Positions 1 to 64,000 of a stretch of 64,000 nucleotides of DNA are shown here, piece after piece. The notes under the pieces were generated by a model. That model was not told the origin of the DNA. It did not search any database and saw only the letters and a program-made list of their open reading frames with translations. The DNA comes from Phycisphaerae bacterium RAS1. GTDB taxonomy: Bacteria > Planctomycetota > Phycisphaerae > UBA1845 > Fen-1342. The number at the start of each line of letters is the position of its first letter. Positions within the stretch are counted from its first letter, which is position 1. The DNA lies in assembly GCA_007859745.1 (NCBI GenBank), contig SMLU01000001.1, positions 2,294,001 to 2,358,000 of the forward strand. The letters are read 5' to 3'. The translations under genes and the position numbers were made by a program.

Positions 1-1717
1 GCACCACGCGGTCATACTGCCGCGGCACCGGCTCGCGTTCGACCGCGTCTTCCGCCTCGCGGATCGCGGAGCGGATGGCCTCGCGCGCGTCGGCGGCCGC
101 TTCGCCGCGCATCTGGGCGCCGTCGATGAGCGTCTGGCCGATGACTTCGCCGCCCTGCAGCTTCACATTTGCCTTGGACGGGTCGTACGAATGAGCCTTC
201 TTTTCCTTGCCGATGCGCGAGCCGTACCCCAGGCCCGCACCCGACCCCTGCCCGCCTTCGCCCGGCCGGTCTCCTGGTTTATTGCAGAATCCGCCCTTGC
301 ACACGCCCGAGCGGAGCTTGTCCAGCTCGGACAACTGCGACTGCAGCTCGTTCATCATCTGCTCGGACATCTCCATCTCGGAGAGCTGTCCGGCCGCCTC
401 GGAGAGCGCGGCGGAGGCGTCGCCCGCGTTGTCGGCGTCGCCGTCGCCGCCGTCCTCTTTCTTCATGGCGTTGGCCGCCTGCGCCAGCGCCTTTGACAGG
501 CTCTTGCACTTCTCCTCGCCCGATTTGCACTGCTGCATCTTCTTGGCCAGCTCCTCCAGCTTCTCCGCGTTCAGGCCGCGGGCCGAGAGCTCCTTCTTCA
601 GCGCGTCGGCGGCCTGTTTCGGATCCATGTTCTTAAGCTGGTCGAGCAGCTTCTGGGCGTCTTCCTTCGAGAGGCCGGCCTTGTTCTCCAGTTCCTTCTT
701 CATCTGCTCGGCGGCGCTGAGCTTGGAAAGCTCGTCGCTGAGCTTGGCGAGCTTCTCCTGAAGCTCGGCGGCTTTCTGCTTGGCCTGCGGATCGCCGCTG
801 CGGGCGGCTTCCTCCAGCTTTTTCTGCAGTTCGCCGATCGCCTGTTTGGCCGATTCCATGTCGCCCGAAGCGAGTGATTCGGCCAGCTTGGACGCCGGGT
901 CGTCGCCTTTGCGTTGCTCGAGCTGCGCCAGGAGCTTCTGCGCATCCTTCAACCCCTCCAGCTCGCCCTCTTCCTTTTTCTTCTGCAGTTGCTCCGCAAT
1001 GCTGTCGATTTTCTTGGCGGCCTCGCGGCGGACGTCGTCGGGCGTGACGGGTTGCTTCTCCGGCAGTTCCAGCGGCGGCACGTCGAGCGAGAGGTCCTTC
1101 AAATCCGGATTCGACTCGACCATCTCCTTGACCTTGTTGAGACGGTCGTTGAGCTCCTTCCTGATGTTCTCCTGCTCGATCTTGGCCGCCTCGCGGATTT
1201 CGGCGGCGGGCTCGTTCGAGTCGTCCTTTTCGCCGGCCAGCAGGTTCAAACTCGGCATGAAGAAGCCCAGCAGGACCGCGGCCGCGACGGCGGCGCCCGA
1301 CCAGGGCAATATCTCGGGCGAGCGATATGGAAGATGAGCGCGAACCGTGACGCGGGCGGCGGCCGCCTCCGCGTCGACGCGCGTGGCGGCGGCGAATTCA
1401 TCCGCGCCGAGGCAATTGCAGTACAGGGCCGAACTGATGCGCTCCTTCAGCCCCGCCGCGCGGTCGAGCTCGACCGCGGCACGCAGCGCATCAGCCCGCG
1501 CCAAAAGCGTGCCCACCACCGCGATCAAAAGCCCCACAAGGCCCGCCCCGGCCACGCTCCACCCCAGCGGAATCCCGAGCACAAACGCCCGTTCCACCAG
1601 CCAGAGAACAGACCACCCCGCGGCGGCCAGCAGTACGCCGAACGCGGCCCGGTGAAAAAAAACATTCGTATTCAGCCGGCGGCGGGCGCGGCCGACCTGG
1701 AGTTCGAGCGTGGACAT
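1..1717 (-). CDS. DUF4175-like coiled-coil membrane protein (C-terminus beyond window)
   Basis: An open minus-strand frame runs uninterrupted off the left edge, so at least 572 residues are present and the C-terminus is missing. Two hydrophobic segments lie near the N-terminus (about residues 20-70), with a third near residue 140. They are followed by roughly 350 residues rich in Glu, Lys, Gln and Leu that should form long coiled coils. The stretch ELDRAAGLKERISSAL resembles the LDR-GL-ER-S-AL signature I associate with DUF4175/TIGR02302-like proteins, which planctomycetes often encode next to MoxR ATPase and VWA genes. The start is set by GGAG placed 6 nt before ATG; another ATG two codons upstream overlaps this Shine-Dalgarno. 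Its function is unknown, and the partners expected downstream lie outside the window. Confidence 0.7.
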   Translation of the reverse strand, partial: MSTLELQVGRARRRLNTNVFFHRAAFGVLLAAAGWSVLWLVERAFVLGIPLGWSVAGAGLVGLLIAVVGTLLARADALRAAVELDRAAGLKERISSALYCNCLGADEFAAATRVDAEAAAARVTVRAHLPYRSPEILPWSGAAVAAAVLLGFFMPSLNLLAGEKDDSNEPAAEIREAAKIEQENIRKELNDRLNKVKEMVESNPDLKDLSLDVPPLELPEKQPVTPDDVRREAAKKIDSIAEQLQKKKEEGELEGLKDAQKLLAQLEQRKGDDPASKLAESLASGDMESAKQAIGELQKKLEEAARSGDPQAKQKAAELQEKLAKLSDELSKLSAAEQMKKELENKAGLSKEDAQKLLDQLKNMDPKQAADALKKELSARGLNAEKLEELAKKMQQCKSGEEKCKSLSKALAQAANAMKKEDGGDGDADNAGDASAALSEAAGQLSEMEMSEQMMNELQSQLSELDKLRSGVCKGGFCNKPGDRPGEGGQGSGAGLGYGSRIGKEKKAHSYDPSKANVKLQGGEVIGQTLIDGAQMRGEAAADAREAIRSAIREAEDAVEREPVPRQYDRVV

Positions 1718-2047
1718 TCGCATCTCCGCGGGCCGGCGGGCGCCCGTACATCCTCAGAATGGTAGTATCGGCGACCGCCGGCCTCCATGACAACGCAAAT
1801 CGCGGGTGACGCTTTCTTAGAGTGAGACCAGAGGTCTTGCCAGGCTCGGCGGGCATATCTGTCCGAACCCGCCGCGCCAAGCGGCGGGGTGACGTCCCCG
1901 CGCCTGTGTGACGTCGACCGCCGACGAGCATCACCCCGCCGCTTGGCGCGGCGGGTTCGGAAAGGCCGGCCGGCCGGCGGCGTCTGGCAAAATGTTGGCC
2001 ACGCCCCAGTTCACAACCGCCCCGCCGTGCGGCATATATTGCCGCGC
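1718..2047. other. Divergent intergenic region with a large palindrome
   Basis: This gap separates two divergent genes. It holds the family A inverted repeat (1863-1960) and its conserved flank up to about 2008. Reading frames that begin inside it (for example at 1889) are encoded by the palindrome and are not credible starts. A TATATT box at 2035-2040 lies 7 nt before the ATG of the downstream gene. Confidence 0.7.
1863..1960. repeat. Family A fold-back repeat, copy 1 (perfect 30-bp arms)
   Basis: Arms 1863-1892 and 1931-1960 are exact reverse complements over 30 bp, with a 38-nt spacer; the core is CCGCCGCTTGGCGCGGCGGG. The sequence from 1961 to about 2008 matches the outer flank of copy 2 (about 12703-12744) in reverse complement, so the element is longer than its palindrome. 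Copies 3 and 4 (30234, 46554) have one arm only. Confidence 0.9.
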
Positions 2048-3910
2048 ATGCCCCGCAAACCACGCAACGCCGTTCCGATCCGCCGCCGCCCAGCGGAATC
2101 GCCGACTTCACACATTATCGTCTGCGTGGTGATCCTGGTCGCGGCCGTCGTAGCGGCATTCGGCAACGGAATCCGCGGACGGTTCGTGTTCGACGACATC
2201 GAGGCCATCGTCGAGAACCCGAGCATCCGGCGTCTCTCCGACCTGCGCACAGTCCTGAGCCCGCCGGTCGATACGACCGTCGCCGGTCGTCCGCTCGTGA
2301 ATCTCTCGCTGGCCATCAACTTCGCAATAGGCAAGCTCGATCCGACCAGCTATCACGTCGCCAACATCGCGATCCACGCCGCGGCGGCGCTGCTGCTTTT
2401 CGGCATCCTGCGGCGGATGTTGAAGCTCTTGGACTCCGGCGCGACGGCGTGGCCGGCCCTGGCGATGGCGCTCATCTGGGAGGTCCATCCGCTGCATACC
2501 GAGAGCGTCACCTACGTCAGCACACGAACCGAATCACTGATGGGCATGCTGCTTCTGGCGACGCTTTACTGCTCGCTGCGCGCGATGGCGCCCGTCGGCC
2601 AGACCGGCGTGCGACGTCGCCTGTGGACAGGGCTGGCGATCCTAGCCTCGGCGGCGGGGATGGCGACCAAGGAAGTGATGGCGGTCGCCCCGCTGCTGGT
2701 GCTGCTCGTCGACCGGCAGTTCGTCTCGTTCTCCTTCGCGGCGGCATGCCGAGCACGGCCGTGGCTGTACGGCGGGCTGGCCGGAACGTGGGCGATCTTC
2801 GCGGCGCTCACCCTGGGGGCGCGCGGAAAATCGGTCGGATTCAGCTACTCCGAAGCCACGCCGCTGCAGTACTTCATGACACAGCTTGGCGTGATCACGC
2901 ATTACCTCGGCCTGGCGTTCTGGCCGTCGCCGCTGACGCTGGATTACCAGGATTGGCCGGTCGCACGGTCGTTCATCACGGTCTGGCCGCAGGCGGTACT
3001 GATTCTCGGACTGATCGCGGCGGCGCTGCTGGGCGTGCTTCGGCGGCATCCGCTCGGATTGGCGGGCGCCTGGTTCCTCTTGGTCCTCGCCCCGACCTCC
3101 AGCGTCATTCCGATCGTCACCGAAATCGCCGCCGAGCGCCGCATGTACCTGCCGCTCGCGGCGGTTGTGGCGGTGGTGTTCTTTCTCGTGCAGCGCGGAC
3201 TTCGCCGCGTCGTCGAACCCGCCAGCTTGCGCCGGGTAATCGGCGGCGGAGTGATCGGCGCCGCGACGATCGCCCTCGGCGTCGCGACGATCAATCGAAA
3301 CCAGTTGTACGCGAGCCCGCTGGAGCTCTGGCGGCAGACCGTCGCCGTGCGCCCTCAAAACGTCCGGGCGCAGCACAACCTCGGCCTGGTTCTGGCGTCC
3401 GACGGGCGCTGGAGCGAAGCCGAGCCGCACTTCCGCACGGCCGTACAGATTGAGCCGCGCTACGCGCGGGCCCAGACCGGCCTGGCGATGGCCCTGACCG
3501 TGGCGGGCCGGCTGGACGAGGCCGAAGCGATCTTTGCGACGGCGATCCGGCTCGATCCAAGCGACGGCCTGGCCCGCCTCGGCCTGGGAAATGTCTTCAT
3601 GAGCCGGGGTGACTGGGCCGCGGCGGCCGGGCATTTTCGCGACGGAGTCCGAATCAGGCCGGCCGACTCGAGGGCGCGGTCGAACTTCGGACTGGCGCTG
3701 CGGAACGCCGGCAACGCGGCCGAGGCTGCCGAGCAGTTCCGCGCCGCCCTGGCGCTTGACCCATCCGACTGGCTGGCGAATTCACAGCTCGGCTGGCTGA
3801 TGCTGGAGGCCGGGCGGAAGCGGGAGGCGGCGGCACATTTTGAAGCCGCACTGCGGCAGCGCCCTAATGACGCGGAGCTGCGCCGTGCGTTGCAGCAGGC
3901 CCGCGGGTAG
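2048..3910 (+). CDS. TMTC-like polytopic membrane protein with C-terminal TPR repeats
   Basis: A 620-residue protein. The N-terminal half has about ten hydrophobic segments. The first luminal loop carries FVFDDIEAIVENP, which resembles the FVFDD..AI..N motif of TMTC-type (DUF1736, GT105-like) protein O-mannosyltransferases. The C-terminal 200 residues are five or six tetratricopeptide repeats with the usual A..G.A...P spacing (for example NVRAQHNLGLVLASDGRWSE). By family analogy it may transfer sugar to exported proteins from a lipid-linked donor, but no catalytic assignment is proven here. No Shine-Dalgarno precedes the ATG; TATATT lies 7 nt upstream, suggesting a leaderless message. Upstream in-frame starts lie in the family A palindrome and were rejected. 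Confidence 0.75.
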   Translation: MPRKPRNAVPIRRRPAESPTSHIIVCVVILVAAVVAAFGNGIRGRFVFDDIEAIVENPSIRRLSDLRTVLSPPVDTTVAGRPLVNLSLAINFAIGKLDPTSYHVANIAIHAAAALLLFGILRRMLKLLDSGATAWPALAMALIWEVHPLHTESVTYVSTRTESLMGMLLLATLYCSLRAMAPVGQTGVRRRLWTGLAILASAAGMATKEVMAVAPLLVLLVDRQFVSFSFAAACRARPWLYGGLAGTWAIFAALTLGARGKSVGFSYSEATPLQYFMTQLGVITHYLGLAFWPSPLTLDYQDWPVARSFITVWPQAVLILGLIAAALLGVLRRHPLGLAGAWFLLVLAPTSSVIPIVTEIAAERRMYLPLAAVVAVVFFLVQRGLRRVVEPASLRRVIGGGVIGAATIALGVATINRNQLYASPLELWRQTVAVRPQNVRAQHNLGLVLASDGRWSEAEPHFRTAVQIEPRYARAQTGLAMALTVAGRLDEAEAIFATAIRLDPSDGLARLGLGNVFMSRGDWAAAAGHFRDGVRIRPADSRARSNFGLALRNAGNAAEAAEQFRAALALDPSDWLANSQLGWLMLEAGRKREAAAHFEAALRQRPNDAELRRALQQARG

Positions 3911-3983
3911 GCGAGGTTGGCGACAGGGCGTCAATTGTCGATCCATGTAGCTCCGCCGCGCCCCGTGGTAAAATACCGGCACT

Positions 3984-4670
3984 ATGGGACACATTCTCAT
4001 CATCGAAGACGAGCCCGATCTGGCGATGGGACTGCGCGACAACCTGGAGTTCGAGGGGCACACCGTGGCCCACGCGGCCACCGGCGAGGCCGGCCTCAAG
4101 CTGGTGGCGCAGAAGCAGCCCAACCTGGTGCTGCTCGACATCATGCTGCCGGACATCGACGGCTTTGAAGTGTGTCGGCGGCTGCGCACCGGGGGCTTGA
4201 CCGTGCCGATCCTGATCCTGAGCGCGCGCAGCCAGGAGATCGACAAGGTGCGCGGGCTGGAGCTGGGGGCCGACGATTACGTCACCAAGCCCTTCAGTCT
4301 GCGCGAACTGCTGGCGCGCGTGCACGCCGCCCTGCGCCGCACCGAGCGGGCCGCGCCCGCGGGCGGGAAGGCGCGCTTCAAGATCGGCCGCAAGCAGATC
4401 GACCTTGTGCGCCAGATGGTCAGCGAGGGCAAGGAAGAAGCGCCGCTGGGGTACTACGAGTCAGAGATTCTGCGCATCCTGTTCGAAAACGTGGGCGAAG
4501 CCGTGCCACGGGCGCAGCTTTTGGAGCGCATCTGGGGAACCACCATGCTGCCGGCCGACCGCACGGTGGACAATCACATCGTCAGCCTGCGGCGGAAGAT
4601 CGAGCTGGACGCGAAGAACCCCAAGCACATTCTGACGGCGCACGCGGTCGGATACAAGCTCGTGCTTTGA
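3984..4670 (+). CDS. OmpR/PhoB-family response regulator
   Basis: A 228-residue two-domain regulator. The receiver domain (about 1-118) has the acidic pair E9/D10, phospho-acceptor D52 in VLLDIMLP, and K102 in YVTKPF. A winged-helix domain (about 130-228) ends with the typical DRTVDNHIVSLRRKIE recognition-helix region and HAVGYKL. It should be phosphorylated by a histidine kinase and bind DNA as a dimer; no kinase gene is adjacent, so it is an orphan in this window. There is no Shine-Dalgarno: TAAAAT ends 9 nt before the ATG, consistent with a leaderless or near-leaderless transcript. The TPR gene upstream ends 73 nt away on the same strand. Confidence 0.92.
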   Translation: MGHILIIEDEPDLAMGLRDNLEFEGHTVAHAATGEAGLKLVAQKQPNLVLLDIMLPDIDGFEVCRRLRTGGLTVPILILSARSQEIDKVRGLELGADDYVTKPFSLRELLARVHAALRRTERAAPAGGKARFKIGRKQIDLVRQMVSEGKEEAPLGYYESEILRILFENVGEAVPRAQLLERIWGTTMLPADRTVDNHIVSLRRKIELDAKNPKHILTAHAVGYKLVL

Positions 4671-4672
4671 GT

Positions 4673-4775
4673 TGCGGAAACAAGAAAACAACGGGACAGG
4701 GGCGCCCGGCAGCATCTTGTTCCCTAGTTTCATTGTCTCCTTGTTTCTTTGTTCCCTTGCTCCCGTGTTTCCACC
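4673..4775. repeat. A/C-rich fold-back repeat overlapping the YdjY gene end
   Basis: The left side (GCGGAAACAAGAAAACAACG) and the right side (short tandem units such as TTGTTTC, TTGTTCCC) are roughly complementary. The right half encodes the last 11 residues and stop codon of the YdjY gene, so the element either inserted into, or was captured by, that reading frame. It also lies directly after the response-regulator stop and could act as a bidirectional terminator. Confidence 0.65.
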
Positions 4776-5674
4776 TTCAGCCCGGCTGCGCTCAGCGTTC
4801 CCAGCAGCGCCGCCCGATCAGATCGAAGCGTCCCTTCGAATGTGACCGTCTGCACGCGCTGCGGATCGAGCTTCCGCTGGAGCTGGATCACATCGATCAG
4901 ATCCGCCGTCGAGGCGAAACGGCCGTCCACGAACGCCACCCCGCGAAAATCGACCGTCACTTCGTGTTTCAATGGCCGCGCGGCGCGAATCACCATCGTC
5001 ACCGGCGTCTTGAGCGGCGGAATCGCCGCCGTGTGAGCGTCCGCCCACAGCTCCTCGTCGCGGCTGACGTGCGAGCGCGTCAGGCAGATCAGGCTGTCCG
5101 AAAAATCGACCAGCGCCACGCCCACGCCCGAACGGTCACACAGCAGCGTCGCATCTTCCGACCGCTTCGACCCCGCAAAAACCCACGGCCGCGGCAGCGG
5201 CTCGCGCCCGTACTCCACCTCACGCAACCACGAAAACGCATTCGCACGGCTGCGGCCGGCGTCCCATTCGAAAGCGATGTCAATCAGCTCGCCGTCCGGC
5301 GGCGCAAAGCTGCGCTCGTCATCCGACCAGCGCGGCGGGTGACCGGGGGCAAGTCCCAGCAGCCCCAGGGCCATGAAGATGCTCGTGCCGGATGCATGCA
5401 GGCGGACAATGCTTTCGTGTTCCTTGCCCGCAAAACAGGCGAGGAATTCGAGCGGACCCTCGCGCAGGACGATCGATCCGTCGACGCGCAGGGCGCGGGT
5501 GGTCCAGTCAATCGTGACCCCGTCGGCAAAGCGCAACACCCGTTGAGACGCGGGCGCGGGCATGGTTGACGGAAAGGACGCCGGCGGCTCGCCGGCCGCG
5601 CCCGTCGCGGTGCTGAAAACGAAAACGCCCGCAGCACACAGGATGCCGACGGGCGTTTTCGCGAGATTCCTCAT
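4730..5674 (-). CDS. YdjY-domain secreted protein
   Basis: A 314-residue protein with an N-terminal signal peptide (about residues 1-28, ending near TGAAG). The core matches the planctomycete YdjY-domain pattern: VLREGPLEFLACFAGKEHES, then HASGTSIFMALGLLGLAPG, a D-rich element, ELIDIAFEW and PWVFAGS, ending in a C-terminal FVDGRF-type segment. The family's biochemical role is unknown. It begins 15 nt after the secretin stop codon and is probably cotranscribed with it. Its last residues (REQGNKETRRQ) are encoded by the fold-back repeat at 4673-4775 and look like a non-native tail. Confidence 0.8.
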   Translation of the reverse strand: MRNLAKTPVGILCAAGVFVFSTATGAAGEPPASFPSTMPAPASQRVLRFADGVTIDWTTRALRVDGSIVLREGPLEFLACFAGKEHESIVRLHASGTSIFMALGLLGLAPGHPPRWSDDERSFAPPDGELIDIAFEWDAGRSRANAFSWLREVEYGREPLPRPWVFAGSKRSEDATLLCDRSGVGVALVDFSDSLICLTRSHVSRDEELWADAHTAAIPPLKTPVTMVIRAARPLKHEVTVDFRGVAFVDGRFASTADLIDVIQLQRKLDPQRVQTVTFEGTLRSDRAALLGTLSAAGLKVETREQGNKETRRQ

Positions 5675-5689
5675 TCGCCGCGGCGTCGT

Positions 5690-8395
5690 CTAGCCGCCGA
5701 TCGCGCCCAGCGTCGGGAAGGCTTCCTCTTCCGTCTCGCGCTGGATGACGATCTTGGTCTTCAGCAGGATCAGCAGCGTGCGCGTGTCCTTGACGTGGGT
5801 CGTGTTGGTGAAGGCCCGCTTGAGGACGGGGATTTTGCTCAGAATCGGCACGCCCGCCTCGACTTCGATCTCGCCGACCTGCTTCAGGCCGCCCAGAAGC
5901 ACCGTCCCGCCGTCGGGGATCGAGACCGTGGTGCTGATGGTGGTGAAGCGTTGATCGAGCAGCGTGATGAACGCGCCCGGCGAATTCCCGCTGGCCCGCT
6001 GCACCTCGAAACGCTCGAACGACGGCTCTTCGGCCTGCGACGAGCGCACCGTGACCGTGACGTACTTGCGATCCGCGCTGATGGTGCCTTCCACGTCCAG
6101 CACGACGCCGCTCTGGGCCGGCTGCAGAATCGGCTGGAAACCGACCGCGCCTTCGGCCAGGATCGGGAACAGGCTCGATACGAACGTGCGCGCGCGGCCC
6201 ACGGTGATGTTGGCCCGCTGGCCGTTGAACATCATGAGCCGCGGCGCCTGCACCACGCTCGAACGCCGGTTGGCCTGCGTCGCGCGGATCAGGAAATCCA
6301 CCTGCAGGTTGTCGAGGAACGAGCCGGCGATGTTCAGCGCCGGACTGGCGCCGACCGTCTCGGCGAAGGAGCCGGGGACCTGCGTGTTCAACCCGCGGGG
6401 GTTCGTCAGGCCCAGCGAATTCTGGCCGACGCCGATGGGCGTCATGTCGTTGAAGTGCGGCGAAACACCCGTGCCGGTGGGAACGAGCGCGGCATTGGTA
6501 AAGGGCTGCAGCGGCAGGTTCTGGGTGAGCGGGGCGCCGATCAGCGGCGCCGCCGGCAGGAACCCGGCCTGCGAAATCGGCCGGGGCACGAGAATCGGCG
6601 CGCCGGTCGTCGGATCGGTCAGAACGGCGCCGGCCGCATTGGTGGCGCGGTCGAAGTCGGCGCTGCCCTGGTTGAACACGAAGTCGATATCGACGCCGAT
6701 TTCTTCCAGGAAGTTCGAGGTCACGCTCAGGTAGCGGGCCTCCAGCGCAATTTGCAGCGCCTGCGTCTCGCGAAGCTGGTGCAGCAGGTCCTTCACCTGG
6801 CGGTGGGCGTCCGACGTCTGGTAGACGATGAGCTGGCCGTTCAGCTCGCGCATCGACGCGTCGCCGCCCGACGACTCGCGCCACGAATCCGGCTCCACCG
6901 ACGTGCGGATGATGTCCATCACGCCCGAAACCAGCTCCACGGCCTTCTTGTCATGCTCGCGCGCGTCCTCGGCGGCGGCGGCAGAGCTGAAAAGACTGCC
7001 CGGGCCGGCCGCGTCGCCCCCGCGGACGGGCAGTTGCCGCTCGGTCGCGTTCAGTCCCTGCACCGGATCGAGCAGATTGGCGTTGACGAATTTCGGAATG
7101 TTGAGCAGCAGGTCGCGAATGTCGTACACCAGCACGAACTTGTCGCGGTCGAGCTTCTCTTTCGTCGCGACCCGCAGCAGGCCGTCGGCGGCGACGAACG
7201 CCAGCCGGGCATTGCCGCCCGCCTGCAACAGCACCTCGCTCAGCACGGTCCGCAGGCTCAGGTGGGTGACTTTCAGGCTGACGCTGCGGTCGCGCTCGAT
7301 GCCCGCGCTGGAAAGATCATCCCAATCGACCGAGATATTCAGCTTGCCGCGCGAGAGCGAGGCGATGACCTTCTCGAGCGGCTCCTCCTGGAAGCTGACG
7401 TCGCTCAGCATCTCGTCGAGCTTGCGGTTCAGCTCGCTGTCCTCGGGCGACTGGCCGATGACGAGCTGGCCGCTGGTCGAGCGCCGCGCCACCAGCTCCT
7501 GCCAGTTGCGCGGGTAAAGCACTTCGTAATCCCACGGAATCAGCGCCTCGTCCGCGTTCACCAGCGAGCGCCGTTGCTGGAAGTTCAGGTCGAGATGCCA
7601 GTCCTTCTGCTGCCCGTACGAGGCGTAATCCTCCGCCACCTCCAGCAGCTCGCGGGCGCGGGCGTTGGACGGGTCGATGTACACAATTTGCCGCAACGCA
7701 TCGGCCGCCTCATTGAACCGCTGCTCCTTGCGAAGCTGCGCGGCGCTGGCGAAGAGCTGCTCCACCTTTTCCTTGCGGGCCGCGTCCTGAAGCTGCTGAC
7801 GTGTGCGAATCGCCGTCGCGATCTCCTCCTGCTCGCGCGCCGCCGCATCTGCTTCGGAGCGCGAAGCGGCGTCCTCGACCTCGCGACGCAGGTTGATGGC
7901 GCTGTCACGCGCGTCCTCGTAGCGCTTAACGGGTTCCGCATAGCTGCGGGCCGCCTCGACTTGCTGCAACGCCTGCTCCGCCAGCGTCCGCGCTTCAATA
8001 TAGCTCCCGGCCGCGACCGCCTGCCGGGCCCGCCCCGCCAGATCCTGCATGCGGGCGACCGCCCGCTGCCAGATCAGGTCGTCGCGCAGCCGCATCTCGT
8101 CCACCGGCGTTTGCCGCTCCGGGTGCTCGGCCGGAGCCGCCTCGGCCCGCGGGGCCGCTTCGCCGCCCTTGGCCTGCGCCGCGTCCAGCGTCTTCAGGGC
8201 CTCCTCCAGCTCGCCCTTCTCTGCGTCGTTCAGCTTGGAGCGATCAACCGATCCGAGCGTCTCGCGGGCGGCGGCGTACTCCTGCCGTTCGAGTTGCTGC
8301 AGTCCCTTGGTGAGCGTTTCCGTCTGGGCCCACGCGCCAATCGGCAGGAGCAGCGCGAGCGCCAGCCCAGTCCACAGCCGTACAGCCTGTCTCAT
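5690..8395 (-). CDS. Secretin (type II/III secretion system outer-membrane channel family)
   Basis: A 901-residue protein with a signal peptide (cleavage near GAWA-QT). A helical, TPR-like, Glu/Ala-rich region (about 25-270) is followed by N-domain-like segments and a C-terminal secretin domain (about 640-890). The secretin signature is visible as PDGGTVLLGGLKQ, then VPILSKIPVLKRAF and LLILLKTKIV. A GAGGAG Shine-Dalgarno lies 6 nt before the ATG. No other secretion ATPase or pseudopilin gene is present, so whether it serves pilus, type II or another export pathway cannot be told. It precedes the YdjY gene by 15 nt and follows the alpha-2-macroglobulin-like gene after 210 nt. Confidence 0.9.
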   Translation of the reverse strand: MRQAVRLWTGLALALLLPIGAWAQTETLTKGLQQLERQEYAAARETLGSVDRSKLNDAEKGELEEALKTLDAAQAKGGEAAPRAEAAPAEHPERQTPVDEMRLRDDLIWQRAVARMQDLAGRARQAVAAGSYIEARTLAEQALQQVEAARSYAEPVKRYEDARDSAINLRREVEDAASRSEADAAAREQEEIATAIRTRQQLQDAARKEKVEQLFASAAQLRKEQRFNEAADALRQIVYIDPSNARARELLEVAEDYASYGQQKDWHLDLNFQQRRSLVNADEALIPWDYEVLYPRNWQELVARRSTSGQLVIGQSPEDSELNRKLDEMLSDVSFQEEPLEKVIASLSRGKLNISVDWDDLSSAGIERDRSVSLKVTHLSLRTVLSEVLLQAGGNARLAFVAADGLLRVATKEKLDRDKFVLVYDIRDLLLNIPKFVNANLLDPVQGLNATERQLPVRGGDAAGPGSLFSSAAAAEDAREHDKKAVELVSGVMDIIRTSVEPDSWRESSGGDASMRELNGQLIVYQTSDAHRQVKDLLHQLRETQALQIALEARYLSVTSNFLEEIGVDIDFVFNQGSADFDRATNAAGAVLTDPTTGAPILVPRPISQAGFLPAAPLIGAPLTQNLPLQPFTNAALVPTGTGVSPHFNDMTPIGVGQNSLGLTNPRGLNTQVPGSFAETVGASPALNIAGSFLDNLQVDFLIRATQANRRSSVVQAPRLMMFNGQRANITVGRARTFVSSLFPILAEGAVGFQPILQPAQSGVVLDVEGTISADRKYVTVTVRSSQAEEPSFERFEVQRASGNSPGAFITLLDQRFTTISTTVSIPDGGTVLLGGLKQVGEIEVEAGVPILSKIPVLKRAFTNTTHVKDTRTLLILLKTKIVIQRETEEEAFPTLGAIGG

Positions 8396-8560
8396 TGGAA
8401 TCTCCTCAAGGTCGGTCGCGGGTGACGTTAATCGGTGGGTTCACCACGCACGCATCTGCCGCGGAAACGCGCGCCCGGCGTCGTCTGCGGCCATCCATAC
8501 AGTCGAACCACCACATACCTCGACGGTCGGCATGGGATGGATGAAGCCAGCCAGGATGAA

Positions 8561-8585
8561 GCGCGGGGAAGTGTAGTCCCCGCGC
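8561..8585 (-). terminator. GC stem-loop between A2M-like and secretin genes
   Basis: A perfect 9-bp stem (8561-8569 with 8577-8585, GCGCGGGGA) has a 7-nt loop and lies 20 nt downstream of the A2M-like stop codon. There is no U-tract, so it may attenuate or protect a message end rather than terminate transcription intrinsically. Confidence 0.4.
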
Positions 8586-8605
8586 CCGGTCGATGCAACA
8601 TGATT

Positions 8606-11600
8606 CTACCGGGCGTCCACCCGCAACCGGGTGTCCTCGGGCGTCGTGATCACCGGCACTCGGCGCCCGCCGCTGCGGACCTCCGGCGGCGGGAGGCTGA
8701 AGACCCCCGGCCGCAGCGCCATCAGCAGGTATTCGTGCCGATGCACGCCGGCCGGCAGCGCCGGCGTCGCGTAGAAAACCGCCCCGCCCGGCCGGCGGCG
8801 CTCGCTACCGATCGTCCGCAGCGTGCCGCGGCCCTTCGGGTTCCCCACCAGGAACCCGCCGGGCAAATGCTGCGTCCATTCCCCCGCGCCCAGCGGCGAC
8901 GCAATGGCGACGTCCTCCTGAATCAACAGCAGGTCGCCGGTGGATAGAACGCTGGACGCATCGATCAGCTCACGCCGGTACGTCTTACGCTCCGTCACTG
9001 GAATTCCCGCCGCGTCAGCCTCCGCGTCCGGGATCGACTCCGGTACCGCCCGGTAGAACACGCGGCGAACCTCGATGCCGCCCCTGATATCAGCCGGTGG
9101 AATGGCCATCACGCCCACGGCAACCCGGTGCGTTTCGACCCGCCCGCCGACCTCCACCTCGGCAATCACGAACCCGTCGCCCGGCCGAAGGGCCTCGGCC
9201 GGAGCGGTCAGGAAGAGGGGGCGATCGGCTGGAAGGTTGACCTCACCCCAGCCATCGGCCGCAACCGGAGGCGTCTCGTCGCCGATTCGCCAGCCGGCGA
9301 GCTCGAGCAGGTCTGCCGCTTTTATCCGAACCCGTGCCGGCAGAACCGCTCCGTTCAGGTTCTCGAGTGCCAGCGCGACGGCGCAACGATCGCCGGGAAA
9401 TAGCCGCGGCGGCACGTCGAGTGTGGCGCGAATGGGCGATTCGACCCGAAGCGGCGTCCGAGCCACACGGACAGCGCCACCCCTCGTCCGGACGATGGCT
9501 TGCAGTTCATACCTTCCCGGCGCTGTGGGCGCGGGAACCGCAAGCTCCAATGGCGCGCCGAGCGGAGCGACCGTCAGCCAATGCGCGGCGCCCGCCAGGG
9601 CGTCGTGAACCGGCGGCGCGAAACGCACATCGCCGATCGCCGCACCGCTGACCCCCGTCGGCGTGTAAGCACGGACCCTGCTGGGCGTACCGACGCCGAC
9701 GTCGCGGCGCTGGCCGCCGAGGTTGAACAGCCCGTGGATGTCGGGAAGTCGAACGAGCCGGGCGATCACGAATGCTCCGGGGTCGCCTTGGAGATTCTCG
9801 TCCGAGCGAAGCGCCGCTACGACCGTCTCCCCCGGGGCCACGGAACGCGGGAGCGGCGCAAACTCCAGCACTCCGTCGCCGGCGCCAGCCGCCGTCACCA
9901 CCGCCGAGCCAATCGGCTCCAATTCGTCGTCGTGCAGGGCCAGCACGCACACGCGCAATCCGACCGGAGCGGCGTCCGTGTCAATCACCGCCGCGGCGCG
10001 CTCGCCGCGCGTTGGGATCAGAAACACGCCGCCGCTCACGTCGGTGGCGCTCACCAGCAGCACGACCGCCGGAACCGCCGGAGCCGGGTCGATGCCAATG
10101 CTCACGCGCGCCGGGCTGCCGGCGGATTCGCAGGCGGCCCAGACGTCCGCCGGCGCGACTCGCCGTCCCGAGACGGCGTCTGCTTCGAGTACCTGCACAA
10201 CCTGCTCGGCTCGCTCCTGGCGCCCCGGCTCGCCGTCGCTCTCGGCGACGATCGTGTGCGGCCCGGACAGCGTTGGAATCCACGCGCCGGTCCGCCAGCC
10301 GCGATCGTCCATGAAGAGCGGAAATCGCCGCACGTTTCCCGCCGGATTGCGAATGGTCAGCGGCTCGGGCCGCGTGCTGACCGGCGCGGCCCGGACACAG
10401 TTGAGCGTCACGCACGCCGCCTGTCCGGCGCGCGGCTGCAGCGGCTCAACCGAAATCCACGACTTGGGCCGCTGCTGCGCGATCAGCGTGACCGCCCGCC
10501 GCGGCGAGACGAAGGCCGGGCCGTCGCTGACCGTGAGCGCGAATTCGACGCCGGCCGGCGGCGTGGCGCGCAGTGCCGCCGGCGTCAGCACCAGCCGGGC
10601 CTCGCCGCGCGCATCGAGGTCGAGATGCTCCGACGCGCGTTCGGTCGTCGCAAAGCCCCGCGAACCGTCCGGAAACGCCAGCGTGCGCGTCGCGAAGTCG
10701 ACTTCGGCCTCCGCCCCCGGCGCTCCCCAGGGATACCACGCCTTCACGTTCATCGCGAAGGACGGCGTGTCGGGCGGCACGTGCAGCGGCGCGGAGACCC
10801 GAAGCTGGATCGGCGACTGAACGGCCGACGCCACGCGCAGCATCGTCGGCCCCATCAGGCTCTCGACCAGCGCATCGCCTGCATGGACTACGACCCGCAG
10901 CGTCTTGCCTTCGGCCACGTCAGGCAGCCGGATCGCCGATTGGAAGACGCCCGTCGGCGTCACCGGCGCGAGGCCCGATGCAATCAGGTTCTCCATCGCG
11001 TCGCGCAGCTCAACCTGTACCTGCGGTGGATAGGGCGCGTCGGAGACGAACAGCCCCGCGGCTTGCACCTCGTCGCCCGAGAGAGGCTCGACTGGCGCCA
11101 TGAGCACCGCCGCCTGAAGCGGTCCACCGGAACCGGAATTTGAGACCGGCAGCTCGCCGGTCAGAAGCGCCAGGCGGCCTTCGCGCTCGACGACACAGCT
11201 CCAGCGGCGATCGCGAAGAAGTCGCGCCTCCGTCGGCAACTTGAACACCGCCGCGCCGTCAACCAGCGCCACGCGCGTCGGTACGAATGAGCCGAACATC
11301 CAGAAGCGGGCGGTCGCCGGCTGGCCGTCGCCTGTCCACACAAAGGCATGCTGCTCGCCGATCGCCAGTCCCGCCGGCAAGCCGTCGCAGACGCAGAAGC
11401 GGCGCGTCACCTGGGCTTCGCCGCGCTCGTCCTTCCAGCGCGCCAGGATCAACACCGCCGTCCGCGGCAGCGACGCCGTCAGCCCGTCAGCCTGTTCCTG
11501 CGGGCAACTCCACCAGACACGCGGCTCCGCCTTGCGCGTATCGAACTCGGCCGACGCAAGCAGCACGCCTGTCTCGGGCAGCTTGCTTTCAAGAAACCGT

Positions 11601-12619
11601 CCCTGCTGAGATTCCAGCCACGCGCCCAGGTCCAGCGCGCGAATCTCGAGCGCCACGGCGGCCACGTTGCGCGTCCGCAGCCGCAGCGCCCCGCGCGCGT
11701 CCGGCGCCAGTCGGCGCGGCACGCCCAGTTCCAACGACGGCGCGCGCATCGCCGCCAGCCGCCGCCGAGCTTCTTCCGCCGCCGCGGGCCACGGCGCGGC
11801 TGCAACCCGCTCGTAGAGCGGCGTCGCGTCCGCCCAGCGCTCGGCGGCGGTGTGCGATTCAGCCAGCGCCAGCGCCGCCTGTGCAGCGGTCGCGGTGAAC
11901 GGCTCGGCCGCGGCGAGTCGTTCGAACATGCCGCGCCCCGCATCCGCGTCGCCCTGACGAATCTCGAGTTGGGCCAGCACGAGCTGCACCCGGGCCACGC
12001 CTTCAGCATCCGCCAGCGCCGTGAATTCGTCCGCGATGGCCGCGATACGGGTGCGCCGCACGTTCAACTTCGCCGCGTCATCCGCCGGCACGGCGACGCC
12101 GAACGCAGGCGGGGTGCGCTCCCACTCCGTATGCTGCGCCCAGGCCGCCGCCAGCGCGACGAGCGCCTCGCGGCGGCGGTCAGCCTGACCCAGCGCCAGA
12201 AAGCCGCGGGCCGCGGCGTCGAGCTGCTCGAGACCGGCGGCTGTCTCGGCCAGCGCCGCCGCGGCAGTCCCGCCGGCCAGAAGCACCTCCGGCCGAGACA
12301 TGATTTCGGGCGATTCATCGGCCAGCGCGGCGATCAGCCCGCGGCCGTCGAGCCGGTCGGTGCGCGCCGGCATGAGCATCAGTGCCGCCGCACGCAGCGC
12401 AACAGCCTCCCGCCGCACGCGCGCGCTCGCGGCGTGTTCGGCCAGCTCGACGCTCAGTGTGCGGGCCCGCTCGAGTTCGCCGCTTCGCAGCGCCGTCAGG
12501 AGCTCGCCCACCTCCGGCGACCACTCATCCGGCTGCGGCGCCTGCGCGCGGATTTCGAGCGCCAAACTCACGGCTGCAACGATGAGCAGAGTTGTCAGGG
12601 ATCGGCCGGTCGCCCGCAT
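8606..12619 (-). CDS. Alpha-2-macroglobulin-like secreted protein without thioester domain
   Basis: A 1337-residue protein with a signal peptide (cleavage after EIRA). A helical TPR-like region (about 25-320) is followed by a series of beta-sandwich MG-like domains. An A2M-domain-like segment starts near residue 1059 (ATLDVPPRLFPGDR, then ALENLNG), and the C-terminal domain resembles bacterial A2M tails (FYATPALPAGVHRHEYLLMA, LRPGVFSLPP). Bacterial A2Ms trap proteases through a CxEQ thioester in a roughly 300-residue helical domain between those two parts; here only about 120 residues separate them and no CxEQ is present. The start chosen (ATG at 12619) gives a clean signal peptide; the longer frame would run into the family A repeat. 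It lies upstream of the secretin gene. Confidence 0.7.
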   Translation of the reverse strand: MRATGRSLTTLLIVAAVSLALEIRAQAPQPDEWSPEVGELLTALRSGELERARTLSVELAEHAASARVRREAVALRAAALMLMPARTDRLDGRGLIAALADESPEIMSRPEVLLAGGTAAAALAETAAGLEQLDAAARGFLALGQADRRREALVALAAAWAQHTEWERTPPAFGVAVPADDAAKLNVRRTRIAAIADEFTALADAEGVARVQLVLAQLEIRQGDADAGRGMFERLAAAEPFTATAAQAALALAESHTAAERWADATPLYERVAAAPWPAAAEEARRRLAAMRAPSLELGVPRRLAPDARGALRLRTRNVAAVALEIRALDLGAWLESQQGRFLESKLPETGVLLASAEFDTRKAEPRVWWSCPQEQADGLTASLPRTAVLILARWKDERGEAQVTRRFCVCDGLPAGLAIGEQHAFVWTGDGQPATARFWMFGSFVPTRVALVDGAAVFKLPTEARLLRDRRWSCVVEREGRLALLTGELPVSNSGSGGPLQAAVLMAPVEPLSGDEVQAAGLFVSDAPYPPQVQVELRDAMENLIASGLAPVTPTGVFQSAIRLPDVAEGKTLRVVVHAGDALVESLMGPTMLRVASAVQSPIQLRVSAPLHVPPDTPSFAMNVKAWYPWGAPGAEAEVDFATRTLAFPDGSRGFATTERASEHLDLDARGEARLVLTPAALRATPPAGVEFALTVSDGPAFVSPRRAVTLIAQQRPKSWISVEPLQPRAGQAACVTLNCVRAAPVSTRPEPLTIRNPAGNVRRFPLFMDDRGWRTGAWIPTLSGPHTIVAESDGEPGRQERAEQVVQVLEADAVSGRRVAPADVWAACESAGSPARVSIGIDPAPAVPAVVLLVSATDVSGGVFLIPTRGERAAAVIDTDAAPVGLRVCVLALHDDELEPIGSAVVTAAGAGDGVLEFAPLPRSVAPGETVVAALRSDENLQGDPGAFVIARLVRLPDIHGLFNLGGQRRDVGVGTPSRVRAYTPTGVSGAAIGDVRFAPPVHDALAGAAHWLTVAPLGAPLELAVPAPTAPGRYELQAIVRTRGGAVRVARTPLRVESPIRATLDVPPRLFPGDRCAVALALENLNGAVLPARVRIKAADLLELAGWRIGDETPPVAADGWGEVNLPADRPLFLTAPAEALRPGDGFVIAEVEVGGRVETHRVAVGVMAIPPADIRGGIEVRRVFYRAVPESIPDAEADAAGIPVTERKTYRRELIDASSVLSTGDLLLIQEDVAIASPLGAGEWTQHLPGGFLVGNPKGRGTLRTIGSERRRPGGAVFYATPALPAGVHRHEYLLMALRPGVFSLPPPEVRSGGRRVPVITTPEDTRLRVDAR

Positions 12620-12744
12620 GACCCCGCATTCTACGGCCGACCGGCAAGTCCGGCCGATCGGCGAGCGCCACACGGTCGCACGCCCCCCGCTACCGCCGGG
12701 CGTGGCCAACATCTTGGGCAGACGCCGCCGGCCGGGCCGTTTTT

Positions 12745-12841
12745 CCGAACCTGCCGCGCCAAGCGGCGGGTTGACGATCGTAAGCGAGCGGCGCCACACT
12801 GGCCGGGAACGTCACCCCGCCGCTTGGCGCGGCGGGTTCCG
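12745..12841. repeat. Family A fold-back repeat, copy 2
   Basis: Arms 12745-12774 and 12812-12841 share the CCGCCGCTTGGCGCGGCGGG core and pair with about three mismatches. The left outer flank matches the right flank of copy 1. It sits between the A2M-like gene and the metzincin gene. Confidence 0.88.
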
Positions 12842-12864
12842 ACAGCTTCGCCCGCCGAGGCTCG

Positions 12865-15516
12865 CTACCGCCGGGTGAGCATCATGCCGACAATCGCCAC
12901 GAGCGTGGCGGTCAGGGCCGCCGTTCCGCAGGCAGGTCCGCCGAGCAACGGGCTGGGTGCGTCGGCGGCGGTGTCGTCGCCGGCCAGGAGGTTGCTGCCG
13001 GATGACACTTTGATCTCGAGTTCCGCGGTCGCGACCTGGTTCAGGGCATCCTGAACAGTGCAGGCGAACGTGGTGGTCGAAGGCGGCGACGCGACCGTCG
13101 TCAGCGCCGCGGCATCGGAGACCAGGTTCGCGGGCGCCCAGCGAATCGTGAAGGGCGGCGCGCCCCCCTCCACCACCGCCGTCAGCGTCGATGAATTGCC
13201 GGAGCCGATCATCGCGGGGTCGGCTTGAATCCGCAGCGACACTGGAGAGGCGACCACGATACGCTGCTCGGCCACCGCCGATTGCCCGACGGCGTCCGTG
13301 GCGATGACCCGGTACACCGATGTGGCCTCGGGCGTCACGGTGGCGCTCAAGCCGTCCGCGGAAACCAACTTGGCGTTGGTGGACCAGATGATCGTGTACG
13401 GCTTCACGCCTTCGCTCAGCCGGGCCTCGATCCGCAGCGTGGTGTTCTTCAGCACCGTCAGGTCCGGCCCCAGTTCCGCCGTCAGCGGCTTGGCGATTTC
13501 GACGTCAACGCTGTCGCTGGCGCGGGCCGCGCTCGAATCCGTCACGGTCAACGTGAAGCGCTTCGCGGCGTCTGCGACCGTGGTCAGCGAGGCGCCCTGC
13601 ACCCGATCCGCCGCCGCCAGGGGCGACCATGCGAACTCGTACGGCTCGATTCCGCCGGCGACATTGCCGACGATCGTGAACGGCAAGCCGGCGGCGACGG
13701 GCACGCGATCTCCGAGATTGACGCTCAGCCGCGGCACCACCTGCACCGTTACCTCGTCCACTTCCTCCGTGCCCAGGTTGTCGGTCACGGTCACGGTGTA
13801 TGTGGTCGTCTGCAGCGGCGACGCGATCGGATTGGCCGTGTTGGCCGCAGTCAGCGAACCCGCCGGCGTCCAGCGGAACGTGTAGGGCGGCGCGCCGCCC
13901 ACGGCCACGGCCGACAACGCCACCTGCCCGCCGATGACGACTTTTCGGTCCGCCCCGGCGTCGACAATCAGCGCGTCGCTGTAGTCGGCGATGACGGTGT
14001 GGTCGCGGTTCATCTGCACCGTCAGGTCGCGCTGCCCGACCGGCTGGTTCTGGCCGTCCAGTTTCCAGCGGCCGAGCGGCTCGCCGTTGAACGTGGCCGG
14101 CGCGGTCAACGTCACCGACGCACCGCTTGCGAAGGTCCGTTCCGCGTTGGAGGTCGCGCCGGAGCCTCCGCTCAGGTCCTGCGGGCTGTAAGTAATCGCC
14201 ACGCCGCCGGTCGGGGCCGACTGGATCCGGAGCGTCCGCGGAAGCACCGCGCGCTCAAGCATACGGAGCTGGTAGCGCTGCACATCCGATACCGATCCGG
14301 TCGGCGCGGAAAAGACCTTGATGCGCACGGCGCCGCTGCCGACGTCCACGCCGCTGACGTTGGCCTCTTCGCCGGGCGCCGCCGCTTCCGCCGCACCGAG
14401 CACCGTCGTCCCGGTGCTATTGCGCACCTCGATCGACAAACGCTGGACCGTCGTGGTGTTGATCGACTGCGGCGGCGGCGGATTCGGGACGTCCGTCGGG
14501 CCGACGACGTACGTCGAGCCGACCGGGATGACGTCGATCCCCAGCAGTGTTCCGGCGGGAACGGTGAGGCTGTACCAATCCGCGTCCGTCCGCGCGTGCA
14601 GCGAGAGATTGTCAATGATCCGCCCCTCGCTGAACTGTCCCAGCGACGCGGCCGTGCCGGCGCTGCCGTTGGATTCGAAGCGATCGCCGTAGAACAGGTT
14701 GGCGCCGCGGATGTCGTCGTCCTGCGGGCCGAAGAACGCCTCGCTGTAGAACGGCTCCATCAGCTTGGTTTCACTAAGCGGCACGACGTGACCCAGCCCC
14801 AGGCCGTGGCCGTGCTCATGCAGCATGACGTTGCGCAGGAAGACGAAGTCGTTTCGGCTGTCGCCCCAGGCTTCGTTCGCATCCAACATCATGTCGCCGA
14901 GGCTGGGAAAGAAATTGAGCGCCAGCAGGCCGGATGGGCCGTCCGCGTCGACGGCGATGATCCGAACGTCGCCGCGCACACCAAGGATGCCCTCCGCGGA
15001 CGGCCACGAGGCGCCGTCATCATTGGGCTCGAGCACGTACTTGACGCCCGTGAGCGTGGACCAGTGGCTGAAAATCTCCGCCACTATCGCCTGCCAGGCT
15101 TGCGGGCTGCCGAATTCGCCGTTGAGCGTCTCGAACAGCGTATTGGGCAGTTCGGTGATGCCCTGAAACGCGGTGGTCGGAATGTCCCCGTCCGGGACGA
15201 AGGAGTACGTCAGCGTGATCGTGTCATCGCCGCCCACAAGGCCGTCGGTGGCTGTTTCCAGCCAGCGTCGCCCGGCCGAATAGGCGCCCGCCCCGGACGG
15301 GAGCGCGAGGCCCAGGCGCAACTGCAGATCGCGCAGATGATCCTGCGTCGTGCCCGGAGCGTAGCAGGCCGAAAACCCCTGCGGGTAGACGCGGCACGCG
15401 ACTCCCTTCCGAGCCGGCGACCGGTCGGCCGCGCCGGGCGCGCCGCCCACCCAACAACCAACGAGCAACAGGGCCAGGCCACCCGCCAACGCCAAACGTC
15501 TGCCCACGGTGAACAT
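12865..15516 (-). CDS. Matrixin-like (metzincin) metalloprotease lipoprotein with PKD-like repeats
   Basis: An 883-residue protein. The N-terminus is a lipoprotein signal (LALLLVG-C21). The zinc site HEHGHGLGLGH spans residues 233-243, the extended metzincin motif HExxHxxGxxH, and is followed by KLMEP, a plausible Met-turn. After a pre-peptidase C-type region (FESNG...DADWYSLTVPAG) come several PKD/SprB-type immunoglobulin-like domains (for example TTTYTVTVTDNLG). The extreme C-terminus is a hydrophobic helix ending in LTRR after GPACG, which looks like a sorting or anchoring tail. It is predicted to be a surface protease. The start is chosen at the lipoprotein signal; a longer frame runs antisense through the next gene. 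Confidence 0.85.
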   Translation of the reverse strand: MFTVGRRLALAGGLALLLVGCWVGGAPGAADRSPARKGVACRVYPQGFSACYAPGTTQDHLRDLQLRLGLALPSGAGAYSAGRRWLETATDGLVGGDDTITLTYSFVPDGDIPTTAFQGITELPNTLFETLNGEFGSPQAWQAIVAEIFSHWSTLTGVKYVLEPNDDGASWPSAEGILGVRGDVRIIAVDADGPSGLLALNFFPSLGDMMLDANEAWGDSRNDFVFLRNVMLHEHGHGLGLGHVVPLSETKLMEPFYSEAFFGPQDDDIRGANLFYGDRFESNGSAGTAASLGQFSEGRIIDNLSLHARTDADWYSLTVPAGTLLGIDVIPVGSTYVVGPTDVPNPPPPQSINTTTVQRLSIEVRNSTGTTVLGAAEAAAPGEEANVSGVDVGSGAVRIKVFSAPTGSVSDVQRYQLRMLERAVLPRTLRIQSAPTGGVAITYSPQDLSGGSGATSNAERTFASGASVTLTAPATFNGEPLGRWKLDGQNQPVGQRDLTVQMNRDHTVIADYSDALIVDAGADRKVVIGGQVALSAVAVGGAPPYTFRWTPAGSLTAANTANPIASPLQTTTYTVTVTDNLGTEEVDEVTVQVVPRLSVNLGDRVPVAAGLPFTIVGNVAGGIEPYEFAWSPLAAADRVQGASLTTVADAAKRFTLTVTDSSAARASDSVDVEIAKPLTAELGPDLTVLKNTTLRIEARLSEGVKPYTIIWSTNAKLVSADGLSATVTPEATSVYRVIATDAVGQSAVAEQRIVVASPVSLRIQADPAMIGSGNSSTLTAVVEGGAPPFTIRWAPANLVSDAAALTTVASPPSTTTFACTVQDALNQVATAELEIKVSSGSNLLAGDDTAADAPSPLLGGPACGTAALTATLVAIVGMMLTRR

Positions 15517-15631
15517 CGTGCGCCCCTTTTCTGAACAACACCGGGTGCCGATTCCCATACTTCCAGTATGCACCCGGCCTGTCATGGTAGCGGATTGAAT
15601 CGTCGTCCGCGCTGGAAAATCGACAGTTTTT

Positions 15632-16447
15632 ATGGACACCCGCGTGTCTGAAACAGCCACCCTGGAAGCCGAACCGGTTGCCGTTGCCGCAGTCCCACCG
15701 CCCGAGGAAGCCGCGTTCGTCGCCGTCCCGGTGCCGACCCGGCCGCCTGAAACGGCCGAAACCGCTACGCCGCGGGAGTTTACAGAAGCCCCCGACTCGG
15801 CCCCGCACGCCGTCATCGAACCGGAATCCCAGCTCAGCAGCGCTGCAGCGCCTGCGGCGGCGCCTCGTATTTCGCGCTTGCCGCGTTTCTCAATCACCGG
15901 CCTGTTCTACAACACGGTGGACTACCTGTTGGCCGTGGTCAATGCGCCGTTCGTGAGACTGAAACCGTCCCTGCGTGCCGCCGTCGGCGGCTCGGCCGCT
16001 GCGACGATGGCGGTCACCGGCGCCGCGCTGGCCCTTCAGCCGCTCTTTCCGCCACGCGACGCCTACTCGTTCCCGCACGAACAGCGGCTACTGCTGGAGC
16101 AGCGCGCGGCTGAGGCGGCCGAGGCCGCAAAGCAGGCCCAAACGCCCGCCGACGGCCACGGAAAACCGGCTGCCGACGCGCACGCCAGCGGGCACAGCAA
16201 GCCGGCTGCGGATTCGCATGGCGCTGGACATGCCAAACCCGCCGCCGAAAAGAAGAAAGCAGGGACGCCCGGAAAAGCTGCCGGCCACGCCGCGACCAGC
16301 GATGCACACAGTTCGAAGCCGAGCCCGCCCGGCGCGGCCGGCCACGGCGCGCCAGCGGCGGACCCACATGGGAAACCCGCTGCGAAATCGAAACGCCCCG
16401 CCGGCAAGCCGAAAAAGGACAGCAAACCTGCTCCGTCCGCACATTGA
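15632..16447 (+). CDS. Hypothetical Ala/Pro-rich membrane protein with His/Lys-rich repeat tail
   Basis: A 271-residue protein with no recognised family. Residues 1-75 are acidic and Pro/Ala-rich. An amphipathic stretch (FSITGLFYNTVDYLLAVVN) and one likely membrane helix (about 113-130, AAATMAVTGAALAL) follow. Then come a short coiled coil (HEQRLLLEQRAAEAAEAAKQ) and about 110 residues of low complexity with imperfect repeats of the form GHxKPAADxH, ending very basic. The tail resembles histone-H1-like or cell-wall-binding basic tails, but no function is assigned. The gene is divergent from the metzincin lipoprotein; the start codon has no clear Shine-Dalgarno. Confidence 0.6.
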   Translation: MDTRVSETATLEAEPVAVAAVPPPEEAAFVAVPVPTRPPETAETATPREFTEAPDSAPHAVIEPESQLSSAAAPAAAPRISRLPRFSITGLFYNTVDYLLAVVNAPFVRLKPSLRAAVGGSAAATMAVTGAALALQPLFPPRDAYSFPHEQRLLLEQRAAEAAEAAKQAQTPADGHGKPAADAHASGHSKPAADSHGAGHAKPAAEKKKAGTPGKAAGHAATSDAHSSKPSPPGAAGHGAPAADPHGKPAAKSKRPAGKPKKDSKPAPSAH

Positions 16448-16468
16448 GCCGTTCGACTTCGGCCCCGC

Positions 16469-17707
16469 TCAGCCGCCCCGCGAGTCGCAGGAACCGGTCT
16501 GCCCGCCCAGCACCTGCTTTCCCGCGACCCAGACGTGGCTCGGCAACGGCGCCGATTCGACAAGGACCGCCGTCGGATCGTCTCCCACGACTGGGAACGC
16601 GGCCAAGTCAGCGGCCAAGCCCGGCTTGATCGCGCCCGTGACCGCGGCCAGCCCGAGCGCCCGCGCGGCGTCAACCGTGACGCTCCTCAGCAGCGCCGCC
16701 GGTGATTGGTCCGTCAGCCGCTCGCGCCTCAGAAACTGCAGCTCAGCCAGCACGGACAGGTTCTCGTTGCTCGCGGCGCTGTCCGTTCCGATCACGACCG
16801 GCACGCCCGCCTGGACCAATCGATCCATCGGATGAGGCGGGTGGCCGAAGTAACGATGCGCTCGCGGGCAGTAGACCACCGTGTGACCCGCGTCGCGCAG
16901 CGCCGCGATGTCCGCATCGCTCGCGTAGTTCACGTGTGCCAGCAGCCCCGGCGCGAATCCGCGCACACACTCGGCCAGGAGCTCGCGCGGCTCGCGACGC
17001 GGCGACGCCAAGCGCCCGTTTGAAACCAGTTGGTTCAGGATGCGCCCGGCCCCGGCCTGATCGCCGCGCAGGAACGCCTGCTCCTCGCGCGTCTCGGCCC
17101 AGTGCATCGTCCACGGCCGTTTGCGCTGCGCCGCGATCTGCACCGCGCCGCGAATCTGCTCCGGCGGAACCGTGTAGGGTGCGTGCGGCGTGATGCCGGC
17201 CGTCAGCAGCGCGTCCTCGCGGATTTCGTCAAATGCGGCCCGCAGCTCTTCGACGTTTCGCGGCGGATCGTCCGCGATACTCAGCAGCTCGGCAAAACAG
17301 ATCTTGCGAATTGGAATGTCGCGCAGCACGCGCCAGTGCAGGTTTCTGCGCGAGATATCACCGACGCAGGTGACGCCCAGGCGAAGCGACTGCCAAGCTC
17401 CGTCGCGCACGCCGGCCGACTCGCGCTGCACCTGCCGGGGGGCGGCGCGCAATGGAATAAGCTGCGCGATCCAATCCCAGAACGGCGCCGCGGCGATCTG
17501 ACCTGCGTAGCACGTCAACTCAAGATGGGTATGCGGATTAACCAGCCCCGGAGTCAGAATCGACTCGCCCAGGTCGAGCGCCTCATCCGACGGCAGCCCC
17601 TCAGCCGCCGAACCGACAGCCGTGATCCAGCCGTCCGCGATTTCTACGAATCCATCGCGAATCGGTGGGGAGCTGACCGGAACAACCCACGCGGCGCGGA
17701 GAATCAC
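16469..17707 (-). CDS. Amidohydrolase, MTA/SAH (or aminofutalosine) deaminase-like
   Basis: A 412-residue metal-dependent hydrolase of the TrzA/AtzA branch. The metal and catalytic motifs are NPHTHLELT (HxH), HAPYTV, MHWAETREE and VVIGTDSAASNENLSV. This set is typical of enzymes that deaminate the adenine ring of 5'-methylthioadenosine, S-adenosylhomocysteine or aminofutalosine. It starts with GTG, and that GTGA overlaps the TGA of the upstream phosphorylase gene by 4 nt, so the two are translationally coupled. With the neighbour, a two-step route is plausible: deamination of an adenosine-type nucleoside, then phosphorolysis of the inosine-type product. The exact substrate cannot be read from sequence. 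Confidence 0.78.
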   Translation of the reverse strand: MILRAAWVVPVSSPPIRDGFVEIADGWITAVGSAAEGLPSDEALDLGESILTPGLVNPHTHLELTCYAGQIAAAPFWDWIAQLIPLRAAPRQVQRESAGVRDGAWQSLRLGVTCVGDISRRNLHWRVLRDIPIRKICFAELLSIADDPPRNVEELRAAFDEIREDALLTAGITPHAPYTVPPEQIRGAVQIAAQRKRPWTMHWAETREEQAFLRGDQAGAGRILNQLVSNGRLASPRREPRELLAECVRGFAPGLLAHVNYASDADIAALRDAGHTVVYCPRAHRYFGHPPHPMDRLVQAGVPVVIGTDSAASNENLSVLAELQFLRRERLTDQSPAALLRSVTVDAARALGLAAVTGAIKPGLAADLAAFPVVGDDPTAVLVESAPLPSHVWVAGKQVLGGQTGSCDSRGG

Positions 17708-18654
17708 GTCGGCGCGGCGACCGGCGCGGACCGCGGGCGGCCCTGCATGTCTTCAAACCAGCCGCGCCAGTCCGGCCCGATCTGGCCGCTGGCCAGGTAC
17801 TGCGCCATGGAACGCTCGCAGTCGCAGATGCCCGGCGTGCGGTTGAGCACGTCCATCAGGTGTTCGAGCAGCAGCGGCAGACGCTCGACCGCCTTGCGGG
17901 CTCGCTGGCGCTCCACGTCTTCCTCCAGCACGCGGCCAGCCTCAAACGGGCGGAAGTCGCTGCCGTTCTCGGCGTAGCCGGCGATGTAGCAGATGGCTGC
18001 GTAGCACATCTGCAGCTCTTTGGCCAGGAAGACCTCGGGCGCGAGCGTGTATCCGATCATTTCGCCGCCGACGATCTCGTACTTGCGGGCTTCGGCGGGC
18101 GTCTCGCGCCGCGGGCCTTCGATGCAGACGTACGTGCCGCGCTCGGCGAAGCAGCGACGCTGCTCGCTGAAGGTCGTGCTGAAGGCTTTGCGCAGGCTGG
18201 GGCAGAACACCGGCCACTGCCGCACACGGCCGATGCCCTGGCCCTCGAAGAACGTATTGGCGCGGGCGTGCGTCTCGTCGATCAGATCGTCAACGACGAC
18301 GTACTGCCCAATCTTGTAGTTGTGACTGGTGGCGCGCGACTCACTCCAGGAGACGATCGCCCGCACGCCCAGGTTTTTCAGCGCATAGATATTGGCGCGG
18401 TAATTCACGAACGAGGGCGCGAGGTCGTAACCCGTTTCGCCGTGCCGCGACAGGAACAGGAACCCGCCGAAACGCGACTCACAGCGGAAGATCGGCTGCG
18501 ACAATCCGAAGGGCGTCTTTTGCGGGCCGAGCCGTTCGGCGACAAAGGCGCCCTCCTGCAGGAGGTCGTACGCCGACGTGCCGCCGATGCACGCGAGGGT
18601 CCCCTCGGGTCCGCCGGGGTACGCCGAGCCGCCGAGGTTGCCGTTGCCGGGCAT
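17704..18654 (-). CDS. MTAP/PNP-family nucleoside phosphorylase
   Basis: A 316-residue member of the purine nucleoside phosphorylase/MTA phosphorylase family. Visible motifs are GTSAYDLL near the N-terminus, SRHGETGYDLAPSFVNYRAN (phosphate and ribose region), and EGPRRETPAEARKYEIVGGE with MIGYTLAPEVFLAKEL. In human MTAP two aspartates in the TDYD segment read the 6-amino group of adenine; the aligned segment here is AGYA, so both are missing and a 6-oxopurine nucleoside is a more likely substrate. GGGAGG at 18663-18668, 8 nt before the ATG at 18654, fixes the start over an upstream TTG. It overlaps the deaminase gene by 4 nt. Confidence 0.82.
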   Translation of the reverse strand: MPGNGNLGGSAYPGGPEGTLACIGGTSAYDLLQEGAFVAERLGPQKTPFGLSQPIFRCESRFGGFLFLSRHGETGYDLAPSFVNYRANIYALKNLGVRAIVSWSESRATSHNYKIGQYVVVDDLIDETHARANTFFEGQGIGRVRQWPVFCPSLRKAFSTTFSEQRRCFAERGTYVCIEGPRRETPAEARKYEIVGGEMIGYTLAPEVFLAKELQMCYAAICYIAGYAENGSDFRPFEAGRVLEEDVERQRARKAVERLPLLLEHLMDVLNRTPGICDCERSMAQYLASGQIGPDWRGWFEDMQGRPRSAPVAAPT

Positions 18655-18662
18655 TCGCGAAC

Positions 18663-18668
18663 CTCCCA
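18663..18668 (-). promoter_or_regulatory. Shine-Dalgarno deciding the phosphorylase start
   Basis: GGGAGG lies 8 nt upstream of the ATG at 18654. An alternative TTG codon at 18675 lies upstream of this site and is therefore not the start. Confidence 0.75.
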
Positions 18669-18842
18669 AGCACAATCTGAACGGATTGCGAACCGACGCC
18701 GAAAATTGAAGTCGCCGCTAGTATACGGAGCGTTCCAAAAGTCGCAAAGGAAATATTCGGATTGCGATAAGATCGTGTAGGGGAACGGGTTATGAGCGTC
18801 GGCCGCCCCGCGGGGACTGCGGGCGTCTCACCCGCTCGCCAC

Positions 18843-18894
18843 GGGGAGCATCGGCGTCTCGCCGGTGCGCACCGGCTGGAAGCCGATGCTCCCC
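18843..18894. repeat. Family C fold-back repeat, copy 1
   Basis: The outer arms GGGGAGCATCGGC (18843-18855) and GCCGATGCTCCCC (18882-18894) flank an inner palindrome around GCCGGTGCGCACCGGC. The element lies just downstream of flgE on the minus strand. Copy 2 (30817-30868) matches it in reverse complement. Confidence 0.85.
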
Positions 18895-18921
18895 ACCCCT
18901 CAGGACACCGCTGACGGAGGG

Positions 18922-20601
18922 TTAGCGCAGAATGAGCAGCAACTGATTCAGCAACTCATTCGCGGTGCTAATGACGCGGCTCGACGCCTGGAAGCCGGTG
19001 CTGGACGTGATCAGCCCGATGAACTCGGCCGAGAGGTCCACATTCGACAACTCCAGCGCGCCGCTGATGATCTGGCCGCTGCCAAAGGAGCCGGGCGCGA
19101 CGATCTGCGGATTGCCCGAGTTCGCCCCGGTCGTGAAGATGTTTTTCGATTCGGCCACCAGCCCGGCGGGGTTCGAGAAACGCGCCATCGCCACCTGCCC
19201 CAGCGTCCGGGCCAGGCCGTTGCTGAACGAGCCCGTAATGGTCCCGTCATTCCCGACGGACCAGCCGGTCAGCGTCCCGGGCGGGAAGCCATCCTGCTCG
19301 CCGGCGATGACGTTCGAGGTCGCCGTCGAGAGGCCGTTCACACCCGCGAAGTCGAGCGTGAACGCCAGCGGACTCGTGGCCCCCGACGCGCTGCGATCCA
19401 CCGAAACCTGGTTGCCCGCCACGCTCAGCAGGTTGCCCTGGTTGTCGAATGCCAGCGTGCCGGTGCCCAGCGCCCGCGTCGCCCCGTTGTCCGGCGACTC
19501 GGCGTAAAAACGCCACACCGGCCCGGTCGTCGGCGTCGACTCCAGCGCGAACGTCACGTTCACCTGCACCGGCGTGCCAAGCGAGTCGTACACCGTGAAC
19601 GCGGTATACGCGCCCGAGCCGTTGCCGGCGGCATTCTGCGTGAACTGGAAGGGCACGCCTACCGCCGGGTTGTCGCTGGTGATATCGCCCGCGTCAAGCT
19701 CGATGGCGTTGGTCTCGCCGGCGTTGCCGCGGATGACCAGCCGACCGTTCTCAACGGTTACGCCCGGCGTGCCCGGCAACCCGGTTCCGGTCTGAATTCC
19801 CAGCCGCGTCTGGAGCCAACTCGCGAAATCGCCCAGCGTGCTGCCGTCTGTTCCAACGACGAACGTCTGCGGCGGAAGCTCGCGCTGCCCCTTGCTGACG
19901 CCGCGGACCGTAATGCTGGAGGCGGCGGCAAACAGCGGCGTGGCGGCGGCCGCGCCGGAGCGGAGGTCCGTCAGGGCGGTGGTTGCCGTCGCCGCCGCCC
20001 CGCCGCCGGCGACCAGCGGCTGCGTGGCGGACTCGGAGCTCTGCGTGGCGATGGCGCCGGCGGCGCTCAGGTCGCCGTCGATCGTGACGTTGGACGTGGC
20101 CCGCGCGATGCTGACCGCGCCGACCGGAATCGTCAGGTCCGCCAGCACGTTCGGCACGACGTTGAAGCTGCCGTCGACGCCGAAGCCCTGCACGAAATCC
20201 CCGTTCTGCGTCACGAGCTGATTGGCGGAGTTGAGCGTGAACGAGCCGTCGCGCGTGAAGACCTGCTGGCCGGCGGGACGGCGCAGAATGAACATCCCGT
20301 TGCCGTCAATCGCCAGGTCGCTGTTGATGCCGGTGGTTTCGATCGAGCCGTTGCCGCTGTTGCGCGTGGTGGAGGCGACCAGCGTGCCCAGCCCGACCTG
20401 CATCGGATTGGTGCCGCCGCTGGTCTCGCTGGGCTGCGTGCCGAGGCTGAAGGACTGCGAGAATTGCGTCGCGAAGAGCGTGCGCGAGCCCTTGAACGCG
20501 GTCGTGTTCACGTTGGCGATGTTGTTGCCGATCGTGTCGATCCGCGTCTGGTTGGCGTTCATTCCGCTCAGAGCGGAGTACATGGCGGTGGTGAGGCCCA
20601 T
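18922..20601 (-). CDS. flgE: Flagellar hook protein FlgE
   Basis: A 559-residue flagellar rod/hook family protein. The N-terminal motif (MYSALSGMNANQTRIDTIGN, then NIANVNTTAFKGSR) and the C-terminal helix (SNVDLSAEFIGLITSSTGFQ with RVISTANELLNQLL) are the conserved D0 coiled-coil segments. The long, variable middle, including an FlgE-like D2 region (AFTVYDSLGTPVQVNVTF), supports hook rather than rod protein. It polymerises into the flexible hook outside the cell. It is the last gene of the minus-strand flagellar cluster, and fold-back repeats lie on both sides. GAGG lies 5 nt before the ATG. Confidence 0.93.
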   Translation of the reverse strand: MGLTTAMYSALSGMNANQTRIDTIGNNIANVNTTAFKGSRTLFATQFSQSFSLGTQPSETSGGTNPMQVGLGTLVASTTRNSGNGSIETTGINSDLAIDGNGMFILRRPAGQQVFTRDGSFTLNSANQLVTQNGDFVQGFGVDGSFNVVPNVLADLTIPVGAVSIARATSNVTIDGDLSAAGAIATQSSESATQPLVAGGGAAATATTALTDLRSGAAAATPLFAAASSITVRGVSKGQRELPPQTFVVGTDGSTLGDFASWLQTRLGIQTGTGLPGTPGVTVENGRLVIRGNAGETNAIELDAGDITSDNPAVGVPFQFTQNAAGNGSGAYTAFTVYDSLGTPVQVNVTFALESTPTTGPVWRFYAESPDNGATRALGTGTLAFDNQGNLLSVAGNQVSVDRSASGATSPLAFTLDFAGVNGLSTATSNVIAGEQDGFPPGTLTGWSVGNDGTITGSFSNGLARTLGQVAMARFSNPAGLVAESKNIFTTGANSGNPQIVAPGSFGSGQIISGALELSNVDLSAEFIGLITSSTGFQASSRVISTANELLNQLLLILR

Positions 20602-20613
20602 GCGATCCTCGGC

Positions 20614-20731
20614 GAAGTAAGAAGTTCGAAGTCAGACGTCAGACGTCAGAAGTCAGAAGTGCGGACGGTCCGAACGCGACGCGCGAGCGAGCGCAAGCCG
20701 GTGCGGGCGCTCGCTTGCGCTTCGCGTTCGG
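20614..20731. repeat. GAAGTCA tandem plus inverted repeat between flgD and flgE
   Basis: Positions 20614-20665 contain tandem units such as AGAAGTCAGAAGT and CAGACGT. Positions 20670-20731 form an inverted repeat (CCGAACGCGACGC... with ...GCGTTCGG). The same combination, GAAGTCA tandems followed by GAACGCGAAGCGCAAGCGAG, recurs at 43389-43442, and its second half at 33501-33540. Confidence 0.8.
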
Positions 20732-20760
20732 ATAGTCGTCGCACAGGCACGGTCATCGAT

Positions 20761-21306
20761 CTAGGCTCCAAGCAGCCCGGCCAGAAACGAGCCGGACTTC
20801 GGCTTCTGCTGCGCCTTCGGCTTGGCCGCCGCGCTGTCTGGGCCGAGGCCCAAACCCGCCAGCAGCGAATCCGCCTGCTGGGGCGTCGTGATTTTGGTCA
20901 CGTCCGTCGCGGACACGGTCTGGCCGCTGTCCAGCTCGAGCACCGCGGCGCCGTCGGGGCCGAAGCGCACGCCGGTCACGACGCCGGCCACCTCGGTCTT
21001 CGAGCCGTCGGCGCCCGTGACCTGGGCGGTAACGAACTTGCCGATCAGGTCGCTCAGGCCGGCGGTCTTCTGCTGGCGCGAGAGCTTGTCGAGCGTCCTG
21101 CTCAGGTCCTTGCTCAGCTCAATGCTGCGAATCTGCGAGACCTGGTTGATCATGTCCTTGGTGGACGACGGCGCCAGCGGGTCCTGCTGCTGAAGTTCCG
21201 TAATCATGATCTTGAAAAAATCCTCGCTGCGCATCGCGCCCAGGCCGCGATCGGGCGTCGCGCCGGCCGCCTGAGTTCCGTGCGAGTCAACTGCTGCGGG
21301 GGTCAT
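20761..21306 (-). CDS. flgD: Flagellar hook-capping/assembly protein FlgD
   Basis: A 181-residue protein with the FlgD N-terminal signature DFFKIMITELQQQDPLAP followed by MINQVSQIRSIE. The C-terminal part has the beta-rich GKFVTAQV-type domain (GVVTGVRFGPDGAAVLELD) but ends in a short Ala/Lys-rich tail; it is shorter than the roughly 220-230 residues of enterobacterial FlgD. It caps the growing hook. The start is ATG 21306 because GGAG lies 6 nt upstream; a TTG four codons earlier lacks support. It lies between fliK and flgE, separated from both by fold-back repeats. Confidence 0.92.
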   Translation of the reverse strand: MTPAAVDSHGTQAAGATPDRGLGAMRSEDFFKIMITELQQQDPLAPSSTKDMINQVSQIRSIELSKDLSRTLDKLSRQQKTAGLSDLIGKFVTAQVTGADGSKTEVAGVVTGVRFGPDGAAVLELDSGQTVSATDVTKITTPQQADSLLAGLGLGPDSAAAKPKAQQKPKSGSFLAGLLGA

Positions 21307-21335
21307 GCGGGTCTCCAAAATGGCGACTCATGCTC

Positions 21336-21482
21336 TCCGAGCCGCGACCTTTACGAGCCGCGACCTTTCCGAGCCGCGACCGTGAGGGAGCGGCCAACCG
21401 TGAGCGCCGGCGCCGGACCGCTCCCTTACGGTCGCGGCTCGGAACCGCGGCTCGGAAGCGCGGCTCGGAAACGCGGCTCACT
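21336..21482. repeat. Family B fold-back repeat, copy 1 (nested)
   Basis: The main arms 21369-21393 (starting CCGAGCCGCGACCGTGAGGG) and 21418-21442 (ending GGTCGCGGCTCGG) pair over 25 bp with one mismatch. Extra tandem arms of CGAGCCGCGACC lie on the left and CGCGGCTCGGAA on the right. It occupies the fliK-flgD junction. Confidence 0.9.
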
Positions 21483-21496
21483 CGCGGCCGACTTCT

Positions 21497-22888
21497 CTAC
21501 GCCAGCACATTCACGTGCGGCGCCGATGTACCGCGCCTCGCCTTCACCGCCGCTCGCACATCGGCCGCCGGCTCAAGTTCAGCCTCCGGCGGCGTGGCGG
21601 ACGCCATTCGCGCGTGCGATTCCGCCGGCTCGTGCCCCGCGGTCGGGTCGCCTCCTTGCTCGCGACCGCCGGCTTGCTGCTGCGCCTGACCGGCCGAGTC
21701 CTGCCATCCGTGGCGGTGTTCGGTCGGCGCCCAGTGCTCGCCGCCGCCTGCAGCCGAGTGGCTCAGCGCTCTGAGCTCCACCTGCTGCAAGTGAATTCCG
21801 GCGGCATCGAGACTGCTGCGCAGCGCATCCAGTTCCGAGCGGAGCAATCGGTGTGCCACATCGCTCTGTGATTCGATTCGCAGCGACAGCGCGTCGTTGC
21901 GCAAGTCCAATCGCAGGCGGATCATGCCGAGTTCCGGCGGGTCGAGGCGAATCACCGTCGTCGAGCGATTTCGGTCGATCTGCGTCTGCAGCACGCGCAC
22001 GATCCGCTCGATATTCATGTCGCTTTCGCGCGTCGCAGCCTCCGCCCCGCGCGACGTCGAAGCGTCCGTCGCTCGCAGACGAAGCGCGGCGGGACTGCGA
22101 TCAAGCGTCGGCCCCGCCGCGCCTGCTGGCGCCGGCGGATGCATCGCCGCGCGGCCGACGGCCGCCGCTGCGGTTGCCTGCGCCCGCGCGACGGGGGAAC
22201 CGGACGGCAACGGGGCCACTACTGTCGCATCCACCGGCGGCCGTGATATCGGTGCGACCGGCGAAGCCGTTGCTTGTGTGGCGCAATTGAGCTGGTGCGG
22301 CTGCGGTCGAGGCGCTCCGCCCATGGATTCCGCGACCGGGCGCGCCGCTGACGCAACCGACGGGCTCGCCTCGCCATTGGCGGACGATTTCACCGCTCCA
22401 GTCCGTGGAGCGATCGCCACCTGTTCCGCCGCCGGAGCGTTCGTTTTCTGAATCGTCGTCGAATCCCGCTCGCCGGACGCCGCCTCGGATGGCGTCGCCG
22501 ACCCGGCGGCTGATTGGCGATCGCGTGCTTGAGCGGCCGCGTCTTGAAGTGCTTTCTGGAACGCCTGCCCGTGCTCCTGCCGGTCGAGCGCGGCCTGGGC
22601 GTTCCGCTCCAGTCGCGCCGCGGCCCGCGAGCCGGGCGCCAGCGTGCGTTCCTGTTCGCCGACAATCTGCGAATGCGTCGGCGGCGCGAGGGCCTGTGCG
22701 GCCGCGCCGGCCCGCCGCTCGTCGTCGCTGCGCCGTTGGCGGCGGTGTTCGTCCTCGTCTCGTGCGGCGCGCTCATCGGCCGCGGCGCGCGACGACGGCG
22801 CGACGCCATCCAGAAACGGAAGGAACCCTGCGCCCGCCGCCTCGCGGCGCGCCCCGGCGGCCAGCGCCGCCACGTGCGACTCGACCAT
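21497..22888 (-). CDS. fliK: Flagellar hook-length control protein FliK
   Basis: A 463-residue protein. The first 280 residues are Ala/Arg/Pro-rich and disordered, as in other FliK ruler domains. The C-terminal Flg_hook domain is recognisable as TVIRLDPPELGMIRLRLDL followed by LSLRIESQSDVAHRLLRSEL and LDAAGIHLQQVEL. A further Gln/Gly/Ala-rich tail of about 90 residues follows. FliK measures hook length and switches export specificity. AAGG lies 7 nt before the ATG, and the gap from the motE-like gene is only 9 nt. Confidence 0.9.
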   Translation of the reverse strand: MVESHVAALAAGARREAAGAGFLPFLDGVAPSSRAAADERAARDEDEHRRQRRSDDERRAGAAAQALAPPTHSQIVGEQERTLAPGSRAAARLERNAQAALDRQEHGQAFQKALQDAAAQARDRQSAAGSATPSEAASGERDSTTIQKTNAPAAEQVAIAPRTGAVKSSANGEASPSVASAARPVAESMGGAPRPQPHQLNCATQATASPVAPISRPPVDATVVAPLPSGSPVARAQATAAAAVGRAAMHPPAPAGAAGPTLDRSPAALRLRATDASTSRGAEAATRESDMNIERIVRVLQTQIDRNRSTTVIRLDPPELGMIRLRLDLRNDALSLRIESQSDVAHRLLRSELDALRSSLDAAGIHLQQVELRALSHSAAGGGEHWAPTEHRHGWQDSAGQAQQQAGGREQGGDPTAGHEPAESHARMASATPPEAELEPAADVRAAVKARRGTSAPHVNVLA

Positions 22889-22897
22889 CGGTCAGCC

Positions 22898-23626
22898 TTA
22901 CTGTGACTGTCCGCCGTCGGTCTTCCCTGACGTGTCGGCGTATCCCTCAACCCTTGCCAGCCGCAACTGCTCCAGCAGTTCGTGCATGAGCTTCAGCTCA
23001 TCCGGCGTTTTCATCTGCTCCAGAATCTTCTTCCCCTTCGCGACACTGAGTTTCATGAACAACCGCACTGCGTCCGGCTGGTGGCTGGCCCAGGTGCGCG
23101 ACAAGTGCTCCTTGGCCAGCCTGGGCGAAAGGCCCGAGACGTATTCGACCTCGCGCAAAAAACCGGCGTCGCTGTCGGCTTCGGTCAGCTTCTTGCGCTG
23201 CTGCTGCCAGGAGACCTTCCCCGCCTCGAATTCCTCGGCCTTGGACATCAGCGTTTGCAGGCTCGAATCGAGCAGCCGCTGGCGGGCGGCAATGTCTTGT
23301 CGGGCGCGCTCCAGCAGGAGACTCTCTAGCTGGGCGTGCCTGCGTCGCAGATCGACCGTCTCGCCCGGCCGGACGCCATGCGCGTCGGCATGTCCCGCGC
23401 TGCGGGCGGCGCCCACCTCGTCGTCCGTCGCATGATCGGCCGGCGCCGAGGCAGGCTGGCTGGTCGAGACTCCGGCCGGTTCGGCTTCGCCGCGAAGGGC
23501 CGCGGCCATGTGCTCCAGTCGCTGCGGCGTGAGCTTGCCGGTGGCGACGAGATAGCCGATGACGCCGCCGCCCGCGAGCAGGTTGGCGATGCCGACAACG
23601 GCCAGGAGTTGGTAGATCTTTGCCAT
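22898..23626 (-). CDS. MotE/FlaA-locus type flagellar coiled-coil membrane protein
   Basis: A 242-residue protein with one N-terminal membrane helix (about 6-30), a disordered Pro/Ala/His linker and a coiled coil (about 95-165). Its C-terminal domain ends in PDAVRLFMKLSVAKGKKILEQM, similar to the MgtE_N/MotE-like helical repeat that resembles FliG. In several phyla this type of gene lies beside fliJ, fliI and fliK, and in alphaproteobacteria MotE is a chaperone for the MotC stator protein. The position between fliJ and fliK supports a flagellar role. The symbol is withheld because orthology to MotE is not certain. Confidence 0.72.
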   Translation of the reverse strand: MAKIYQLLAVVGIANLLAGGGVIGYLVATGKLTPQRLEHMAAALRGEAEPAGVSTSQPASAPADHATDDEVGAARSAGHADAHGVRPGETVDLRRRHAQLESLLLERARQDIAARQRLLDSSLQTLMSKAEEFEAGKVSWQQQRKKLTEADSDAGFLREVEYVSGLSPRLAKEHLSRTWASHQPDAVRLFMKLSVAKGKKILEQMKTPDELKLMHELLEQLRLARVEGYADTSGKTDGGQSQ

Positions 23627-23660
23627 GCGATTTCAGCGCTGTCGGCATGCGCGGCCGACC

Positions 23661-23752
23661 GGGGAGTTCAGAGTGGCGAGTAGCGAGTAGCGAGTTGAAG
23701 AGTCACGGCGGTCCCTTTCACTTGCTGCTCGCTACTCTGAACTCTGAACTCC
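23661..23752. repeat. GCGAGTA/GAACTCT fold-back repeat between fliJ and motE-like
   Basis: The left side has tandem GCGAGTA units after GAGTTCAGAG; the right side has CTCGCTACTCTGAACTCTGA. The arms pair around a spacer of about 30 nt. Positions 23732-23752 encode the last residues (VQSSE) and TAG stop of fliJ. Confidence 0.75.
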
Positions 23753-24193
23753 GATTCTCACATACAATTGCTGTGCCACTTCGTCGATCGTCGCCTGTTC
23801 GCGCCGCTCACGGGCGTCTTGATATTCGCCGTGCCGCCGTTCCCTCAGCTTTTCCAGCGATTTCGTGTCCGTTTGGGCCCTTCGCAGGTCCGTGCGAATC
23901 GCCTCCAGCTCCTGAGTCAGCGACTGGCGCAAGATGCGCCGCTGCACGATGGTCTTGCGCAGATGCGCGATCCATGCGCGTCCGCGGGCCAGGTCCGACG
24001 GGTCGACGTTTGTCTCGGACTGCCGCCGGCGGAGCGCCTGCTGCTGAGCTTCGATTTCCCGCGACGTGGCGAGGTTGTCGCCATCCACGCGGGCAATCTC
24101 GGCGAGCTTCATGCCGAATCGCCGCTTGATCTCCTGCTCGCGCAGGCGACGGACGCGCAGGAGCGTCTCCAGTCTGAATGCGAATCGCCTCAT
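23732..24193 (-). CDS. fliJ: Flagellar export protein FliJ
   Basis: A 153-residue, almost wholly helical protein beginning MRRFAFRLETLLRVRRLREQ, the usual FliJ opening in which the first helix packs on the export ATPase. The rest is a coiled coil of the normal family length (about 145-150). FliJ binds the FliI hexamer in the manner of the gamma subunit of F1-ATPase and connects it with FlhA. The ATG at 24193, with GGAG 8 nt upstream, is preferred over a GTG three codons earlier. The C-terminal VQSSE and stop codon come from the repeat at 23661-23752. Confidence 0.85.
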   Translation of the reverse strand: MRRFAFRLETLLRVRRLREQEIKRRFGMKLAEIARVDGDNLATSREIEAQQQALRRRQSETNVDPSDLARGRAWIAHLRKTIVQRRILRQSLTQELEAIRTDLRRAQTDTKSLEKLRERRHGEYQDARERREQATIDEVAQQLYVRIGVQSSE

Positions 24194-24226
24194 ACACTTC
24201 ACTCCGCGTCACAATCGAAAATCACG

Positions 24227-24320
24227 AATGGAAAACGGGAAATGAGAAACGGGAGAACGCCGGCCCGGCGGGCCGCTTCCAGTTTCCGGATTTCCGTTTC
24301 CCATTTTCCATTTTCCAATT
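24227..24320. repeat. GGAAAA/TTTTCC fold-back repeat between fliI and fliJ
   Basis: The left arm has GGAAAACGGGAAATGAGAAA; the right arm has tandem TTTCC units (CCATTTTCCATTTTCCAATT). The centre is CCGGCCCGGCGGGCC. It fills most of the 172-nt fliI-fliJ gap. Confidence 0.75.
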
Positions 24321-24365
24321 CACCCGCGGCGTCGGCTCGGGACACGAAGACAGGGTCGTCCGACG

Positions 24366-25724
24366 CTACCTCTTTCCAGCCGCCTGCGTCTTTTCGATCA
24401 GCTCACCCAGCGCCAGCAGCGCCGCCACCGATTGCTCATGCGTCTCGTGCGCGTCGCGGTCCTGCGTCAGGAACGCCGTCACGACCTCGCGCGTCTGCAC
24501 GGCCGTGTCGTAGGCCGCGTTCGTTCCCGGCACGTACGCGCCGATGCTGACCAGGTCCTCGATGTCCTTCCACGTCGCCAGCACCTGCCGCACGCGCCTC
24601 GCCGCCCGCGCCTGCGCTTCGCTCTGCACATCCGGCGCCACGCGGCTGATGCTGTTGAGCACGTCAACGGCCGGGTAGTGCCCGCGATTGGCCAACCCGC
24701 GCGAGAGCCAGATGTGTCCGTCCAGAATGCCGCGCACCGCGTCGGCCAGCGGCTCGTCGATGTCGTCGCCGTCCACCAGGACCGTGTAGATGCCCGTGAT
24801 GCTGCCGTGCTGCGTGCGTCCGGCGCGCTCCAGCAGCCACGGCAGCATGGCGTAGACGCTGGGCGGGTAGCCCTTCTGCGTGGGCGGCTCGCCCGCGGCC
24901 AGCCCCACTTGCCGCTGGGCCATCGCCATGCGCGTCAGCGAGTCCATCATCAGCAGTACGTTCAGCCCCTGGTCGCGGAAATACTCGGCGATCGCGGTCG
25001 CATGCATGCAGGCCCGCACGCGCAGCGCGGCGGCTTCGTCAGACGTGCACACAACCACGACGCTCCGCGCCAGTCCCGCGTCGCCGAGCTGCCCCTCGAC
25101 GAAGTCGCGCACTTCGCGGCCGCGCTCGCCGATCAGCGCCACCACGTTCACGTCCGCCTGCGTGTGCCGGCACATCATCCCCATCAGCACGCTCTTGCCG
25201 ACGCCCGTGCCCGCGAAGACGCCCAGCCGCTGCCCGCGGCCGGCCGTCAGCAGCCCGTCGATGGCGCGGATGCCCAGCCCGAGCGGCTCGTCAATGCTGC
25301 GCCGCTCCAGCGGACCGGGCGCGGCCCGTGACAGCGGGTAGCGCACGTTCAGCAACGGCGCCGGCCGCCCGTCAAGCGCCCGGCCCTGTCCATCGATGAT
25401 CCGCCCCAGCAGGTCAAAACCGACCGGAACGCGCAGCGGCCCGGAGCGGCATTCGACGGCGTCGTCCGGCGCGATTCCGGTTGCATGTCCCAGAAACGAA
25501 AGCACCGTCTCGCCGCCGCTGAGCGCGACAACCTCCGCGTCGACCGCGCCGTCGCGGCGCGTCTGCACCACGCAGCGCGCTCCGACCGGCGCCGGCAATC
25601 CAACTGCCGTCGCCGATAGCCCGCGGCTGGCGCAGATGCGGCCGCGGAGGCGCTCGCTCAGCGCCGAGCGAACCTCGTCGCGCAGCAGCCCGAACAGCGT
25701 GTGCGGAGTCGCGCCGCGGGTCAC
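24366..25724 (-). CDS. fliI: Flagellum-specific ATPase FliI
   Basis: A 452-residue ATPase of the F1-beta/T3SS family. The Walker A motif is AGTGVGKS (residues 171-178), preceded by RAIDGLLTAGRGQRLGVF. Walker B is LLMMDSLTRMA, and AAGEPPTQKGYPPSVYAMLP is the characteristic FliI/YscN segment. It drives unfolding and chaperone release of export substrates at the base of the flagellar export gate. It starts with GTG in a GTGA overlap with the fliH stop, so synthesis is coupled to its regulator FliH. Confidence 0.96.
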   Translation of the reverse strand: MTRGATPHTLFGLLRDEVRSALSERLRGRICASRGLSATAVGLPAPVGARCVVQTRRDGAVDAEVVALSGGETVLSFLGHATGIAPDDAVECRSGPLRVPVGFDLLGRIIDGQGRALDGRPAPLLNVRYPLSRAAPGPLERRSIDEPLGLGIRAIDGLLTAGRGQRLGVFAGTGVGKSVLMGMMCRHTQADVNVVALIGERGREVRDFVEGQLGDAGLARSVVVVCTSDEAAALRVRACMHATAIAEYFRDQGLNVLLMMDSLTRMAMAQRQVGLAAGEPPTQKGYPPSVYAMLPWLLERAGRTQHGSITGIYTVLVDGDDIDEPLADAVRGILDGHIWLSRGLANRGHYPAVDVLNSISRVAPDVQSEAQARAARRVRQVLATWKDIEDLVSIGAYVPGTNAAYDTAVQTREVVTAFLTQDRDAHETHEQSVAALLALGELIEKTQAAGKR

Positions 25725-26431
25725 TCGCGCTCCTGGCGCCCGGCGGCGTCGCAGACGAGCAGGTCCGCCAGCCGCTGAAGCTGTGTTTCAAAGGTGGCGT
25801 CGATCTCGCCGTCGATCGTGCGAACGATGCATCCGCCGCGCGTCGCTTCCGGACTGACCCCGAAACGCACGTGCTGCAGCCGCTGGACGCCGGCCGCGAA
25901 CTCCGGCGCAAACTCGGCCAGCAGGGCATGCTCTTCCGGGCAGAGCAGCACTTCGACGTCCGCCGCGTGCCGCACCAGCCCCAGGGCGCAGCGCACGTTT
26001 TCGACCGCCGCGTCCGTCGATTGCAGCGCGCTGCTCTTGCAGACGCGCCGCGCGATCTCCAGCGCCAGCTCGATCAGCCCGGTCTCGGCCTCCGCCAGCA
26101 GCCGGTGCTTTCGCTGCTCGATGGACTGAATCAGCGTTTGCAGCGTCGCGGCGAGCTGCGCCACGGAAGCGCGCATCTCGCCGAAAACCGCCTGCCGCGC
26201 TTCCTGGTGAATCTGTTCGATCCCCGCCGCGCGCCCGTCGGCGACGCCCTGGGCGAAGAGCCGCTCTCGCTGCGCCGCAAACTCGGCCCGCGCCCGCTCC
26301 GCGGCTTCTTCCAGGAGCCGGGCCGCGCGGACCCTGGCATCGGCCACGATGCGGTCGGCCTGCGACTCAACGCTCTCAAACGAAAACGCGGAAGCAGCCT
26401 TGTACGTTCCGTGTCGCAGAATCCCGGCCAT
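25721..26431 (-). CDS. fliH: Flagellar assembly protein FliH
   Basis: A 236-residue protein with the FliH layout: a short variable N-terminus, a long Ala/Glu/Arg coiled coil (about 30-110, ARLLEEAAERARAEFAAQRE) and a C-terminal V-type ATPase E-subunit-like domain (LIELALEIARRVCK... GGCIVRTIDGEIDATFETQL). It binds FliI as a dimer and links it to the C-ring. It overlaps fliI by 4 nt. The upstream gap to fliG (169 nt) contains two fold-back repeats. Confidence 0.92.
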   Translation of the reverse strand: MAGILRHGTYKAASAFSFESVESQADRIVADARVRAARLLEEAAERARAEFAAQRERLFAQGVADGRAAGIEQIHQEARQAVFGEMRASVAQLAATLQTLIQSIEQRKHRLLAEAETGLIELALEIARRVCKSSALQSTDAAVENVRCALGLVRHAADVEVLLCPEEHALLAEFAPEFAAGVQRLQHVRFGVSPEATRGGCIVRTIDGEIDATFETQLQRLADLLVCDAAGRQERE

Positions 26432-26475
26432 GAGACTCCATTCCGGCCAGTCGGTGTCGGCTTCGGACGAAAGGA

Positions 26476-26544
26476 CACGGTCAAGCGGTCGCGTTCAGCG
26501 ACTGTCAAACCTCGCACGTCCACCGGCGCGACCGCTTGACCGTG
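26476..26544. repeat. Perfect 18-bp inverted repeat between fliG and fliH
   Basis: CACGGTCAAGCGGTCGCG (26476-26493) and its exact reverse complement (26527-26544) are separated by 33 nt. No second copy was found in the window. Confidence 0.85.
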
Positions 26545-26551
26545 CCACCCG

Positions 26552-26600
26552 CCGTCGGACTCAGAGGTCCGACGCTACATTCGCTATTCGCTATTCCTGG
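26552..26600. repeat. Family E repeat plus ATTCGCT tandem, copy 1
   Basis: GTCGGACTCAGAGGTCCGAC is itself a short palindrome. It is followed by GCTAC and tandem ATTCGCT units (CATTCGCTATTCGCTATTCC). The same pairing of a GTCGG-type palindrome with ATTCGCT units recurs at 44388-44440. It ends at the fliG stop. Confidence 0.75.
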
Positions 26601-27647
26601 CTACACCAGCAGGTCCTTTTCTCCTCCCTTACCCTGGATGACGACTTCGCCGGCGTCTTCCAGCCGCCGCACGATATCGACCACCCGCTGCTGCGCGGCC
26701 TCGACGTCCGTGACGCGGATCGGTCCCATGAACTCCATCTCTTCGCGGATGAGCTGCGCGGCGCGCTCCGACATGTTCTTGAAGATCTTCTCTTTCAGCT
26801 CGTCGCTCGCGGTTCGCAACGCCACCGCGAGCTCGTTGTTGTCCACTTCCTTCAGCACCGCCTGGATGCCCTTGTCGTTCACCAGCCGGATGTCGTCGAA
26901 CACGAACATCAGCCGCCGAATTTCCTCGACCAGTTGCGGGTCGTCCGTCTCCAGCCCTTCCATGATGTGTTTTTCCGCCGCCCGGCCCGCCAGGTTCAGC
27001 ACCTCGGCCACGGCGGTGACGCCGCCGACGCGCTCGAAGCGCGCGTGCATCAGTCCCGCCAGGCGTTTCTCCAGTCCGCGCTCGACTTCCTTGATCACTT
27101 CGGGGCTGGTCTGATCCATCTTGGCGATGCGCGTCACGACCTCGACCTGCCGGTCCGCCGGCAGCGCGACGAGGATCTCCGCCGCCATGCTGGGCGGCAG
27201 GTGCGACAGCACCAGCGCCACGGTCTGCGGATGCTCCTCCTGAAGGAACGTCACCAGGTTCTCTTTGCCGGTTTTCTGCAGAAAGCTGAACGGCTGCTCG
27301 TGAACCTGGTGCTCGATCGTCGCGATGATGCGCTTGGCCTCGTCGGTCGGCAGCGTCTTCTGCAACAGCGAGCGGGCCAGGTCCATGCCGCCGCTCTCGG
27401 CGTACTGCCGTGCCAGCACCAGGTTATAGAACTCCATGATCACCCCCTGGCGCAGCTCGGGCGAAACGTCGGTCATGCCGGCAATTTCGCGCGACAGCTC
27501 CTCCACGCGCTCGCGCGACAACCCCTTCATCAGCGCCGCCGCGGTGTCCTGACTCAGCGCGAGCAGCAGGATGGCGGCCTTTTTCGCGCCGGAAAGCGCG
27601 TCCAGCGTTTCGGAACTCGTCCTTTCGCTCAGTCGCATGTCGGCCAT
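26601..27647 (-). CDS. fliG: Flagellar motor switch protein FliG
   Basis: A 348-residue protein with the three FliG domains. The N-terminal FliF-binding part (SGAKKAAILLLALSQDTAAA), the middle domain with EEHPQTVALVLSHLPPSMAA, and the C-terminal torque domain (MFVFDDIRLVNDKGIQAVLK, then ERAAQLIREEMEFMGPIRVTD) are all visible. The charged torque-helix residues that contact the stator are retained. It forms the upper C-ring. It starts 41 nt after fliF. Confidence 0.95.
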   Translation of the reverse strand: MADMRLSERTSSETLDALSGAKKAAILLLALSQDTAAALMKGLSRERVEELSREIAGMTDVSPELRQGVIMEFYNLVLARQYAESGGMDLARSLLQKTLPTDEAKRIIATIEHQVHEQPFSFLQKTGKENLVTFLQEEHPQTVALVLSHLPPSMAAEILVALPADRQVEVVTRIAKMDQTSPEVIKEVERGLEKRLAGLMHARFERVGGVTAVAEVLNLAGRAAEKHIMEGLETDDPQLVEEIRRLMFVFDDIRLVNDKGIQAVLKEVDNNELAVALRTASDELKEKIFKNMSERAAQLIREEMEFMGPIRVTDVEAAQQRVVDIVRRLEDAGEVVIQGKGGEKDLLV

Positions 27648-27688
27648 CCGCTCTCAGCTTTCAGCAATCGACGTTCAGCGCTTCGCCA

Positions 27689-29449
27689 TCACCGGCGGCT
27701 CGATTCCGTCCGGCGTATCCACTGCTCCATCAGCGTCGCCACGCTGGAGGCGTCGCCGGCGGCCACATCCGAGACCTGCTCCAGCATCTTGCGCGTCTGG
27801 ACGGTGTGCTCGTTGACCTCCTGCGCGACAAGCACACCCTCGGCCGCGGCCGCCTGCCCGGCGACCGGGATGGCCATGGCCGGGGCCGCGTCACCTGCGC
27901 CGCCACGGGCCCGCCCGCTGCCCGCGCCGCGGCCGCCGGTGACCGGCGTTCGCCGGCCCGCGGCCGATGCCGCGTCGTCCGCCGCCTGCTTGGCCGCCTC
28001 GATCGCTTCCTGCGGCAGGCCCAGCTCGATGCCGAACGAGTCGCCCGTCGCGCTGGAGCGAGCCATGCGCAGCATCAGCCCCAGCGAGAGCAGCGCGAGC
28101 AGGCCCAGACCGGCCTGCGGCCCGTAGCGACGGGTCACGTCCAGCGCTGTGTCGAGCGAACTGCCCGCCTGCGGAGGGCCGGCCGATTCCGGTGCGTCGT
28201 AGTACCAGCTCACCGCGACCTGATCCTCGTCCTTCGAGTCCTCGGCCGGTTTCAACAGCTTGGCGACCAGCGCCACCACCCGCGATTTCTCCTGATCGAA
28301 GATGTCCTGAATCTTCGCCGGCGGCGCCGGATCGGTCCCGGGGTTCAATCGGCGGTAGATGCTCTCCAGATATGAGTACGACAGGTTGATCGCCGCAAAG
28401 CTGGACTGAATCTCCCCGCCCGGCGTCGTTTCCGTCGTGTGCGTGAATCCCGTCTGGCTCTGCACGCGATTGGTCGAGCGAATCTGGGTCTCATCCGCGC
28501 CGCCGCCGCTGACCGAAACAGCGGTGTTCGGCTCCACCCCCGGCTGGCCGCTGCGCCGCAGGCGGGCCGAGTTCTCCTCGGTAGTCTCGTTGGAGACTTC
28601 GACCGGGTCGGTCAGCGTTCGCGATTCCTTCGCGCGGCTGGCCAGGTCGAGCTCGACGCGGACGTTTACGCGCACACGCGGGTCGGCTGCCAGCAATCCG
28701 CGGATTTTCTCCTCGATCAGCTTTTCCTGTTTGACGCGCTCGCGGTGCAGCCCGCCGCCGCCCGATTCACCCTGCTCCCAGTCGAGCGCCACCACGCCGC
28801 TGCCGTCCACCACCTGCACATTTCGCAGCGGCAGCCCGCGCACGGCCCCGGAGACCGTGCGGGCGGCGGCCAGCGCCAGGTCGCGCGAGACCTGCTCTCC
28901 GCTCTTCATGATCAGTGTGACGCTGGCCGACGACAGCGGCGCATCCTTGGTAAACCCGCGCCGCTGCATCCCCATGTCGACGAACACCCGCGCCGCCTTG
29001 ACGCCGCTGAACTGCCTGAGCACCTGCTCAATCTCGCTCTGCAGCGCCACCGTCCAGCGCCGGTCGTGCTCCGCCTGTGAAATCCAGGGGTTGGATTCCT
29101 TCACCAGCGCGTCAAAGCCGGCGCTGGTGTCCGAGGGTAGATTGTCCTGAAGCTGAAGTTGCGCGAGTAGCGCCGGGCGATTCGCCGTGCCGCGCACCAG
29201 CACCTGCTGCCCCGAGATGCGGGCCGGCTCGTTCATCAGGTCCAGCCCCGCCTTCACCCGCGCCAGCTCCTGCGCCGACAGCGGCTGGTCCAGCAGCGCG
29301 ACCATCTCCGGGGCGGCGGCCCATTGCGCCAGCCAGCCGAGCGAACCGGCCACCAGCAGCGCCCCCAGCAGCAGCGCCACTTTCTGCGACGCGCTCATGC
29401 CGCGAAGCTGCGCCCCGATGCGCGTCAACAGACCCTGCAGGAAATCCAT
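27689..29449 (-). CDS. fliF: Flagellar MS-ring protein FliF
   Basis: A 586-residue protein with two membrane helices (about 22-42, KVALLLGALLVAGSLGWLAQ, and about 458-475) and the periplasmic ring-building motifs in between, including ARVFVDMGMQRRGF and the YscJ/FliF region. The C-terminal FliG-binding segment is recognisable as MLEQVSDVAAGDASSVATLM. It forms the MS ring. The ATG at 29449 is preceded by AGGAG at 8 nt; the longer frame adds 21 basic residues encoded by intergenic sequence. It is the first flagellar gene of the cluster here; fliE, flgB and flgC are not adjacent. Confidence 0.94.
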   Translation of the reverse strand: MDFLQGLLTRIGAQLRGMSASQKVALLLGALLVAGSLGWLAQWAAAPEMVALLDQPLSAQELARVKAGLDLMNEPARISGQQVLVRGTANRPALLAQLQLQDNLPSDTSAGFDALVKESNPWISQAEHDRRWTVALQSEIEQVLRQFSGVKAARVFVDMGMQRRGFTKDAPLSSASVTLIMKSGEQVSRDLALAAARTVSGAVRGLPLRNVQVVDGSGVVALDWEQGESGGGGLHRERVKQEKLIEEKIRGLLAADPRVRVNVRVELDLASRAKESRTLTDPVEVSNETTEENSARLRRSGQPGVEPNTAVSVSGGGADETQIRSTNRVQSQTGFTHTTETTPGGEIQSSFAAINLSYSYLESIYRRLNPGTDPAPPAKIQDIFDQEKSRVVALVAKLLKPAEDSKDEDQVAVSWYYDAPESAGPPQAGSSLDTALDVTRRYGPQAGLGLLALLSLGLMLRMARSSATGDSFGIELGLPQEAIEAAKQAADDAASAAGRRTPVTGGRGAGSGRARGGAGDAAPAMAIPVAGQAAAAEGVLVAQEVNEHTVQTRKMLEQVSDVAAGDASSVATLMEQWIRRTESSRR

Positions 29450-29655
29450 CCTGGATGCTCCTGACCGTCCCGCCGCCGCCCTCGGTTCCACCGAGTTACG
29501 CCGTGGCGGCATTCAACCCCATCGGCCCGCCCGCCGCGCGACCTGACGCCCGAGCGCGGCACCCGCGCGTCCGCGCAACTTCAACGCGCAGGTTGCACCG
29601 GCCCCCAAACGCGATCCGAACCGCGACCGGGGGGTGCGGGCTTACCGACTCGAAA

Positions 29656-29781
29656 CTGTGAGCGAGCGGCATTTCCGAGCCGCGACCGTGAGCTAGCGGA
29701 CCCTGCAAGAACCGCTTGCTCACGCGCGCGGCTCGGACACGCGCGGCTTGGACGCGCGCGGCTCGGACGCGCGCGGCCCGG
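29656..29781. repeat. Family B fold-back repeat, copy 2
   Basis: The left arm, from 29674, reads CCGAGCCGCGACCGTGAGC; the right arm is 29712-29736 (CCGCTTGCTCACGCGCGCGG), followed by three further GCGCGGCTCGGAC-type tandem units to 29781. The class order is opposite to copies 3-5. It lies upstream of fliF. Confidence 0.85.
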
Positions 29782-29786
29782 TTGGT

Positions 29787-30146
29787 TCACTCACTGGTCT
29801 TCGCTTCCCCGTTCAACTCATCCAGCAGCGCCGCCGCCCGTCGCAGGTGGGGGATCACGATCGACCCGCCGACGATCAACCCGACGTTCAGGATTTCCCA
29901 GAGCTGATCGTCGGTGGCGCCCAGTTCCTTGCAGCGGATCACGTGATAGGCGATGCAGTCGTCGCAGCGCAGCACCAGCGAGGCCGACAACCCGGCGAAC
30001 TCCTTGGTCAGGGCGTCCAGTTTCCCGGCTTCATAGGCCTTGGTGTCAAGCGTAAAGAAGCGATTGATGGGCAGATTCTGCTGGGCCAGGATGCGGGCGT
30101 TCATCTTCTCGCGGAACGCGCGAAACTCGGACAGGCGCGTGCTCAT
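29787..30146 (-). CDS. AhpD-like (carboxymuconolactone decarboxylase family) protein
   Basis: A 119-residue all-helical protein of the CMD/AhpD family. The redox-active motif is C61-DD-C64 with H68 in LRCDDCIAYHV, followed by the family's GATDDQLWEILNVGLIVGGS. Proteins of this size usually act as small peroxidase or disulfide-exchange partners and form trimers or hexamers. It stands alone, upstream of the flagellar cluster on the same strand, with a family B repeat in between; no functional connection is evident. Confidence 0.88.
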   Translation of the reverse strand: MSTRLSEFRAFREKMNARILAQQNLPINRFFTLDTKAYEAGKLDALTKEFAGLSASLVLRCDDCIAYHVIRCKELGATDDQLWEILNVGLIVGGSIVIPHLRRAAALLDELNGEAKTSE

Positions 30147-30233
30147 GCAGTCTCCAGCGTTGAGGGACCATTCCGCGCCAATTCTATCGGGACTCCGGCC
30201 GATCCGCGGCTCGCACGCCGGACTGGGCTGACG

Positions 30234-30263
30234 TCACCCCGCCGCTTGGCGCGGCGGGTTCGG
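30234..30263. repeat. Family A repeat, single arm (copy 3)
   Basis: The arm TCACCCCGCCGCTTGGCGCG continues to GGTTCGG. No matching opposite arm lies nearby. The core is identical to copy 1. Confidence 0.85.
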
Positions 30264-30418
30264 AAAAACCACGACGGCAAGCCGCATCCAGACGCACCCC
30301 CGGCGCCGTTGATTGCCCGGCGCATGGCGCCGGCCGTTTTCCTGTCAGAACCCGCGCCCCGGCCGCTACGGCTTGGTGTAACGAAATGGAACCCAAACAG
30401 CACACAAAGGAGAATGCG

Positions 30419-30730
30419 ATGAAGGTTCTGAACGCGATCAAGCGGAACGTGACGAAGGTGGCCCTGGGCGCGACGGTCTGCCAGCTCGGACTGATGGGCG
30501 GCAACGGCAACAGCGGCGGCATGGGCTGCAACCAGGCGGCCCAGTTGTTCGCCACCGGCATGGAACTCGGCTACCAGGCCCAGACCGGCGACTCGCTCTT
30601 TTCGCCGAACACCCAGGGCGACATCTTCGGCGAGAGCTCGTCCGACTCGATCGGTTCGGAATCCGACGACATCAGCGGCTTCGAGGACGCCGGAAGCTGG
30701 GGCTTCGATGACGAAAGCCTGTGGGGCTAG
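30419..30730 (+). CDS. Small secreted acidic hypothetical protein
   Basis: A 103-residue protein. A basic start (MKVLNAIKRNVTK) and a hydrophobic stretch (VALGATVCQLGLMGG) resemble a signal peptide. A Gly/Asn-rich segment follows, and the last 40 residues are Ser/Asp/Glu/Gly-rich and end in FDDESLWG. It matches no family I know. The start at 30419 is supported by AAAGGAG 6 nt upstream, which excludes the ATG 11 codons earlier. A good intrinsic terminator follows, so it is probably a single-gene unit with real expression. Confidence 0.65.
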   Translation: MKVLNAIKRNVTKVALGATVCQLGLMGGNGNSGGMGCNQAAQLFATGMELGYQAQTGDSLFSPNTQGDIFGESSSDSIGSESDDISGFEDAGSWGFDDESLWG

Positions 30731-30783
30731 GCCTGCAGTAACGCAGTCAGAAGCGGTCGGCGAAACCCGGCTGCCGACCTCCG

Positions 30784-30815
30784 ACGCCGGGCAGCACGCC
30801 CGGCGTTGTTCGTTT
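30784..30815 (+). terminator. Intrinsic terminator after the small acidic protein
   Basis: A perfect 9-bp GC stem (ACGCCGGGC, 30784-30792, with 30798-30806), a 5-nt loop and a T-rich tail (TGTTCGTTT) lie about 55 nt after the stop codon of the upstream gene. Confidence 0.65.
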
Positions 30816-30816
30816 C

Positions 30817-30868
30817 GGGGAGCATCGGTTACCAGCCGGTGCGCACCGGCGAGATGCCGACGCTCCCC
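30817..30868. repeat. Family C fold-back repeat, copy 2
   Basis: It starts GGGGAGCATCGG and ends CGCTCCCC, with the inner palindrome GCCGGTGCGCACCGGC. It is the reverse-complement version of copy 1 at 18843 with a few substitutions. Confidence 0.85.
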
Positions 30869-31002
30869 GGAGAATTATTTGATTCCCGCACGACCATGAA
30901 AGCGTATGTGTGGCTGGTCGGAGTCGGGCCAACCCGTATTCGTCGAAAACGCCGTTTTCGGATGCGCGGGCGCCCGCTGCTCCAACATCACGCGAGGCCA
31001 AC

Positions 31003-31680
31003 ATGTACGCGAGACGCTTGTCGATCGGGCTGGGAGCGCTCCTGCTGACGTCGCCGGCGCTGGGCAGCCTGGTGCTGCCGCACAGCCAGAGCGTTTCCAG
31101 CAGCAGCGACCTGTTCTCACTCACCAACACCGGCACGGGCGGGGCGGCGTTCTTCAAGGCCGCCGGTACCACGCAGGAGGCCGTCTTCGGCTGGGCCAAT
31201 TCGACGACCGGCGCCAACACCGGCGTTTTCGGTCAAACCAGCAGCACCAGCGGGCGCGGCGTTTTGGGCAAAGCCACGGCCACGACCGGCACCTGCTACG
31301 GCGTGCGCGGCGAGAGCGTCAGCACCAGCGGGCGCGGCGTGTTCGGGCAGGTGACCACGACCACCGGCGCGTGCTACGGCGTGCGCGGCGACGCGGCCAG
31401 CAGCGGCGGCTTTGGCGTATATGGCCGGAATACGGCCGGCAGCGGCGCGACCGGCGGCGTTCGCGGCGAAACGACCAGGCGGACGACGCGGATGCACGCC
31501 GCCGGACGACGGCGGGCGCGGCGGCGGAATACGATCCACGCGGCGTGGCTGACTAGCGTCGTTGGTCACGCTGTCCGCATCTTATTTGGGTGGGACGGGC
31601 GTCTCGCCCGTCGCATGGGACGGGCGAGACGCCCGTCCCACCCAAATGTTCACAAGCTCAGACGCCCGTCCCACCCATGA
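31003..31680 (+). CDS. Secreted protein with GVxG-type tandem repeats, probably frame-disrupted
   Basis: A 225-residue frame. Residues 1-21 form a signal peptide (MYARRLSIGLGALLLTSPAL). From about residue 60 there are repeats such as GVFGQTSSTSGRGVLG and TATTGTCYGVRGESVSTSG, a pattern seen in secreted Gly/Thr/Ser-rich beta-structured proteins. After GGVRGET (near 31470) the protein becomes Arg-rich and the final 40 residues are encoded by the family D repeat, so this frame is unlikely to be the original one. Another frame reads acidic and Ala-rich to a TAG at 31556. GAGG lies 5 nt before the ATG. Probably a truncated or frameshifted gene; its function is unknown. Confidence 0.5.
   Translation: MYARRLSIGLGALLLTSPALGSLVLPHSQSVSSSSDLFSLTNTGTGGAAFFKAAGTTQEAVFGWANSTTGANTGVFGQTSSTSGRGVLGKATATTGTCYGVRGESVSTSGRGVFGQVTTTTGACYGVRGDAASSGGFGVYGRNTAGSGATGGVRGETTRRTTRMHAAGRRRARRRNTIHAAWLTSVVGHAVRILFGWDGRLARRMGRARRPSHPNVHKLRRPSHP
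31584..31676. repeat. Family D fold-back repeat, copy 1 (perfect 29-bp arms)
   Basis: ATTTGGGTGGGACGGGCGTC begins the left arm (31584-31612), which is the exact reverse complement of 31619-31647, with a 6-nt loop. A third partial arm (CAGACGCCCGTCCCACCC) lies at 31659-31676. It sits between convergent genes and may terminate both. Confidence 0.92.
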
Positions 31681-31685
31681 CGCAA

Positions 31686-33305
31686 CTACTCGATCAGGCT
31701 CTTGCCGGTCATTTCCGATGGGGTCGGCAGGTCGAGCATCGCCAGCGCCGTCGGCATCACGTCCGCGAGCCGCCCGCCGCTGCGGAGTTTCTTGCCGCGG
31801 AATGCCTCGCCAAACACGTACAGCGGCACGGTGTAAGTCGTGTGCGACGTGTGCGGGCCGCCCGTCGCCGGGTCGATCATCTGTTCGAGATTGCCGTGGT
31901 CGGCGGTGACGATCGCGCATCCGCCGGCTTTCTGCACCGCGTCAAGCAGCTTTCCGACGCACTCATCGACGACCTTGCACGCTTTGACCGCCGCCTCGAG
32001 CGAACCGGTGTGGCCAACCATGTCGGGATTGGCGAAGTTGACGATCAGCAGGTCGTCGACGCCCGTCGCGAGCCGCTTGAGCATCACGTCCGTCACTTCA
32101 TAGGCCGACATCTCTGGCTGCAAATCGTAGGTCGCGACCTTGGGCGAATGCACCAGCCCGCGCTCCTCGCCGGGGAACGGCTCCTCGCGATAGTCGTTGA
32201 AGAAGAAGGTGACGTGGGCGTACTTCTCCGTCTCGGCGCAGCGGAATTGCCGCAACCCCAGCTCGCTGAGGAACGCCCCGGAGATGTTCGCCATCTTCGG
32301 CGGCTTGGGAAACGCGACCCGCACCGGCAGCCCGGCTTCGTACGCGGTCATCGTGACGAACACGACGTCGAGCTTTCGTCCGCGCTCAAAGCCCATCGGC
32401 TTGATCTCGCCGGTTTTGTCCTTGCCTTGGTAGGGAAACTCCGGCCGCGTGAACGCCGTCACAAGCTGCCGCGGGCGGTCGCCGCGGAAGTTGTAGAAAA
32501 TTACCGCGTCGCCATCCGCGATCGTGGCCAGCGGCGTGCGTCCGTCCTCGCTGATGACCGTCGGCGGCACGAACTCGTCGCCCTTCATGTTCGGCTCGGT
32601 CGGCCGGGCGTAGTAGCGCTCCAGCGCGGCAAGGGCGCTCGGGGCGGCGTCGCCGGCGCCCTCGGTGAGCATGCGATAGGCCCGCTGCGTCCGCGGCCAG
32701 CGGTTGTCGCGGTCCATCGCCCAGTAGCGCCCGCAAACGCTGGCGATCTGCCCGACGCCGATCTGCCGCAGCTCCGTCTCGATCCGCTTGATGAACCCCG
32801 CGCCGCTCGTGGGCGGCGAGTCGCGGCCGTCGGTGAAGCAGTGGACGAAGACCTGCCTGAGCCCGCGCTGCGCGGCGAGCTTCACGCACGCGAACAGGTG
32901 CTCCAGGCGCGAGTGCACCCCCTCGTCGCTGGCGAGGCCCATGATGTGCAGCTTGCTGCGGCGACCGAGGCAGTGCTGCACGGCGGCGACCAGCTCGGTG
33001 TTGGCGAAGAAGCGCTCGTCCCAGATGGCGCGCGAGATGCGGACCGATTCCTGATCGACGATCCGCCCGGCGCCGATGTTCTGATGCCCGACTTCGCTGT
33101 TGCCCATCGTTCCCTCGGGCAGGCCGACGTCGAGGCCGCTGGTGGCGATCAGCGTGAACGGCCAATTCGCCCGCAGCATCGCATCGACGGGGGGGTTGGC
33201 GACCTTCACCGCGTTGGCGTGGTCCCACTCCGGATGAGGATTTTCGCCCCAGCCGTCGCGGATGATGACGACGCAGGGGCGGTTCTTCACGGTCACATCA
33301 GCCAT
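31686..33305 (-). CDS. gpmI: 2,3-bisphosphoglycerate-independent phosphoglycerate mutase
   Basis: A 539-residue enzyme of the alkaline-phosphatase superfamily that interconverts 3- and 2-phosphoglycerate in glycolysis and gluconeogenesis. The nucleophile is S70 in MGNSEVGHQNIGAGR. The substrate-binding domain contains DEGVHSRLEHL and HCFTDGRD. The metal-binding residues of the C-terminal part lie in NFANPDMVGHTG and VTADHGNLEQM. It is slightly longer than the usual 510-515 residues. It is encoded alone, convergent with the GVxG gene and divergent from scpB. Confidence 0.96.
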   Translation of the reverse strand: MADVTVKNRPCVVIIRDGWGENPHPEWDHANAVKVANPPVDAMLRANWPFTLIATSGLDVGLPEGTMGNSEVGHQNIGAGRIVDQESVRISRAIWDERFFANTELVAAVQHCLGRRSKLHIMGLASDEGVHSRLEHLFACVKLAAQRGLRQVFVHCFTDGRDSPPTSGAGFIKRIETELRQIGVGQIASVCGRYWAMDRDNRWPRTQRAYRMLTEGAGDAAPSALAALERYYARPTEPNMKGDEFVPPTVISEDGRTPLATIADGDAVIFYNFRGDRPRQLVTAFTRPEFPYQGKDKTGEIKPMGFERGRKLDVVFVTMTAYEAGLPVRVAFPKPPKMANISGAFLSELGLRQFRCAETEKYAHVTFFFNDYREEPFPGEERGLVHSPKVATYDLQPEMSAYEVTDVMLKRLATGVDDLLIVNFANPDMVGHTGSLEAAVKACKVVDECVGKLLDAVQKAGGCAIVTADHGNLEQMIDPATGGPHTSHTTYTVPLYVFGEAFRGKKLRSGGRLADVMPTALAMLDLPTPSEMTGKSLIE

Positions 33306-33656
33306 CTATTTCGCCTCCGCCTGGCGCTCCAGGCCACTGCGCAGCCTACCGCCGACTCGCGGGAAAGCAACGCGGGGCGAAGGCGGACAGGGCGACGACG
33401 GGGGCGTCGGCGTAGCACACTCGGGAAAAGTCGTTGGGCGCCGGGTGACACCGGCGTTTTGTCCGCCAGTGCGATCGCCGGCGCGTCGCCGGTGCGGCCC
33501 CCGTCAGAACGCGAAGCGCAAGGGAGCGCTCGAGCGCTCATCCCTGGTGCGATCCCTTCTCGCACCTCGTGCGCGTTTGCGCGGCGCGGCGCTGGACAGC
33601 GCCGCGCCGAGCACGCTATCATTCCCTTCGGTTTCGGCGTAGTGGAGCACAAGGTC
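33306..33656. other. Divergent gpmI-scpB intergenic region
   Basis: No credible gene. It contains GC-rich repeats, including GCCGGCGCGTCGCCGG and, at 33501-33540, TCAGAACGCGAAGCGCAAGG, which is shared with the repeats at 20614-20731 and 43389-43442. Promoters for both genes should lie here but no clear consensus was found. Confidence 0.6.
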
Positions 33657-34463
33657 ATGGATGACGCAGCGGTTCTCACGGATCGAGTCGAGTTACTCCC
33701 TGTCTACGACTTCTCTGAACCGACCGAATCCGATCCCGCGCGTTACGAACCAGCCGCGGCACCCGAGCCGGCGCCCCTGAGGCTCGTGACGCCGGATGAG
33801 CACCCCATCGACAGCGAGCCGGCGGCGCCCGCGGCGGCCGCGGCCGACGCTCCTTCCGCGCGGCAGATCATCGAAGCCATGCTGTTTTCGTCCGACGCGC
33901 CGCTCAGCGCCGCCAGGCTGGCGGATTTCCTGGACGGCACGCCGGTCCGCGTGGTGCATGGGCTGATCGATGAACTCAACGCCACGTACGCCGCCAGCGG
34001 CCTGTCGTTTCGCATTCAGGAAATCGCCGGCGGCTACCGCATGCTCACGCTGCCCGATTTCCAGCCGTGGGTGGCGCGGCTGAACAAGCACCGCAGCCAG
34101 ACCAGGCTGACCGGCGCGGCGCTCGAAGCGCTCTCGATTGTCGCCTACAAGCAGCCGATCATCCGGGCCGAGGTCGAGGCGATCCGCGGCGTGGCGTGCG
34201 GCGAAGTGCTCAACCGCCTGCGCGAGATGGGACTGGTGAAAATCGCCGGCCGAGCCGAGATCGTCGGACGCCCGCTGCTCTACGCGACCACCAGGAAATT
34301 CCTCGACCTGTTCGGCCTGGCGGATCTGAACGATCTTCCCCCCATGGAAGCGCTGACGCTCAAGCGCGCTCCGGCAGTTGCGCCGCCGCTGCCGATGACG
34401 CCGGCGACGGATAATGCCGCCGTCGAGACGCAGCCGGCGGCACGCGCGGCGGCGGTTTCCTAG
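33657..34463 (+). CDS. scpB: Segregation and condensation protein ScpB
   Basis: A 268-residue protein. After a Pro/Ala-rich N-terminal extension of about 65 residues, the ScpB core begins with SARQIIEAMLFSSDAPLSAA and runs through two winged-helix domains. The hallmark LTGAALEALSIVAYKQPI, VEAIRGV and VLNRLREMGLVKIAGRAEIV sequences are intact. ScpB dimerises and binds ScpA and SMC to form the bacterial condensin. No scpA gene lies next to it. Upstream in-frame sequence is non-coding, and the ATG at 33657 has GGAG 9 nt upstream. Confidence 0.94.
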   Translation: MDDAAVLTDRVELLPVYDFSEPTESDPARYEPAAAPEPAPLRLVTPDEHPIDSEPAAPAAAAADAPSARQIIEAMLFSSDAPLSAARLADFLDGTPVRVVHGLIDELNATYAASGLSFRIQEIAGGYRMLTLPDFQPWVARLNKHRSQTRLTGAALEALSIVAYKQPIIRAEVEAIRGVACGEVLNRLREMGLVKIAGRAEIVGRPLLYATTRKFLDLFGLADLNDLPPMEALTLKRAPAVAPPLPMTPATDNAAVETQPAARAAAVS

Positions 34464-34490
34464 AGGTCATCCCAGAGCCGACTTTTCAAT

Positions 34491-34551
34491 CCGAGCCGCG
34501 CGCGTAAGCAAGCGGTTCTTCAGACTCCGCTCCCTCACGGTCGCGGCTCGG
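34491..34551. repeat. Family B fold-back repeat, copy 3
   Basis: The left arm (34491-34515) is of the second class, CCGAGCCGCGCGCGTAAGC; the right arm (34527-34551) is the complement of the first class, ending GGTCGCGGCTCGG. It follows the scpB stop by 28 nt. Confidence 0.9.
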
Positions 34552-34677
34552 AAAGAGCTGCCTCTCGCATAGCTAATAAAATGGTCCCACCGAACTCAGG
34601 TCCCCATCCCCCAACCGCATTTCCCGCAGGTCGCGCGGCTATACTAATAGCAGCTATCCCGTAATCGTCGTTTTGAT

Positions 34678-34738
34678 CCGAGCCGCGCGCGTACGCGAGC
34701 GGGTTTCAGGTCTCCGCTTCCTTACGGTCGCGGCTCGG
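34678..34738. repeat. Family B fold-back repeat, copy 4
   Basis: It has the same left/right class combination as copy 3. The upstream flank at 34651-34677 (ATCCCGTAATCGTCGTTTTG) matches the flank of copy 5, so the element extends beyond the palindrome. Confidence 0.9.
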
Positions 34739-34784
34739 ACAATTATCGGCGAAGGGCCGATCGACCTTCGCGCTGGAGTTGTCG

Positions 34785-36980
34785 ATGTTCAGCCGCTCGC
34801 TGCCCGCCCTTGGGGCGGGTTTGCTCATGTTTGCGGGGTGTCCGGCGTATGCGGACGTGATATACGTCGACGCCGACGCCACCGGAACGGGCGACGGATC
34901 GTCATGGCTAAACGCGCTCACCTCCTTGCCGGCCGCGCTCGATCTGGCCGACGCCGGTGATGAGTTGTGGGTGGCCGCCGGCATCTACAGGCCGGCCGCG
35001 GGTTCCCGCGATGCGACCATCCGGCTCAAGACCGGCGTAGCGATCTATGGCGGCTTCGCGGGCGCTGAGACGCAGATCGTGCAGCGCGACGTTGGGGCGA
35101 ACCTGACGCTGATCAGCGGAGACATGAACGGCGACGACGACGCCGACTGGTCGAATCGCGGCGAGAACTGCTACCAGGTGGTGACGGCCCTGAACGTGGA
35201 CGACACCGCCGTGCTGGACGGGTTCACGGTTCGCGGCGGATACGCGGACGGGCCGTTCTTCGGGGCGGATCCGGCCAGCCGCGACCAGGGCAGCGCCGTG
35301 AACATCTACTTCGCGCGGCCGGTCATCCGCAACTGCACGTTCGAGGACAACTGGGCCGTCAATCACGGAACGATCAATGACCACGGCGGGGCGTACATCT
35401 CGAACTGCGTCTTTCGCAACAACTTCGCCGTCAGCCACGGCGCCGGGCTGTACATCCATCATGACGTCGAGACGGAGGCGGCCGGCTGCCTGTTCGACGG
35501 CAACGTGACCCCGGGCAACGGCGGCGGGGCCTACACGCAGAGCATGCACGGCGCGATGATCCGCGACTGTAAGTTCATCCATAACGGCGCCACGCTCGGC
35601 GGCGGGCTGTACAACCACCTGCAAAGCTCCACGATGGTGGTCGGCTGCGAGTTCATCGGCAATGTCGCGGCTCTCGGCGGCGGCGGGCTGTACGCCGATG
35701 ACGCCAGTCCGATGGTGATGGACTGCTACTTCTCAAGCAACAGCGCCGGCGTGGACGTGGAGGGCGGCGGCGGCGGTCAGGGCGGCTCGGGCGGCGGCGG
35801 GCTGTGGGCCAACGGCGGCCAGGCGCGCATCATGAACTGCCAGTTTCAGAACAACGTCGCCTCGTTTGGCGCCGGCGTCTATCACATCAGCGGCAGCACG
35901 GCCATCCACGAGAACTGCCGCTTTGTCGGCAACGAGGCGCACGAGGGCGCCGGAGCGTATGCGCTGATCAGCGATGTGACCATTCGCGACAGCGTCTTTC
36001 TCGACAATTTCGTCAACACCACCGGGGATTTCCCGGTCGGCGGCGGAATGTCGGCCTACCTGGCCAACGTGCTGGTCGAAGGCTGCACCTTCATCGGCAA
36101 CAGCGCCCACGTCGGCGGCGGCGGCCTCTACCTCGAGGGGCTGACGCCCGCGATTCTGAACTGCAAGTTTTTCGCCAACCGCGCCGTCGGCGGGTCGCTC
36201 TGCTGCGGGATGAACAGCTTTGGCGCCGGCATTCTCAACGGCTACTTCACCGAGCCGATCATCGCCGGCTGCGCGTTCGTCGGAAACGTGGGCGACATCG
36301 GCGGGGCGATCGCGAATTTCAACTTCGTCGTCGCGCAGATCGCCAACTGCACCATGATCGGAAATCAGGCCGCGGTCGGGCCGGCGGTGTCGAGCGCAGG
36401 ACCGAACACGACCGCGATCTCGAACAGCATCGTCACGTCCCATGCGCCCGCGGCGCTCGCCGGACCGGGTCTCGACGTGCGCTACTCGTGCGTTCCGGGC
36501 GGATTCGCGGGCGACGGGAACATCGACGCCGTCCCCGTCTTCTTCGAAGCTCCTGCTCCCGGCTCAGACGGCGCCTGGGACAGCGCCGACTTCTTCGGCG
36601 ACCTGCGCTTGCGGCCGGGGTCGGCCTGCATTGACGCCGGGTCGAACGCCCTCACGCCGACGATGCTGACGCACGATCTGAACGGGGCCGAGCGGTTCAT
36701 CGACGACGTCGGCGCACCCGACGCCGGCGCCGGTGACGCGCCACTGGTCGATATCGGCGCACTCGAGTTTCTGGGCGCCAGCCACCTGCCGGGCGATCTG
36801 TCGTGCGACGGCTACCTCACCAGTCTTGATCTCGGTGCGTTCGTGCTCGCCCTTGCCGACCCCGCCGGATACGAGGCCCAGTATTCCTGGTGCTCGCGAA
36901 CCGCCGCCGACCTCAACGGCGACGGCAACGTTGATATTCTCGACATCAACCCGTTCGTCACGCTCCTCACTGGCCGCTAG
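34785..36980 (+). CDS. Secreted right-handed beta-helix protein with C-terminal dockerin-like domain
   Basis: A 731-residue protein with a signal peptide (cleavage near AYA-DV). The body (about 25-650) starts with IYVDADATGTGDGSSW, typical of parallel beta-helix proteins, and continues with many N-C-x-F/V-x-x-N coil repeats (NCTFEDNWA, NCVFRNNFA). The end has two calcium-loop segments, PGDLSCDGYLTSLDLGAFVL and DLNGDGNVDILDINPFVTLL, which form a dockerin-type module. Beta-helix proteins often bind or cleave polysaccharide, but no catalytic motif was found. GGAG lies 6 nt before the ATG. The gene ends 30 nt from convergent sdhA. Confidence 0.8.
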   Translation: MFSRSLPALGAGLLMFAGCPAYADVIYVDADATGTGDGSSWLNALTSLPAALDLADAGDELWVAAGIYRPAAGSRDATIRLKTGVAIYGGFAGAETQIVQRDVGANLTLISGDMNGDDDADWSNRGENCYQVVTALNVDDTAVLDGFTVRGGYADGPFFGADPASRDQGSAVNIYFARPVIRNCTFEDNWAVNHGTINDHGGAYISNCVFRNNFAVSHGAGLYIHHDVETEAAGCLFDGNVTPGNGGGAYTQSMHGAMIRDCKFIHNGATLGGGLYNHLQSSTMVVGCEFIGNVAALGGGGLYADDASPMVMDCYFSSNSAGVDVEGGGGGQGGSGGGGLWANGGQARIMNCQFQNNVASFGAGVYHISGSTAIHENCRFVGNEAHEGAGAYALISDVTIRDSVFLDNFVNTTGDFPVGGGMSAYLANVLVEGCTFIGNSAHVGGGGLYLEGLTPAILNCKFFANRAVGGSLCCGMNSFGAGILNGYFTEPIIAGCAFVGNVGDIGGAIANFNFVVAQIANCTMIGNQAAVGPAVSSAGPNTTAISNSIVTSHAPAALAGPGLDVRYSCVPGGFAGDGNIDAVPVFFEAPAPGSDGAWDSADFFGDLRLRPGSACIDAGSNALTPTMLTHDLNGAERFIDDVGAPDAGAGDAPLVDIGALEFLGASHLPGDLSCDGYLTSLDLGAFVLALADPAGYEAQYSWCSRTAADLNGDGNVDILDINPFVTLLTGR

Positions 36981-37010
36981 ACAAGATACTGCGCCCTCGC
37001 GCCCGGCGCC

Positions 37011-38825
37011 CTACTTATTCGCCTCAATCACCTGCTTCAGCTCCGCCGACGGCTCAATCACCGGGCGCTTCTCGACCACCATCTGCCCATCCGCCCCCTT
37101 GCGGACCAGCAGGTTGAATTGCCCCCATTCCTTCGTCTTCTCCGGAAAGTCGTCGCGAAAATGCGCCCCGCGGCTCTCTTTCCGCTCGATCGCCGCCCGC
37201 GTGATCGCCTCCGACACGGTCAGCATGTGCGGCAAGTCCAGCGCCGTGTGCCAGCCGGGGTTGTACTGGCGATTGTCCGCACAGCCGACCGCCAAGGCGC
37301 GGTGCTTCATGTGCTGCAAGCCTTCGAGCGCCTGCGCCATTTCCTCTTCCGTGCGGACAATGCCCACCAGCCGCTGCATCATCTCCTGCAGTTCGTGCTG
37401 CAACGCGAACGGGTTGATGCCGTGCACGCCGTGGTTGAACGGCTCCAGCGCGATCTTCGCGGCCGCGTCGGCGGATGGCTCCGTGACAGTGGTCGCGCCG
37501 TTCTCCTTCGCGAACTTCGCTGCGAACTCGCCGGCGCGCTTGCCGAAGACGATCAGGTCGGAAAGCGAATTGCCGCCCAGCCGGTTCGCCCCGTGCAGCC
37601 CCGCCGCCACTTCGCCCGCGGCGAACAACCCCGGCACAGTTGACATCTGCGTGTCCGCATCCACGCGTACGCCGCCCATCATGTAGTGCGTCGTCGGACC
37701 GACCTCCATCGGCTCCTTGGTGATGTCGAGGTCGGCAAGCTGCTTGAACTGATGGTACATGCTCGGCAGCTTCTTCTTGATGTGCTCGGCGGCGTTGGGC
37801 ATTTTCTCCTTGATCCACGCAATGTCGAGAAACACGCCGCCGTGCGGACTGCCGCGGCCGGCCTTCACCTCGCGGTTGATGCAGCGGGCGACGTGGTCGC
37901 GCGTCAGCAGCTCGGCCGGACGGCGGGCGTTGCGGTCGCCCTGCGTATAGCGCCAGCCCTCCTCCTCGTTGTCGGCGGTCTGCGTGCGGTAGTTGTCGGG
38001 AATGTCGTCGAACATGAAGCGCCGACCCTGATTGTTTCGCAGGACGCCGCCTTCGCCGCGGACGCCTTCAGTGACGAGAATGCCGCGGACGCTCGGCGGC
38101 CAGACCATGCCGGTCGGGTGAAACTGGACGAATTCCATGTCGAGCAGGTCGGCCCCGGCGTGATAGGCGAGCGAATGGCCGTCGCCGGTGCCTTCCCAAC
38201 TGTTGCTGGTGATCTGGAAGGAGCGGCCGATGCCGCCGGTAGCGATGACGACGGCGCGGGCCTTGAAGAGCTTGAAGTAGCCGCGGTCGCGGTCATAGGC
38301 GAACGCCCCGGCGACGCGCGGGCCGTCCTTGAGCAGGGAGACGACCGTGGTCTCCATGTGGAACGTGATGCCCTGGTGGATGCCGTGGTCCTGGAGCGTG
38401 CGGATCATCTCCAGGCCGGTGCGGTCGCCGACGTGGGCCAGGCGCGGGTACTTGTGGCCGCCGAAGTTGCGTTGCAGGATGCGGCCGTCCTTGGTGCGGT
38501 CGAAGAGCGCGCCCCATTTCTCCAGCTCGAGCACGCGGGCGGGCGATTCCTTGGCGTGCAGCTCGGCCATGCGCGGGTTGTTGACGTACTGCCCGCCGCG
38601 CATGGTGTCGGCGAAGTGCACCTGCCAGCCGTCGCGGTCATCGACATTGGCCAGGGCCGCGGCGACGCCGCCTTCGGCCATGACGGTGTGGGCCTTGCCG
38701 AGCAGGGACTTGCAGACGCAGCCGACTTTGACGCCGGCGGCGGAGGCTTCGATAGCGGCACGCAGGCCGGCCCCGCCGGCGCCGATGATGAGGACGTCGT
38801 AGTCGTAGGTCTGGTATTCAGCCAT
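37011..38825 (-). CDS. sdhA: Succinate dehydrogenase flavoprotein subunit SdhA
   Basis: A 604-residue flavoprotein. The FAD-binding Rossmann motif is DVLIIGAGGAGLRAAIEA, and the FAD-linking His is in KAHTVMAEGGVAAAL. The dicarboxylate site includes HPTGM and TEGVRGEGG, and the second FAD motif is GANRLGGNSLSDLIVFGKRA. It oxidises succinate to fumarate on the inner face of the membrane. The ATG shares its first base with the preceding TAA (TAATG), so translation is coupled to the inserted upstream gene. The iron-sulfur subunit gene sdhB, expected next, is missing here; a convergent gene follows 30 nt away. Confidence 0.94.
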   Translation of the reverse strand: MAEYQTYDYDVLIIGAGGAGLRAAIEASAAGVKVGCVCKSLLGKAHTVMAEGGVAAALANVDDRDGWQVHFADTMRGGQYVNNPRMAELHAKESPARVLELEKWGALFDRTKDGRILQRNFGGHKYPRLAHVGDRTGLEMIRTLQDHGIHQGITFHMETTVVSLLKDGPRVAGAFAYDRDRGYFKLFKARAVVIATGGIGRSFQITSNSWEGTGDGHSLAYHAGADLLDMEFVQFHPTGMVWPPSVRGILVTEGVRGEGGVLRNNQGRRFMFDDIPDNYRTQTADNEEEGWRYTQGDRNARRPAELLTRDHVARCINREVKAGRGSPHGGVFLDIAWIKEKMPNAAEHIKKKLPSMYHQFKQLADLDITKEPMEVGPTTHYMMGGVRVDADTQMSTVPGLFAAGEVAAGLHGANRLGGNSLSDLIVFGKRAGEFAAKFAKENGATTVTEPSADAAAKIALEPFNHGVHGINPFALQHELQEMMQRLVGIVRTEEEMAQALEGLQHMKHRALAVGCADNRQYNPGWHTALDLPHMLTVSEAITRAAIERKESRGAHFRDDFPEKTKEWGQFNLLVRKGADGQMVVEKRPVIEPSAELKQVIEANK

Positions 38826-39562
38826 TAGCGCCTCGGTAGTGCGTGAGCTCGGTTGACCTGGCGTACCAGAGCAAAGACGCCCGGGCAGTGCCAATTCTCT
38901 GACGTAATGCAAATCCGCTTTGCCGTGTTCGCGTCTGTTAAGTCTGCCCAGTAGAACCAGAACGCATTCACTCGCTTGGCAGGCGGAGGCTCAGCATCCT
39001 CGCCAAACCAATCATTGGTTGCGTCCGGAATCTTGTCGGGCTTCAGTCCTGGTGCGTAGCGCGTCGAGTACTTCGCTCTTACGAAACAGAGCGCCAACCG
39101 TGTGCCCAACCGCTGGTCTCCGACACAAAACTGTCTCGCAGCCGCGTCAAGCCTCTGATTCGGGTACTTTTCCCACGACGTTGCTGGATTCAGGTAGCAC
39201 TGTTTTGACTCGACTTCCAACTCAGCGCGATCCGGGGAGAGTAACCAAAGATCACGTCTTCGTCCGGCGTGCCGCGACTTGTTCTCAATCGGATACTCCG
39301 TAGATACGAGCATTCCCGCGACCGACGCCGCAGCAGCAAGATCGGAAAGGCAGGTGCGCTCTCCGTACCACCAAGGTACATCGTCGGTGGCTCGCATGTA
39401 TCGATCGTAGTACTCGAAGAGCCGATCGAAGCAGAAATCAAGTGGAGAAAGCCAGTTCGGTATCCTACTGTTGTTTCCGTCGGCGATTGCGACACCGCTC
39501 CAGCCAAAGCACCTGCGCTTTGGCTCACACTTCCAACCAGGGAGACTGAACTTGAACTCCAT
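38825..39562 (-). CDS. PD-(D/E)XK nuclease-like protein of the sdh-embedded cassette
   Basis: A 245-residue protein with no family I recognise. The segment D104-LWLLSPDRAELEV-E118-SK120, with E89 upstream, fits the E...D...ExK active-site pattern of restriction-endonuclease-fold nucleases; this is inferred from motif spacing. It is Trp/Tyr/Cys-rich and visibly lower in GC than neighbouring genes, suggesting transfer. The ATG at 39562 has GGAGG 9 nt upstream; an ATG two codons earlier is too close to that site. It starts 23 nt after the HEPN gene stop and ends in a TAATG overlap with sdhA. Confidence 0.55.
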   Translation of the reverse strand: MEFKFSLPGWKCEPKRRCFGWSGVAIADGNNSRIPNWLSPLDFCFDRLFEYYDRYMRATDDVPWWYGERTCLSDLAAAASVAGMLVSTEYPIENKSRHAGRRRDLWLLSPDRAELEVESKQCYLNPATSWEKYPNQRLDAAARQFCVGDQRLGTRLALCFVRAKYSTRYAPGLKPDKIPDATNDWFGEDAEPPPAKRVNAFWFYWADLTDANTAKRICITSENWHCPGVFALVRQVNRAHALPRR

Positions 39563-39585
39563 CCGCATCGACCTCCGGTTCGACG

Positions 39586-39933
39586 CTAGGGTGTGTCCTT
39601 GTCGGCCGATGGGACGTCGAGCAACACAATGAGCTCCGGCAGGCTTTCCGTCACAACTTGCCATAGAATATCGGCATCGATGTTCATGTAGTCATGCACG
39701 ATGCGGTGTCGCATTCCGACGATTCGTCGCCACGGAATTGCCGGATACCGCAGCCGCGTGACCTCGGAAACCTTGCTCGCCGCTTCACCGATGATCTGCA
39801 CCCAGTGCGCGAGCACGATTCGAAGATCCTCCTCGGCGTCGTACAGGGCGCGCGACTTTCCTGCAACTCGGTCGACGGCCTTTCTGGCCGTCTCCAACAT
39901 GTGGCCAATATAGACGTTGTCGTCATGCTGCAT
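39586..39933 (-). CDS. HEPN-domain protein, HepT/DUF86-like toxin candidate
   Basis: A 115-residue helical protein of the HepT-like (DUF86) family. The RNase motif is R75-HRIV-H80 followed by DY, fitting the R-x4-6-H signature. In type VII toxin-antitoxin pairs such as HepT-MntA, HEPN is an RNase toxin neutralised by AMP transfer from the MNT partner onto a tyrosine near the motif; Y82 is the likely target here. The ATG at 39933 follows GAGG at 6 nt and overlaps the end of the MNT gene by 11 nt. The gene pair is typical, its place inside the sdh locus is not. Confidence 0.85.
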   Translation of the reverse strand: MQHDDNVYIGHMLETARKAVDRVAGKSRALYDAEEDLRIVLAHWVQIIGEAASKVSEVTRLRYPAIPWRRIVGMRHRIVHDYMNIDADILWQVVTESLPELIVLLDVPSADKDTP

Positions 39934-40240
39934 GCGACCCCTCGTACTGAACAACCGCCGATCCAAGCACGCGCTCGCGCAAGCGCTTGTCCAGGTAGCG
40001 CGGATTGACGATATCCACGCGCCGGCCGCCGAAGAGGGCGGACAGCTCGTCGCCGAGATCGACGATCTCCCATCCCGGCGTGCGGCCCGGCTCGAAGCGG
40101 ATCAGGACGTCCACGTCGCTATCGGGGCCGAAGTCGTCGCGCAGGACCGAGCCGAAGAGCGACAGTTCGGCGATATGCCAGCGGCGGCACAGCGCGGCCA
40201 GCGCGGCGTGGTCGATCGGGATGCGCGGTTGCGATGTCAT
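39923..40240 (-). CDS. MNT-domain nucleotidyltransferase, MntA-like antitoxin candidate
   Basis: A 105-residue minimal nucleotidyltransferase. The active-site pattern G30-S-x-x-R-x-D with S41-D42-V-D44 (in LFGSVLRDD and GPDSDVDVLI) is complete. Such proteins AMPylate a partner HEPN toxin. The C-terminus (RRVDIVNPRYLDKRLRERVL) matches the family end. It is the first gene of a three-gene cassette and starts 132 nt downstream of the sdh anchor gene on the same strand. It overlaps the HEPN gene by 11 nt. Confidence 0.88.
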   Translation of the reverse strand: MTSQPRIPIDHAALAALCRRWHIAELSLFGSVLRDDFGPDSDVDVLIRFEPGRTPGWEIVDLGDELSALFGGRRVDIVNPRYLDKRLRERVLGSAVVQYEGSHAA

Positions 40241-40372
40241 GAGGGCGATTCTCGCGTCGACGCGGACGCACGTCGAGCGGAAGAGGTGGGCGATGCTACG
40301 GTTATGAAAGCGAAGGTGGTTCGCTGCCGCGTTCTGATTATCGCCGCCACGCTGAGCCGCTGCGATTTGTTC

Positions 40373-41206
40373 CTAGAGTCGAAACAGGACATAGTCCGTC
40401 CACACCCCCATCGAGCACATCCGCACGTACACATCGCTGAATCCCACCGAAAACAGGCTCAGCCACGCGAAGCGCATGTGCCTCGCATTGAGGCAGCTCA
40501 CGCCGCCATACAGCTTCGCCCGCACCGGGTGCCGGGAGAGCTGGTCGATCCCGCCGCCGATCAGGTGCCGCAGCGAGTGGCAGCCGAACGTGTACGACGC
40601 GAGCAGCACGACGTTCAGCGCCAGCACCAGCGTGCCGACGCCGACGCCCAGCCGCGCCCTTCCCGTCGCCGCATCGGTGAACCACAGCGCGTGATACACG
40701 TCGGTGATCAGAATTACGATGAAGAGGATCGCCAGATACAGGAAGTAGCGGTGCAGGTTCTGAAGAATGAGCGGGAAACTGTTCTCGCCCCAGTACGTGC
40801 CTCGCGGCTCGCCGACGGCGCAGCTCGGCGGGTCCATCCAGAACGCCTTGTAATACGCCCCGCGGTAGTAGTAACAGGTGAATCGAAATCCGCCCGGCGC
40901 CCAGAGGATCAGCAGCGCCGGCGACACCGCCAGCCATGTCGGCCACCACGTCGGCCGCTGGCCCAGAATCGCGTGGCCGGAGTTGACGCCCGGCGTATCG
41001 AAGAGCAGCGGCGAGTAGAAGGGCGAGAGGTAGTGCGCCCCGTTGCCGGCGTAGTGATAGTGGCTGCCCTGAAAGGCGGCCCAGGTCGAGTAGACGATAA
41101 ACGCGCCCAGGCCCAGCACGGTGAGAACCTGCGGCAGCCACCAGGCGTCGCGGCGCGAGGTCTGCATGAAACGGATTTGCTTGAGCGGGATGCCGAGTTG
41201 GCTCAT
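40373..41206 (-). CDS. Succinate dehydrogenase membrane anchor (actinobacterial Sdh1-like)
   Basis: A 277-residue membrane protein with about five helices. The segments FRFTCYYYRGAYYKAFWMDP, NSFPLILQNLHRYFLYLAIL and YTFGCHSLRHLIGG match the large anchor subunit that precedes sdhA in actinobacterial Sdh1 operons (of the Rv0249c type in Mycobacterium); conserved His residues are candidates for haem binding or quinone access. GGAG lies 7 nt before the ATG. In the known order, anchor is followed directly by SdhA and SdhB; here a three-gene cassette of about 1.4 kb lies between anchor and sdhA. Confidence 0.75.
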   Translation of the reverse strand: MSQLGIPLKQIRFMQTSRRDAWWLPQVLTVLGLGAFIVYSTWAAFQGSHYHYAGNGAHYLSPFYSPLLFDTPGVNSGHAILGQRPTWWPTWLAVSPALLILWAPGGFRFTCYYYRGAYYKAFWMDPPSCAVGEPRGTYWGENSFPLILQNLHRYFLYLAILFIVILITDVYHALWFTDAATGRARLGVGVGTLVLALNVVLLASYTFGCHSLRHLIGGGIDQLSRHPVRAKLYGGVSCLNARHMRFAWLSLFSVGFSDVYVRMCSMGVWTDYVLFRL

Positions 41207-41237
41207 TCAGCGGCTCCGATGGTCTCTGCACGGTGCG

Positions 41238-41359
41238 AGAAGGGATTCTCGCACCAGCCCTGATTCTCGCACCAGCCCGCTTCTGGGGGACCGGCCTCCG
41301 GCCGCTCTTTTTTCGCGCGACCACGTGCGGCTGAGACCGGCCGGAGGCCGGTCCCCCAG
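41238..41359. repeat. GATTCTCGCACCAGCCC tandem and perfect 22-bp inverted repeat
   Basis: GATTCTCGCACCAGCCC occurs twice at 41245-41280. Next, CTGGGGGACCGGCCTCCGGC (arm 41283-41304) is the exact reverse complement of 41338-41359, with a 33-nt spacer. It lies between the divergent sdh anchor and Eis-like genes, directly upstream of a TATAGT box. Confidence 0.85.
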
Positions 41360-41390
41360 GCGCTGAGCGGCCGGTATAGTAGCAATTCCT

Positions 41391-42569
41391 ATGGCACTCA
41401 ACAGCGGGCCGCTGCGCGATACAAACGAGCTGAGCGAGGCGACGCGAATCGTCGCCGACGTCTTCAACTTCAGCGCGGAGCGCTGCCGGGCGTATTTCGA
41501 CTCCGCGAGGCACGAGAACATCCGCGTCGTCCGCGATGGTCAGCGCGTCGTCGGCAGCATGGCCAGCCTGCCGGTCGGGCAGTACTTCGGCGGGCGCTCG
41601 GTGCCGATGGCCGGCATCGCCGCGGTGGCCATCGCGCCGCCGGACCGCTCGAGCGGCGCGGCGAGCACGATGCTGCGGACGGAACTCGCGCGGCTGAACG
41701 CCGTCTCCTGGCCGCTTTCATGCCTCTATCCGGCCACAATCCCGATCTACCGAAAAGCGGGCTACGAGCTGGCGGGAGCGCAGTTCGAGACGCGGCTGGC
41801 GGGCAAACAGATCGACGGGCAGGACCGCGCGCTCACCGTGCGCGACTATCAGCCGGGCGACCAGCCGGCGCTCGAGGCGCTCTATCGCGACATGGCGCGG
41901 CGAACAAATGGCAACATCGATCGCGACGCGTTCTTCTGGAGCCGCGTCCGATCCTGGCGCGGCGACCCGACGCAGGGATTCGTGATCTGCAGCGGCGGCG
42001 CGATCGAGGGATACATCTTCTATCTGAAGCGGCCTGGGGCCGGGCTGTTCACCGGCTACGTGCTGCAGGTCGTCGACCTGGCCTTCTCCACACCGGCGGC
42101 GGCTCGTCGCATCCTGTCCTTCCTCGCCGATCATCGCTCGATGGTCGAGACGGTTTTCTGGTTCGGCTCGCCGAATGAAGCGCTGCTGCTGCACACGCGC
42201 GAGCAGCCGGCCAAGCCGGCGCTGCGCGATCACTGGATGCTCCGCATCACGCACGTCGCCGCGGCGCTGGAGCAGCGCGGCTACGCGCCCGGTCTCAGCG
42301 GCGAGCTGCATCTGGATGTGGCTGACGACGTACTGCCGGACAACGGTGGGCGATTCACGCTGGTCGTGGAAGACGGGCGGGCGGCCGTATCCCGAGGCGG
42401 GCGCGGGAGCATGCGCATCGACGTGCGCGGGCTGGCCTCGATGTACTCGGGCTACTACACGCCGCACGAGCTGAAGCTGCGCGGCTACGTCGATGCTGAC
42501 GACTCATCGATGAGTGTGGCGGCGGCGATGTTCGGCGGCTCGACGCCCTGGATGCGCGATGGCTTCTGA
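41391..42569 (+). CDS. Eis-like GNAT N-acetyltransferase
   Basis: A 392-residue protein built like Eis: two GNAT folds and a C-terminal SCP2-like domain. The acetyl-CoA-binding segment is VPMAGIAAVAIAPPDRSSGA followed by ASTMLRTELA, and LSCLYPATIPIYRKAGYELA is the usual continuation. The protein ends in DGF, as Eis proteins end in a Phe whose carboxylate serves catalysis. Eis enzymes acetylate amines of aminoglycosides and proteins; the substrate is unknown here. No Shine-Dalgarno is present, and TATAGT lies 10 nt upstream of the ATG. The last 11 nt overlap the ROK gene. Confidence 0.85.
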   Translation: MALNSGPLRDTNELSEATRIVADVFNFSAERCRAYFDSARHENIRVVRDGQRVVGSMASLPVGQYFGGRSVPMAGIAAVAIAPPDRSSGAASTMLRTELARLNAVSWPLSCLYPATIPIYRKAGYELAGAQFETRLAGKQIDGQDRALTVRDYQPGDQPALEALYRDMARRTNGNIDRDAFFWSRVRSWRGDPTQGFVICSGGAIEGYIFYLKRPGAGLFTGYVLQVVDLAFSTPAAARRILSFLADHRSMVETVFWFGSPNEALLLHTREQPAKPALRDHWMLRITHVAAALEQRGYAPGLSGELHLDVADDVLPDNGGRFTLVVEDGRAAVSRGGRGSMRIDVRGLASMYSGYYTPHELKLRGYVDADDSSMSVAAAMFGGSTPWMRDGF

Positions 42570-43404
42570 CGCGGCGATCGGGATCGACATCGGCGGAACG
42601 TCCATCCGCGCCGGGCTGGTGGATCGCGAGGGGCGGATTCTGGCGACTGCTAAATCCCCAACGCCAGCGGGCGGAGAGCCGCGGGCGCTAGCCGAGGCGT
42701 TGCGGAAGCTGGCGGCGGAGGTCACGCCGCTGCGCGGCGAGCATGCGATCGGCGTGGCGCTGCCGGGGCTGCGCGACGAATCGGACACGCTGGTTCGGGC
42801 CGTCAACCTGCCGAAGCTGGAGGGGACGGCGCTGCCGGCGTTCTTCAAATCCTGCCTGGGTCGCGACGTGCGGATCGAGACGGATGTGATTGCGGCGGGC
42901 CTGGCGCAGTGGCGCTGCGCGGCCGAAAAGGACGGAGCGCGCGCCGCGCGGCTCCTGTACCTGTCGCTCGGCACCGGCGTCGGCGGCTGCGTGCTGATCG
43001 ACGGCCGGCCGCTGCGGCACACGCACGGCGGCGCCGGCAGCCTGGGCCACGTCGTCGTCGATACGGCCGATGACGCGCCGCGTTGCCGCTGCGGCGGCCA
43101 GGGGTGCCTCGAGGCGCTGGCCGGCGGCTGGGCGCTTGAAGAGCACGCCACGCCTGAGGCACGGCGGCTGATCGCGCTGCGCACCGCGATCACGAACTTC
43201 GCGGCCCTCTTCGCGCCGACGCTTATCCTCCTCGGCGGCGGCGTCATCGAGCGCCGTCGCACCTGGATCGACGCCGTGCGCGCGTTGTTCACTGCGCCGT
43301 CGCAAGTGTTGGGTGATCCGATCCCTATGATCGAACCCGCCCCGCTTCCGGCGGATGACGCCGGCGTCATCGGGGCGGCGTGGGAGGGCAGAAGTCAGAA
43401 GTAA
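42559..43404 (+). CDS. ROK-family sugar kinase
   Basis: A 281-residue ROK protein. The phosphate-binding motif GIDIGGTSIRAGLV is at residues 8-21. LSLGTGVGGCVLIDG and the zinc-type CRCGGQGCLE motif follow, with HTHGGAGSLGH as the ROK signature; catalytic Asp lies in ETDVIAAGLAQW. It lacks an N-terminal helix-turn-helix, so it is a kinase (probably glucokinase-like) rather than a repressor. It overlaps the Eis-like gene by 11 nt. The final residues RSQK and the TAA stop are provided by the GAAGTCA repeat at 43389-43442. Confidence 0.88.
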   Translation: MASDAAIGIDIGGTSIRAGLVDREGRILATAKSPTPAGGEPRALAEALRKLAAEVTPLRGEHAIGVALPGLRDESDTLVRAVNLPKLEGTALPAFFKSCLGRDVRIETDVIAAGLAQWRCAAEKDGARAARLLYLSLGTGVGGCVLIDGRPLRHTHGGAGSLGHVVVDTADDAPRCRCGGQGCLEALAGGWALEEHATPEARRLIALRTAITNFAALFAPTLILLGGGVIERRRTWIDAVRALFTAPSQVLGDPIPMIEPAPLPADDAGVIGAAWEGRSQK

Positions 43405-43442
43405 GAAGTCAGAAGTCAGAACGCGAAGCGCAAGCGAGCGCG
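43389..43442. repeat. GAAGTCA tandem plus GAACGCGAAGCGCAAGCGAG
   Basis: Four GAAGTCA/GAAGTAA units are followed by GAACGCGAAGCGCAAGCGAG. It is the second copy of the element at 20614-20731. It overlaps the last codons of the ROK gene. Confidence 0.8.
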
Positions 43443-43482
43443 TTGGTCGATTTCGGGCGCCATGCCCCCCCCCACCCGCGCG

Positions 43483-44144
43483 TCATGCGTTGGTCAGAAA
43501 GGCAAGTACGCGCTTCCGAGCGTCCAACAGCGATCGCTCGCAGTTGCCAGCAGACGGGTTGATCATGTGCGGTATACCGGGGGCTGCGGTCAAGTCCTGG
43601 TGAACGAACATATCGAATGAGTCATTGGCAGCTATGAGGCCGGTATAGCCAGAGAGCAGGGAGTCCCGCAATTCGTCGGCCAGTAGCGAGAGAAGACCTT
43701 CTGCTATCAGCCGATCGAACTGCGTGGTACGAAATCGCGTCGGAAACGGCGGATTTGACGTTGCCCGTTTGCATACAGCCAAATTGAAATCCAATTCATC
43801 GACAAACGCCTGCAACGGTCCAATATCGGCGGCAGGTACTTTCTCCAGCAAGGAAGGCCGCTCGGCGCATATCTTGAGCCGCTGTTGCTTATGTAGCTGC
43901 AGTCCTCCGGTTGGAACTTGCGCCCGCGTGGATGTAGATCATTGTAATGGTGAATCTCGGCGTGACAGTTGAAACAGACAGGGATCGCGTTTTCGATCTT
44001 ATCAGTCCCGCCTTTCGCTCGCTTCACTATGTGGTCAAGCTCCATCTTGACGCCGCATCGCGCCTGACAAACGCAGCAGCACCGCATGCCTTGTGCGAGC
44101 AACTTCGCAGCCTGTTTCCATTTGAAACCACCGCTACGTCCCAT
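43483..44144 (-). pseudogene. HNH endonuclease disrupted by a frameshift
   Basis: The N-terminal frame (44144 to about 43904) has a full HNH site: C24-V-C26, ELDHIV (H38), N52, CFNCHAEIHH (C57, C60, H61, H65). It continues GRKFQPED, then turns into an atypical sequence. The -1 alternative frame from the same point reads LQLHKQQRLKICAERPSLLE and on to a 122-residue helical C-terminus ending at 43483. Restoring one C in GAGGACTGCAG (near 43900-43904) joins the two. It is therefore a pseudogene, or a sequencing deletion of one base. GC is lower than in its neighbours. Confidence 0.7.
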
Positions 44145-44501
44145 CGAGAATCAACCTCGCGCCTACAGAATTGTCGAAGGCGGCGGGTGGGATGGCTGCG
44201 GCCGTTGGCAGCCATGCTGTCGCCGGTCCCGGTACGCTCTCACGCCACGACAAATACCGTGCTCGCCAGCAGCCGCGAGCATGCCACACTGAATCCCCAA
44301 CGGCTAATAGTCGGTGCCGCACTCACCGGTCACAGACCGGTGCCACAGACCACCGGTTGGAAACCGGTGCCACAGAAACGGAAAGCGGCCGACTCGGAGG
44401 TCGGCCGCTACGCGCGTCATTCGCTATTCGACATTCGAGATTGGGCACTCGCCGTGCAAACCGGAGGTGTGCACTCCCCGGCCGATGGCGGCCGGGCTAC
44501 A
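44145..44501. other. Repeat-filled gap between HNH pseudogene and groEL
   Basis: No gene. It contains tandem CACCGGT/ACCGGTGCCACAG units (44324-44376), a family E-like palindrome GCCGACTCGGAGGTCGGC followed by CGCTAC (44388-44411), ATTCGCT/ATTCGA units (44418-44440), and a 7-bp CCCGGCC stem-loop (44477-44496) immediately after the groEL stop. Confidence 0.7.
44324..44440. repeat. ACCGGTGCCACAG tandem, family E-like palindrome and ATTCGCT units
   Basis: ACCGGT-containing units alternate in orientation (CACCGGT, GACCGGTGCCACAG, ACCACCGGTTGG, AACCGGTGCCACAG) and can fold on each other. They are followed by the family E-like palindrome and ATTCGCT units also seen at 26552-26600. Confidence 0.75.
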
Positions 44502-46127
<1,626 letters not shown>

Positions 46128-46430
46128 CGGACTTCTCTCCTAAGCGGCGGGCGCGGCGGCCCGCGAGACGTAGTTGCCGGCGGCAGGCGCTGGCCGGCCG
46201 CGACTGTTGGTTTTGAGCACGGATCGAAGGGCCAGGCGGCCGGCGGAAGCGCGGATACGCACTGTGCCCGCATTGGAAGGTACAAGCTGCGTGCCGCGCG
46301 ACGGGCGTGCGGCGTTTTGTTGGTAAATTGTTGTTTATTGGAGACTTATACGCGGCGCGGCAGATCTCGGCACCGGGTCAGCCCGGGTGCTGCTGTCAAC
46401 TTGGCAGGCAGAGTGGGCAATGAACGGCTT

Positions 46431-46492
46431 GTAGCATCGGACCTCTGTGTCCGACGACGGTTTTGGCGTCGGACGCAGAGGTCCGACGCTAC
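46431..46492. repeat. Family E fold-back repeat, copy 2
   Basis: GTAGCATCGGACCTCTGTGT (arm 46431-46455) pairs with 46468-46492 (GTCGGACGCAGAGGTCCGAC then GCTAC) in 23 of 25 positions. Confidence 0.88.
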
Positions 46493-46553
46493 GGCGGTGT
46501 AGGGTCCGCTGTGCGGACCGTTTCGGCGATGGGCGCCACGCAGGCCGGGGGCG

Positions 46554-46583
46554 TCAACCCGCCGCTTGGCGCGGCGGGTTCGG
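46554..46583. repeat. Family A repeat, single arm (copy 4)
   Basis: TCAACCCGCCGCTTGGCGCG continues to GGTTCGG. Its downstream flank (GACAGGCATGCC) resembles the outer left flank of copy 1 in reverse complement. Confidence 0.85.
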
Positions 46584-46606
46584 ACAGGCATGCCGGCGGA
46601 AAACTT

Positions 46607-46930
46607 CTAGTAGCGCGACACGCGCGGGTCGATCTCGACCGACCAGGCGTCTATCCCGCCCATCATGCTCATCGCCTTGGCGAACCCCTGCTGTTGGAGC
46701 AGTGCCGCCCCGGCCAGGCTGCGCTTGCCGTGGTGGCAGAAGAGGACGATCTCGTCTTCCGGACTGAGCTGATTGAGCCGCTGCGACAATTGGCCCAGCG
46801 GGATGTGCGCGGCGCCCTCGATCCGGCAGAGCGCCAGCTCGTCGTGCTCGCGGACATCCAGCAGCACGAGCTTGTCGCCGCGCTTCAAACGGTCGGCCAC
46901 TTCGCGGGCGCGGACCTGCGGGACGATCAT
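46607..46930 (-). CDS. Single-domain rhodanese
   Basis: A 107-residue rhodanese domain. The active-site cysteine is C65 in IVLFCHHGKRS, and the domain opens with the usual VLLDVREHDELALCRIEGAAHIPLG. It can carry sulfur as a persulfide; the partner is unknown. Its ATGA start overlaps the stop codon of the radical SAM gene by 4 nt, so the two are coupled and may act together, for example in sulfur delivery, but that is inference. Confidence 0.92.
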   Translation of the reverse strand: MIVPQVRAREVADRLKRGDKLVLLDVREHDELALCRIEGAAHIPLGQLSQRLNQLSPEDEIVLFCHHGKRSLAGAALLQQQGFAKAMSMMGGIDAWSVEIDPRVSRY

Positions 46931-48408
46931 GCGCCGCTCACCGCCGCCGATCCGCGGGCCCGGTCGAGACCGACCTTCAGATGCATGCGGAACGAATCGA
47001 GCACCTTCGCAAAACGCGGCGAGTTGCGTGCCGGCGTGAAGCCGAAGCGCTCGGCGTCGCGCGGGGCCTGGATCTTGGCCATGCGTTTCCAGCCCTGGTT
47101 CATGCCGTGCACGAAGAGCGCGGTGGTCAGCGAGCGGGTGCGGAAGAACGTGCGGACGGCGCGCTTGATGACCCAGCTTTCCTTGGCCGCCGCGTGCCGC
47201 AGCTCGTAAATCGCTTCGTCCAGCTCGCGCGGGGACATGTTCTTGGGCTGGTAGACGGTCTCGGTGAACGTGTAGCGCTCCCAGTCGGCCGGGTAATTGG
47301 TCGCCAGCAGCCGGCCCTCCGCCTTGTAGCGGTCGAACATCTTCGTATCGGGCAGGGGCGTGAGGTTGGTGACTTGAATGATGTCCACGCCCAGCCGGAC
47401 GGCGGCCAGGGCGGTGTCGGCCACGGTTTCGGGCGTGTCCTGGTCGGCGCCGACGATGAAGCCGCCGAAGATGGCGATGCCCGCCTTGTGAAACGCGTTC
47501 ACGAGCTGCTGGTAGCGCGGCAGGTTGTTGCGGTTGACGCCCTTGTGGTATTCCTTGAGCGACTGGGCGTTGAACGTCTCGAAGCCGATCAGCATGCCGC
47601 GGCAGCCGGCGCGGTAAGCCAGCTTCAGCCCCTCCGGGTCATCGCCCATGTTGATCGTGGTCTGGCTGAACCAGAGCCGCTTCTTACCGTGCTTGATGAT
47701 CGCCCGCAGCAGCTCCTTAGCCCATTCGGCGTGCTTCGGACCGACGCCGAAGAAGTTGTCATCCACGACGAAGGCGAAACCCTTGGGGGTCTGGTTCCAT
47801 TCCGCGATCAGGGCGCCGATATCGCGGCGGCGGATCGGGGCGCCGTTGAATTTCGTGACCGAGCAGTATTCGCAGCCGACCGGGCAGCCGCGCGAGGTCT
47901 GAATCGCGGAGACGGTGTACTCGCCGTTGATCGGCCTCAGCGTTTGGTCGGCGATGCCGATGTGCGGTCGCTCGATGTCGGGAAAGCCGGCGGCCTTGTA
48001 CATCGGCTTGAGACTGCCCGAGGCGGCGTCTTCGATGATGCCGGGCCAGATATCGTCGCACTCGCCGATGGCGACGGAATCGACGTAATCGATGACCTCT
48101 TCCGGAACGGCCGAGGCGTGCGGACCGCCCATGATGACCGGGATGCCTTGCTTGCGGCAGTGGGCGGCGATCTGGTAGGCGCGCGTGGCGCCGCTGGAAT
48201 ACGAGGTAATGCCCACCAGGTCGTAGCGCCCGCGCGTCAGGTAAGGCTCGGTCGACTCGGCGCCGAAGCACTCGTCGATGATGTCGACCGTATGCGGCGC
48301 GGGGACCCGCTTGGCCAGCACCTGCAGGCCGAGCTGCGGAATGTAGCTGCCGACGGTGTGGTAGCCCTGGTTCCGGCGGGTGACCGGGTTGATGAGCACA
48401 ATTCGCAA
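46927..48408 (-). CDS. B12-binding-domain radical SAM protein
   Basis: A 493-residue protein. The N-terminal cobalamin-binding-like domain (about 1-135) includes YDLVGITSYSSG and VIMGGPHASAVPEEV. The radical SAM barrel has the cluster motif C175-PVG-C179-EY-C182 (CxxxCxxC). The C-terminus is an Arg-rich helical region of about 110 residues. The reaction is not identifiable; relatives act as methyltransferases or in lipid and hopanoid modification. The start is most likely TTG at 48408, since GGAG is 7 nt upstream; no in-frame ATG exists nearby. It is coupled to the rhodanese gene. Confidence 0.82.
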   Translation of the reverse strand: MRIVLINPVTRRNQGYHTVGSYIPQLGLQVLAKRVPAPHTVDIIDECFGAESTEPYLTRGRYDLVGITSYSSGATRAYQIAAHCRKQGIPVIMGGPHASAVPEEVIDYVDSVAIGECDDIWPGIIEDAASGSLKPMYKAAGFPDIERPHIGIADQTLRPINGEYTVSAIQTSRGCPVGCEYCSVTKFNGAPIRRRDIGALIAEWNQTPKGFAFVVDDNFFGVGPKHAEWAKELLRAIIKHGKKRLWFSQTTINMGDDPEGLKLAYRAGCRGMLIGFETFNAQSLKEYHKGVNRNNLPRYQQLVNAFHKAGIAIFGGFIVGADQDTPETVADTALAAVRLGVDIIQVTNLTPLPDTKMFDRYKAEGRLLATNYPADWERYTFTETVYQPKNMSPRELDEAIYELRHAAAKESWVIKRAVRTFFRTRSLTTALFVHGMNQGWKRMAKIQAPRDAERFGFTPARNSPRFAKVLDSFRMHLKVGLDRARGSAAVSGA

Positions 48409-48415
48409 GTCGCGT

Positions 48416-48419
48416 CTCC
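48416..48419 (-). promoter_or_regulatory. Shine-Dalgarno selecting a TTG start
   Basis: GGAG lies 7 nt upstream of TTG 48408, giving the radical SAM protein a start of MRIVLINPVTRR. An upstream TTG at 48444 would include the Shine-Dalgarno in the coding region. Confidence 0.55.
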
Positions 48420-48565
48420 GAAAAACGGATCGCTTTCGTCGCAATCATGATGCGCCGGCGCAAGACCGCGCGGCCGGCGCTGAGGCTGCCATTGCAGGCG
48501 GCGGGATTATAGCAGGTCGGGCGGCCGGGGGCGCTACCGGCGTTGACGTGGTTGAGGTGGGTGCC

Positions 48566-48637
48566 GGGCAAGTTTGACGGTTGGTGCGATGGGCGCCATG
48601 TCATGGCACCCATCGCACCAACCGTCAAGCTTGCCCA
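48566..48637. repeat. Long near-perfect hairpin upstream of murD
   Basis: GGGCAAGTTTGACGGTTGGT (arm 48566-48600) pairs with 48601-48637 at about 33 of 35 positions with almost no loop; the mismatches would be G-U pairs in RNA. The in-frame ATG at 48581 lies inside the hairpin and was rejected as the murD start. Confidence 0.88.
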
Positions 48638-48694
48638 ATACCATCCGGCCCCATCGGGTTGACGCCTCCAATCGCACCGGCGACATTGCCGCGC

Positions 48695-50098
48695 GTGCCA
48701 GCGTCTGCTCCTGCCGCCGACTCCTTCCGCAACCGCCGCGTCACGGTGATGGGACTGGGCCGATTCGGCGGCGGCGTGGGCGTGGCGCGCTGGCTGGTTG
48801 GCCAGGGGGCGAAGGTCACCATCAGCGACAAGGAGTCGCCTGAGTCGCTGGCCAAGTCGGTCGCACAGCTCGGCGATCTGGATGTCTCGCTGCATCTGGG
48901 CGGACACGCAGAGGCGGATTTCCGTCAGACCGATCTCGTCGTGGTCAATCCCGCCGTCCCCGATACGTCGCCATTTCTGGCCGCCGCGCGCGACGCCCGC
49001 GTGCCGGTGACCACCGAGATCAACCTGTTTGTACAGCGCTGCCGCGGCCGCACCGTGGGCGTCACCGGCAGCGTCGGCAAGAGCACGATCGCCGCCATGA
49101 CCGCACACGTGCTGGAGCGCGCCGCGGCCGCCCGGCGTGTCTGGCTGGGCGGCAATATCGGCCGCTCGCTGCTCGACGCGTTGCCCGAGATCGATGAGCG
49201 CGACGTGGTCGTGCTGGAGCTGTCGAGTTTTCAGCTTCAGCGCAGTCCGGCGGTCGGCTGGAGCCCGCACGTGGCGGTGATCAGCAACGTGACGCCCAAC
49301 CATCTCGACTGGCACGGCACATTCGCCGCCTACCTCGCGGCCAAACTCAACATCGTGCGCTTTCAGGACCCGGCCCGCGACGCGATCGTCATCGAGGACG
49401 CGCCCGAGCTGCGCCAGAACTTCGATCTGCTCTTCGGCGACGTGGCGGGCGTGTGGCGCTACGGCGTGGACGGCGCGGCGGCCCCGCAGGCCGTTCTGCA
49501 GAGCACATCCGCGGTGGACTGCGACGACCGCCGGCTGCGCTGGGACGGCGTCGAGTTGAGCGTCCCGGGCCGGCACAACCGGGTGAACGCGGCGGCGGCG
49601 CTGACGGCGGCGCACGTGCTTGGAGCGGATTCGCAGCAAGCGGTTGAAGCGATCAAGACGTTCGCCGCGCTGCCGCATCGTTTGCAGCGCGTCGCGACCG
49701 TGGCCGGCGTGACGTGGTTCGACGACTCGAAGAGCACCACGCCCGAAGCGGCGATCACGGCGATGAACGCCATCGACGGGCCGCTGCTCCTGATTCTCGG
49801 CGGATATGACAAAAAGAGCGACCTGACGCCGGTCGCACAGCTCGCCGCCCGCCGGGCGCGCTTCGCCGCCTGCATCGGCCAGACGGGTGAGGCGCTGGTG
49901 CAGGCCGTGCAAGCCGCGGGAGGCCAGGCCGAGTATTGCGGCGACTTGCCGCGGGCGGTCGTGGAGTGCCGGCGTCGCGCATGCCCGGGCGACGCCGTGC
50001 TGCTCTCTCCGGCGTGTGCCTCGTGGGGGCAGTTCGAGGATTACCGGGCGCGGGGGGAGCTGTTCGCGCGTCTGGCCAAGGGATCGGCGGTCGATTGA
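48695..50098 (+). CDS. murD: UDP-N-acetylmuramoylalanine--D-glutamate ligase
   Basis: A 467-residue Mur ligase that adds D-Glu to UDP-MurNAc-L-Ala in peptidoglycan synthesis. The N-terminal Rossmann-like domain begins RRVTVMGLGRFGGGVGVARW, the ATP loop is GVTGSVGKST (about residues 122-131), and VLELSSFQLQ, SNVTPNHLDWHGTFAAYLAA, FDDSKSTTPEA and LILGGYDKKSDL are the ligase motifs. The loop has SV where most MurD proteins have TN. A GTG at 48695 is the likely start; earlier codons lie in the hairpin at 48566-48637. No other mur genes are adjacent. Confidence 0.9.
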   Translation: MPASAPAADSFRNRRVTVMGLGRFGGGVGVARWLVGQGAKVTISDKESPESLAKSVAQLGDLDVSLHLGGHAEADFRQTDLVVVNPAVPDTSPFLAAARDARVPVTTEINLFVQRCRGRTVGVTGSVGKSTIAAMTAHVLERAAAARRVWLGGNIGRSLLDALPEIDERDVVVLELSSFQLQRSPAVGWSPHVAVISNVTPNHLDWHGTFAAYLAAKLNIVRFQDPARDAIVIEDAPELRQNFDLLFGDVAGVWRYGVDGAAAPQAVLQSTSAVDCDDRRLRWDGVELSVPGRHNRVNAAAALTAAHVLGADSQQAVEAIKTFAALPHRLQRVATVAGVTWFDDSKSTTPEAAITAMNAIDGPLLLILGGYDKKSDLTPVAQLAARRARFAACIGQTGEALVQAVQAAGGQAEYCGDLPRAVVECRRRACPGDAVLLSPACASWGQFEDYRARGELFARLAKGSAVD

Positions 50099-50368
50099 CG
50101 AACGCCGTCCGATCCGAGGTGCCCATCCACTGACTCTGACTCGGAACGGGCCAACGGCCGCGGCGCTGGAGCTTGGGAGACCGTCCGTTCTGCTGAAGGC
50201 CTTCGCACGCATTTCGGACACCCGACTCCAGGACATCCAGCGGTTCTTGATGCTTGATAGTGCGTGCCAATGCACCCACCACGGCGGAATCTCTGATCGA
50301 AACGGCCCCGAAGTTCATGCCTGCCATTTCCGGTTGTGCCCCGCCGGGCGGCGGCCCATGATATTCGC

Positions 50369-50980
50369 ATGCTTCGCCTCGTTCCCGTTCGGATCCTGAT
50401 CGTCGACGACGACGAGTCCGTCCGCCGCAGGCTCGTCGGCTGGCTGAGCGAGGCCGCGTATGACGTGGCCGCGTACGACCGCGTCGAGCCAGCGCAGCGC
50501 TACCTGCTGGAATGCGCCTGCCAGATCACGCTCTTGGACCTGCGCATGCCCGACTGCGACCCGCCGGCTGTGATCGCCGCGCTGCGCGGCGCCGCCCCGC
50601 GGACGCGCGTGATCGGCCTGGCGGCGTTTCCCGAGGCGCCGCAACTGATCGGGGCGGTCCGCGCCGGGATGCGCGACGTGCTGGAAAAACCGGTGCAGCA
50701 GGCTGCGCTCTTGGCGGCGATCGAGCGGCAACTGGCCGAGAGCGGCGTCAGCGTCCGCAGCGAGGAAGAGCTGAGCCGGCACGTGGGCCGCAGGCTGCGA
50801 GCGGCACGGGCGGCCGTCAGCCGCACGCAGGCGGAGGTGGCCGAAGCCTCCGGGCTGAGCGTGGCGGCGCTGTCGCAGGCGGAGCTGGGGAAGATCACGA
50901 TGACCACCTGGACGCTGGCGCGCGTGTGTGCGGCCCTGGATATCCCGCTCTCGCGCGTTTTCGAAAACGGCCAAACCTGA
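50369..50980 (+). CDS. Response regulator with XRE-type helix-turn-helix output (REC-XRE)
   Basis: A 203-residue protein. The receiver domain (about 1-122) has DDD at 13-15, phospho-acceptor D57 in LLDLRMP, and K107 in VLEKP; the conserved Thr/Ser switch position appears as Ala in GLAAF. After a helical linker, residues 137-197 form a Cro/C1-type DNA-binding domain (LRAARAAVSRTQAEVAEASG... SQAELGKITMTTWTLARVCA). Response regulators normally use OmpR, NarL or NtrC outputs, so this architecture is uncommon. No kinase gene is adjacent. The aroDE gene begins 1 nt after its stop. Confidence 0.82.
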   Translation: MLRLVPVRILIVDDDESVRRRLVGWLSEAAYDVAAYDRVEPAQRYLLECACQITLLDLRMPDCDPPAVIAALRGAAPRTRVIGLAAFPEAPQLIGAVRAGMRDVLEKPVQQAALLAAIERQLAESGVSVRSEEELSRHVGRRLRAARAAVSRTQAEVAEASGLSVAALSQAELGKITMTTWTLARVCAALDIPLSRVFENGQT

Positions 50981-50981
50981 C

Positions 50982-52532
50982 GTGCCCATCACCCGCCTCA
51001 TTGTTCCGCTGGTGCATGCCGATCCGCCGCTGGAGACTCAGGCCGCCGCGGCGCTGGCGGCCGGGGCCGACCTGGTCGAGCTGCGCGTCGATTGCATCGG
51101 CGACGCCGACGCGGTCGAACGCCTGCTGAGGCGCACGCCGGGCGGCCGGTTTGTGCTCACGATCCGCAGCTCGCCCGAGGGCGGGCTGTGGGACGGCGAT
51201 GATGCGGAGCGCGTGGCGTTGTTCGAGCGGCTGGGCTTGCTGCGGCCGGGACTGGTGGATGTCGAGCTGGCGACGTGGCTGCGCTCCAGCAATCTCCGCC
51301 AGAAGATCGAGTTGGTGGCCGGCGCCGGCGGCTCCTCGCGGGACGCGGCCCCCGCTGCGGGCGAGCTGAATCGCCCGCGGGACCTGCTGATTCTGTCACA
51401 TCACGACTTTCGGCAGACGCCCGCGGATCTCGACGCCTTGTTCGACCGCCTGCGGGCGGAGCGGTCGGACGTGATCAAGGCGGCGCTGCGCTGCGGCGAC
51501 GCGCGCGACGCCTGCCGAATCCTGCTCGCGCTGCGCCGCACCGCGGCCTGGCGCCCGACGATCGCGCTGGGCATGGGCGAGGCGGGGTTGCTGACGCGTG
51601 TGCTGGGGCCGAAATTTGGGGCTTTCGGCGTGTTTGCGGCGCTGGACGCGGGCGGCGAATCAGCGCCGGGGCAGCCGACCATCGATGAGCTGCGGCGGCT
51701 GCGCTGGGGAGCGATCGGGCCGCGGACGCGCGTGTACGGCGTCATCGGCTGGCCGGTCGGGCATTCGCGCAGCCCGGCGCTGCACAACGCCGCGATGGCC
51801 GCCGACGGAATCGACGGCGTGTACGTGCCGCTGCCGGTGCAGCCGAGCGAGGCGGCCTTCACGGCGTTCATGGATCTAGCGGCGTCGCATCCCGAGCTGG
51901 ATTTCACGGGCTTCAGCGTCACGATTCCGCACAAGGAGCACGCGCTGCGCTGGCTGCGCGCGCGCGGCGCGCCGCTCGGCGAATGGGCGGTCCGCTGCGG
52001 GGCGGCCAATACGCTGGCGCTGAAGGGCGGCCGCTGGACGGGCGACAACACGGACGCCCCCGCGGTTCTCGACGTACTGGATGTGGCCGCCGTTCTCGCG
52101 GGTCCGCAAACGCGGGCGCTGGTTCTGGGCGCCGGCGGCGTGGCGCGGGCAGTCGTTGCGGCGCTGGCGTCGCGCGGGGCGCGTTTGACGATCAGCAATC
52201 GCACGGCAGAGCGGGCCAGCGCGCTGGCGGCGGAGTTTGGCGCGGACGTTCTTGCATGGGATGGGCGCGCCGCCGCCAGCGCCGATCTGATCGTGAACTG
52301 CACCAGCGTCGGCATGCAGCCGGGAGTTGCAGAGTCGCCGCTTCCGGCCGGCTCAATTCGCGCCGCTCAGACCGTGTTTGACACGGTCTACGCGCCCCGC
52401 GAAACGCGCCTGCTGCGCGAAGCGGCGGCGACGGGTGCGAAGATCATCCGCGGCGACGCGCTCTTCCTCGCCCAGGCCCGGCGACAATACGAAATCTGGC
52501 ACGAGCGAACGGCGTCGTTCGGCGGTGCATGA
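50982..52532 (+). CDS. aroDE: Fused 3-dehydroquinate dehydratase / shikimate dehydrogenase
   Basis: A 516-residue bifunctional enzyme for steps three and four of the shikimate pathway. The AroD type I half (1-240) has LVELRVDCI, the catalytic pair H140/H141 in LSHHDF and Schiff-base K166 in VIKAAL. The AroE half (250-516) has VYGVIGWPVGHSRSPALHN, catalytic K318 in TIPHKE, D358 in GDNTDAP and NADP loop GAGGVARAVVAAL. The same fusion order is known from plants and Chlamydiae. The GTG start is 1 nt after the REC-XRE stop; a start inside that gene was rejected. Confidence 0.93.
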   Translation: MPITRLIVPLVHADPPLETQAAAALAAGADLVELRVDCIGDADAVERLLRRTPGGRFVLTIRSSPEGGLWDGDDAERVALFERLGLLRPGLVDVELATWLRSSNLRQKIELVAGAGGSSRDAAPAAGELNRPRDLLILSHHDFRQTPADLDALFDRLRAERSDVIKAALRCGDARDACRILLALRRTAAWRPTIALGMGEAGLLTRVLGPKFGAFGVFAALDAGGESAPGQPTIDELRRLRWGAIGPRTRVYGVIGWPVGHSRSPALHNAAMAADGIDGVYVPLPVQPSEAAFTAFMDLAASHPELDFTGFSVTIPHKEHALRWLRARGAPLGEWAVRCGAANTLALKGGRWTGDNTDAPAVLDVLDVAAVLAGPQTRALVLGAGGVARAVVAALASRGARLTISNRTAERASALAAEFGADVLAWDGRAAASADLIVNCTSVGMQPGVAESPLPAGSIRAAQTVFDTVYAPRETRLLREAAATGAKIIRGDALFLAQARRQYEIWHERTASFGGA

Positions 52533-52533
52533 T

Positions 52534-53430
52534 TCAGGGCGCAGCAACGACGTTCACATCAATGGTCTTCGTAACGAACACGTTCAAGTCGTTGACGGCA
52601 ACCAGCGTCAGTGTGACCGTTCCGGTCGTTTCCGGTGCGTAGATGATGAACCGCCCGTCGCCGGAGTAGCTTTCGTCCCGAACCAGAAATTCGCCGCTTC
52701 GGGGCGACTGCGCCCATTGCCGCCGCTTGCCAAGCGGCTTGCCCTCGAAGTCCGACAGTGAGATGGTGACGTGCCCATCGGCGCTCGGCAGCATCCCGCC
52801 TCGCTTGACGAGAAACCGCACCTGGCCAATGTCGCCCAGGCCGCGAATCTCCGGCTGAATGGGGACGTAGTTGAAGTTGCGCCGGTCAACGGACGCCGTG
52901 AGCGATGCTGGAAATCCAGCGCTTTCGATACGGGGCGTGTCGGAGAAGGCGCCGAGCGGCGCCGTCTCGCGGTCATTGCGGATTTCGTCCAGGATTTCGG
53001 TCATCCAACTGATTACCAGGGGGCGCGGCCCGTCGAACGCGATCACGAGGTTTCGCTCGCGTAGAATCACCGCGCCCTCGCTGCCGCTCGGGTTCTGCGC
53101 CCACCACACGCCATCCGCCGCCGGAACGTCCGCCGGCCGAGTCATGGTGCCGACGGATCGACTCTGAGCCTGAAAGTCGAACGACTCCCGGGCGGCGCTG
53201 AGCGTCGGGTGGACGCCAACGAGGATGTCTGGTGGGTCCAGACAGCGATCCCCGAGCTTCGTAAAGCAGTACTCCACGCCATGGTGACCAAGCGCCGTGC
53301 TCTTTGCGCTTCTGTTAAGCCGGGTGAGGAGGCGATCCTGGCGCAAACCTGTATAAAGATCGTCCCCCACGGCCGTGGCGGGGACAGAAGCAAGCAGGAC
53401 GCTCCACAAAGCCATGCGGGAAACGGACAT
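52534..53430 (-). CDS. Secreted hypothetical protein, beta-rich C-terminus
   Basis: A 298-residue protein with a signal peptide (MSVSRMALWSVLLASVPATA). The rest has no family I recognise. The C-terminal 100 residues look like an Ig-like beta-sandwich (DGHVTISLSDFEGKPLGKRR; FIIYAPETTGTVTLTLVAVN). AAGGAG lies 7 nt before the ATG at 53430, so the long upstream extension of this frame is rejected. It follows the calcium-repeat/transglutaminase-like gene by 23 nt on the same strand and probably shares its transcript. The gene is convergent with aroDE with a 1-nt gap. Confidence 0.7.
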   Translation of the reverse strand: MSVSRMALWSVLLASVPATAVGDDLYTGLRQDRLLTRLNRSAKSTALGHHGVEYCFTKLGDRCLDPPDILVGVHPTLSAARESFDFQAQSRSVGTMTRPADVPAADGVWWAQNPSGSEGAVILRERNLVIAFDGPRPLVISWMTEILDEIRNDRETAPLGAFSDTPRIESAGFPASLTASVDRRNFNYVPIQPEIRGLGDIGQVRFLVKRGGMLPSADGHVTISLSDFEGKPLGKRRQWAQSPRSGEFLVRDESYSGDGRFIIYAPETTGTVTLTLVAVNDLNVFVTKTIDVNVVAAP

Positions 53431-53453
53431 GCGGCGTCTCCTTGCGATCGCGG

Positions 53454-55646
53454 TTAGTGAGGGCAAGTCCAATCGTAGATTCGTTCTGGCGGCGCTGCGG
53501 GGCCGCTTAGAATACTCGGTACGTGCAGCGCTTCCCCGGCCGCCGGCGGCCAGTGGGGCTGCCCTTGAGCGTCCACCGAGAATGCCGTCCCCGACTCGAG
53601 GATGCCGAGCGGCCCCGTCGCGCCGTAGGACGGGTCGCAGAGGACACCGGAAAGCTCGGCGCGCGTAAGGCAGTGAAAACTGAAGTGAGGGTTTAGCTCG
53701 TTTCCATCGTGAGCGGGGCGCTCTACTTGGAACGTAGCGTTCCACCCGCGATAATTGTAGATATCGCGCCGCAGCGTATCGGAGCCACTCCAGTAGTAGC
53801 GCGTGAATGCGTCAATTCCGCCACAGCTCAGGAGATACGTTAGCAGTCTAGCGTGGGCGCTGCATTGACCTTGCTCGAGACGGTAGAGACTCAGAATGTG
53901 GCCGGACGGGTCCCGTCGCATTGGATTGTATTTGATGTCACTATCCACCCCTATCGTGCAGCGGGCTGCGATCTCTGAATACGACTGCGCACCATTCGCG
54001 TACCCGGCGACCTTGTCTACGGCCTCATCGTACCTGATCGCGCCGAACAACTGATGGGGCCAACGGTCGACCATGATCCACCACTGCGACGGCGTCGCCT
54101 GGGCAAACGGCGACCAGATTTCGCCGTCCATGGACTCGTCCAGCACCACCCAACGCTGAAGCAAGCCGACCGCCGGCGCCGGCAGCGGCGCTGCCGTCGC
54201 CAGTTCAAGCGTCGCGCGATCCTGAGGCGGGGCCCCAAGCAGAAAGACCAACTGTCCTTCCGCGACTACGGCCGCACCAACACGCGCCCGAATTCGAAGA
54301 ACCGCATCGCGTGTGCATGCGCCTTCCGGCGGTTGAATCGCGACCTTGATCGTCAAACCGATTGCGTCATAGATGCTCGATACGCAGGGAAACTGCGGCT
54401 CGGCGCCAAGTCCGAAATGCCACGAGTCTCCGAACTCACCCGGCTGGGCGTCGTCGCCGCTCGGCCAGCGACTCAGCGAGACCACGGGAAGTCGAAGCCC
54501 CTCCAGACAGACATGGTATCTGCACCCAAGTGCCCCGCCGCCTCCGCCCCCGTCTCCGTCCCCTTCGGAATCATCGTCATCATCGTTGGGATCGCCGTCG
54601 CCATCCATGTCATCATCGTTCTCGTTGGCGATCCCGTCGTTGTCCATATCCGGGTCGTCCCAGTTGGGCAGGCCGTCCGCGTCGATGTCGCCGTCGTGGG
54701 CGTCGTCTATTCCGTCGCCATCCATGTCGTCATCGTCTGCATTGGTTGCGCCGTCTCCGTCCATGTCCGGGTCAAGCGTGTTAGGAATCCCGTCGCCATC
54801 GATATCGGGATCAAGCCCGTTTGAGAGTCCGTCACCATCCATGTCTTCGTCGAGGTAGTTCGGAATCCCGTCGCCGTCCATGTCCGAATCGAGGTGGTTG
54901 GGAATGCCATCGCCGTCGATGTCGTCGTCCTGACCGTTCGGGTCACCGTCGTCGTCGGTGTCGTCATCAACGTGGTTGGGTTTGCCATCGTTGTCGATGT
55001 CGTCGTCGCAGGCGTTGCCCTTGCCGTCGTTGTCCGTGTCAATCTGGCCCGGGTTGGCCACGCCAGGACAATTGTCGTCGCCGTTCAGGATGCCATCGCC
55101 ATCGTCATCGTCGGCCGGCGGCGGAGCACAGAACGGGACGTCGCTCAGCAGACAGCAAATCAACTTGCGAAGCCAACCCCAGACGCCGCCGAAGTCCGGG
55201 TCGCCGCCGCCCGCCCCGGCCGGCCCCATCAACTGCCCCAGTCCGGCCACGCCATCAGCGTGGTACAGCAAATCCCAGGTTGTGCCGGGCGCCGGCGCTC
55301 CATTGGCCGAAATCCAGTCGGCCACCGCCAAACCAAACGAAGGATCGCGCTGGAATGTCGGCTCGAGATCGGCGCCCCAGTCGTTCTCCAGGGCCGCGGC
55401 GCCCGTTGTCTCGTCGATCGCCACCCACAAACTCACGCCGCCTTCCGGCTCGCGGCAAATCACAAACGCTCCGTACTGGCCGTCGATGCGCGTCACGCCG
55501 GTCGAGTAGCCGACAATCATGGTCGCCTGGGTCAGCGGATCCGCGACGACGGAGTGCTTGAAACCCGGGACCGCCGGTCCAAGAACCAGGTCGCCCAGGC
55601 AGTCAATGACATCCGTGGCCGCGGCGGGCGTTGCGCAAACCAACAT
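53454..55646 (-). CDS. Secreted protein with thrombospondin type 3 repeats and transglutaminase-like domain
   Basis: A 730-residue frame from the first in-frame ATG. Residues 178-370 are about a dozen DxDxDG calcium-binding repeats ([20 protein letters not shown] type). The C-terminal domain has C595 in [20 protein letters not shown], His at 654 or 658 in NPHFSFHC, and D671 in CDPSYG: the order and context of a transglutaminase-like Cys-His-Asp triad. This ATG has no Shine-Dalgarno and gives a truncated signal sequence. The better start, ATG 55702 behind AAAGGGG, is out of frame because of the pentamer tract at 55666-55698; with one unit fewer it would be in frame. See findings. Confidence 0.75.
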
Positions 55647-55665
55647 GGTCAGTATGGTCGCTGTC

Positions 55666-55698
55666 GCGGTGCGGTGCGGTGCGGTGCGGTGCGGTGCG
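55666..55698 (-). repeat. Pentanucleotide tandem repeat (six and a half copies) at a translation start
   Basis: Six GCGGT units plus GCG on the plus strand (ACCGC on the coding strand) lie between ATG 55702 and the signal-peptide region of the transglutaminase-like gene. The distance from ATG 55702 to ATG 55646 is 56 nt, so the frames do not match at this copy number; five copies would give 51 nt. Confidence 0.9.
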
Positions 55699-55708
55699 CC
55701 ATGTGCTT

Positions 55709-55715
55709 CCCCTTT
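55709..55715 (-). promoter_or_regulatory. Strong Shine-Dalgarno for ATG 55702
   Basis: AAAGGGG ends 6 nt before the ATG at 55702. The frame from this ATG enters the pentamer tract and meets TGA after 17 codons in the present sequence. Confidence 0.75.
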
Positions 55716-55887
55716 GTTCTGATTATCCTACCGATGCGCCTCGCCGGATTCAACCGCGACGGACGAGATTAGGACGTGCTGGCCAGGTTTGGGTGCCATG
55801 GCAGCGTCGGTTCAAACCTCACCAGTGCCGACCAAGAAGCACAGAAGACGGCGGCGGCCGGTCTCGGGCAGGTGCACGGAGTGGCAT

Positions 55888-56229
55888 GTGACGATCGAGG
55901 ACTTTCGCCGGCTGGCGCTTGCGCTGCCCGCGGTGACGGAAGGTGAGCACATGGCCCACCCCGACTTCCGCGTCGGCAAGAAAATATTCGCCACGCTCCA
56001 GCCTGAAAAGAAACTCGGCATGGTAAAGCTTGCCGTCGTCGAGCAGCGCGAGTTCGTCGCCGCCGCTCCGACGGTCTTTTCGCCGGTGCCCGGCGGTTGG
56101 GGCCGCCGCGGCGCGACCTACGTGCGGCTGAAATCAGCCCGAAAAGCCGTCGTGCTGCGGGCGCTGCGGGCCGCTTGGAGAAACGCGGCCCCCAAGTCGC
56201 TGCTGGCTCAATTGGAAGCGGAGATGTAA
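55888..56229 (+). CDS. MmcQ/YjbR family DNA-binding-fold protein
   Basis: A 113-residue protein of the YjbR/MmcQ family (CyaY-like fold). The pattern LALALPAVTEGEHMAHPDFR, KKIFATL and the C-terminal GATYVRLKSA with final helix LRALRAAWRNAAPKSL are typical. The precise role of this family is unknown, although DNA binding has been suggested. GTG at 55888 is chosen because GGAG lies 6 nt upstream and the family starts here; the earlier ATG adds a basic extension with no similarity. It stands alone and is followed by a family B repeat. Confidence 0.85.
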   Translation: MTIEDFRRLALALPAVTEGEHMAHPDFRVGKKIFATLQPEKKLGMVKLAVVEQREFVAAAPTVFSPVPGGWGRRGATYVRLKSARKAVVLRALRAAWRNAAPKSLLAQLEAEM

Positions 56230-56256
56230 GAGCATCCCGTAACCGCCGTTTCCTTT

Positions 56257-56331
56257 CCGAGCCGCGCGCGTAAGCAAGCGGTTCTTGAGCCCCCGCAAAC
56301 AAGAAACCGCTCCCTCACGGTCGCGGCTCGG
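56257..56331. repeat. Family B fold-back repeat, copy 5
   Basis: The left arm (56257-56281) is of class 2 (CCGAGCCGCGCGCGTAAGC); the right arm (56307-56331) ends GGTCGCGGCTCGG. The flank upstream (ATCCCGTAACCGCCGTTT) matches copy 4. Confidence 0.9.
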
Positions 56332-56351
56332 AAATGCCGAGGTTTGTCGCG

Positions 56352-56404
56352 CCGTCGGACGCGGAGGTCCGACGCCGCGAGCAGACGCGGAGGTTCGATG
56401 CTAC
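56352..56404. repeat. Family E repeat, copy 3
   Basis: CGTCGGACGCGGAGGTCCGAC is followed by a degenerate second unit (CAGACGCGGAGGTTCGATG) and CTAC. It overlaps the stop codon of the adjacent dockerin gene. Confidence 0.75.
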
Positions 56405-57633
56405 GGGCAGCCGCCCGCCAGGATGCATTGCACGAACGCGTTGATGTCGAGCACGTTCACGCCGCCGTCCTGATTCACGTCGGTCGCGCAGAGCCGGTCG
56501 CAGCAGGGGTGCGCCGCGCCGTAGGCGGCCGGGTCGATCAGGGCCTGCACGAAGTCGTTGATGTCGAGCACATCGACGGCGCCGTCGCAGTTCGCGTCGC
56601 CGCGGCTGAACGCCTCGCAGTTGTCGCCGGGTACGCCGAGCAGTTGAAACGCGTGCAGCCGGTTAGTGCTGATCGGGTCGCCGTCATCCACGATTCCGAG
56701 CAGCGCCCGCCCGCCGCCGGCCAACGGCGGGCCGAGGCACAGCCCTTCCAGGTTGTTCGCCCCGCCGGACCAGAGCAGCGTCTTGCCGGCGGGGGTGTAC
56801 GACGCGCCCATCAGTCCGGCCAGCCCCGACACGTCCGTCACGCCGCCGAGGCTGACGGCATAGATGCGGCTGCGAAACGGCGGAAATGCGCTGGCTAGCG
56901 AGCGCTCCAGCGCCAGGAGCGTGTCATCCGGCAGGAGAACCAGCTCCGTCAGGCCCACGCCGCCGCTCGTGATCGCGCCGCCGTGCATGGCGTCCGTGAC
57001 GTAGGCGAACTGCCCGGCCGCGGACCATGACCATGGTGCGCCGGCGTCGAGGCGCAGGAGTCGCACGACCGTGCCTGCGGTCGGACTGGAAACGTCTCCG
57101 TCGACGGTCAGCGCCTGTTCGTTCGCGGTCCAGATCACGCCGCAGGCGGTCGAGAGCGTCACCGACTCGAAGCCCATATTTGAGCGGCGATTGGCGAAGA
57201 CGGCCGGCGCCGGGATGGTCTGGACCAGCGCGCCGTCGGCGAGACTGAATTCGAGGATGCTCGGGTCGCCCTCTTCGGAGAGCAGGACGGTATTGCGATA
57301 GGGCCCGGTCCAGGCGATGCCCTCGAAATCGCGCGTCTGCGAAAGCGACAGTCCGCCGTTGAAAACGGCCGACGCGATCGAGCCGTCGGGGTTCAGAGTT
57401 GCATCCAGAAACACGAGTTTGTTTGAATTGTCCATGACGGCGATATAGGCCGTGCCGCCGGCGTGCGTGACGCCGCTGAGCCCGGCAACAGTGAAGGACT
57501 GGCCGAACTGATCGGTCGTGGTGGCAGCCAGCGCCACGTTGTTTCGCGCGACAATACTGAGCGTGCCGGCGCGGCTGCTGTGGGCCAGCGCGAAAGGTAG
57601 CAGCAAACACGGGATTCGCCGGATCAGGTTCAT
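56401..57633 (-). CDS. Secreted phytase-like esterase-domain protein with dockerin-like C-terminus
   Basis: A 410-residue protein with a signal peptide (MNLIRRIPCLLLPFALAHSS). The middle resembles the esterase-like activity of phytase domain (PF13449 type): RDFEGIAWTG, VLLSEEGDPSILEFSL, RRSNMGFESVTLS. The C-terminal two calcium loops GDANCDGAVDVLDINDFVQ and DVNQDGGVNVLDINAFVQCI make a dockerin module. It may hydrolyse or bind phosphate esters, but the enzymatic role is not established. The ATG at 57633 was chosen for the signal peptide. The family E repeat touches its 3' end. Confidence 0.75.
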   Translation of the reverse strand: MNLIRRIPCLLLPFALAHSSRAGTLSIVARNNVALAATTTDQFGQSFTVAGLSGVTHAGGTAYIAVMDNSNKLVFLDATLNPDGSIASAVFNGGLSLSQTRDFEGIAWTGPYRNTVLLSEEGDPSILEFSLADGALVQTIPAPAVFANRRSNMGFESVTLSTACGVIWTANEQALTVDGDVSSPTAGTVVRLLRLDAGAPWSWSAAGQFAYVTDAMHGGAITSGGVGLTELVLLPDDTLLALERSLASAFPPFRSRIYAVSLGGVTDVSGLAGLMGASYTPAGKTLLWSGGANNLEGLCLGPPLAGGGRALLGIVDDGDPISTNRLHAFQLLGVPGDNCEAFSRGDANCDGAVDVLDINDFVQALIDPAAYGAAHPCCDRLCATDVNQDGGVNVLDINAFVQCILAGGCP

Positions 57634-57753
57634 CGTTGGATCGTAACAAAGCTGCGATCGCGCAAACAACAGAATTCAGCGGCGCTGCTTGCGATCGCGC
57701 AGAAGCTGCGCCAGGGCTTGCCTACGGGAGCCGCGCGCGGGGTTTCGTGCTGG

Positions 57754-57838
57754 GGGTGGAACGGGCATCTTGCCCGCTCCGGGCCGCGCTAGGACGGGCG
57801 AGACGCCCGTCCCACCCAAATGTCCTCAGGCTCGGAGA
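57754..57838. repeat. Family D fold-back repeat, copy 2
   Basis: The left arm GGGTGGAACGGGCATCTTGC is degenerate; the right arm GACGGGCGAGACGCCCGTCC followed by CACCCAAATGT matches copy 1, as does the downstream flank (CA-GCTC-GA). Confidence 0.85.
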
Positions 57839-57894
57839 CCGGTCGCCCAGCGTTCCCACGGCGGCGCGGGACTTCGCCGATATTCAATACGAGT

Positions 57895-60807
57895 ATGTCC
57901 CGCTGCACCAACCAGTCGAGCTTCGCCGCGCCCCGGGCTGCATCGGACAGCGTCAAGGCCCTCATTCTCGCGGTGATAGTCCTTTCATCGGCACGGACAG
58001 CCCCCGCCAGCCAGCCGCCGCACCTCGCGCCGGCGGCCGACTCGGGGATCGCACCGCCGCAGCAGATCATCAAGCGGTTTGATTTCAACGAGCGTTCGCT
58101 GGGCAACTACGAAGCGCTGCCGATGTACTGGGAGCGGCTCTCCGGCCCGGGGTTGCCGCGCTACTCCGAGGGCCGTTTCGACGACGCGCTGGGCCACGAG
58201 GCGCCGCCGTCGTTTGTGTTTTCGCTCAAGGGCGGGAACATCTGCTACGAGTATCGCGGCGACGACCTGCGCATCGTTCCGAACTCGGACTACGACATCT
58301 CGGCCTACGTGCGGTTCGAAGACATCAGCTTGGCGCGGGCCTTCATCGGCTGCTTTCTGGTTGACCAGGACGGTCAGCAGATCGAGGGGAGCCAGCGCAT
58401 CAGCGCCCTCGAGCCGCGCCCGCACGAACGGCGCGCGGCCCGTGGCGGCGACGCGCCCCGCCGCGGCGGTCCGAGCGCCGATCCGCTTCAGGCGGATTCC
58501 ACCGCCGACGCCGAACCGACTTCCGCGGAAGTGGACGACGGCGGCTGGGTCGCTCTGCACATTCAAGTCCCGAGCGATTACGCCGGCGCCGCGGCGATCC
58601 GCCTGCAGCTCTGGGTGGTTCAGCCGCAGGTCTGGCAGGCGCGGCCCGAGGCTGCGGTGGACGCGATCTTCCGTCAGGACGTGCGCGGCAAGGTCTGGTT
58701 CGACGACATTGAGCTGCGTCGTCGGCCGCGCGTTCGGCTCGGCTTCTCGCGTCCGGGGAATTTCGCGGAAGAGGGCGAGCCGGCCGCACTGACGCTTTCG
58801 GTGCAGGAGAACCTCGGGGGCGGTGCATTCGCGGAGCTGGCGGTTACGGACGCGGGCGGAGGGACGGCGTACTCGACCTCGCTTGCGGTGCCGGCGGCGG
58901 AGAACTCGGCCCTGGAAGCGCCGCTGCCGGAGCTGCCGCCGGGGCTATACGAGGCGTCCTCGCTGCTGCGCGTTCGCGGGCGGGAGCTTCAGCAACGACG
59001 CATTCAGTTCGCGATCCTGCCGGAGTTGGGAGCGGAGGCGGGGCGATCTCCGGCATTGGGGATTGACCTGGGCACCGCGGGAGCGCCGGACGTGGCCGGC
59101 GCCGCAGCCCTGACCGCCGCCATCGGGTGCGGCTCCGTGAAGCTCACGACGCTGGCCCCGGCGCAGGAGCCGACTCCGACGCAGGTGGAAGAGCTCCGCC
59201 ACACACGCGACTTGCTGCGGGCGCTGGCTATCCGCCGCATTGAAGGCGTCGGCGTCATCGCCGTTCCCGACGGCGGCGACCCGCGCCGCACCGCCGCGCG
59301 CGACTACCTGAGCGACATCGGCTCGGCCGGCGAGCGTTTCGGGCGGCTGATGTCCTACTTCGGCGGATCGGTGCCGATCTGGCAGCTCGGCAGCGAACCG
59401 GTGGAGTTGACGTCGGGCGGCGGGTGGGACGCGGCCACCGTGGCCCGCGTGCGGCGCGAGATGGAGCGATTCATCAGCCTGCCGGAACTGGTCGTCCCGG
59501 CCAGCGTTTTCGACGCCGCGCACAAGGCGAATCAGCTTCACGAGATTCTCGGTTCGCCGGGCGGTGACGAACCGGGCGCGGCGGGCGGCCTGCCTTCCGG
59601 CGTTCACCATTCGGTCTGGGCCCCGGCTGGAATCCCGGCGCGAAGTCTCGCCTGGCAGCTCGCGTTTCTTCAGAGCGCAGACTCAAGCCAGTCCGTCAGC
59701 GACGGCGAACTCACTCCAGGCGCGGCGGGCGATGTCTGGTTGCGCATCGACCCGGATCGCAGCGAGTTGCTCAGCACCGAGGCGCGCGAGATCGACCTCG
59801 CCAGGCGAATCGTGGTTGCGGCCTGCCTGTCGCCGACGAGACTCTACGTTCCGGCGCCGTTTGCGTGCAGCGACGGCGGCGGCCTGCCGGCGTGGGCGCC
59901 GAGCGAAGAAATCTTCGTCGTTCGCACGTTGTATCACTACCTGGGCGGCAAACGCGCCGTCCGGGCGCTGCGGCTCGGGCCCGAGAGTGTCGGGGTTGTG
60001 TTCGCCGGCAAGACGGAGCAATGCCTGATCGCCTGGACGTGGACTGCCGGGCAGCCGGTCGAGTGCGACATCCTGGTCGGCCCGGCCGCCGCCGCAGTCG
60101 ACGCGCGCGGGCAGCGGCAGTCGCTGGCGGTCGGCGAGGGCGCCGTTCGGGCGACGCTGACGCAGATGCCGCTGATCATCACCGACGTCAACTTGCCGCT
60201 GATGTTGATGCGTTCGGAGTGCCGATTGTCGCCGCAGTACATCGAGCTGCATGTTCCGACAACCGAGCCGGTGCTGGCGCTGCGCAATACTTTCGACGCC
60301 GCCATTTCAGGGCGGCTGGACATCACGCCGCCGCCGGAATGGACGCTGCCGCAGACCGGGCATGAGTTCCAGCTCGGCCCGGGCGAGACCTTTGAACGGG
60401 CGCTGCCGCTGATGCTTCCCTCGCGGAAGCTGGCGACGCAGGAGTTCGTGGATGTCCGCGTGAATGTGAAAGCGCCGACCGCGGCGACGCTGAAGATGCG
60501 TTTTCCGCTGACGCTGGGGCTGCGCGATGTGCAGCTCGACGCCCAGGCGCAGTGGAGCGGCGACGACCTGGTCGTTCGCCAGTCGTTTCGCAACCTGTCA
60601 TCCGCCACGGTCAGCTTCACCAGCTACTGCCAGGCGGCGGGCCGCCCGCGCGCGGAGGGCGCGTTCCTGAACGTCCCGGCCGGCGAGTTGCGCGAGCAGA
60701 TTTACCAGTTCAACGACGCTCGCTCGCTATCGGGGTCAGTCCTGGCGCTGGGTATTCAGGAAGTTCGCGGCCAGCGTGTGCTTGATCAGCTTGTGGACGT
60801 GCCCTGA
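57895..60807 (+). CDS. Large secreted hypothetical protein
   Basis: A 970-residue protein. A signal-anchor-like segment (about 22-38, VKALILAVIVLSSARTAPAS) precedes an N-terminal beta-sandwich resembling a carbohydrate-binding module (KRFDFNERSLGNYEALPMYW; DYDISAYVRFEDISLARAFI). The central region alternates strands and helices like a TIM barrel (GCGSVKLTTLAP; GVGVIAVPDGGDP; VPIWQLGSEPVEL), and the C-terminal 250 residues are again beta-rich. A glycoside-hydrolase-like layout is possible, but I cannot name a family or catalytic residues. The ATG at 57895 has no Shine-Dalgarno. The RicT-type gene follows after 125 nt. Confidence 0.65.
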   Translation: MSRCTNQSSFAAPRAASDSVKALILAVIVLSSARTAPASQPPHLAPAADSGIAPPQQIIKRFDFNERSLGNYEALPMYWERLSGPGLPRYSEGRFDDALGHEAPPSFVFSLKGGNICYEYRGDDLRIVPNSDYDISAYVRFEDISLARAFIGCFLVDQDGQQIEGSQRISALEPRPHERRAARGGDAPRRGGPSADPLQADSTADAEPTSAEVDDGGWVALHIQVPSDYAGAAAIRLQLWVVQPQVWQARPEAAVDAIFRQDVRGKVWFDDIELRRRPRVRLGFSRPGNFAEEGEPAALTLSVQENLGGGAFAELAVTDAGGGTAYSTSLAVPAAENSALEAPLPELPPGLYEASSLLRVRGRELQQRRIQFAILPELGAEAGRSPALGIDLGTAGAPDVAGAAALTAAIGCGSVKLTTLAPAQEPTPTQVEELRHTRDLLRALAIRRIEGVGVIAVPDGGDPRRTAARDYLSDIGSAGERFGRLMSYFGGSVPIWQLGSEPVELTSGGGWDAATVARVRREMERFISLPELVVPASVFDAAHKANQLHEILGSPGGDEPGAAGGLPSGVHHSVWAPAGIPARSLAWQLAFLQSADSSQSVSDGELTPGAAGDVWLRIDPDRSELLSTEAREIDLARRIVVAACLSPTRLYVPAPFACSDGGGLPAWAPSEEIFVVRTLYHYLGGKRAVRALRLGPESVGVVFAGKTEQCLIAWTWTAGQPVECDILVGPAAAAVDARGQRQSLAVGEGAVRATLTQMPLIITDVNLPLMLMRSECRLSPQYIELHVPTTEPVLALRNTFDAAISGRLDITPPPEWTLPQTGHEFQLGPGETFERALPLMLPSRKLATQEFVDVRVNVKAPTAATLKMRFPLTLGLRDVQLDAQAQWSGDDLVVRQSFRNLSSATVSFTSYCQAAGRPRAEGAFLNVPAGELREQIYQFNDARSLSGSVLALGIQEVRGQRVLDQLVDVP

Positions 60808-60932
60808 GTCGGGAACAATACTCAAGTTGTTGATTGCCGGGCGCGACGCCGACGGCTGTTTCGTCGCCGCGCTTGGGAAGAGGCCGTGGTGGCGCGATCG
60901 ACGTGCGCCAAGGCGCCGGCAAGCGAGGAAGC

Positions 60933-62204
60933 ATGATCGCTTTACCCGTTCACAAATCGCCCGACGATTCCAGCGGAGGCGCGGAGCGCAGCAAGAGCGG
61001 CGGCTGCGGCTCGTGCGGCAGCGGTGGGGGAAGTTGCGGCGAGGGACTGGAGAAGGTCTATCCGACGACGGCGGTGCGCTACGGCGCGATGAACTGGATC
61101 GGCGAGTTTCGCTACCAGCCCAAAGCGGTGTTCCGCTGCGGGGCCAAGGTGGTGATCGAGACGGAGCGCGGAATGGAGCTGGGCCAGCAGGTCAGCCTGT
61201 TCTGCAACGGCTGCAGCAAGCAGGTGACGCGCGAGCAGATTCAGACCTACGTGAAGAACAGCGGCCCCGAGTTCTACCAGCTCAGCAGCGGCCGCGTCGT
61301 CCGCGAGGCCACCTCCGCCGACCAGGATGAGCAGGCGCACCTCGACGCCCATCGCCCGGAGTACATCGCGCACTGCGCGCTGCTGGCGGCGCAGCTCAAC
61401 CTGGAGATGAAGATCGTCACGGCCGAGTCGCTCCTGGGCGGCGATCGGATTGTCTTCTATTTCCGCTCAGACCAGCGCGTCGACTTCCGCCAGTTGGTGC
61501 GCGAGCTCGCGCGCCACCATCGCACGCGGATCGAAATGCGGCAGGTCGGGGCCCGCGACGAGGCCCGGCTGGTGGCCGACTACGAAATCTGCGGGCGCGA
61601 GTGCTGCTGCAAGAACTTCCTGAAGAAGCTGCGGCCGGTGAACATGAAGATGGCCAAGGTGCAGAAATCGACGCTTGATCCGAGCAAGGTCTCGGGCCGC
61701 TGCGGGCGGCTGCGCTGCTGCCTGCGCTACGAGCACGAGGGCTACGAGGCGCTGATGGCCAAGCTGCCGCCGATGAATGCGCGCGTGCAGACGGAGTACG
61801 GCGAGGCGGTGGTCATCGATCGCCAGATTCTCACGCAGCTTCTGCTGGTGCGGACGCTCGACAACCGTGACATGGCGTTGCCGGTGGAAGAGGTCCGCGT
61901 CCTGACGGCGCCGCCGCCCGGGCAGGACGATCACGAGCACGACGAGCACGACGGCGACCTGCCGCCCCCGTCTCCGCGTGACGCCGGGCCCAGCCGCCCG
62001 CCGCTGCCGCGTCCGCCGGCGCCGCCGCAGTCTGAGTCCGATTCGTCGCCGGAGCCGGGCGGCCCGCCGCCCGCGGATTCCGGTCCGCCGCGTCGCTCGC
62101 GGCGGCGTCGTCGCCGCGGGCCGCGCCCGGGTGGCCCGCCGGGGCCTCGCGGAAGCGGCCCGGATGCCGGCCCTGGACCGGCCGAGCCAGACCCCTCGTC
62201 ATGA
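60933..62204 (+). CDS. RicT/PSP1-domain protein with Cys-rich head and Pro/Arg-rich tail
   Basis: A 423-residue protein. The PSP1 core (about 45-330) has the cysteine cluster ICGRECCCKNFLKKLRPVNM and KVSGRCGRLRCCLRYEHEGY, which in RicT/YaaT helps bind iron-sulfur clusters in the Ric complex controlling RNase Y. An added N-terminal cluster (GGCGSCGSGGGSCG) and a 100-residue tail, acidic/His first and then Pro/Arg (RRSRRRRRRGPRPGG), are not part of the usual family. The ATG at 60933 has GAGG close upstream. The gene overlaps the next one by 4 nt (ATGA). Confidence 0.87.
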   Translation: MIALPVHKSPDDSSGGAERSKSGGCGSCGSGGGSCGEGLEKVYPTTAVRYGAMNWIGEFRYQPKAVFRCGAKVVIETERGMELGQQVSLFCNGCSKQVTREQIQTYVKNSGPEFYQLSSGRVVREATSADQDEQAHLDAHRPEYIAHCALLAAQLNLEMKIVTAESLLGGDRIVFYFRSDQRVDFRQLVRELARHHRTRIEMRQVGARDEARLVADYEICGRECCCKNFLKKLRPVNMKMAKVQKSTLDPSKVSGRCGRLRCCLRYEHEGYEALMAKLPPMNARVQTEYGEAVVIDRQILTQLLLVRTLDNRDMALPVEEVRVLTAPPPGQDDHEHDEHDGDLPPPSPRDAGPSRPPLPRPPAPPQSESDSSPEPGGPPPADSGPPRRSRRRRRRGPRPGGPPGPRGSGPDAGPGPAEPDPSS

Positions 62205-62626
62205 CGCCCGAGCAGATCGAGCTTGCCGAACGAATTGAGCGCGCCATCCGCGCGGACGGCCGGTACCCCCCGGAGGCCTACGAATTCCTGCACCGCGGCC
62301 TCGATCTGGCGGCGCGGCTGGTTCACGGCGACCAGCCGGTCGAGGGGAAAGCGCGGCACGTCACCGGCCAGCAGCTCAGCGAAGCGCTGCGCGTGCTGGC
62401 GATCGAAAGCTGGGGACCGCTGGCGCGCGACGTCTTCGCGCGCTGGAACATCCACTCCACCCGCGATTTCGGCGAGATGGTGTATTTCATGATCTCGCAG
62501 CAGGTCATGGGCCGGCAGGACAGCGATCGCATCGAAGATTTTGACGACGTGTACCCGTTCGAGACGGCCTTCGCGGATTATGAGATTCGCTTCGGCGAGG
62601 AAGACCACTCGGAACGGCACACGTGA
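62201..62626 (+). CDS. Minf_1886 family protein
   Basis: A 141-residue protein matching the Minf_1886 family of unknown function. The pattern PPEAYEFLHRGLDLA, HVTGQQLSEALRVLAIESWG, VFARWNIHSTRDFGEMVYFM and SDRIEDFDDVYPFETAF is characteristic. It is widely conserved in the PVC superphylum and Acidobacteria. ATG overlaps the RicT-type gene's stop by 4 nt, and its own TGA overlaps the permease ATG (TGATG), so the three form a coupled operon. Confidence 0.85.
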   Translation: MTPEQIELAERIERAIRADGRYPPEAYEFLHRGLDLAARLVHGDQPVEGKARHVTGQQLSEALRVLAIESWGPLARDVFARWNIHSTRDFGEMVYFMISQQVMGRQDSDRIEDFDDVYPFETAFADYEIRFGEEDHSERHT

Positions 62627-63816
62627 TGGATTCCTACCTGCCGACGCTGACCGAGCCTCAACGCCGCTGGTTGCGATTCGGCCTGCTGGTGCTGGCGCTG
62701 GTTGTGCTGGCCGAGCTGACCTACCTGCTCAGCCCGGTCCTGACGCCGGTGCTGGCGGCGGCGGCGATCGCGTACATTCTCAATCCGGCCGTCACCTGGC
62801 TCGAACGGCGCGGCAGCTCGCGGCTGACCATCGTCATCGGCATCTACGTGGTCGGCGCGGCCGCGCTGGTGAGTCTCGGTATCTACGCCGTCACGGCCGC
62901 GGTCGCGCAGGCCGCGGAGCTTCAGGCGAATGTCGCCGGATACGTCGATGCGATCCGCTCCTGGTGGAGCGCGTCCTCGGCGTCCTCACAGCCATCGACG
63001 CGGGCGGCGCTCTTGGACCGGGCCGCGCCGATTCTCAAGGAACACGGCGCCGGCGTCGCGGGGCGGCTGCTCAATTCCATGACCGATTTTCTGTCCAACG
63101 CGATGAACCTGGCCTCGGCGCTGGTCCTCGTCCCGATGTACGCGTTTTTCTTCCTGCTGCATTTCAACGGCATGGTTCGGGCAGTGCGCGAGCACCTGCC
63201 CAGCGCCTATCGCGACGCGATCGTCAGCACCGTCACGATCACCGATCGCGCCATGGCGAGCTTCTTTCGCGGCCGGCTGCTGGTCTGCATGGTGATCGCG
63301 ATCGTCACGGGAATCGGCTGGACGATCGTCGGCGTGCGCTACGGGTTGCTGCTCGGGGCGCTGGCGGGCCTGTTCAATCTCGTGCCGTTCATGTCGATGC
63401 TCTCGCTCCCGCCGGCGATTCTCTTCGCCTACCTGGAAGCGACCCAGTCGGGGTTGTCCTGGCTCTGGCCGGTGATTCTGACGTTCGGGGTTTACGCCGG
63501 CGCACAGGCGCTGGAGTCGCTCGTGCTGACGCCGCTGATCGAAGCGCGGCAATCCGGCCTGCACCCGATGACAACGGTGATCGTGCTGCTCGTTGGAGCA
63601 CAATGGGCGGGCCTGCTGGGCATGTTGCTCGCGATTCCGATCGCCAGTACGCTGAAGACGTTCGCGGTTCAGCTTCTCTTGCCGGAGTTGCGAAGACTGG
63701 CCGCGCCGGTTCATCCGGACGCTCCGCCCGCCGCCGCTGTGACCGGCGACAGCAGCGAGCAGTCAGCCGAGCCGCGTCCTCTTTCCGAGCCGCGACCGTC
63801 AGGGAGCGGTTCTTGA
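62626..63816 (+). CDS. AI-2E family transporter (PerM-like permease)
   Basis: A 396-residue protein with about eight membrane helices in the AI-2E/PerM pattern: an N-terminal pair (LRFGLLVLALVVLAELTYLL and VLAAAAIAYILNPAVTWLER), a long soluble loop, then SMTDFLSNAMNLASALVLVP and the C-terminal core with GALAGLFNLVPFMSML and TPLIEARQSGLHPMTTVIVL. Members export autoinducer-2 or sodium/protons; the substrate is unknown. The final 15 residues (EPRPLSEPRPSGSGS) and stop codon are encoded by family B copy 6. GTG one codon before ATG 62626 is an alternative start. Confidence 0.88.
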   Translation: MDSYLPTLTEPQRRWLRFGLLVLALVVLAELTYLLSPVLTPVLAAAAIAYILNPAVTWLERRGSSRLTIVIGIYVVGAAALVSLGIYAVTAAVAQAAELQANVAGYVDAIRSWWSASSASSQPSTRAALLDRAAPILKEHGAGVAGRLLNSMTDFLSNAMNLASALVLVPMYAFFFLLHFNGMVRAVREHLPSAYRDAIVSTVTITDRAMASFFRGRLLVCMVIAIVTGIGWTIVGVRYGLLLGALAGLFNLVPFMSMLSLPPAILFAYLEATQSGLSWLWPVILTFGVYAGAQALESLVLTPLIEARQSGLHPMTTVIVLLVGAQWAGLLGMLLAIPIASTLKTFAVQLLLPELRRLAAPVHPDAPPAAAVTGDSSEQSAEPRPLSEPRPSGSGS

Positions 63817-63878
63817 CAACCGCTCCCTTACGGTCGCGGCTCGGAAGTATGAACCGCCCCGTTACGGTCGCGGCTCTG
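63785..63878. repeat. Family B fold-back repeat, copy 6
   Basis: The left arm (63785-63809, CCGAGCCGCGACCGTCAGGG) and right arm (63820-63844) pair with one mismatch. A third arm (CCGCCCCGTTACGGTCGCGG) lies at 63854-63878. The left arm is inside the permease reading frame. Confidence 0.9.
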
Positions 63879-63889
63879 AGAGTGTGGCA

Positions 63890-64000
63890 ATGAGCAACTT
63901 TCCCGCCGGTGTGAAACCTGACCAGTCACATCCGTACGGGGCGCAACCCCGCCACTCCCCGGCGCTTTTCATCTTCTTCTCGGTGCTATACCTGGCCTGG
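63890..64000 (+). CDS. Start of a probable membrane protein (truncated by window end)
   Basis: An open frame from ATG 63890 runs to the window end (37 codons). It is polar at first (MSNFPAGVKPDQSHPYGAQP) and then hydrophobic (ALFIFFSVLYLAW), like the start of a membrane helix. No Shine-Dalgarno is obvious. It is too short to assign. Confidence 0.4.
   Translation, partial: MSNFPAGVKPDQSHPYGAQPRHSPALFIFFSVLYLAW

Follow-up and report, generated by a model that had tools for sequence, protein, structure and literature searches.

Short mobile and expandable repeats probably account for the strong fold-backs of a flagellar operon in one planctomycete lineage

The cluster described here lies on contig C1 of a 5.5-Mb genome (G000) whose nearest named relatives by FliG are uncultured Phycisphaerae/Phycisphaerales MAGs, which makes a planctomycete of this class very probable, and it was studied within a window of 64 kb, the whole stretch of DNA that was analysed. 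Pfam places a run of flagellar genes from fliF to flgE on one strand (Table 1), with fliJ at 23732-24202 (PF02050); another fliJ frame at 23808-24212 was dropped, as Pfam favours the former. The ORF at 22898-23626 has no Pfam match, and its designation as motE-like rests on its position and on its conserved place in relatives.

A gapless hairpin scan detects 17 hairpins in the window as opposed to one and none in two first-order Markov shuffles of it, that is, about 0-1 hairpin expected per 64 kb. A first-pass annotation had described inverted repeats at five junctions of the cluster and upstream of fliF, and both the scan and the sequence itself confirm them at every named junction, as six strong hairpins and one weaker GTAG hairpin, just as the tightly spaced pairs fliH/fliI, fliF/fliG and motE/fliK are indeed free of them. 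Folded as operon-sense RNA, the six main elements give -47 to -112 kcal/mol (z -6.1 to -9.5), and the single GTAG hairpin at fliH/fliG folds weakly (-14.3, z -2.2). Two aspects had escaped the annotation, namely the occurrence of such elements throughout the genome and the fact that the motE/fliJ fold-back is not purely intergenic: it extends over the 3' end of fliJ, stop codon included, so that the FliJ tail IGVQSSE and its stop are encoded by the heptad arm, whereas in most relatives FliJ stops a few residues past ...QQL and the next gene follows almost immediately. The fliJ/fliI fold-back was missed by the period-7 scan and was assigned to the heptads by eye.

Table 1. The flagellar cluster and the repeat elements at its junctions (window coordinates)
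Feature	Position	Strand	Junction	Evidence
Host cluster fliF-fliG-fliH-fliI-fliJ-(motE-like)-fliK-flgD-flgE	18922..29512	-		Pfam; same order in 40 relatives
7-bp tandem array, GAAGTCA/GACGTCA words	20614..20660		flgD/flgE, beside F2 doublet	period-7 scan
F2 REP-like doublet, inverted pair of CNGA-footed GAACGCGAMGCGCAAGCGAGCGC	20664..20737 (inverted repeat 20669-20732)		flgD/flgE	dG -53.2, z -6.8
F1 REP doublet with extra half-copies	21336..21471 (core 21367-21444)		fliK/flgD	dG -112.1, z -9.5
Fold-back of 7-bp arrays, GAGTAGC/TGAACTC words	23663..23752		motE/fliJ	hairpin scan, period-7 scan
Fold-back of A/G-rich ~7-bp words, GGAAAAT/GGGAAAC type	24229..24317		fliJ/fliI	dG -47.1, z -6.1
F9 doublet, 18-nt perfect arms CACGGTCAAGCGGTCGCG	26476..26544		fliH/fliG	z -6.5
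Single GTAG-tagged F3 REP GTAGCGTCGGACCTCTGAGTCCGACG	26553..26578	-	fliH/fliG	sequence; sole F3 motif match in own cluster
Short 7-bp array ATTCGCTATTCGCTATTC after F3 REP	26579..26596		fliH/fliG	sequence
F1 REP doublet	29669..29745 (inverted repeat 29674-29737), partial-repeat tail to ~29780		upstream of fliF	dG -54.0, z -7.0

The elements belong to several families with copies elsewhere in the genome. F1 (CCGAGCCGCGACCGTNAGGGAGCGG), which occupies two sites in the cluster, is represented by 350 half-element copies (up to 2 mismatches) and F2 by 223, with any copy of F2 present in 8 of 60 relatives, while GAGTAGC arrays give 157 matches here and between 0 and 33 in relatives, a patchy distribution; reversed-pattern controls for these three give counts near zero. 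F9 is a 69-nt doublet of which the match list yields about seven genome-wide, recognised by a fixed offset of 50-51 nt, its single matches at 3 mismatches being noisy and not far above the control. F1, F2 and F3 occur as inverted doublets in the window and in the wider sample described below, the F3 unit at fliH/fliG being single. The foot of F3 is GTAG and that of F1 is CCGA (CAGA in G034 and G038), F1 and F2 sharing the CNGA type associated with class 3 transposases, whereas F9 and the heptads have neither; the CNGA foot of F1 and F2 led to rejection of the idea that all the fold-backs are GTAG REPs. The F1 unit can be drawn as CCGC-GA-CC-GTNA-GG-GA-GCGG, which would comprise a short stem, a tandem GA mismatch and a GNNA loop. 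The arrays at motE/fliJ and flgD/flgE consist of tandem 7-bp intergenic units, and among short tandem periods in the sample 7 and 8 are the most frequent. Heptamer repeats of a comparable kind are the STRRs of cyanobacteria.

Comparison with relatives indicates how these elements came to be in the cluster. Forty genomes of the same family and order, the nearest sharing about 74% FliG identity, have the genes in the same order but lack the repeats, which is the outcome that the first-pass annotation had proposed to look for: the F1, F2, F3, F4, F5 and F9 motifs are absent from 388-398 kb of their homologous clusters, and the one hairpin found outside genes there, at fliG/fliH of L081, is of an unrelated type. 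The five invaded gaps within the cluster measure 169, 163, 105, 178 and 159 bp as against same-family medians of 50, 21, 23.5, 52 and 57, lengths that are matched by just one of 92 junctions in relatives. The relatives' gaps are 80-140 bp shorter at the invaded junctions, approximately the length of an element, and the three free junctions are near the relatives' lengths (41 vs 7.5, -4 vs -4 and 9 vs 8 bp). These comparisons argue strongly that the fold-backs are lineage-specific insertions which accumulated after the split from the sampled relatives, and loss of the elements in all of the relatives instead of gain here is unlikely. The junctions are not obligatory targets, since G011 and G014 each harbour more than 300 F1 copies and have none in the flagellar cluster.

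Nor does the operon appear to have been singled out. A sample of 464 kb, made up of the window and twenty 20-kb stretches (400 kb), contains 100 hairpins, mostly from a handful of recurrent families, and 92 of them are intergenic; F1 and F2 are thus short palindromes with many dispersed, mostly extragenic copies, as expected of REPs and REPINs. Gaps in the sample were delimited with a home-made gene caller based on simple codon usage, so that their boundaries are approximate, and on this basis hairpins occur in around 36-40% of same-strand gaps of 100-500 bp, in about half of convergent gaps and in a lower proportion of divergent ones, a bias towards same-strand and convergent gaps that has been reported for REPs too (PMC3733652). 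In the cluster, all six gaps above 100 bp are occupied, yet at the sampled occupancy chance alone would produce about 3.4 runs of six across the genome, and special targeting of the flagellar operon, a candidate rejected on these run statistics, need not be invoked. The suggestion of the first-pass annotation that mobile elements had repeatedly invaded one operon therefore stands in that several insertions have occurred, as the 40 element-free relatives and their shorter gaps attest, but not in its implication that this operon was a preferred destination, given that some 40% of gaps are occupied.

Several of the families can be matched to Y1 transposases. Copies of F1 flank both sides of a Y1 gene with class 3 motifs in the same genome (G000:C4:138092), and they lie on both sides of its homologues in G011, G034, G059, G058 and G037 (at least 60% identical) and in G041 (54%). 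Across these seven genomes the copies to the left of the transposase are mostly in forward orientation and those to its right mostly in reverse. No F1 was found beside the gene in the homologues of G006 and G055 (54% identical). Among 61 genomes, F1 reaches at least five copies in 24 of the 31 that have a homologue, compared with 5 of the 30 that do not (Fisher 2e-6, kinship ignored), although G005 and G022, which are draft genomes, have 86 and 68 F1 copies and no F1-type transposase was found in them. The cognate protein has a core of ~155 aa with NHVH and YVDEHQ in the copy of this genome, and its W motif, W[TA] in class 3, is WT, WA or WS in alignment A1, as read without rows L235 and L243, which are on the wrong strand; by these motifs the F1 partner fits a class 3 TnpA(REP). 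Four exact copies of F3 similarly flank, on both sides, a second Y1 gene (L183, G000:C1:3081730), F5 flanks a class 3 paralog (L188) with 15 copies at 41-bp steps, and further Y1 genes are flanked by F4, F8 and F11. Neither F2 nor F9 occurs beside the known Y1 genes, and these two families have no cognate transposase among them.

GTAG REPs, including those of Planctomycetes, and their RAYT transposases have been described by Di Nocera et al. (PMC3733652), and rare class 3 Y1 proteins with NHVH and Y----Q motifs, mainly from Planctomycetes and Acidobacteria, by Quentin et al. 2018 (PMC6006769). The latter are flanked by structures with a CnGA foot in up to ~600 copies and occur in <0.3% of species, and that survey set aside proteins longer than expected as fusions or errors (PMC6006769). 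The families here resemble REPs and REPINs (BIMEs) in being short palindromes that form inverted doublets and are present extragenically in hundreds of copies (PMC3733652; PMC6006769), in their same-strand and convergent bias, for F1 and F3 in having copies on both sides of a cognate Y1 gene and, for F3, in the GTAG tag; they differ in that F1 and F2 have a CNGA foot and not GT[AG]G, and F9 and the heptad fold-backs have neither. With the class 3 TnpA(Y1) system they share the CCGA/CAGA start of F1, NHVH, Y----Q, a core of ~155 residues, occurrence in Planctomycetes and hundreds of copies, the difference being that in the present case the transposase gene is itself carried in frame within essential genes. 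The heptad arrays recall the TAACTGA heptamer repeats of Beggiatoaceae and Cyanobacteria (PMC4679880), which likewise are intergenic 7-bp runs of several related words with a patchy distribution. Those are direct repeats, whereas the arrays here are often inverted pairs that give fold-backs of 80-100 nt; the literature search found no paper on heptad repeats in Planctomycetota. As REP-type families and heptamer arrays, the flagellar fold-backs belong to known kinds; the less ordinary features are the inverted pairing of the heptad arrays and the embedding of REP transposases.

The embedding concerns the F1 transposase itself, which shares one uninterrupted frame of 1581 codons with valS. NCBIfam recognises this frame as valine--tRNA ligase at 824 bits (cut-off 612), the Y1 insert falling between profile positions 470 and 472, and a second valS was not found in the genome. 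Homologues lie in frame inside alaS in G011 (two inserts), G058, G059 and G037, each being the only alaS found, and Y1 domains are likewise in frame in leuS and valS of G027. The genome studied here also has class-2-like Y1 domains in frame in ileS and gcvP (motifs YIFGNP and YVCQNP), and purH carries an in-frame Y1 domain at about residue 264 in G007, G014, G018, G032, G036, G039 and G049. Assembly error is an unlikely cause, because several independent assemblies are involved and the purH site is shared. The embedded class-3-like copies in alignment A1 keep their HUH and Tyr motifs, with the exception of G018, where the first His is replaced by Arg, and REP arrays bracket the embedded domain and are read in frame, F1 then encoding the peptide PLPHGRGSE or SRDREGAVL. 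The steps of these arrays are mostly 39 bp for F1 in valS and 30 bp for F4 in ileS, which are both divisible by three, compared with 41 bp for the extragenic F5. Palindromes read in frame in housekeeping genes have precedents in the Rickettsia RPEs and in intragenic REPs, which are already known from tRNA synthetases (PMC3733652); here and in relatives, by contrast, REP arrays bracket a whole transposase domain. The embedded copies may be active, and their location may guard them against loss. We propose tentatively, with slightly less than even confidence, that essential genes serve as a refuge from which embedded REP transposases of class-3 type and class-2-like kind, with in-frame REP linkers, seed hundreds of repeats into gaps, those of this flagellar operon among them. 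No description of embedded in-frame REP transposases was found in the literature searched, which is no proof of novelty, and this embedding is the most novel part of the analysis.

It could be argued, as the first-pass annotation did for RNA processing and attenuation, that the hairpins are functional RNA elements, acting in 3'-end protection, attenuation or processing, that were selected to set the ratio of flagellar proteins. The folds are stable (z between -6 and -9.5 in the main six) and are on the strand transcribed in what is likely an operon, where every gap above 100 bp is filled, and for REPs elsewhere both stabilising and destabilising effects on mRNA have been suggested (PMC3733652). 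Such a role finds no support here, and selection of this kind is improbable when the 40 relatives of the same gene order lack the elements, the junctions hold elements of unrelated families, about 40% of comparable gaps genome-wide contain the same elements with six-gap runs expected by chance, and the operon strand is devoid of a T-tract terminator; the hairpins have no match in Rfam. A mild, lineage-specific effect on RNA is possible by analogy with REPs. Strong G+C-rich hairpins at gene ends would also be expected of intrinsic terminators that divide the cluster into several transcription units, an explanation to which we attach very little weight: a terminator scan finds none on the minus strand at 18900-30200 and four on the plus strand, where shuffles give 6.4, the bases behind each hairpin do not form a T tract, and the junctions of relatives are very short at the same places.

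A further alternative is that slippage during replication and template switching produced all of the fold-backs, the heptad arrays among them, where they now stand. The heptad arms are tandem 7-mers, as slippage predicts, and F1 has undergone a local expansion of half-copies at 21336-21471, but F1, F2 and F3 recur with the same sequence at sites hundreds of kilobases apart, F1 is also found in other taxonomic families, and transposase genes are flanked by F1 and F3. An origin in place is consequently unlikely for the whole set, and may apply to the heptad fold-backs alone.

We therefore favour, with considerable confidence, the view that these are genome-wide families of short mobile or expandable repeats that built up in the operon's gaps, F1 and F3 probably by way of dedicated Y1 transposases. 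The palindromic units, ~25-30 nt long, footed by CNGA or GTAG and usually arranged as inverted doublets, are REP-type in the case of F1 and F3 and REP-like in that of F2. A Y1 HUH REP transposase (TnpAREP/RAYT) would recognise the folded single strand of F1 or F3 and, by analogy with the REP literature, would likely cut at the foot and reinsert the unit, whereas the heptads probably grow by slippage. The insertions would be tolerated because they are placed in gaps; transcribed with the operon, they would fold into stable hairpins whose effect is most likely mild or nil.

A puzzling pattern is thereby resolved: strong hairpins can crowd a conserved operon in a single lineage only, so that such hairpins are not to be taken for conserved regulation. 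How REP transposases persist in genomes is a question that the embedded copies open to testing. More broadly, the genome provides a multi-family REP system from the Planctomycetota in which repeats can be matched to their transposases, including those of the barely studied class 3.

In Phycisphaerae bacterium RAS1, domains of Y1 (HUH) REP transposases are embedded in frame within the genes of housekeeping enzymes. The valS gene that hosts a domain of class 3 type (NHVH, Y----Q, CnGA-footed repeats) is the only valS found in the genome, and the insert is bounded on both sides by F1 repeats, a genome-wide REP-type family, which are themselves in frame and read PLPHGRGSE/SRDREGAVL. The F4 repeats in ileS read GTGVSPV. 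Homologues of the valS-embedded transposase lie within alaS in four relatives, where a further alaS copy was sought and none was found; in one of these (G011), the single alaS holds two transposase domains. In purH, relatives from several families carry an in-frame Y1 domain at about residue 264; a split purH match at this point is seen in approximately half of the relatives, and the RAS1 purH frame is 961 codons long.

Transposase-bearing genes, transposase genes and strong fold-backs (G, genome, G000 being RAS1; C, contig; L, extracted locus)
Feature	Location	Remark
valS, in-frame class-3-type REP transposase	G000:C4:135680-140422 = L270:3681-8423	1581-codon frame
ileS, in-frame class-2-like REP transposase domain	G000:C3:128477-132784 (L271)	
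gcvP, in-frame class-2-like REP transposase domain	G000:C1:698412-702089 (L192)	
alaS, in-frame domains homologous to the valS-embedded transposase	L254 (G011), L255 (G059), L256 (G058), L257 (G037)	
purH, in-frame Y1 domain	L260-L266 (G007, G018, G014, G039, G049, G036, G032)	~residue 264
Y1 transposase gene array	G000:C1:2614582-2619716 (L189)	
Class 3 paralog gene, F5 repeats either side	G000:C4:1-1130 (L188)	contig end
Strong fold-backs beyond the flagellar cluster	window 1862-1961, 12747-12839, 31584-31647, 41283-41359, 46431-46492, 48566-48636, 56254-56334, 63783-63846	

Elsewhere in RAS1, one Y1 gene occurs in three identical tandem copies spaced 1578 bp apart, with a related fourth copy in the opposite orientation, and the F5 repeats around the class 3 paralog (12 forward, 3 reverse) are stepped by exactly 41 bp.

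Most of the eight fold-backs outside the cluster belong to the same genome-wide families as the cluster elements; that at 48566-48636, with 35-nt arms and a 1-nt loop, matches none of the repeat families found. Within the cluster, a degenerate F3-like sequence adjoins the fliJ/fliI fold-back, and its GTAG tag coincides with the TAG stop codon of fliI (window 24360-24369).

A 7-bp GAAGTCA array resembling that between flgD and flgE lies at window 43389-43421. Since arrays in two relatives (L089 of G048, L066 of G009) are built of different words (GATTTGA, CGAATGA, ACTAAYA), heptad arrays are widespread across the order, with differing words.
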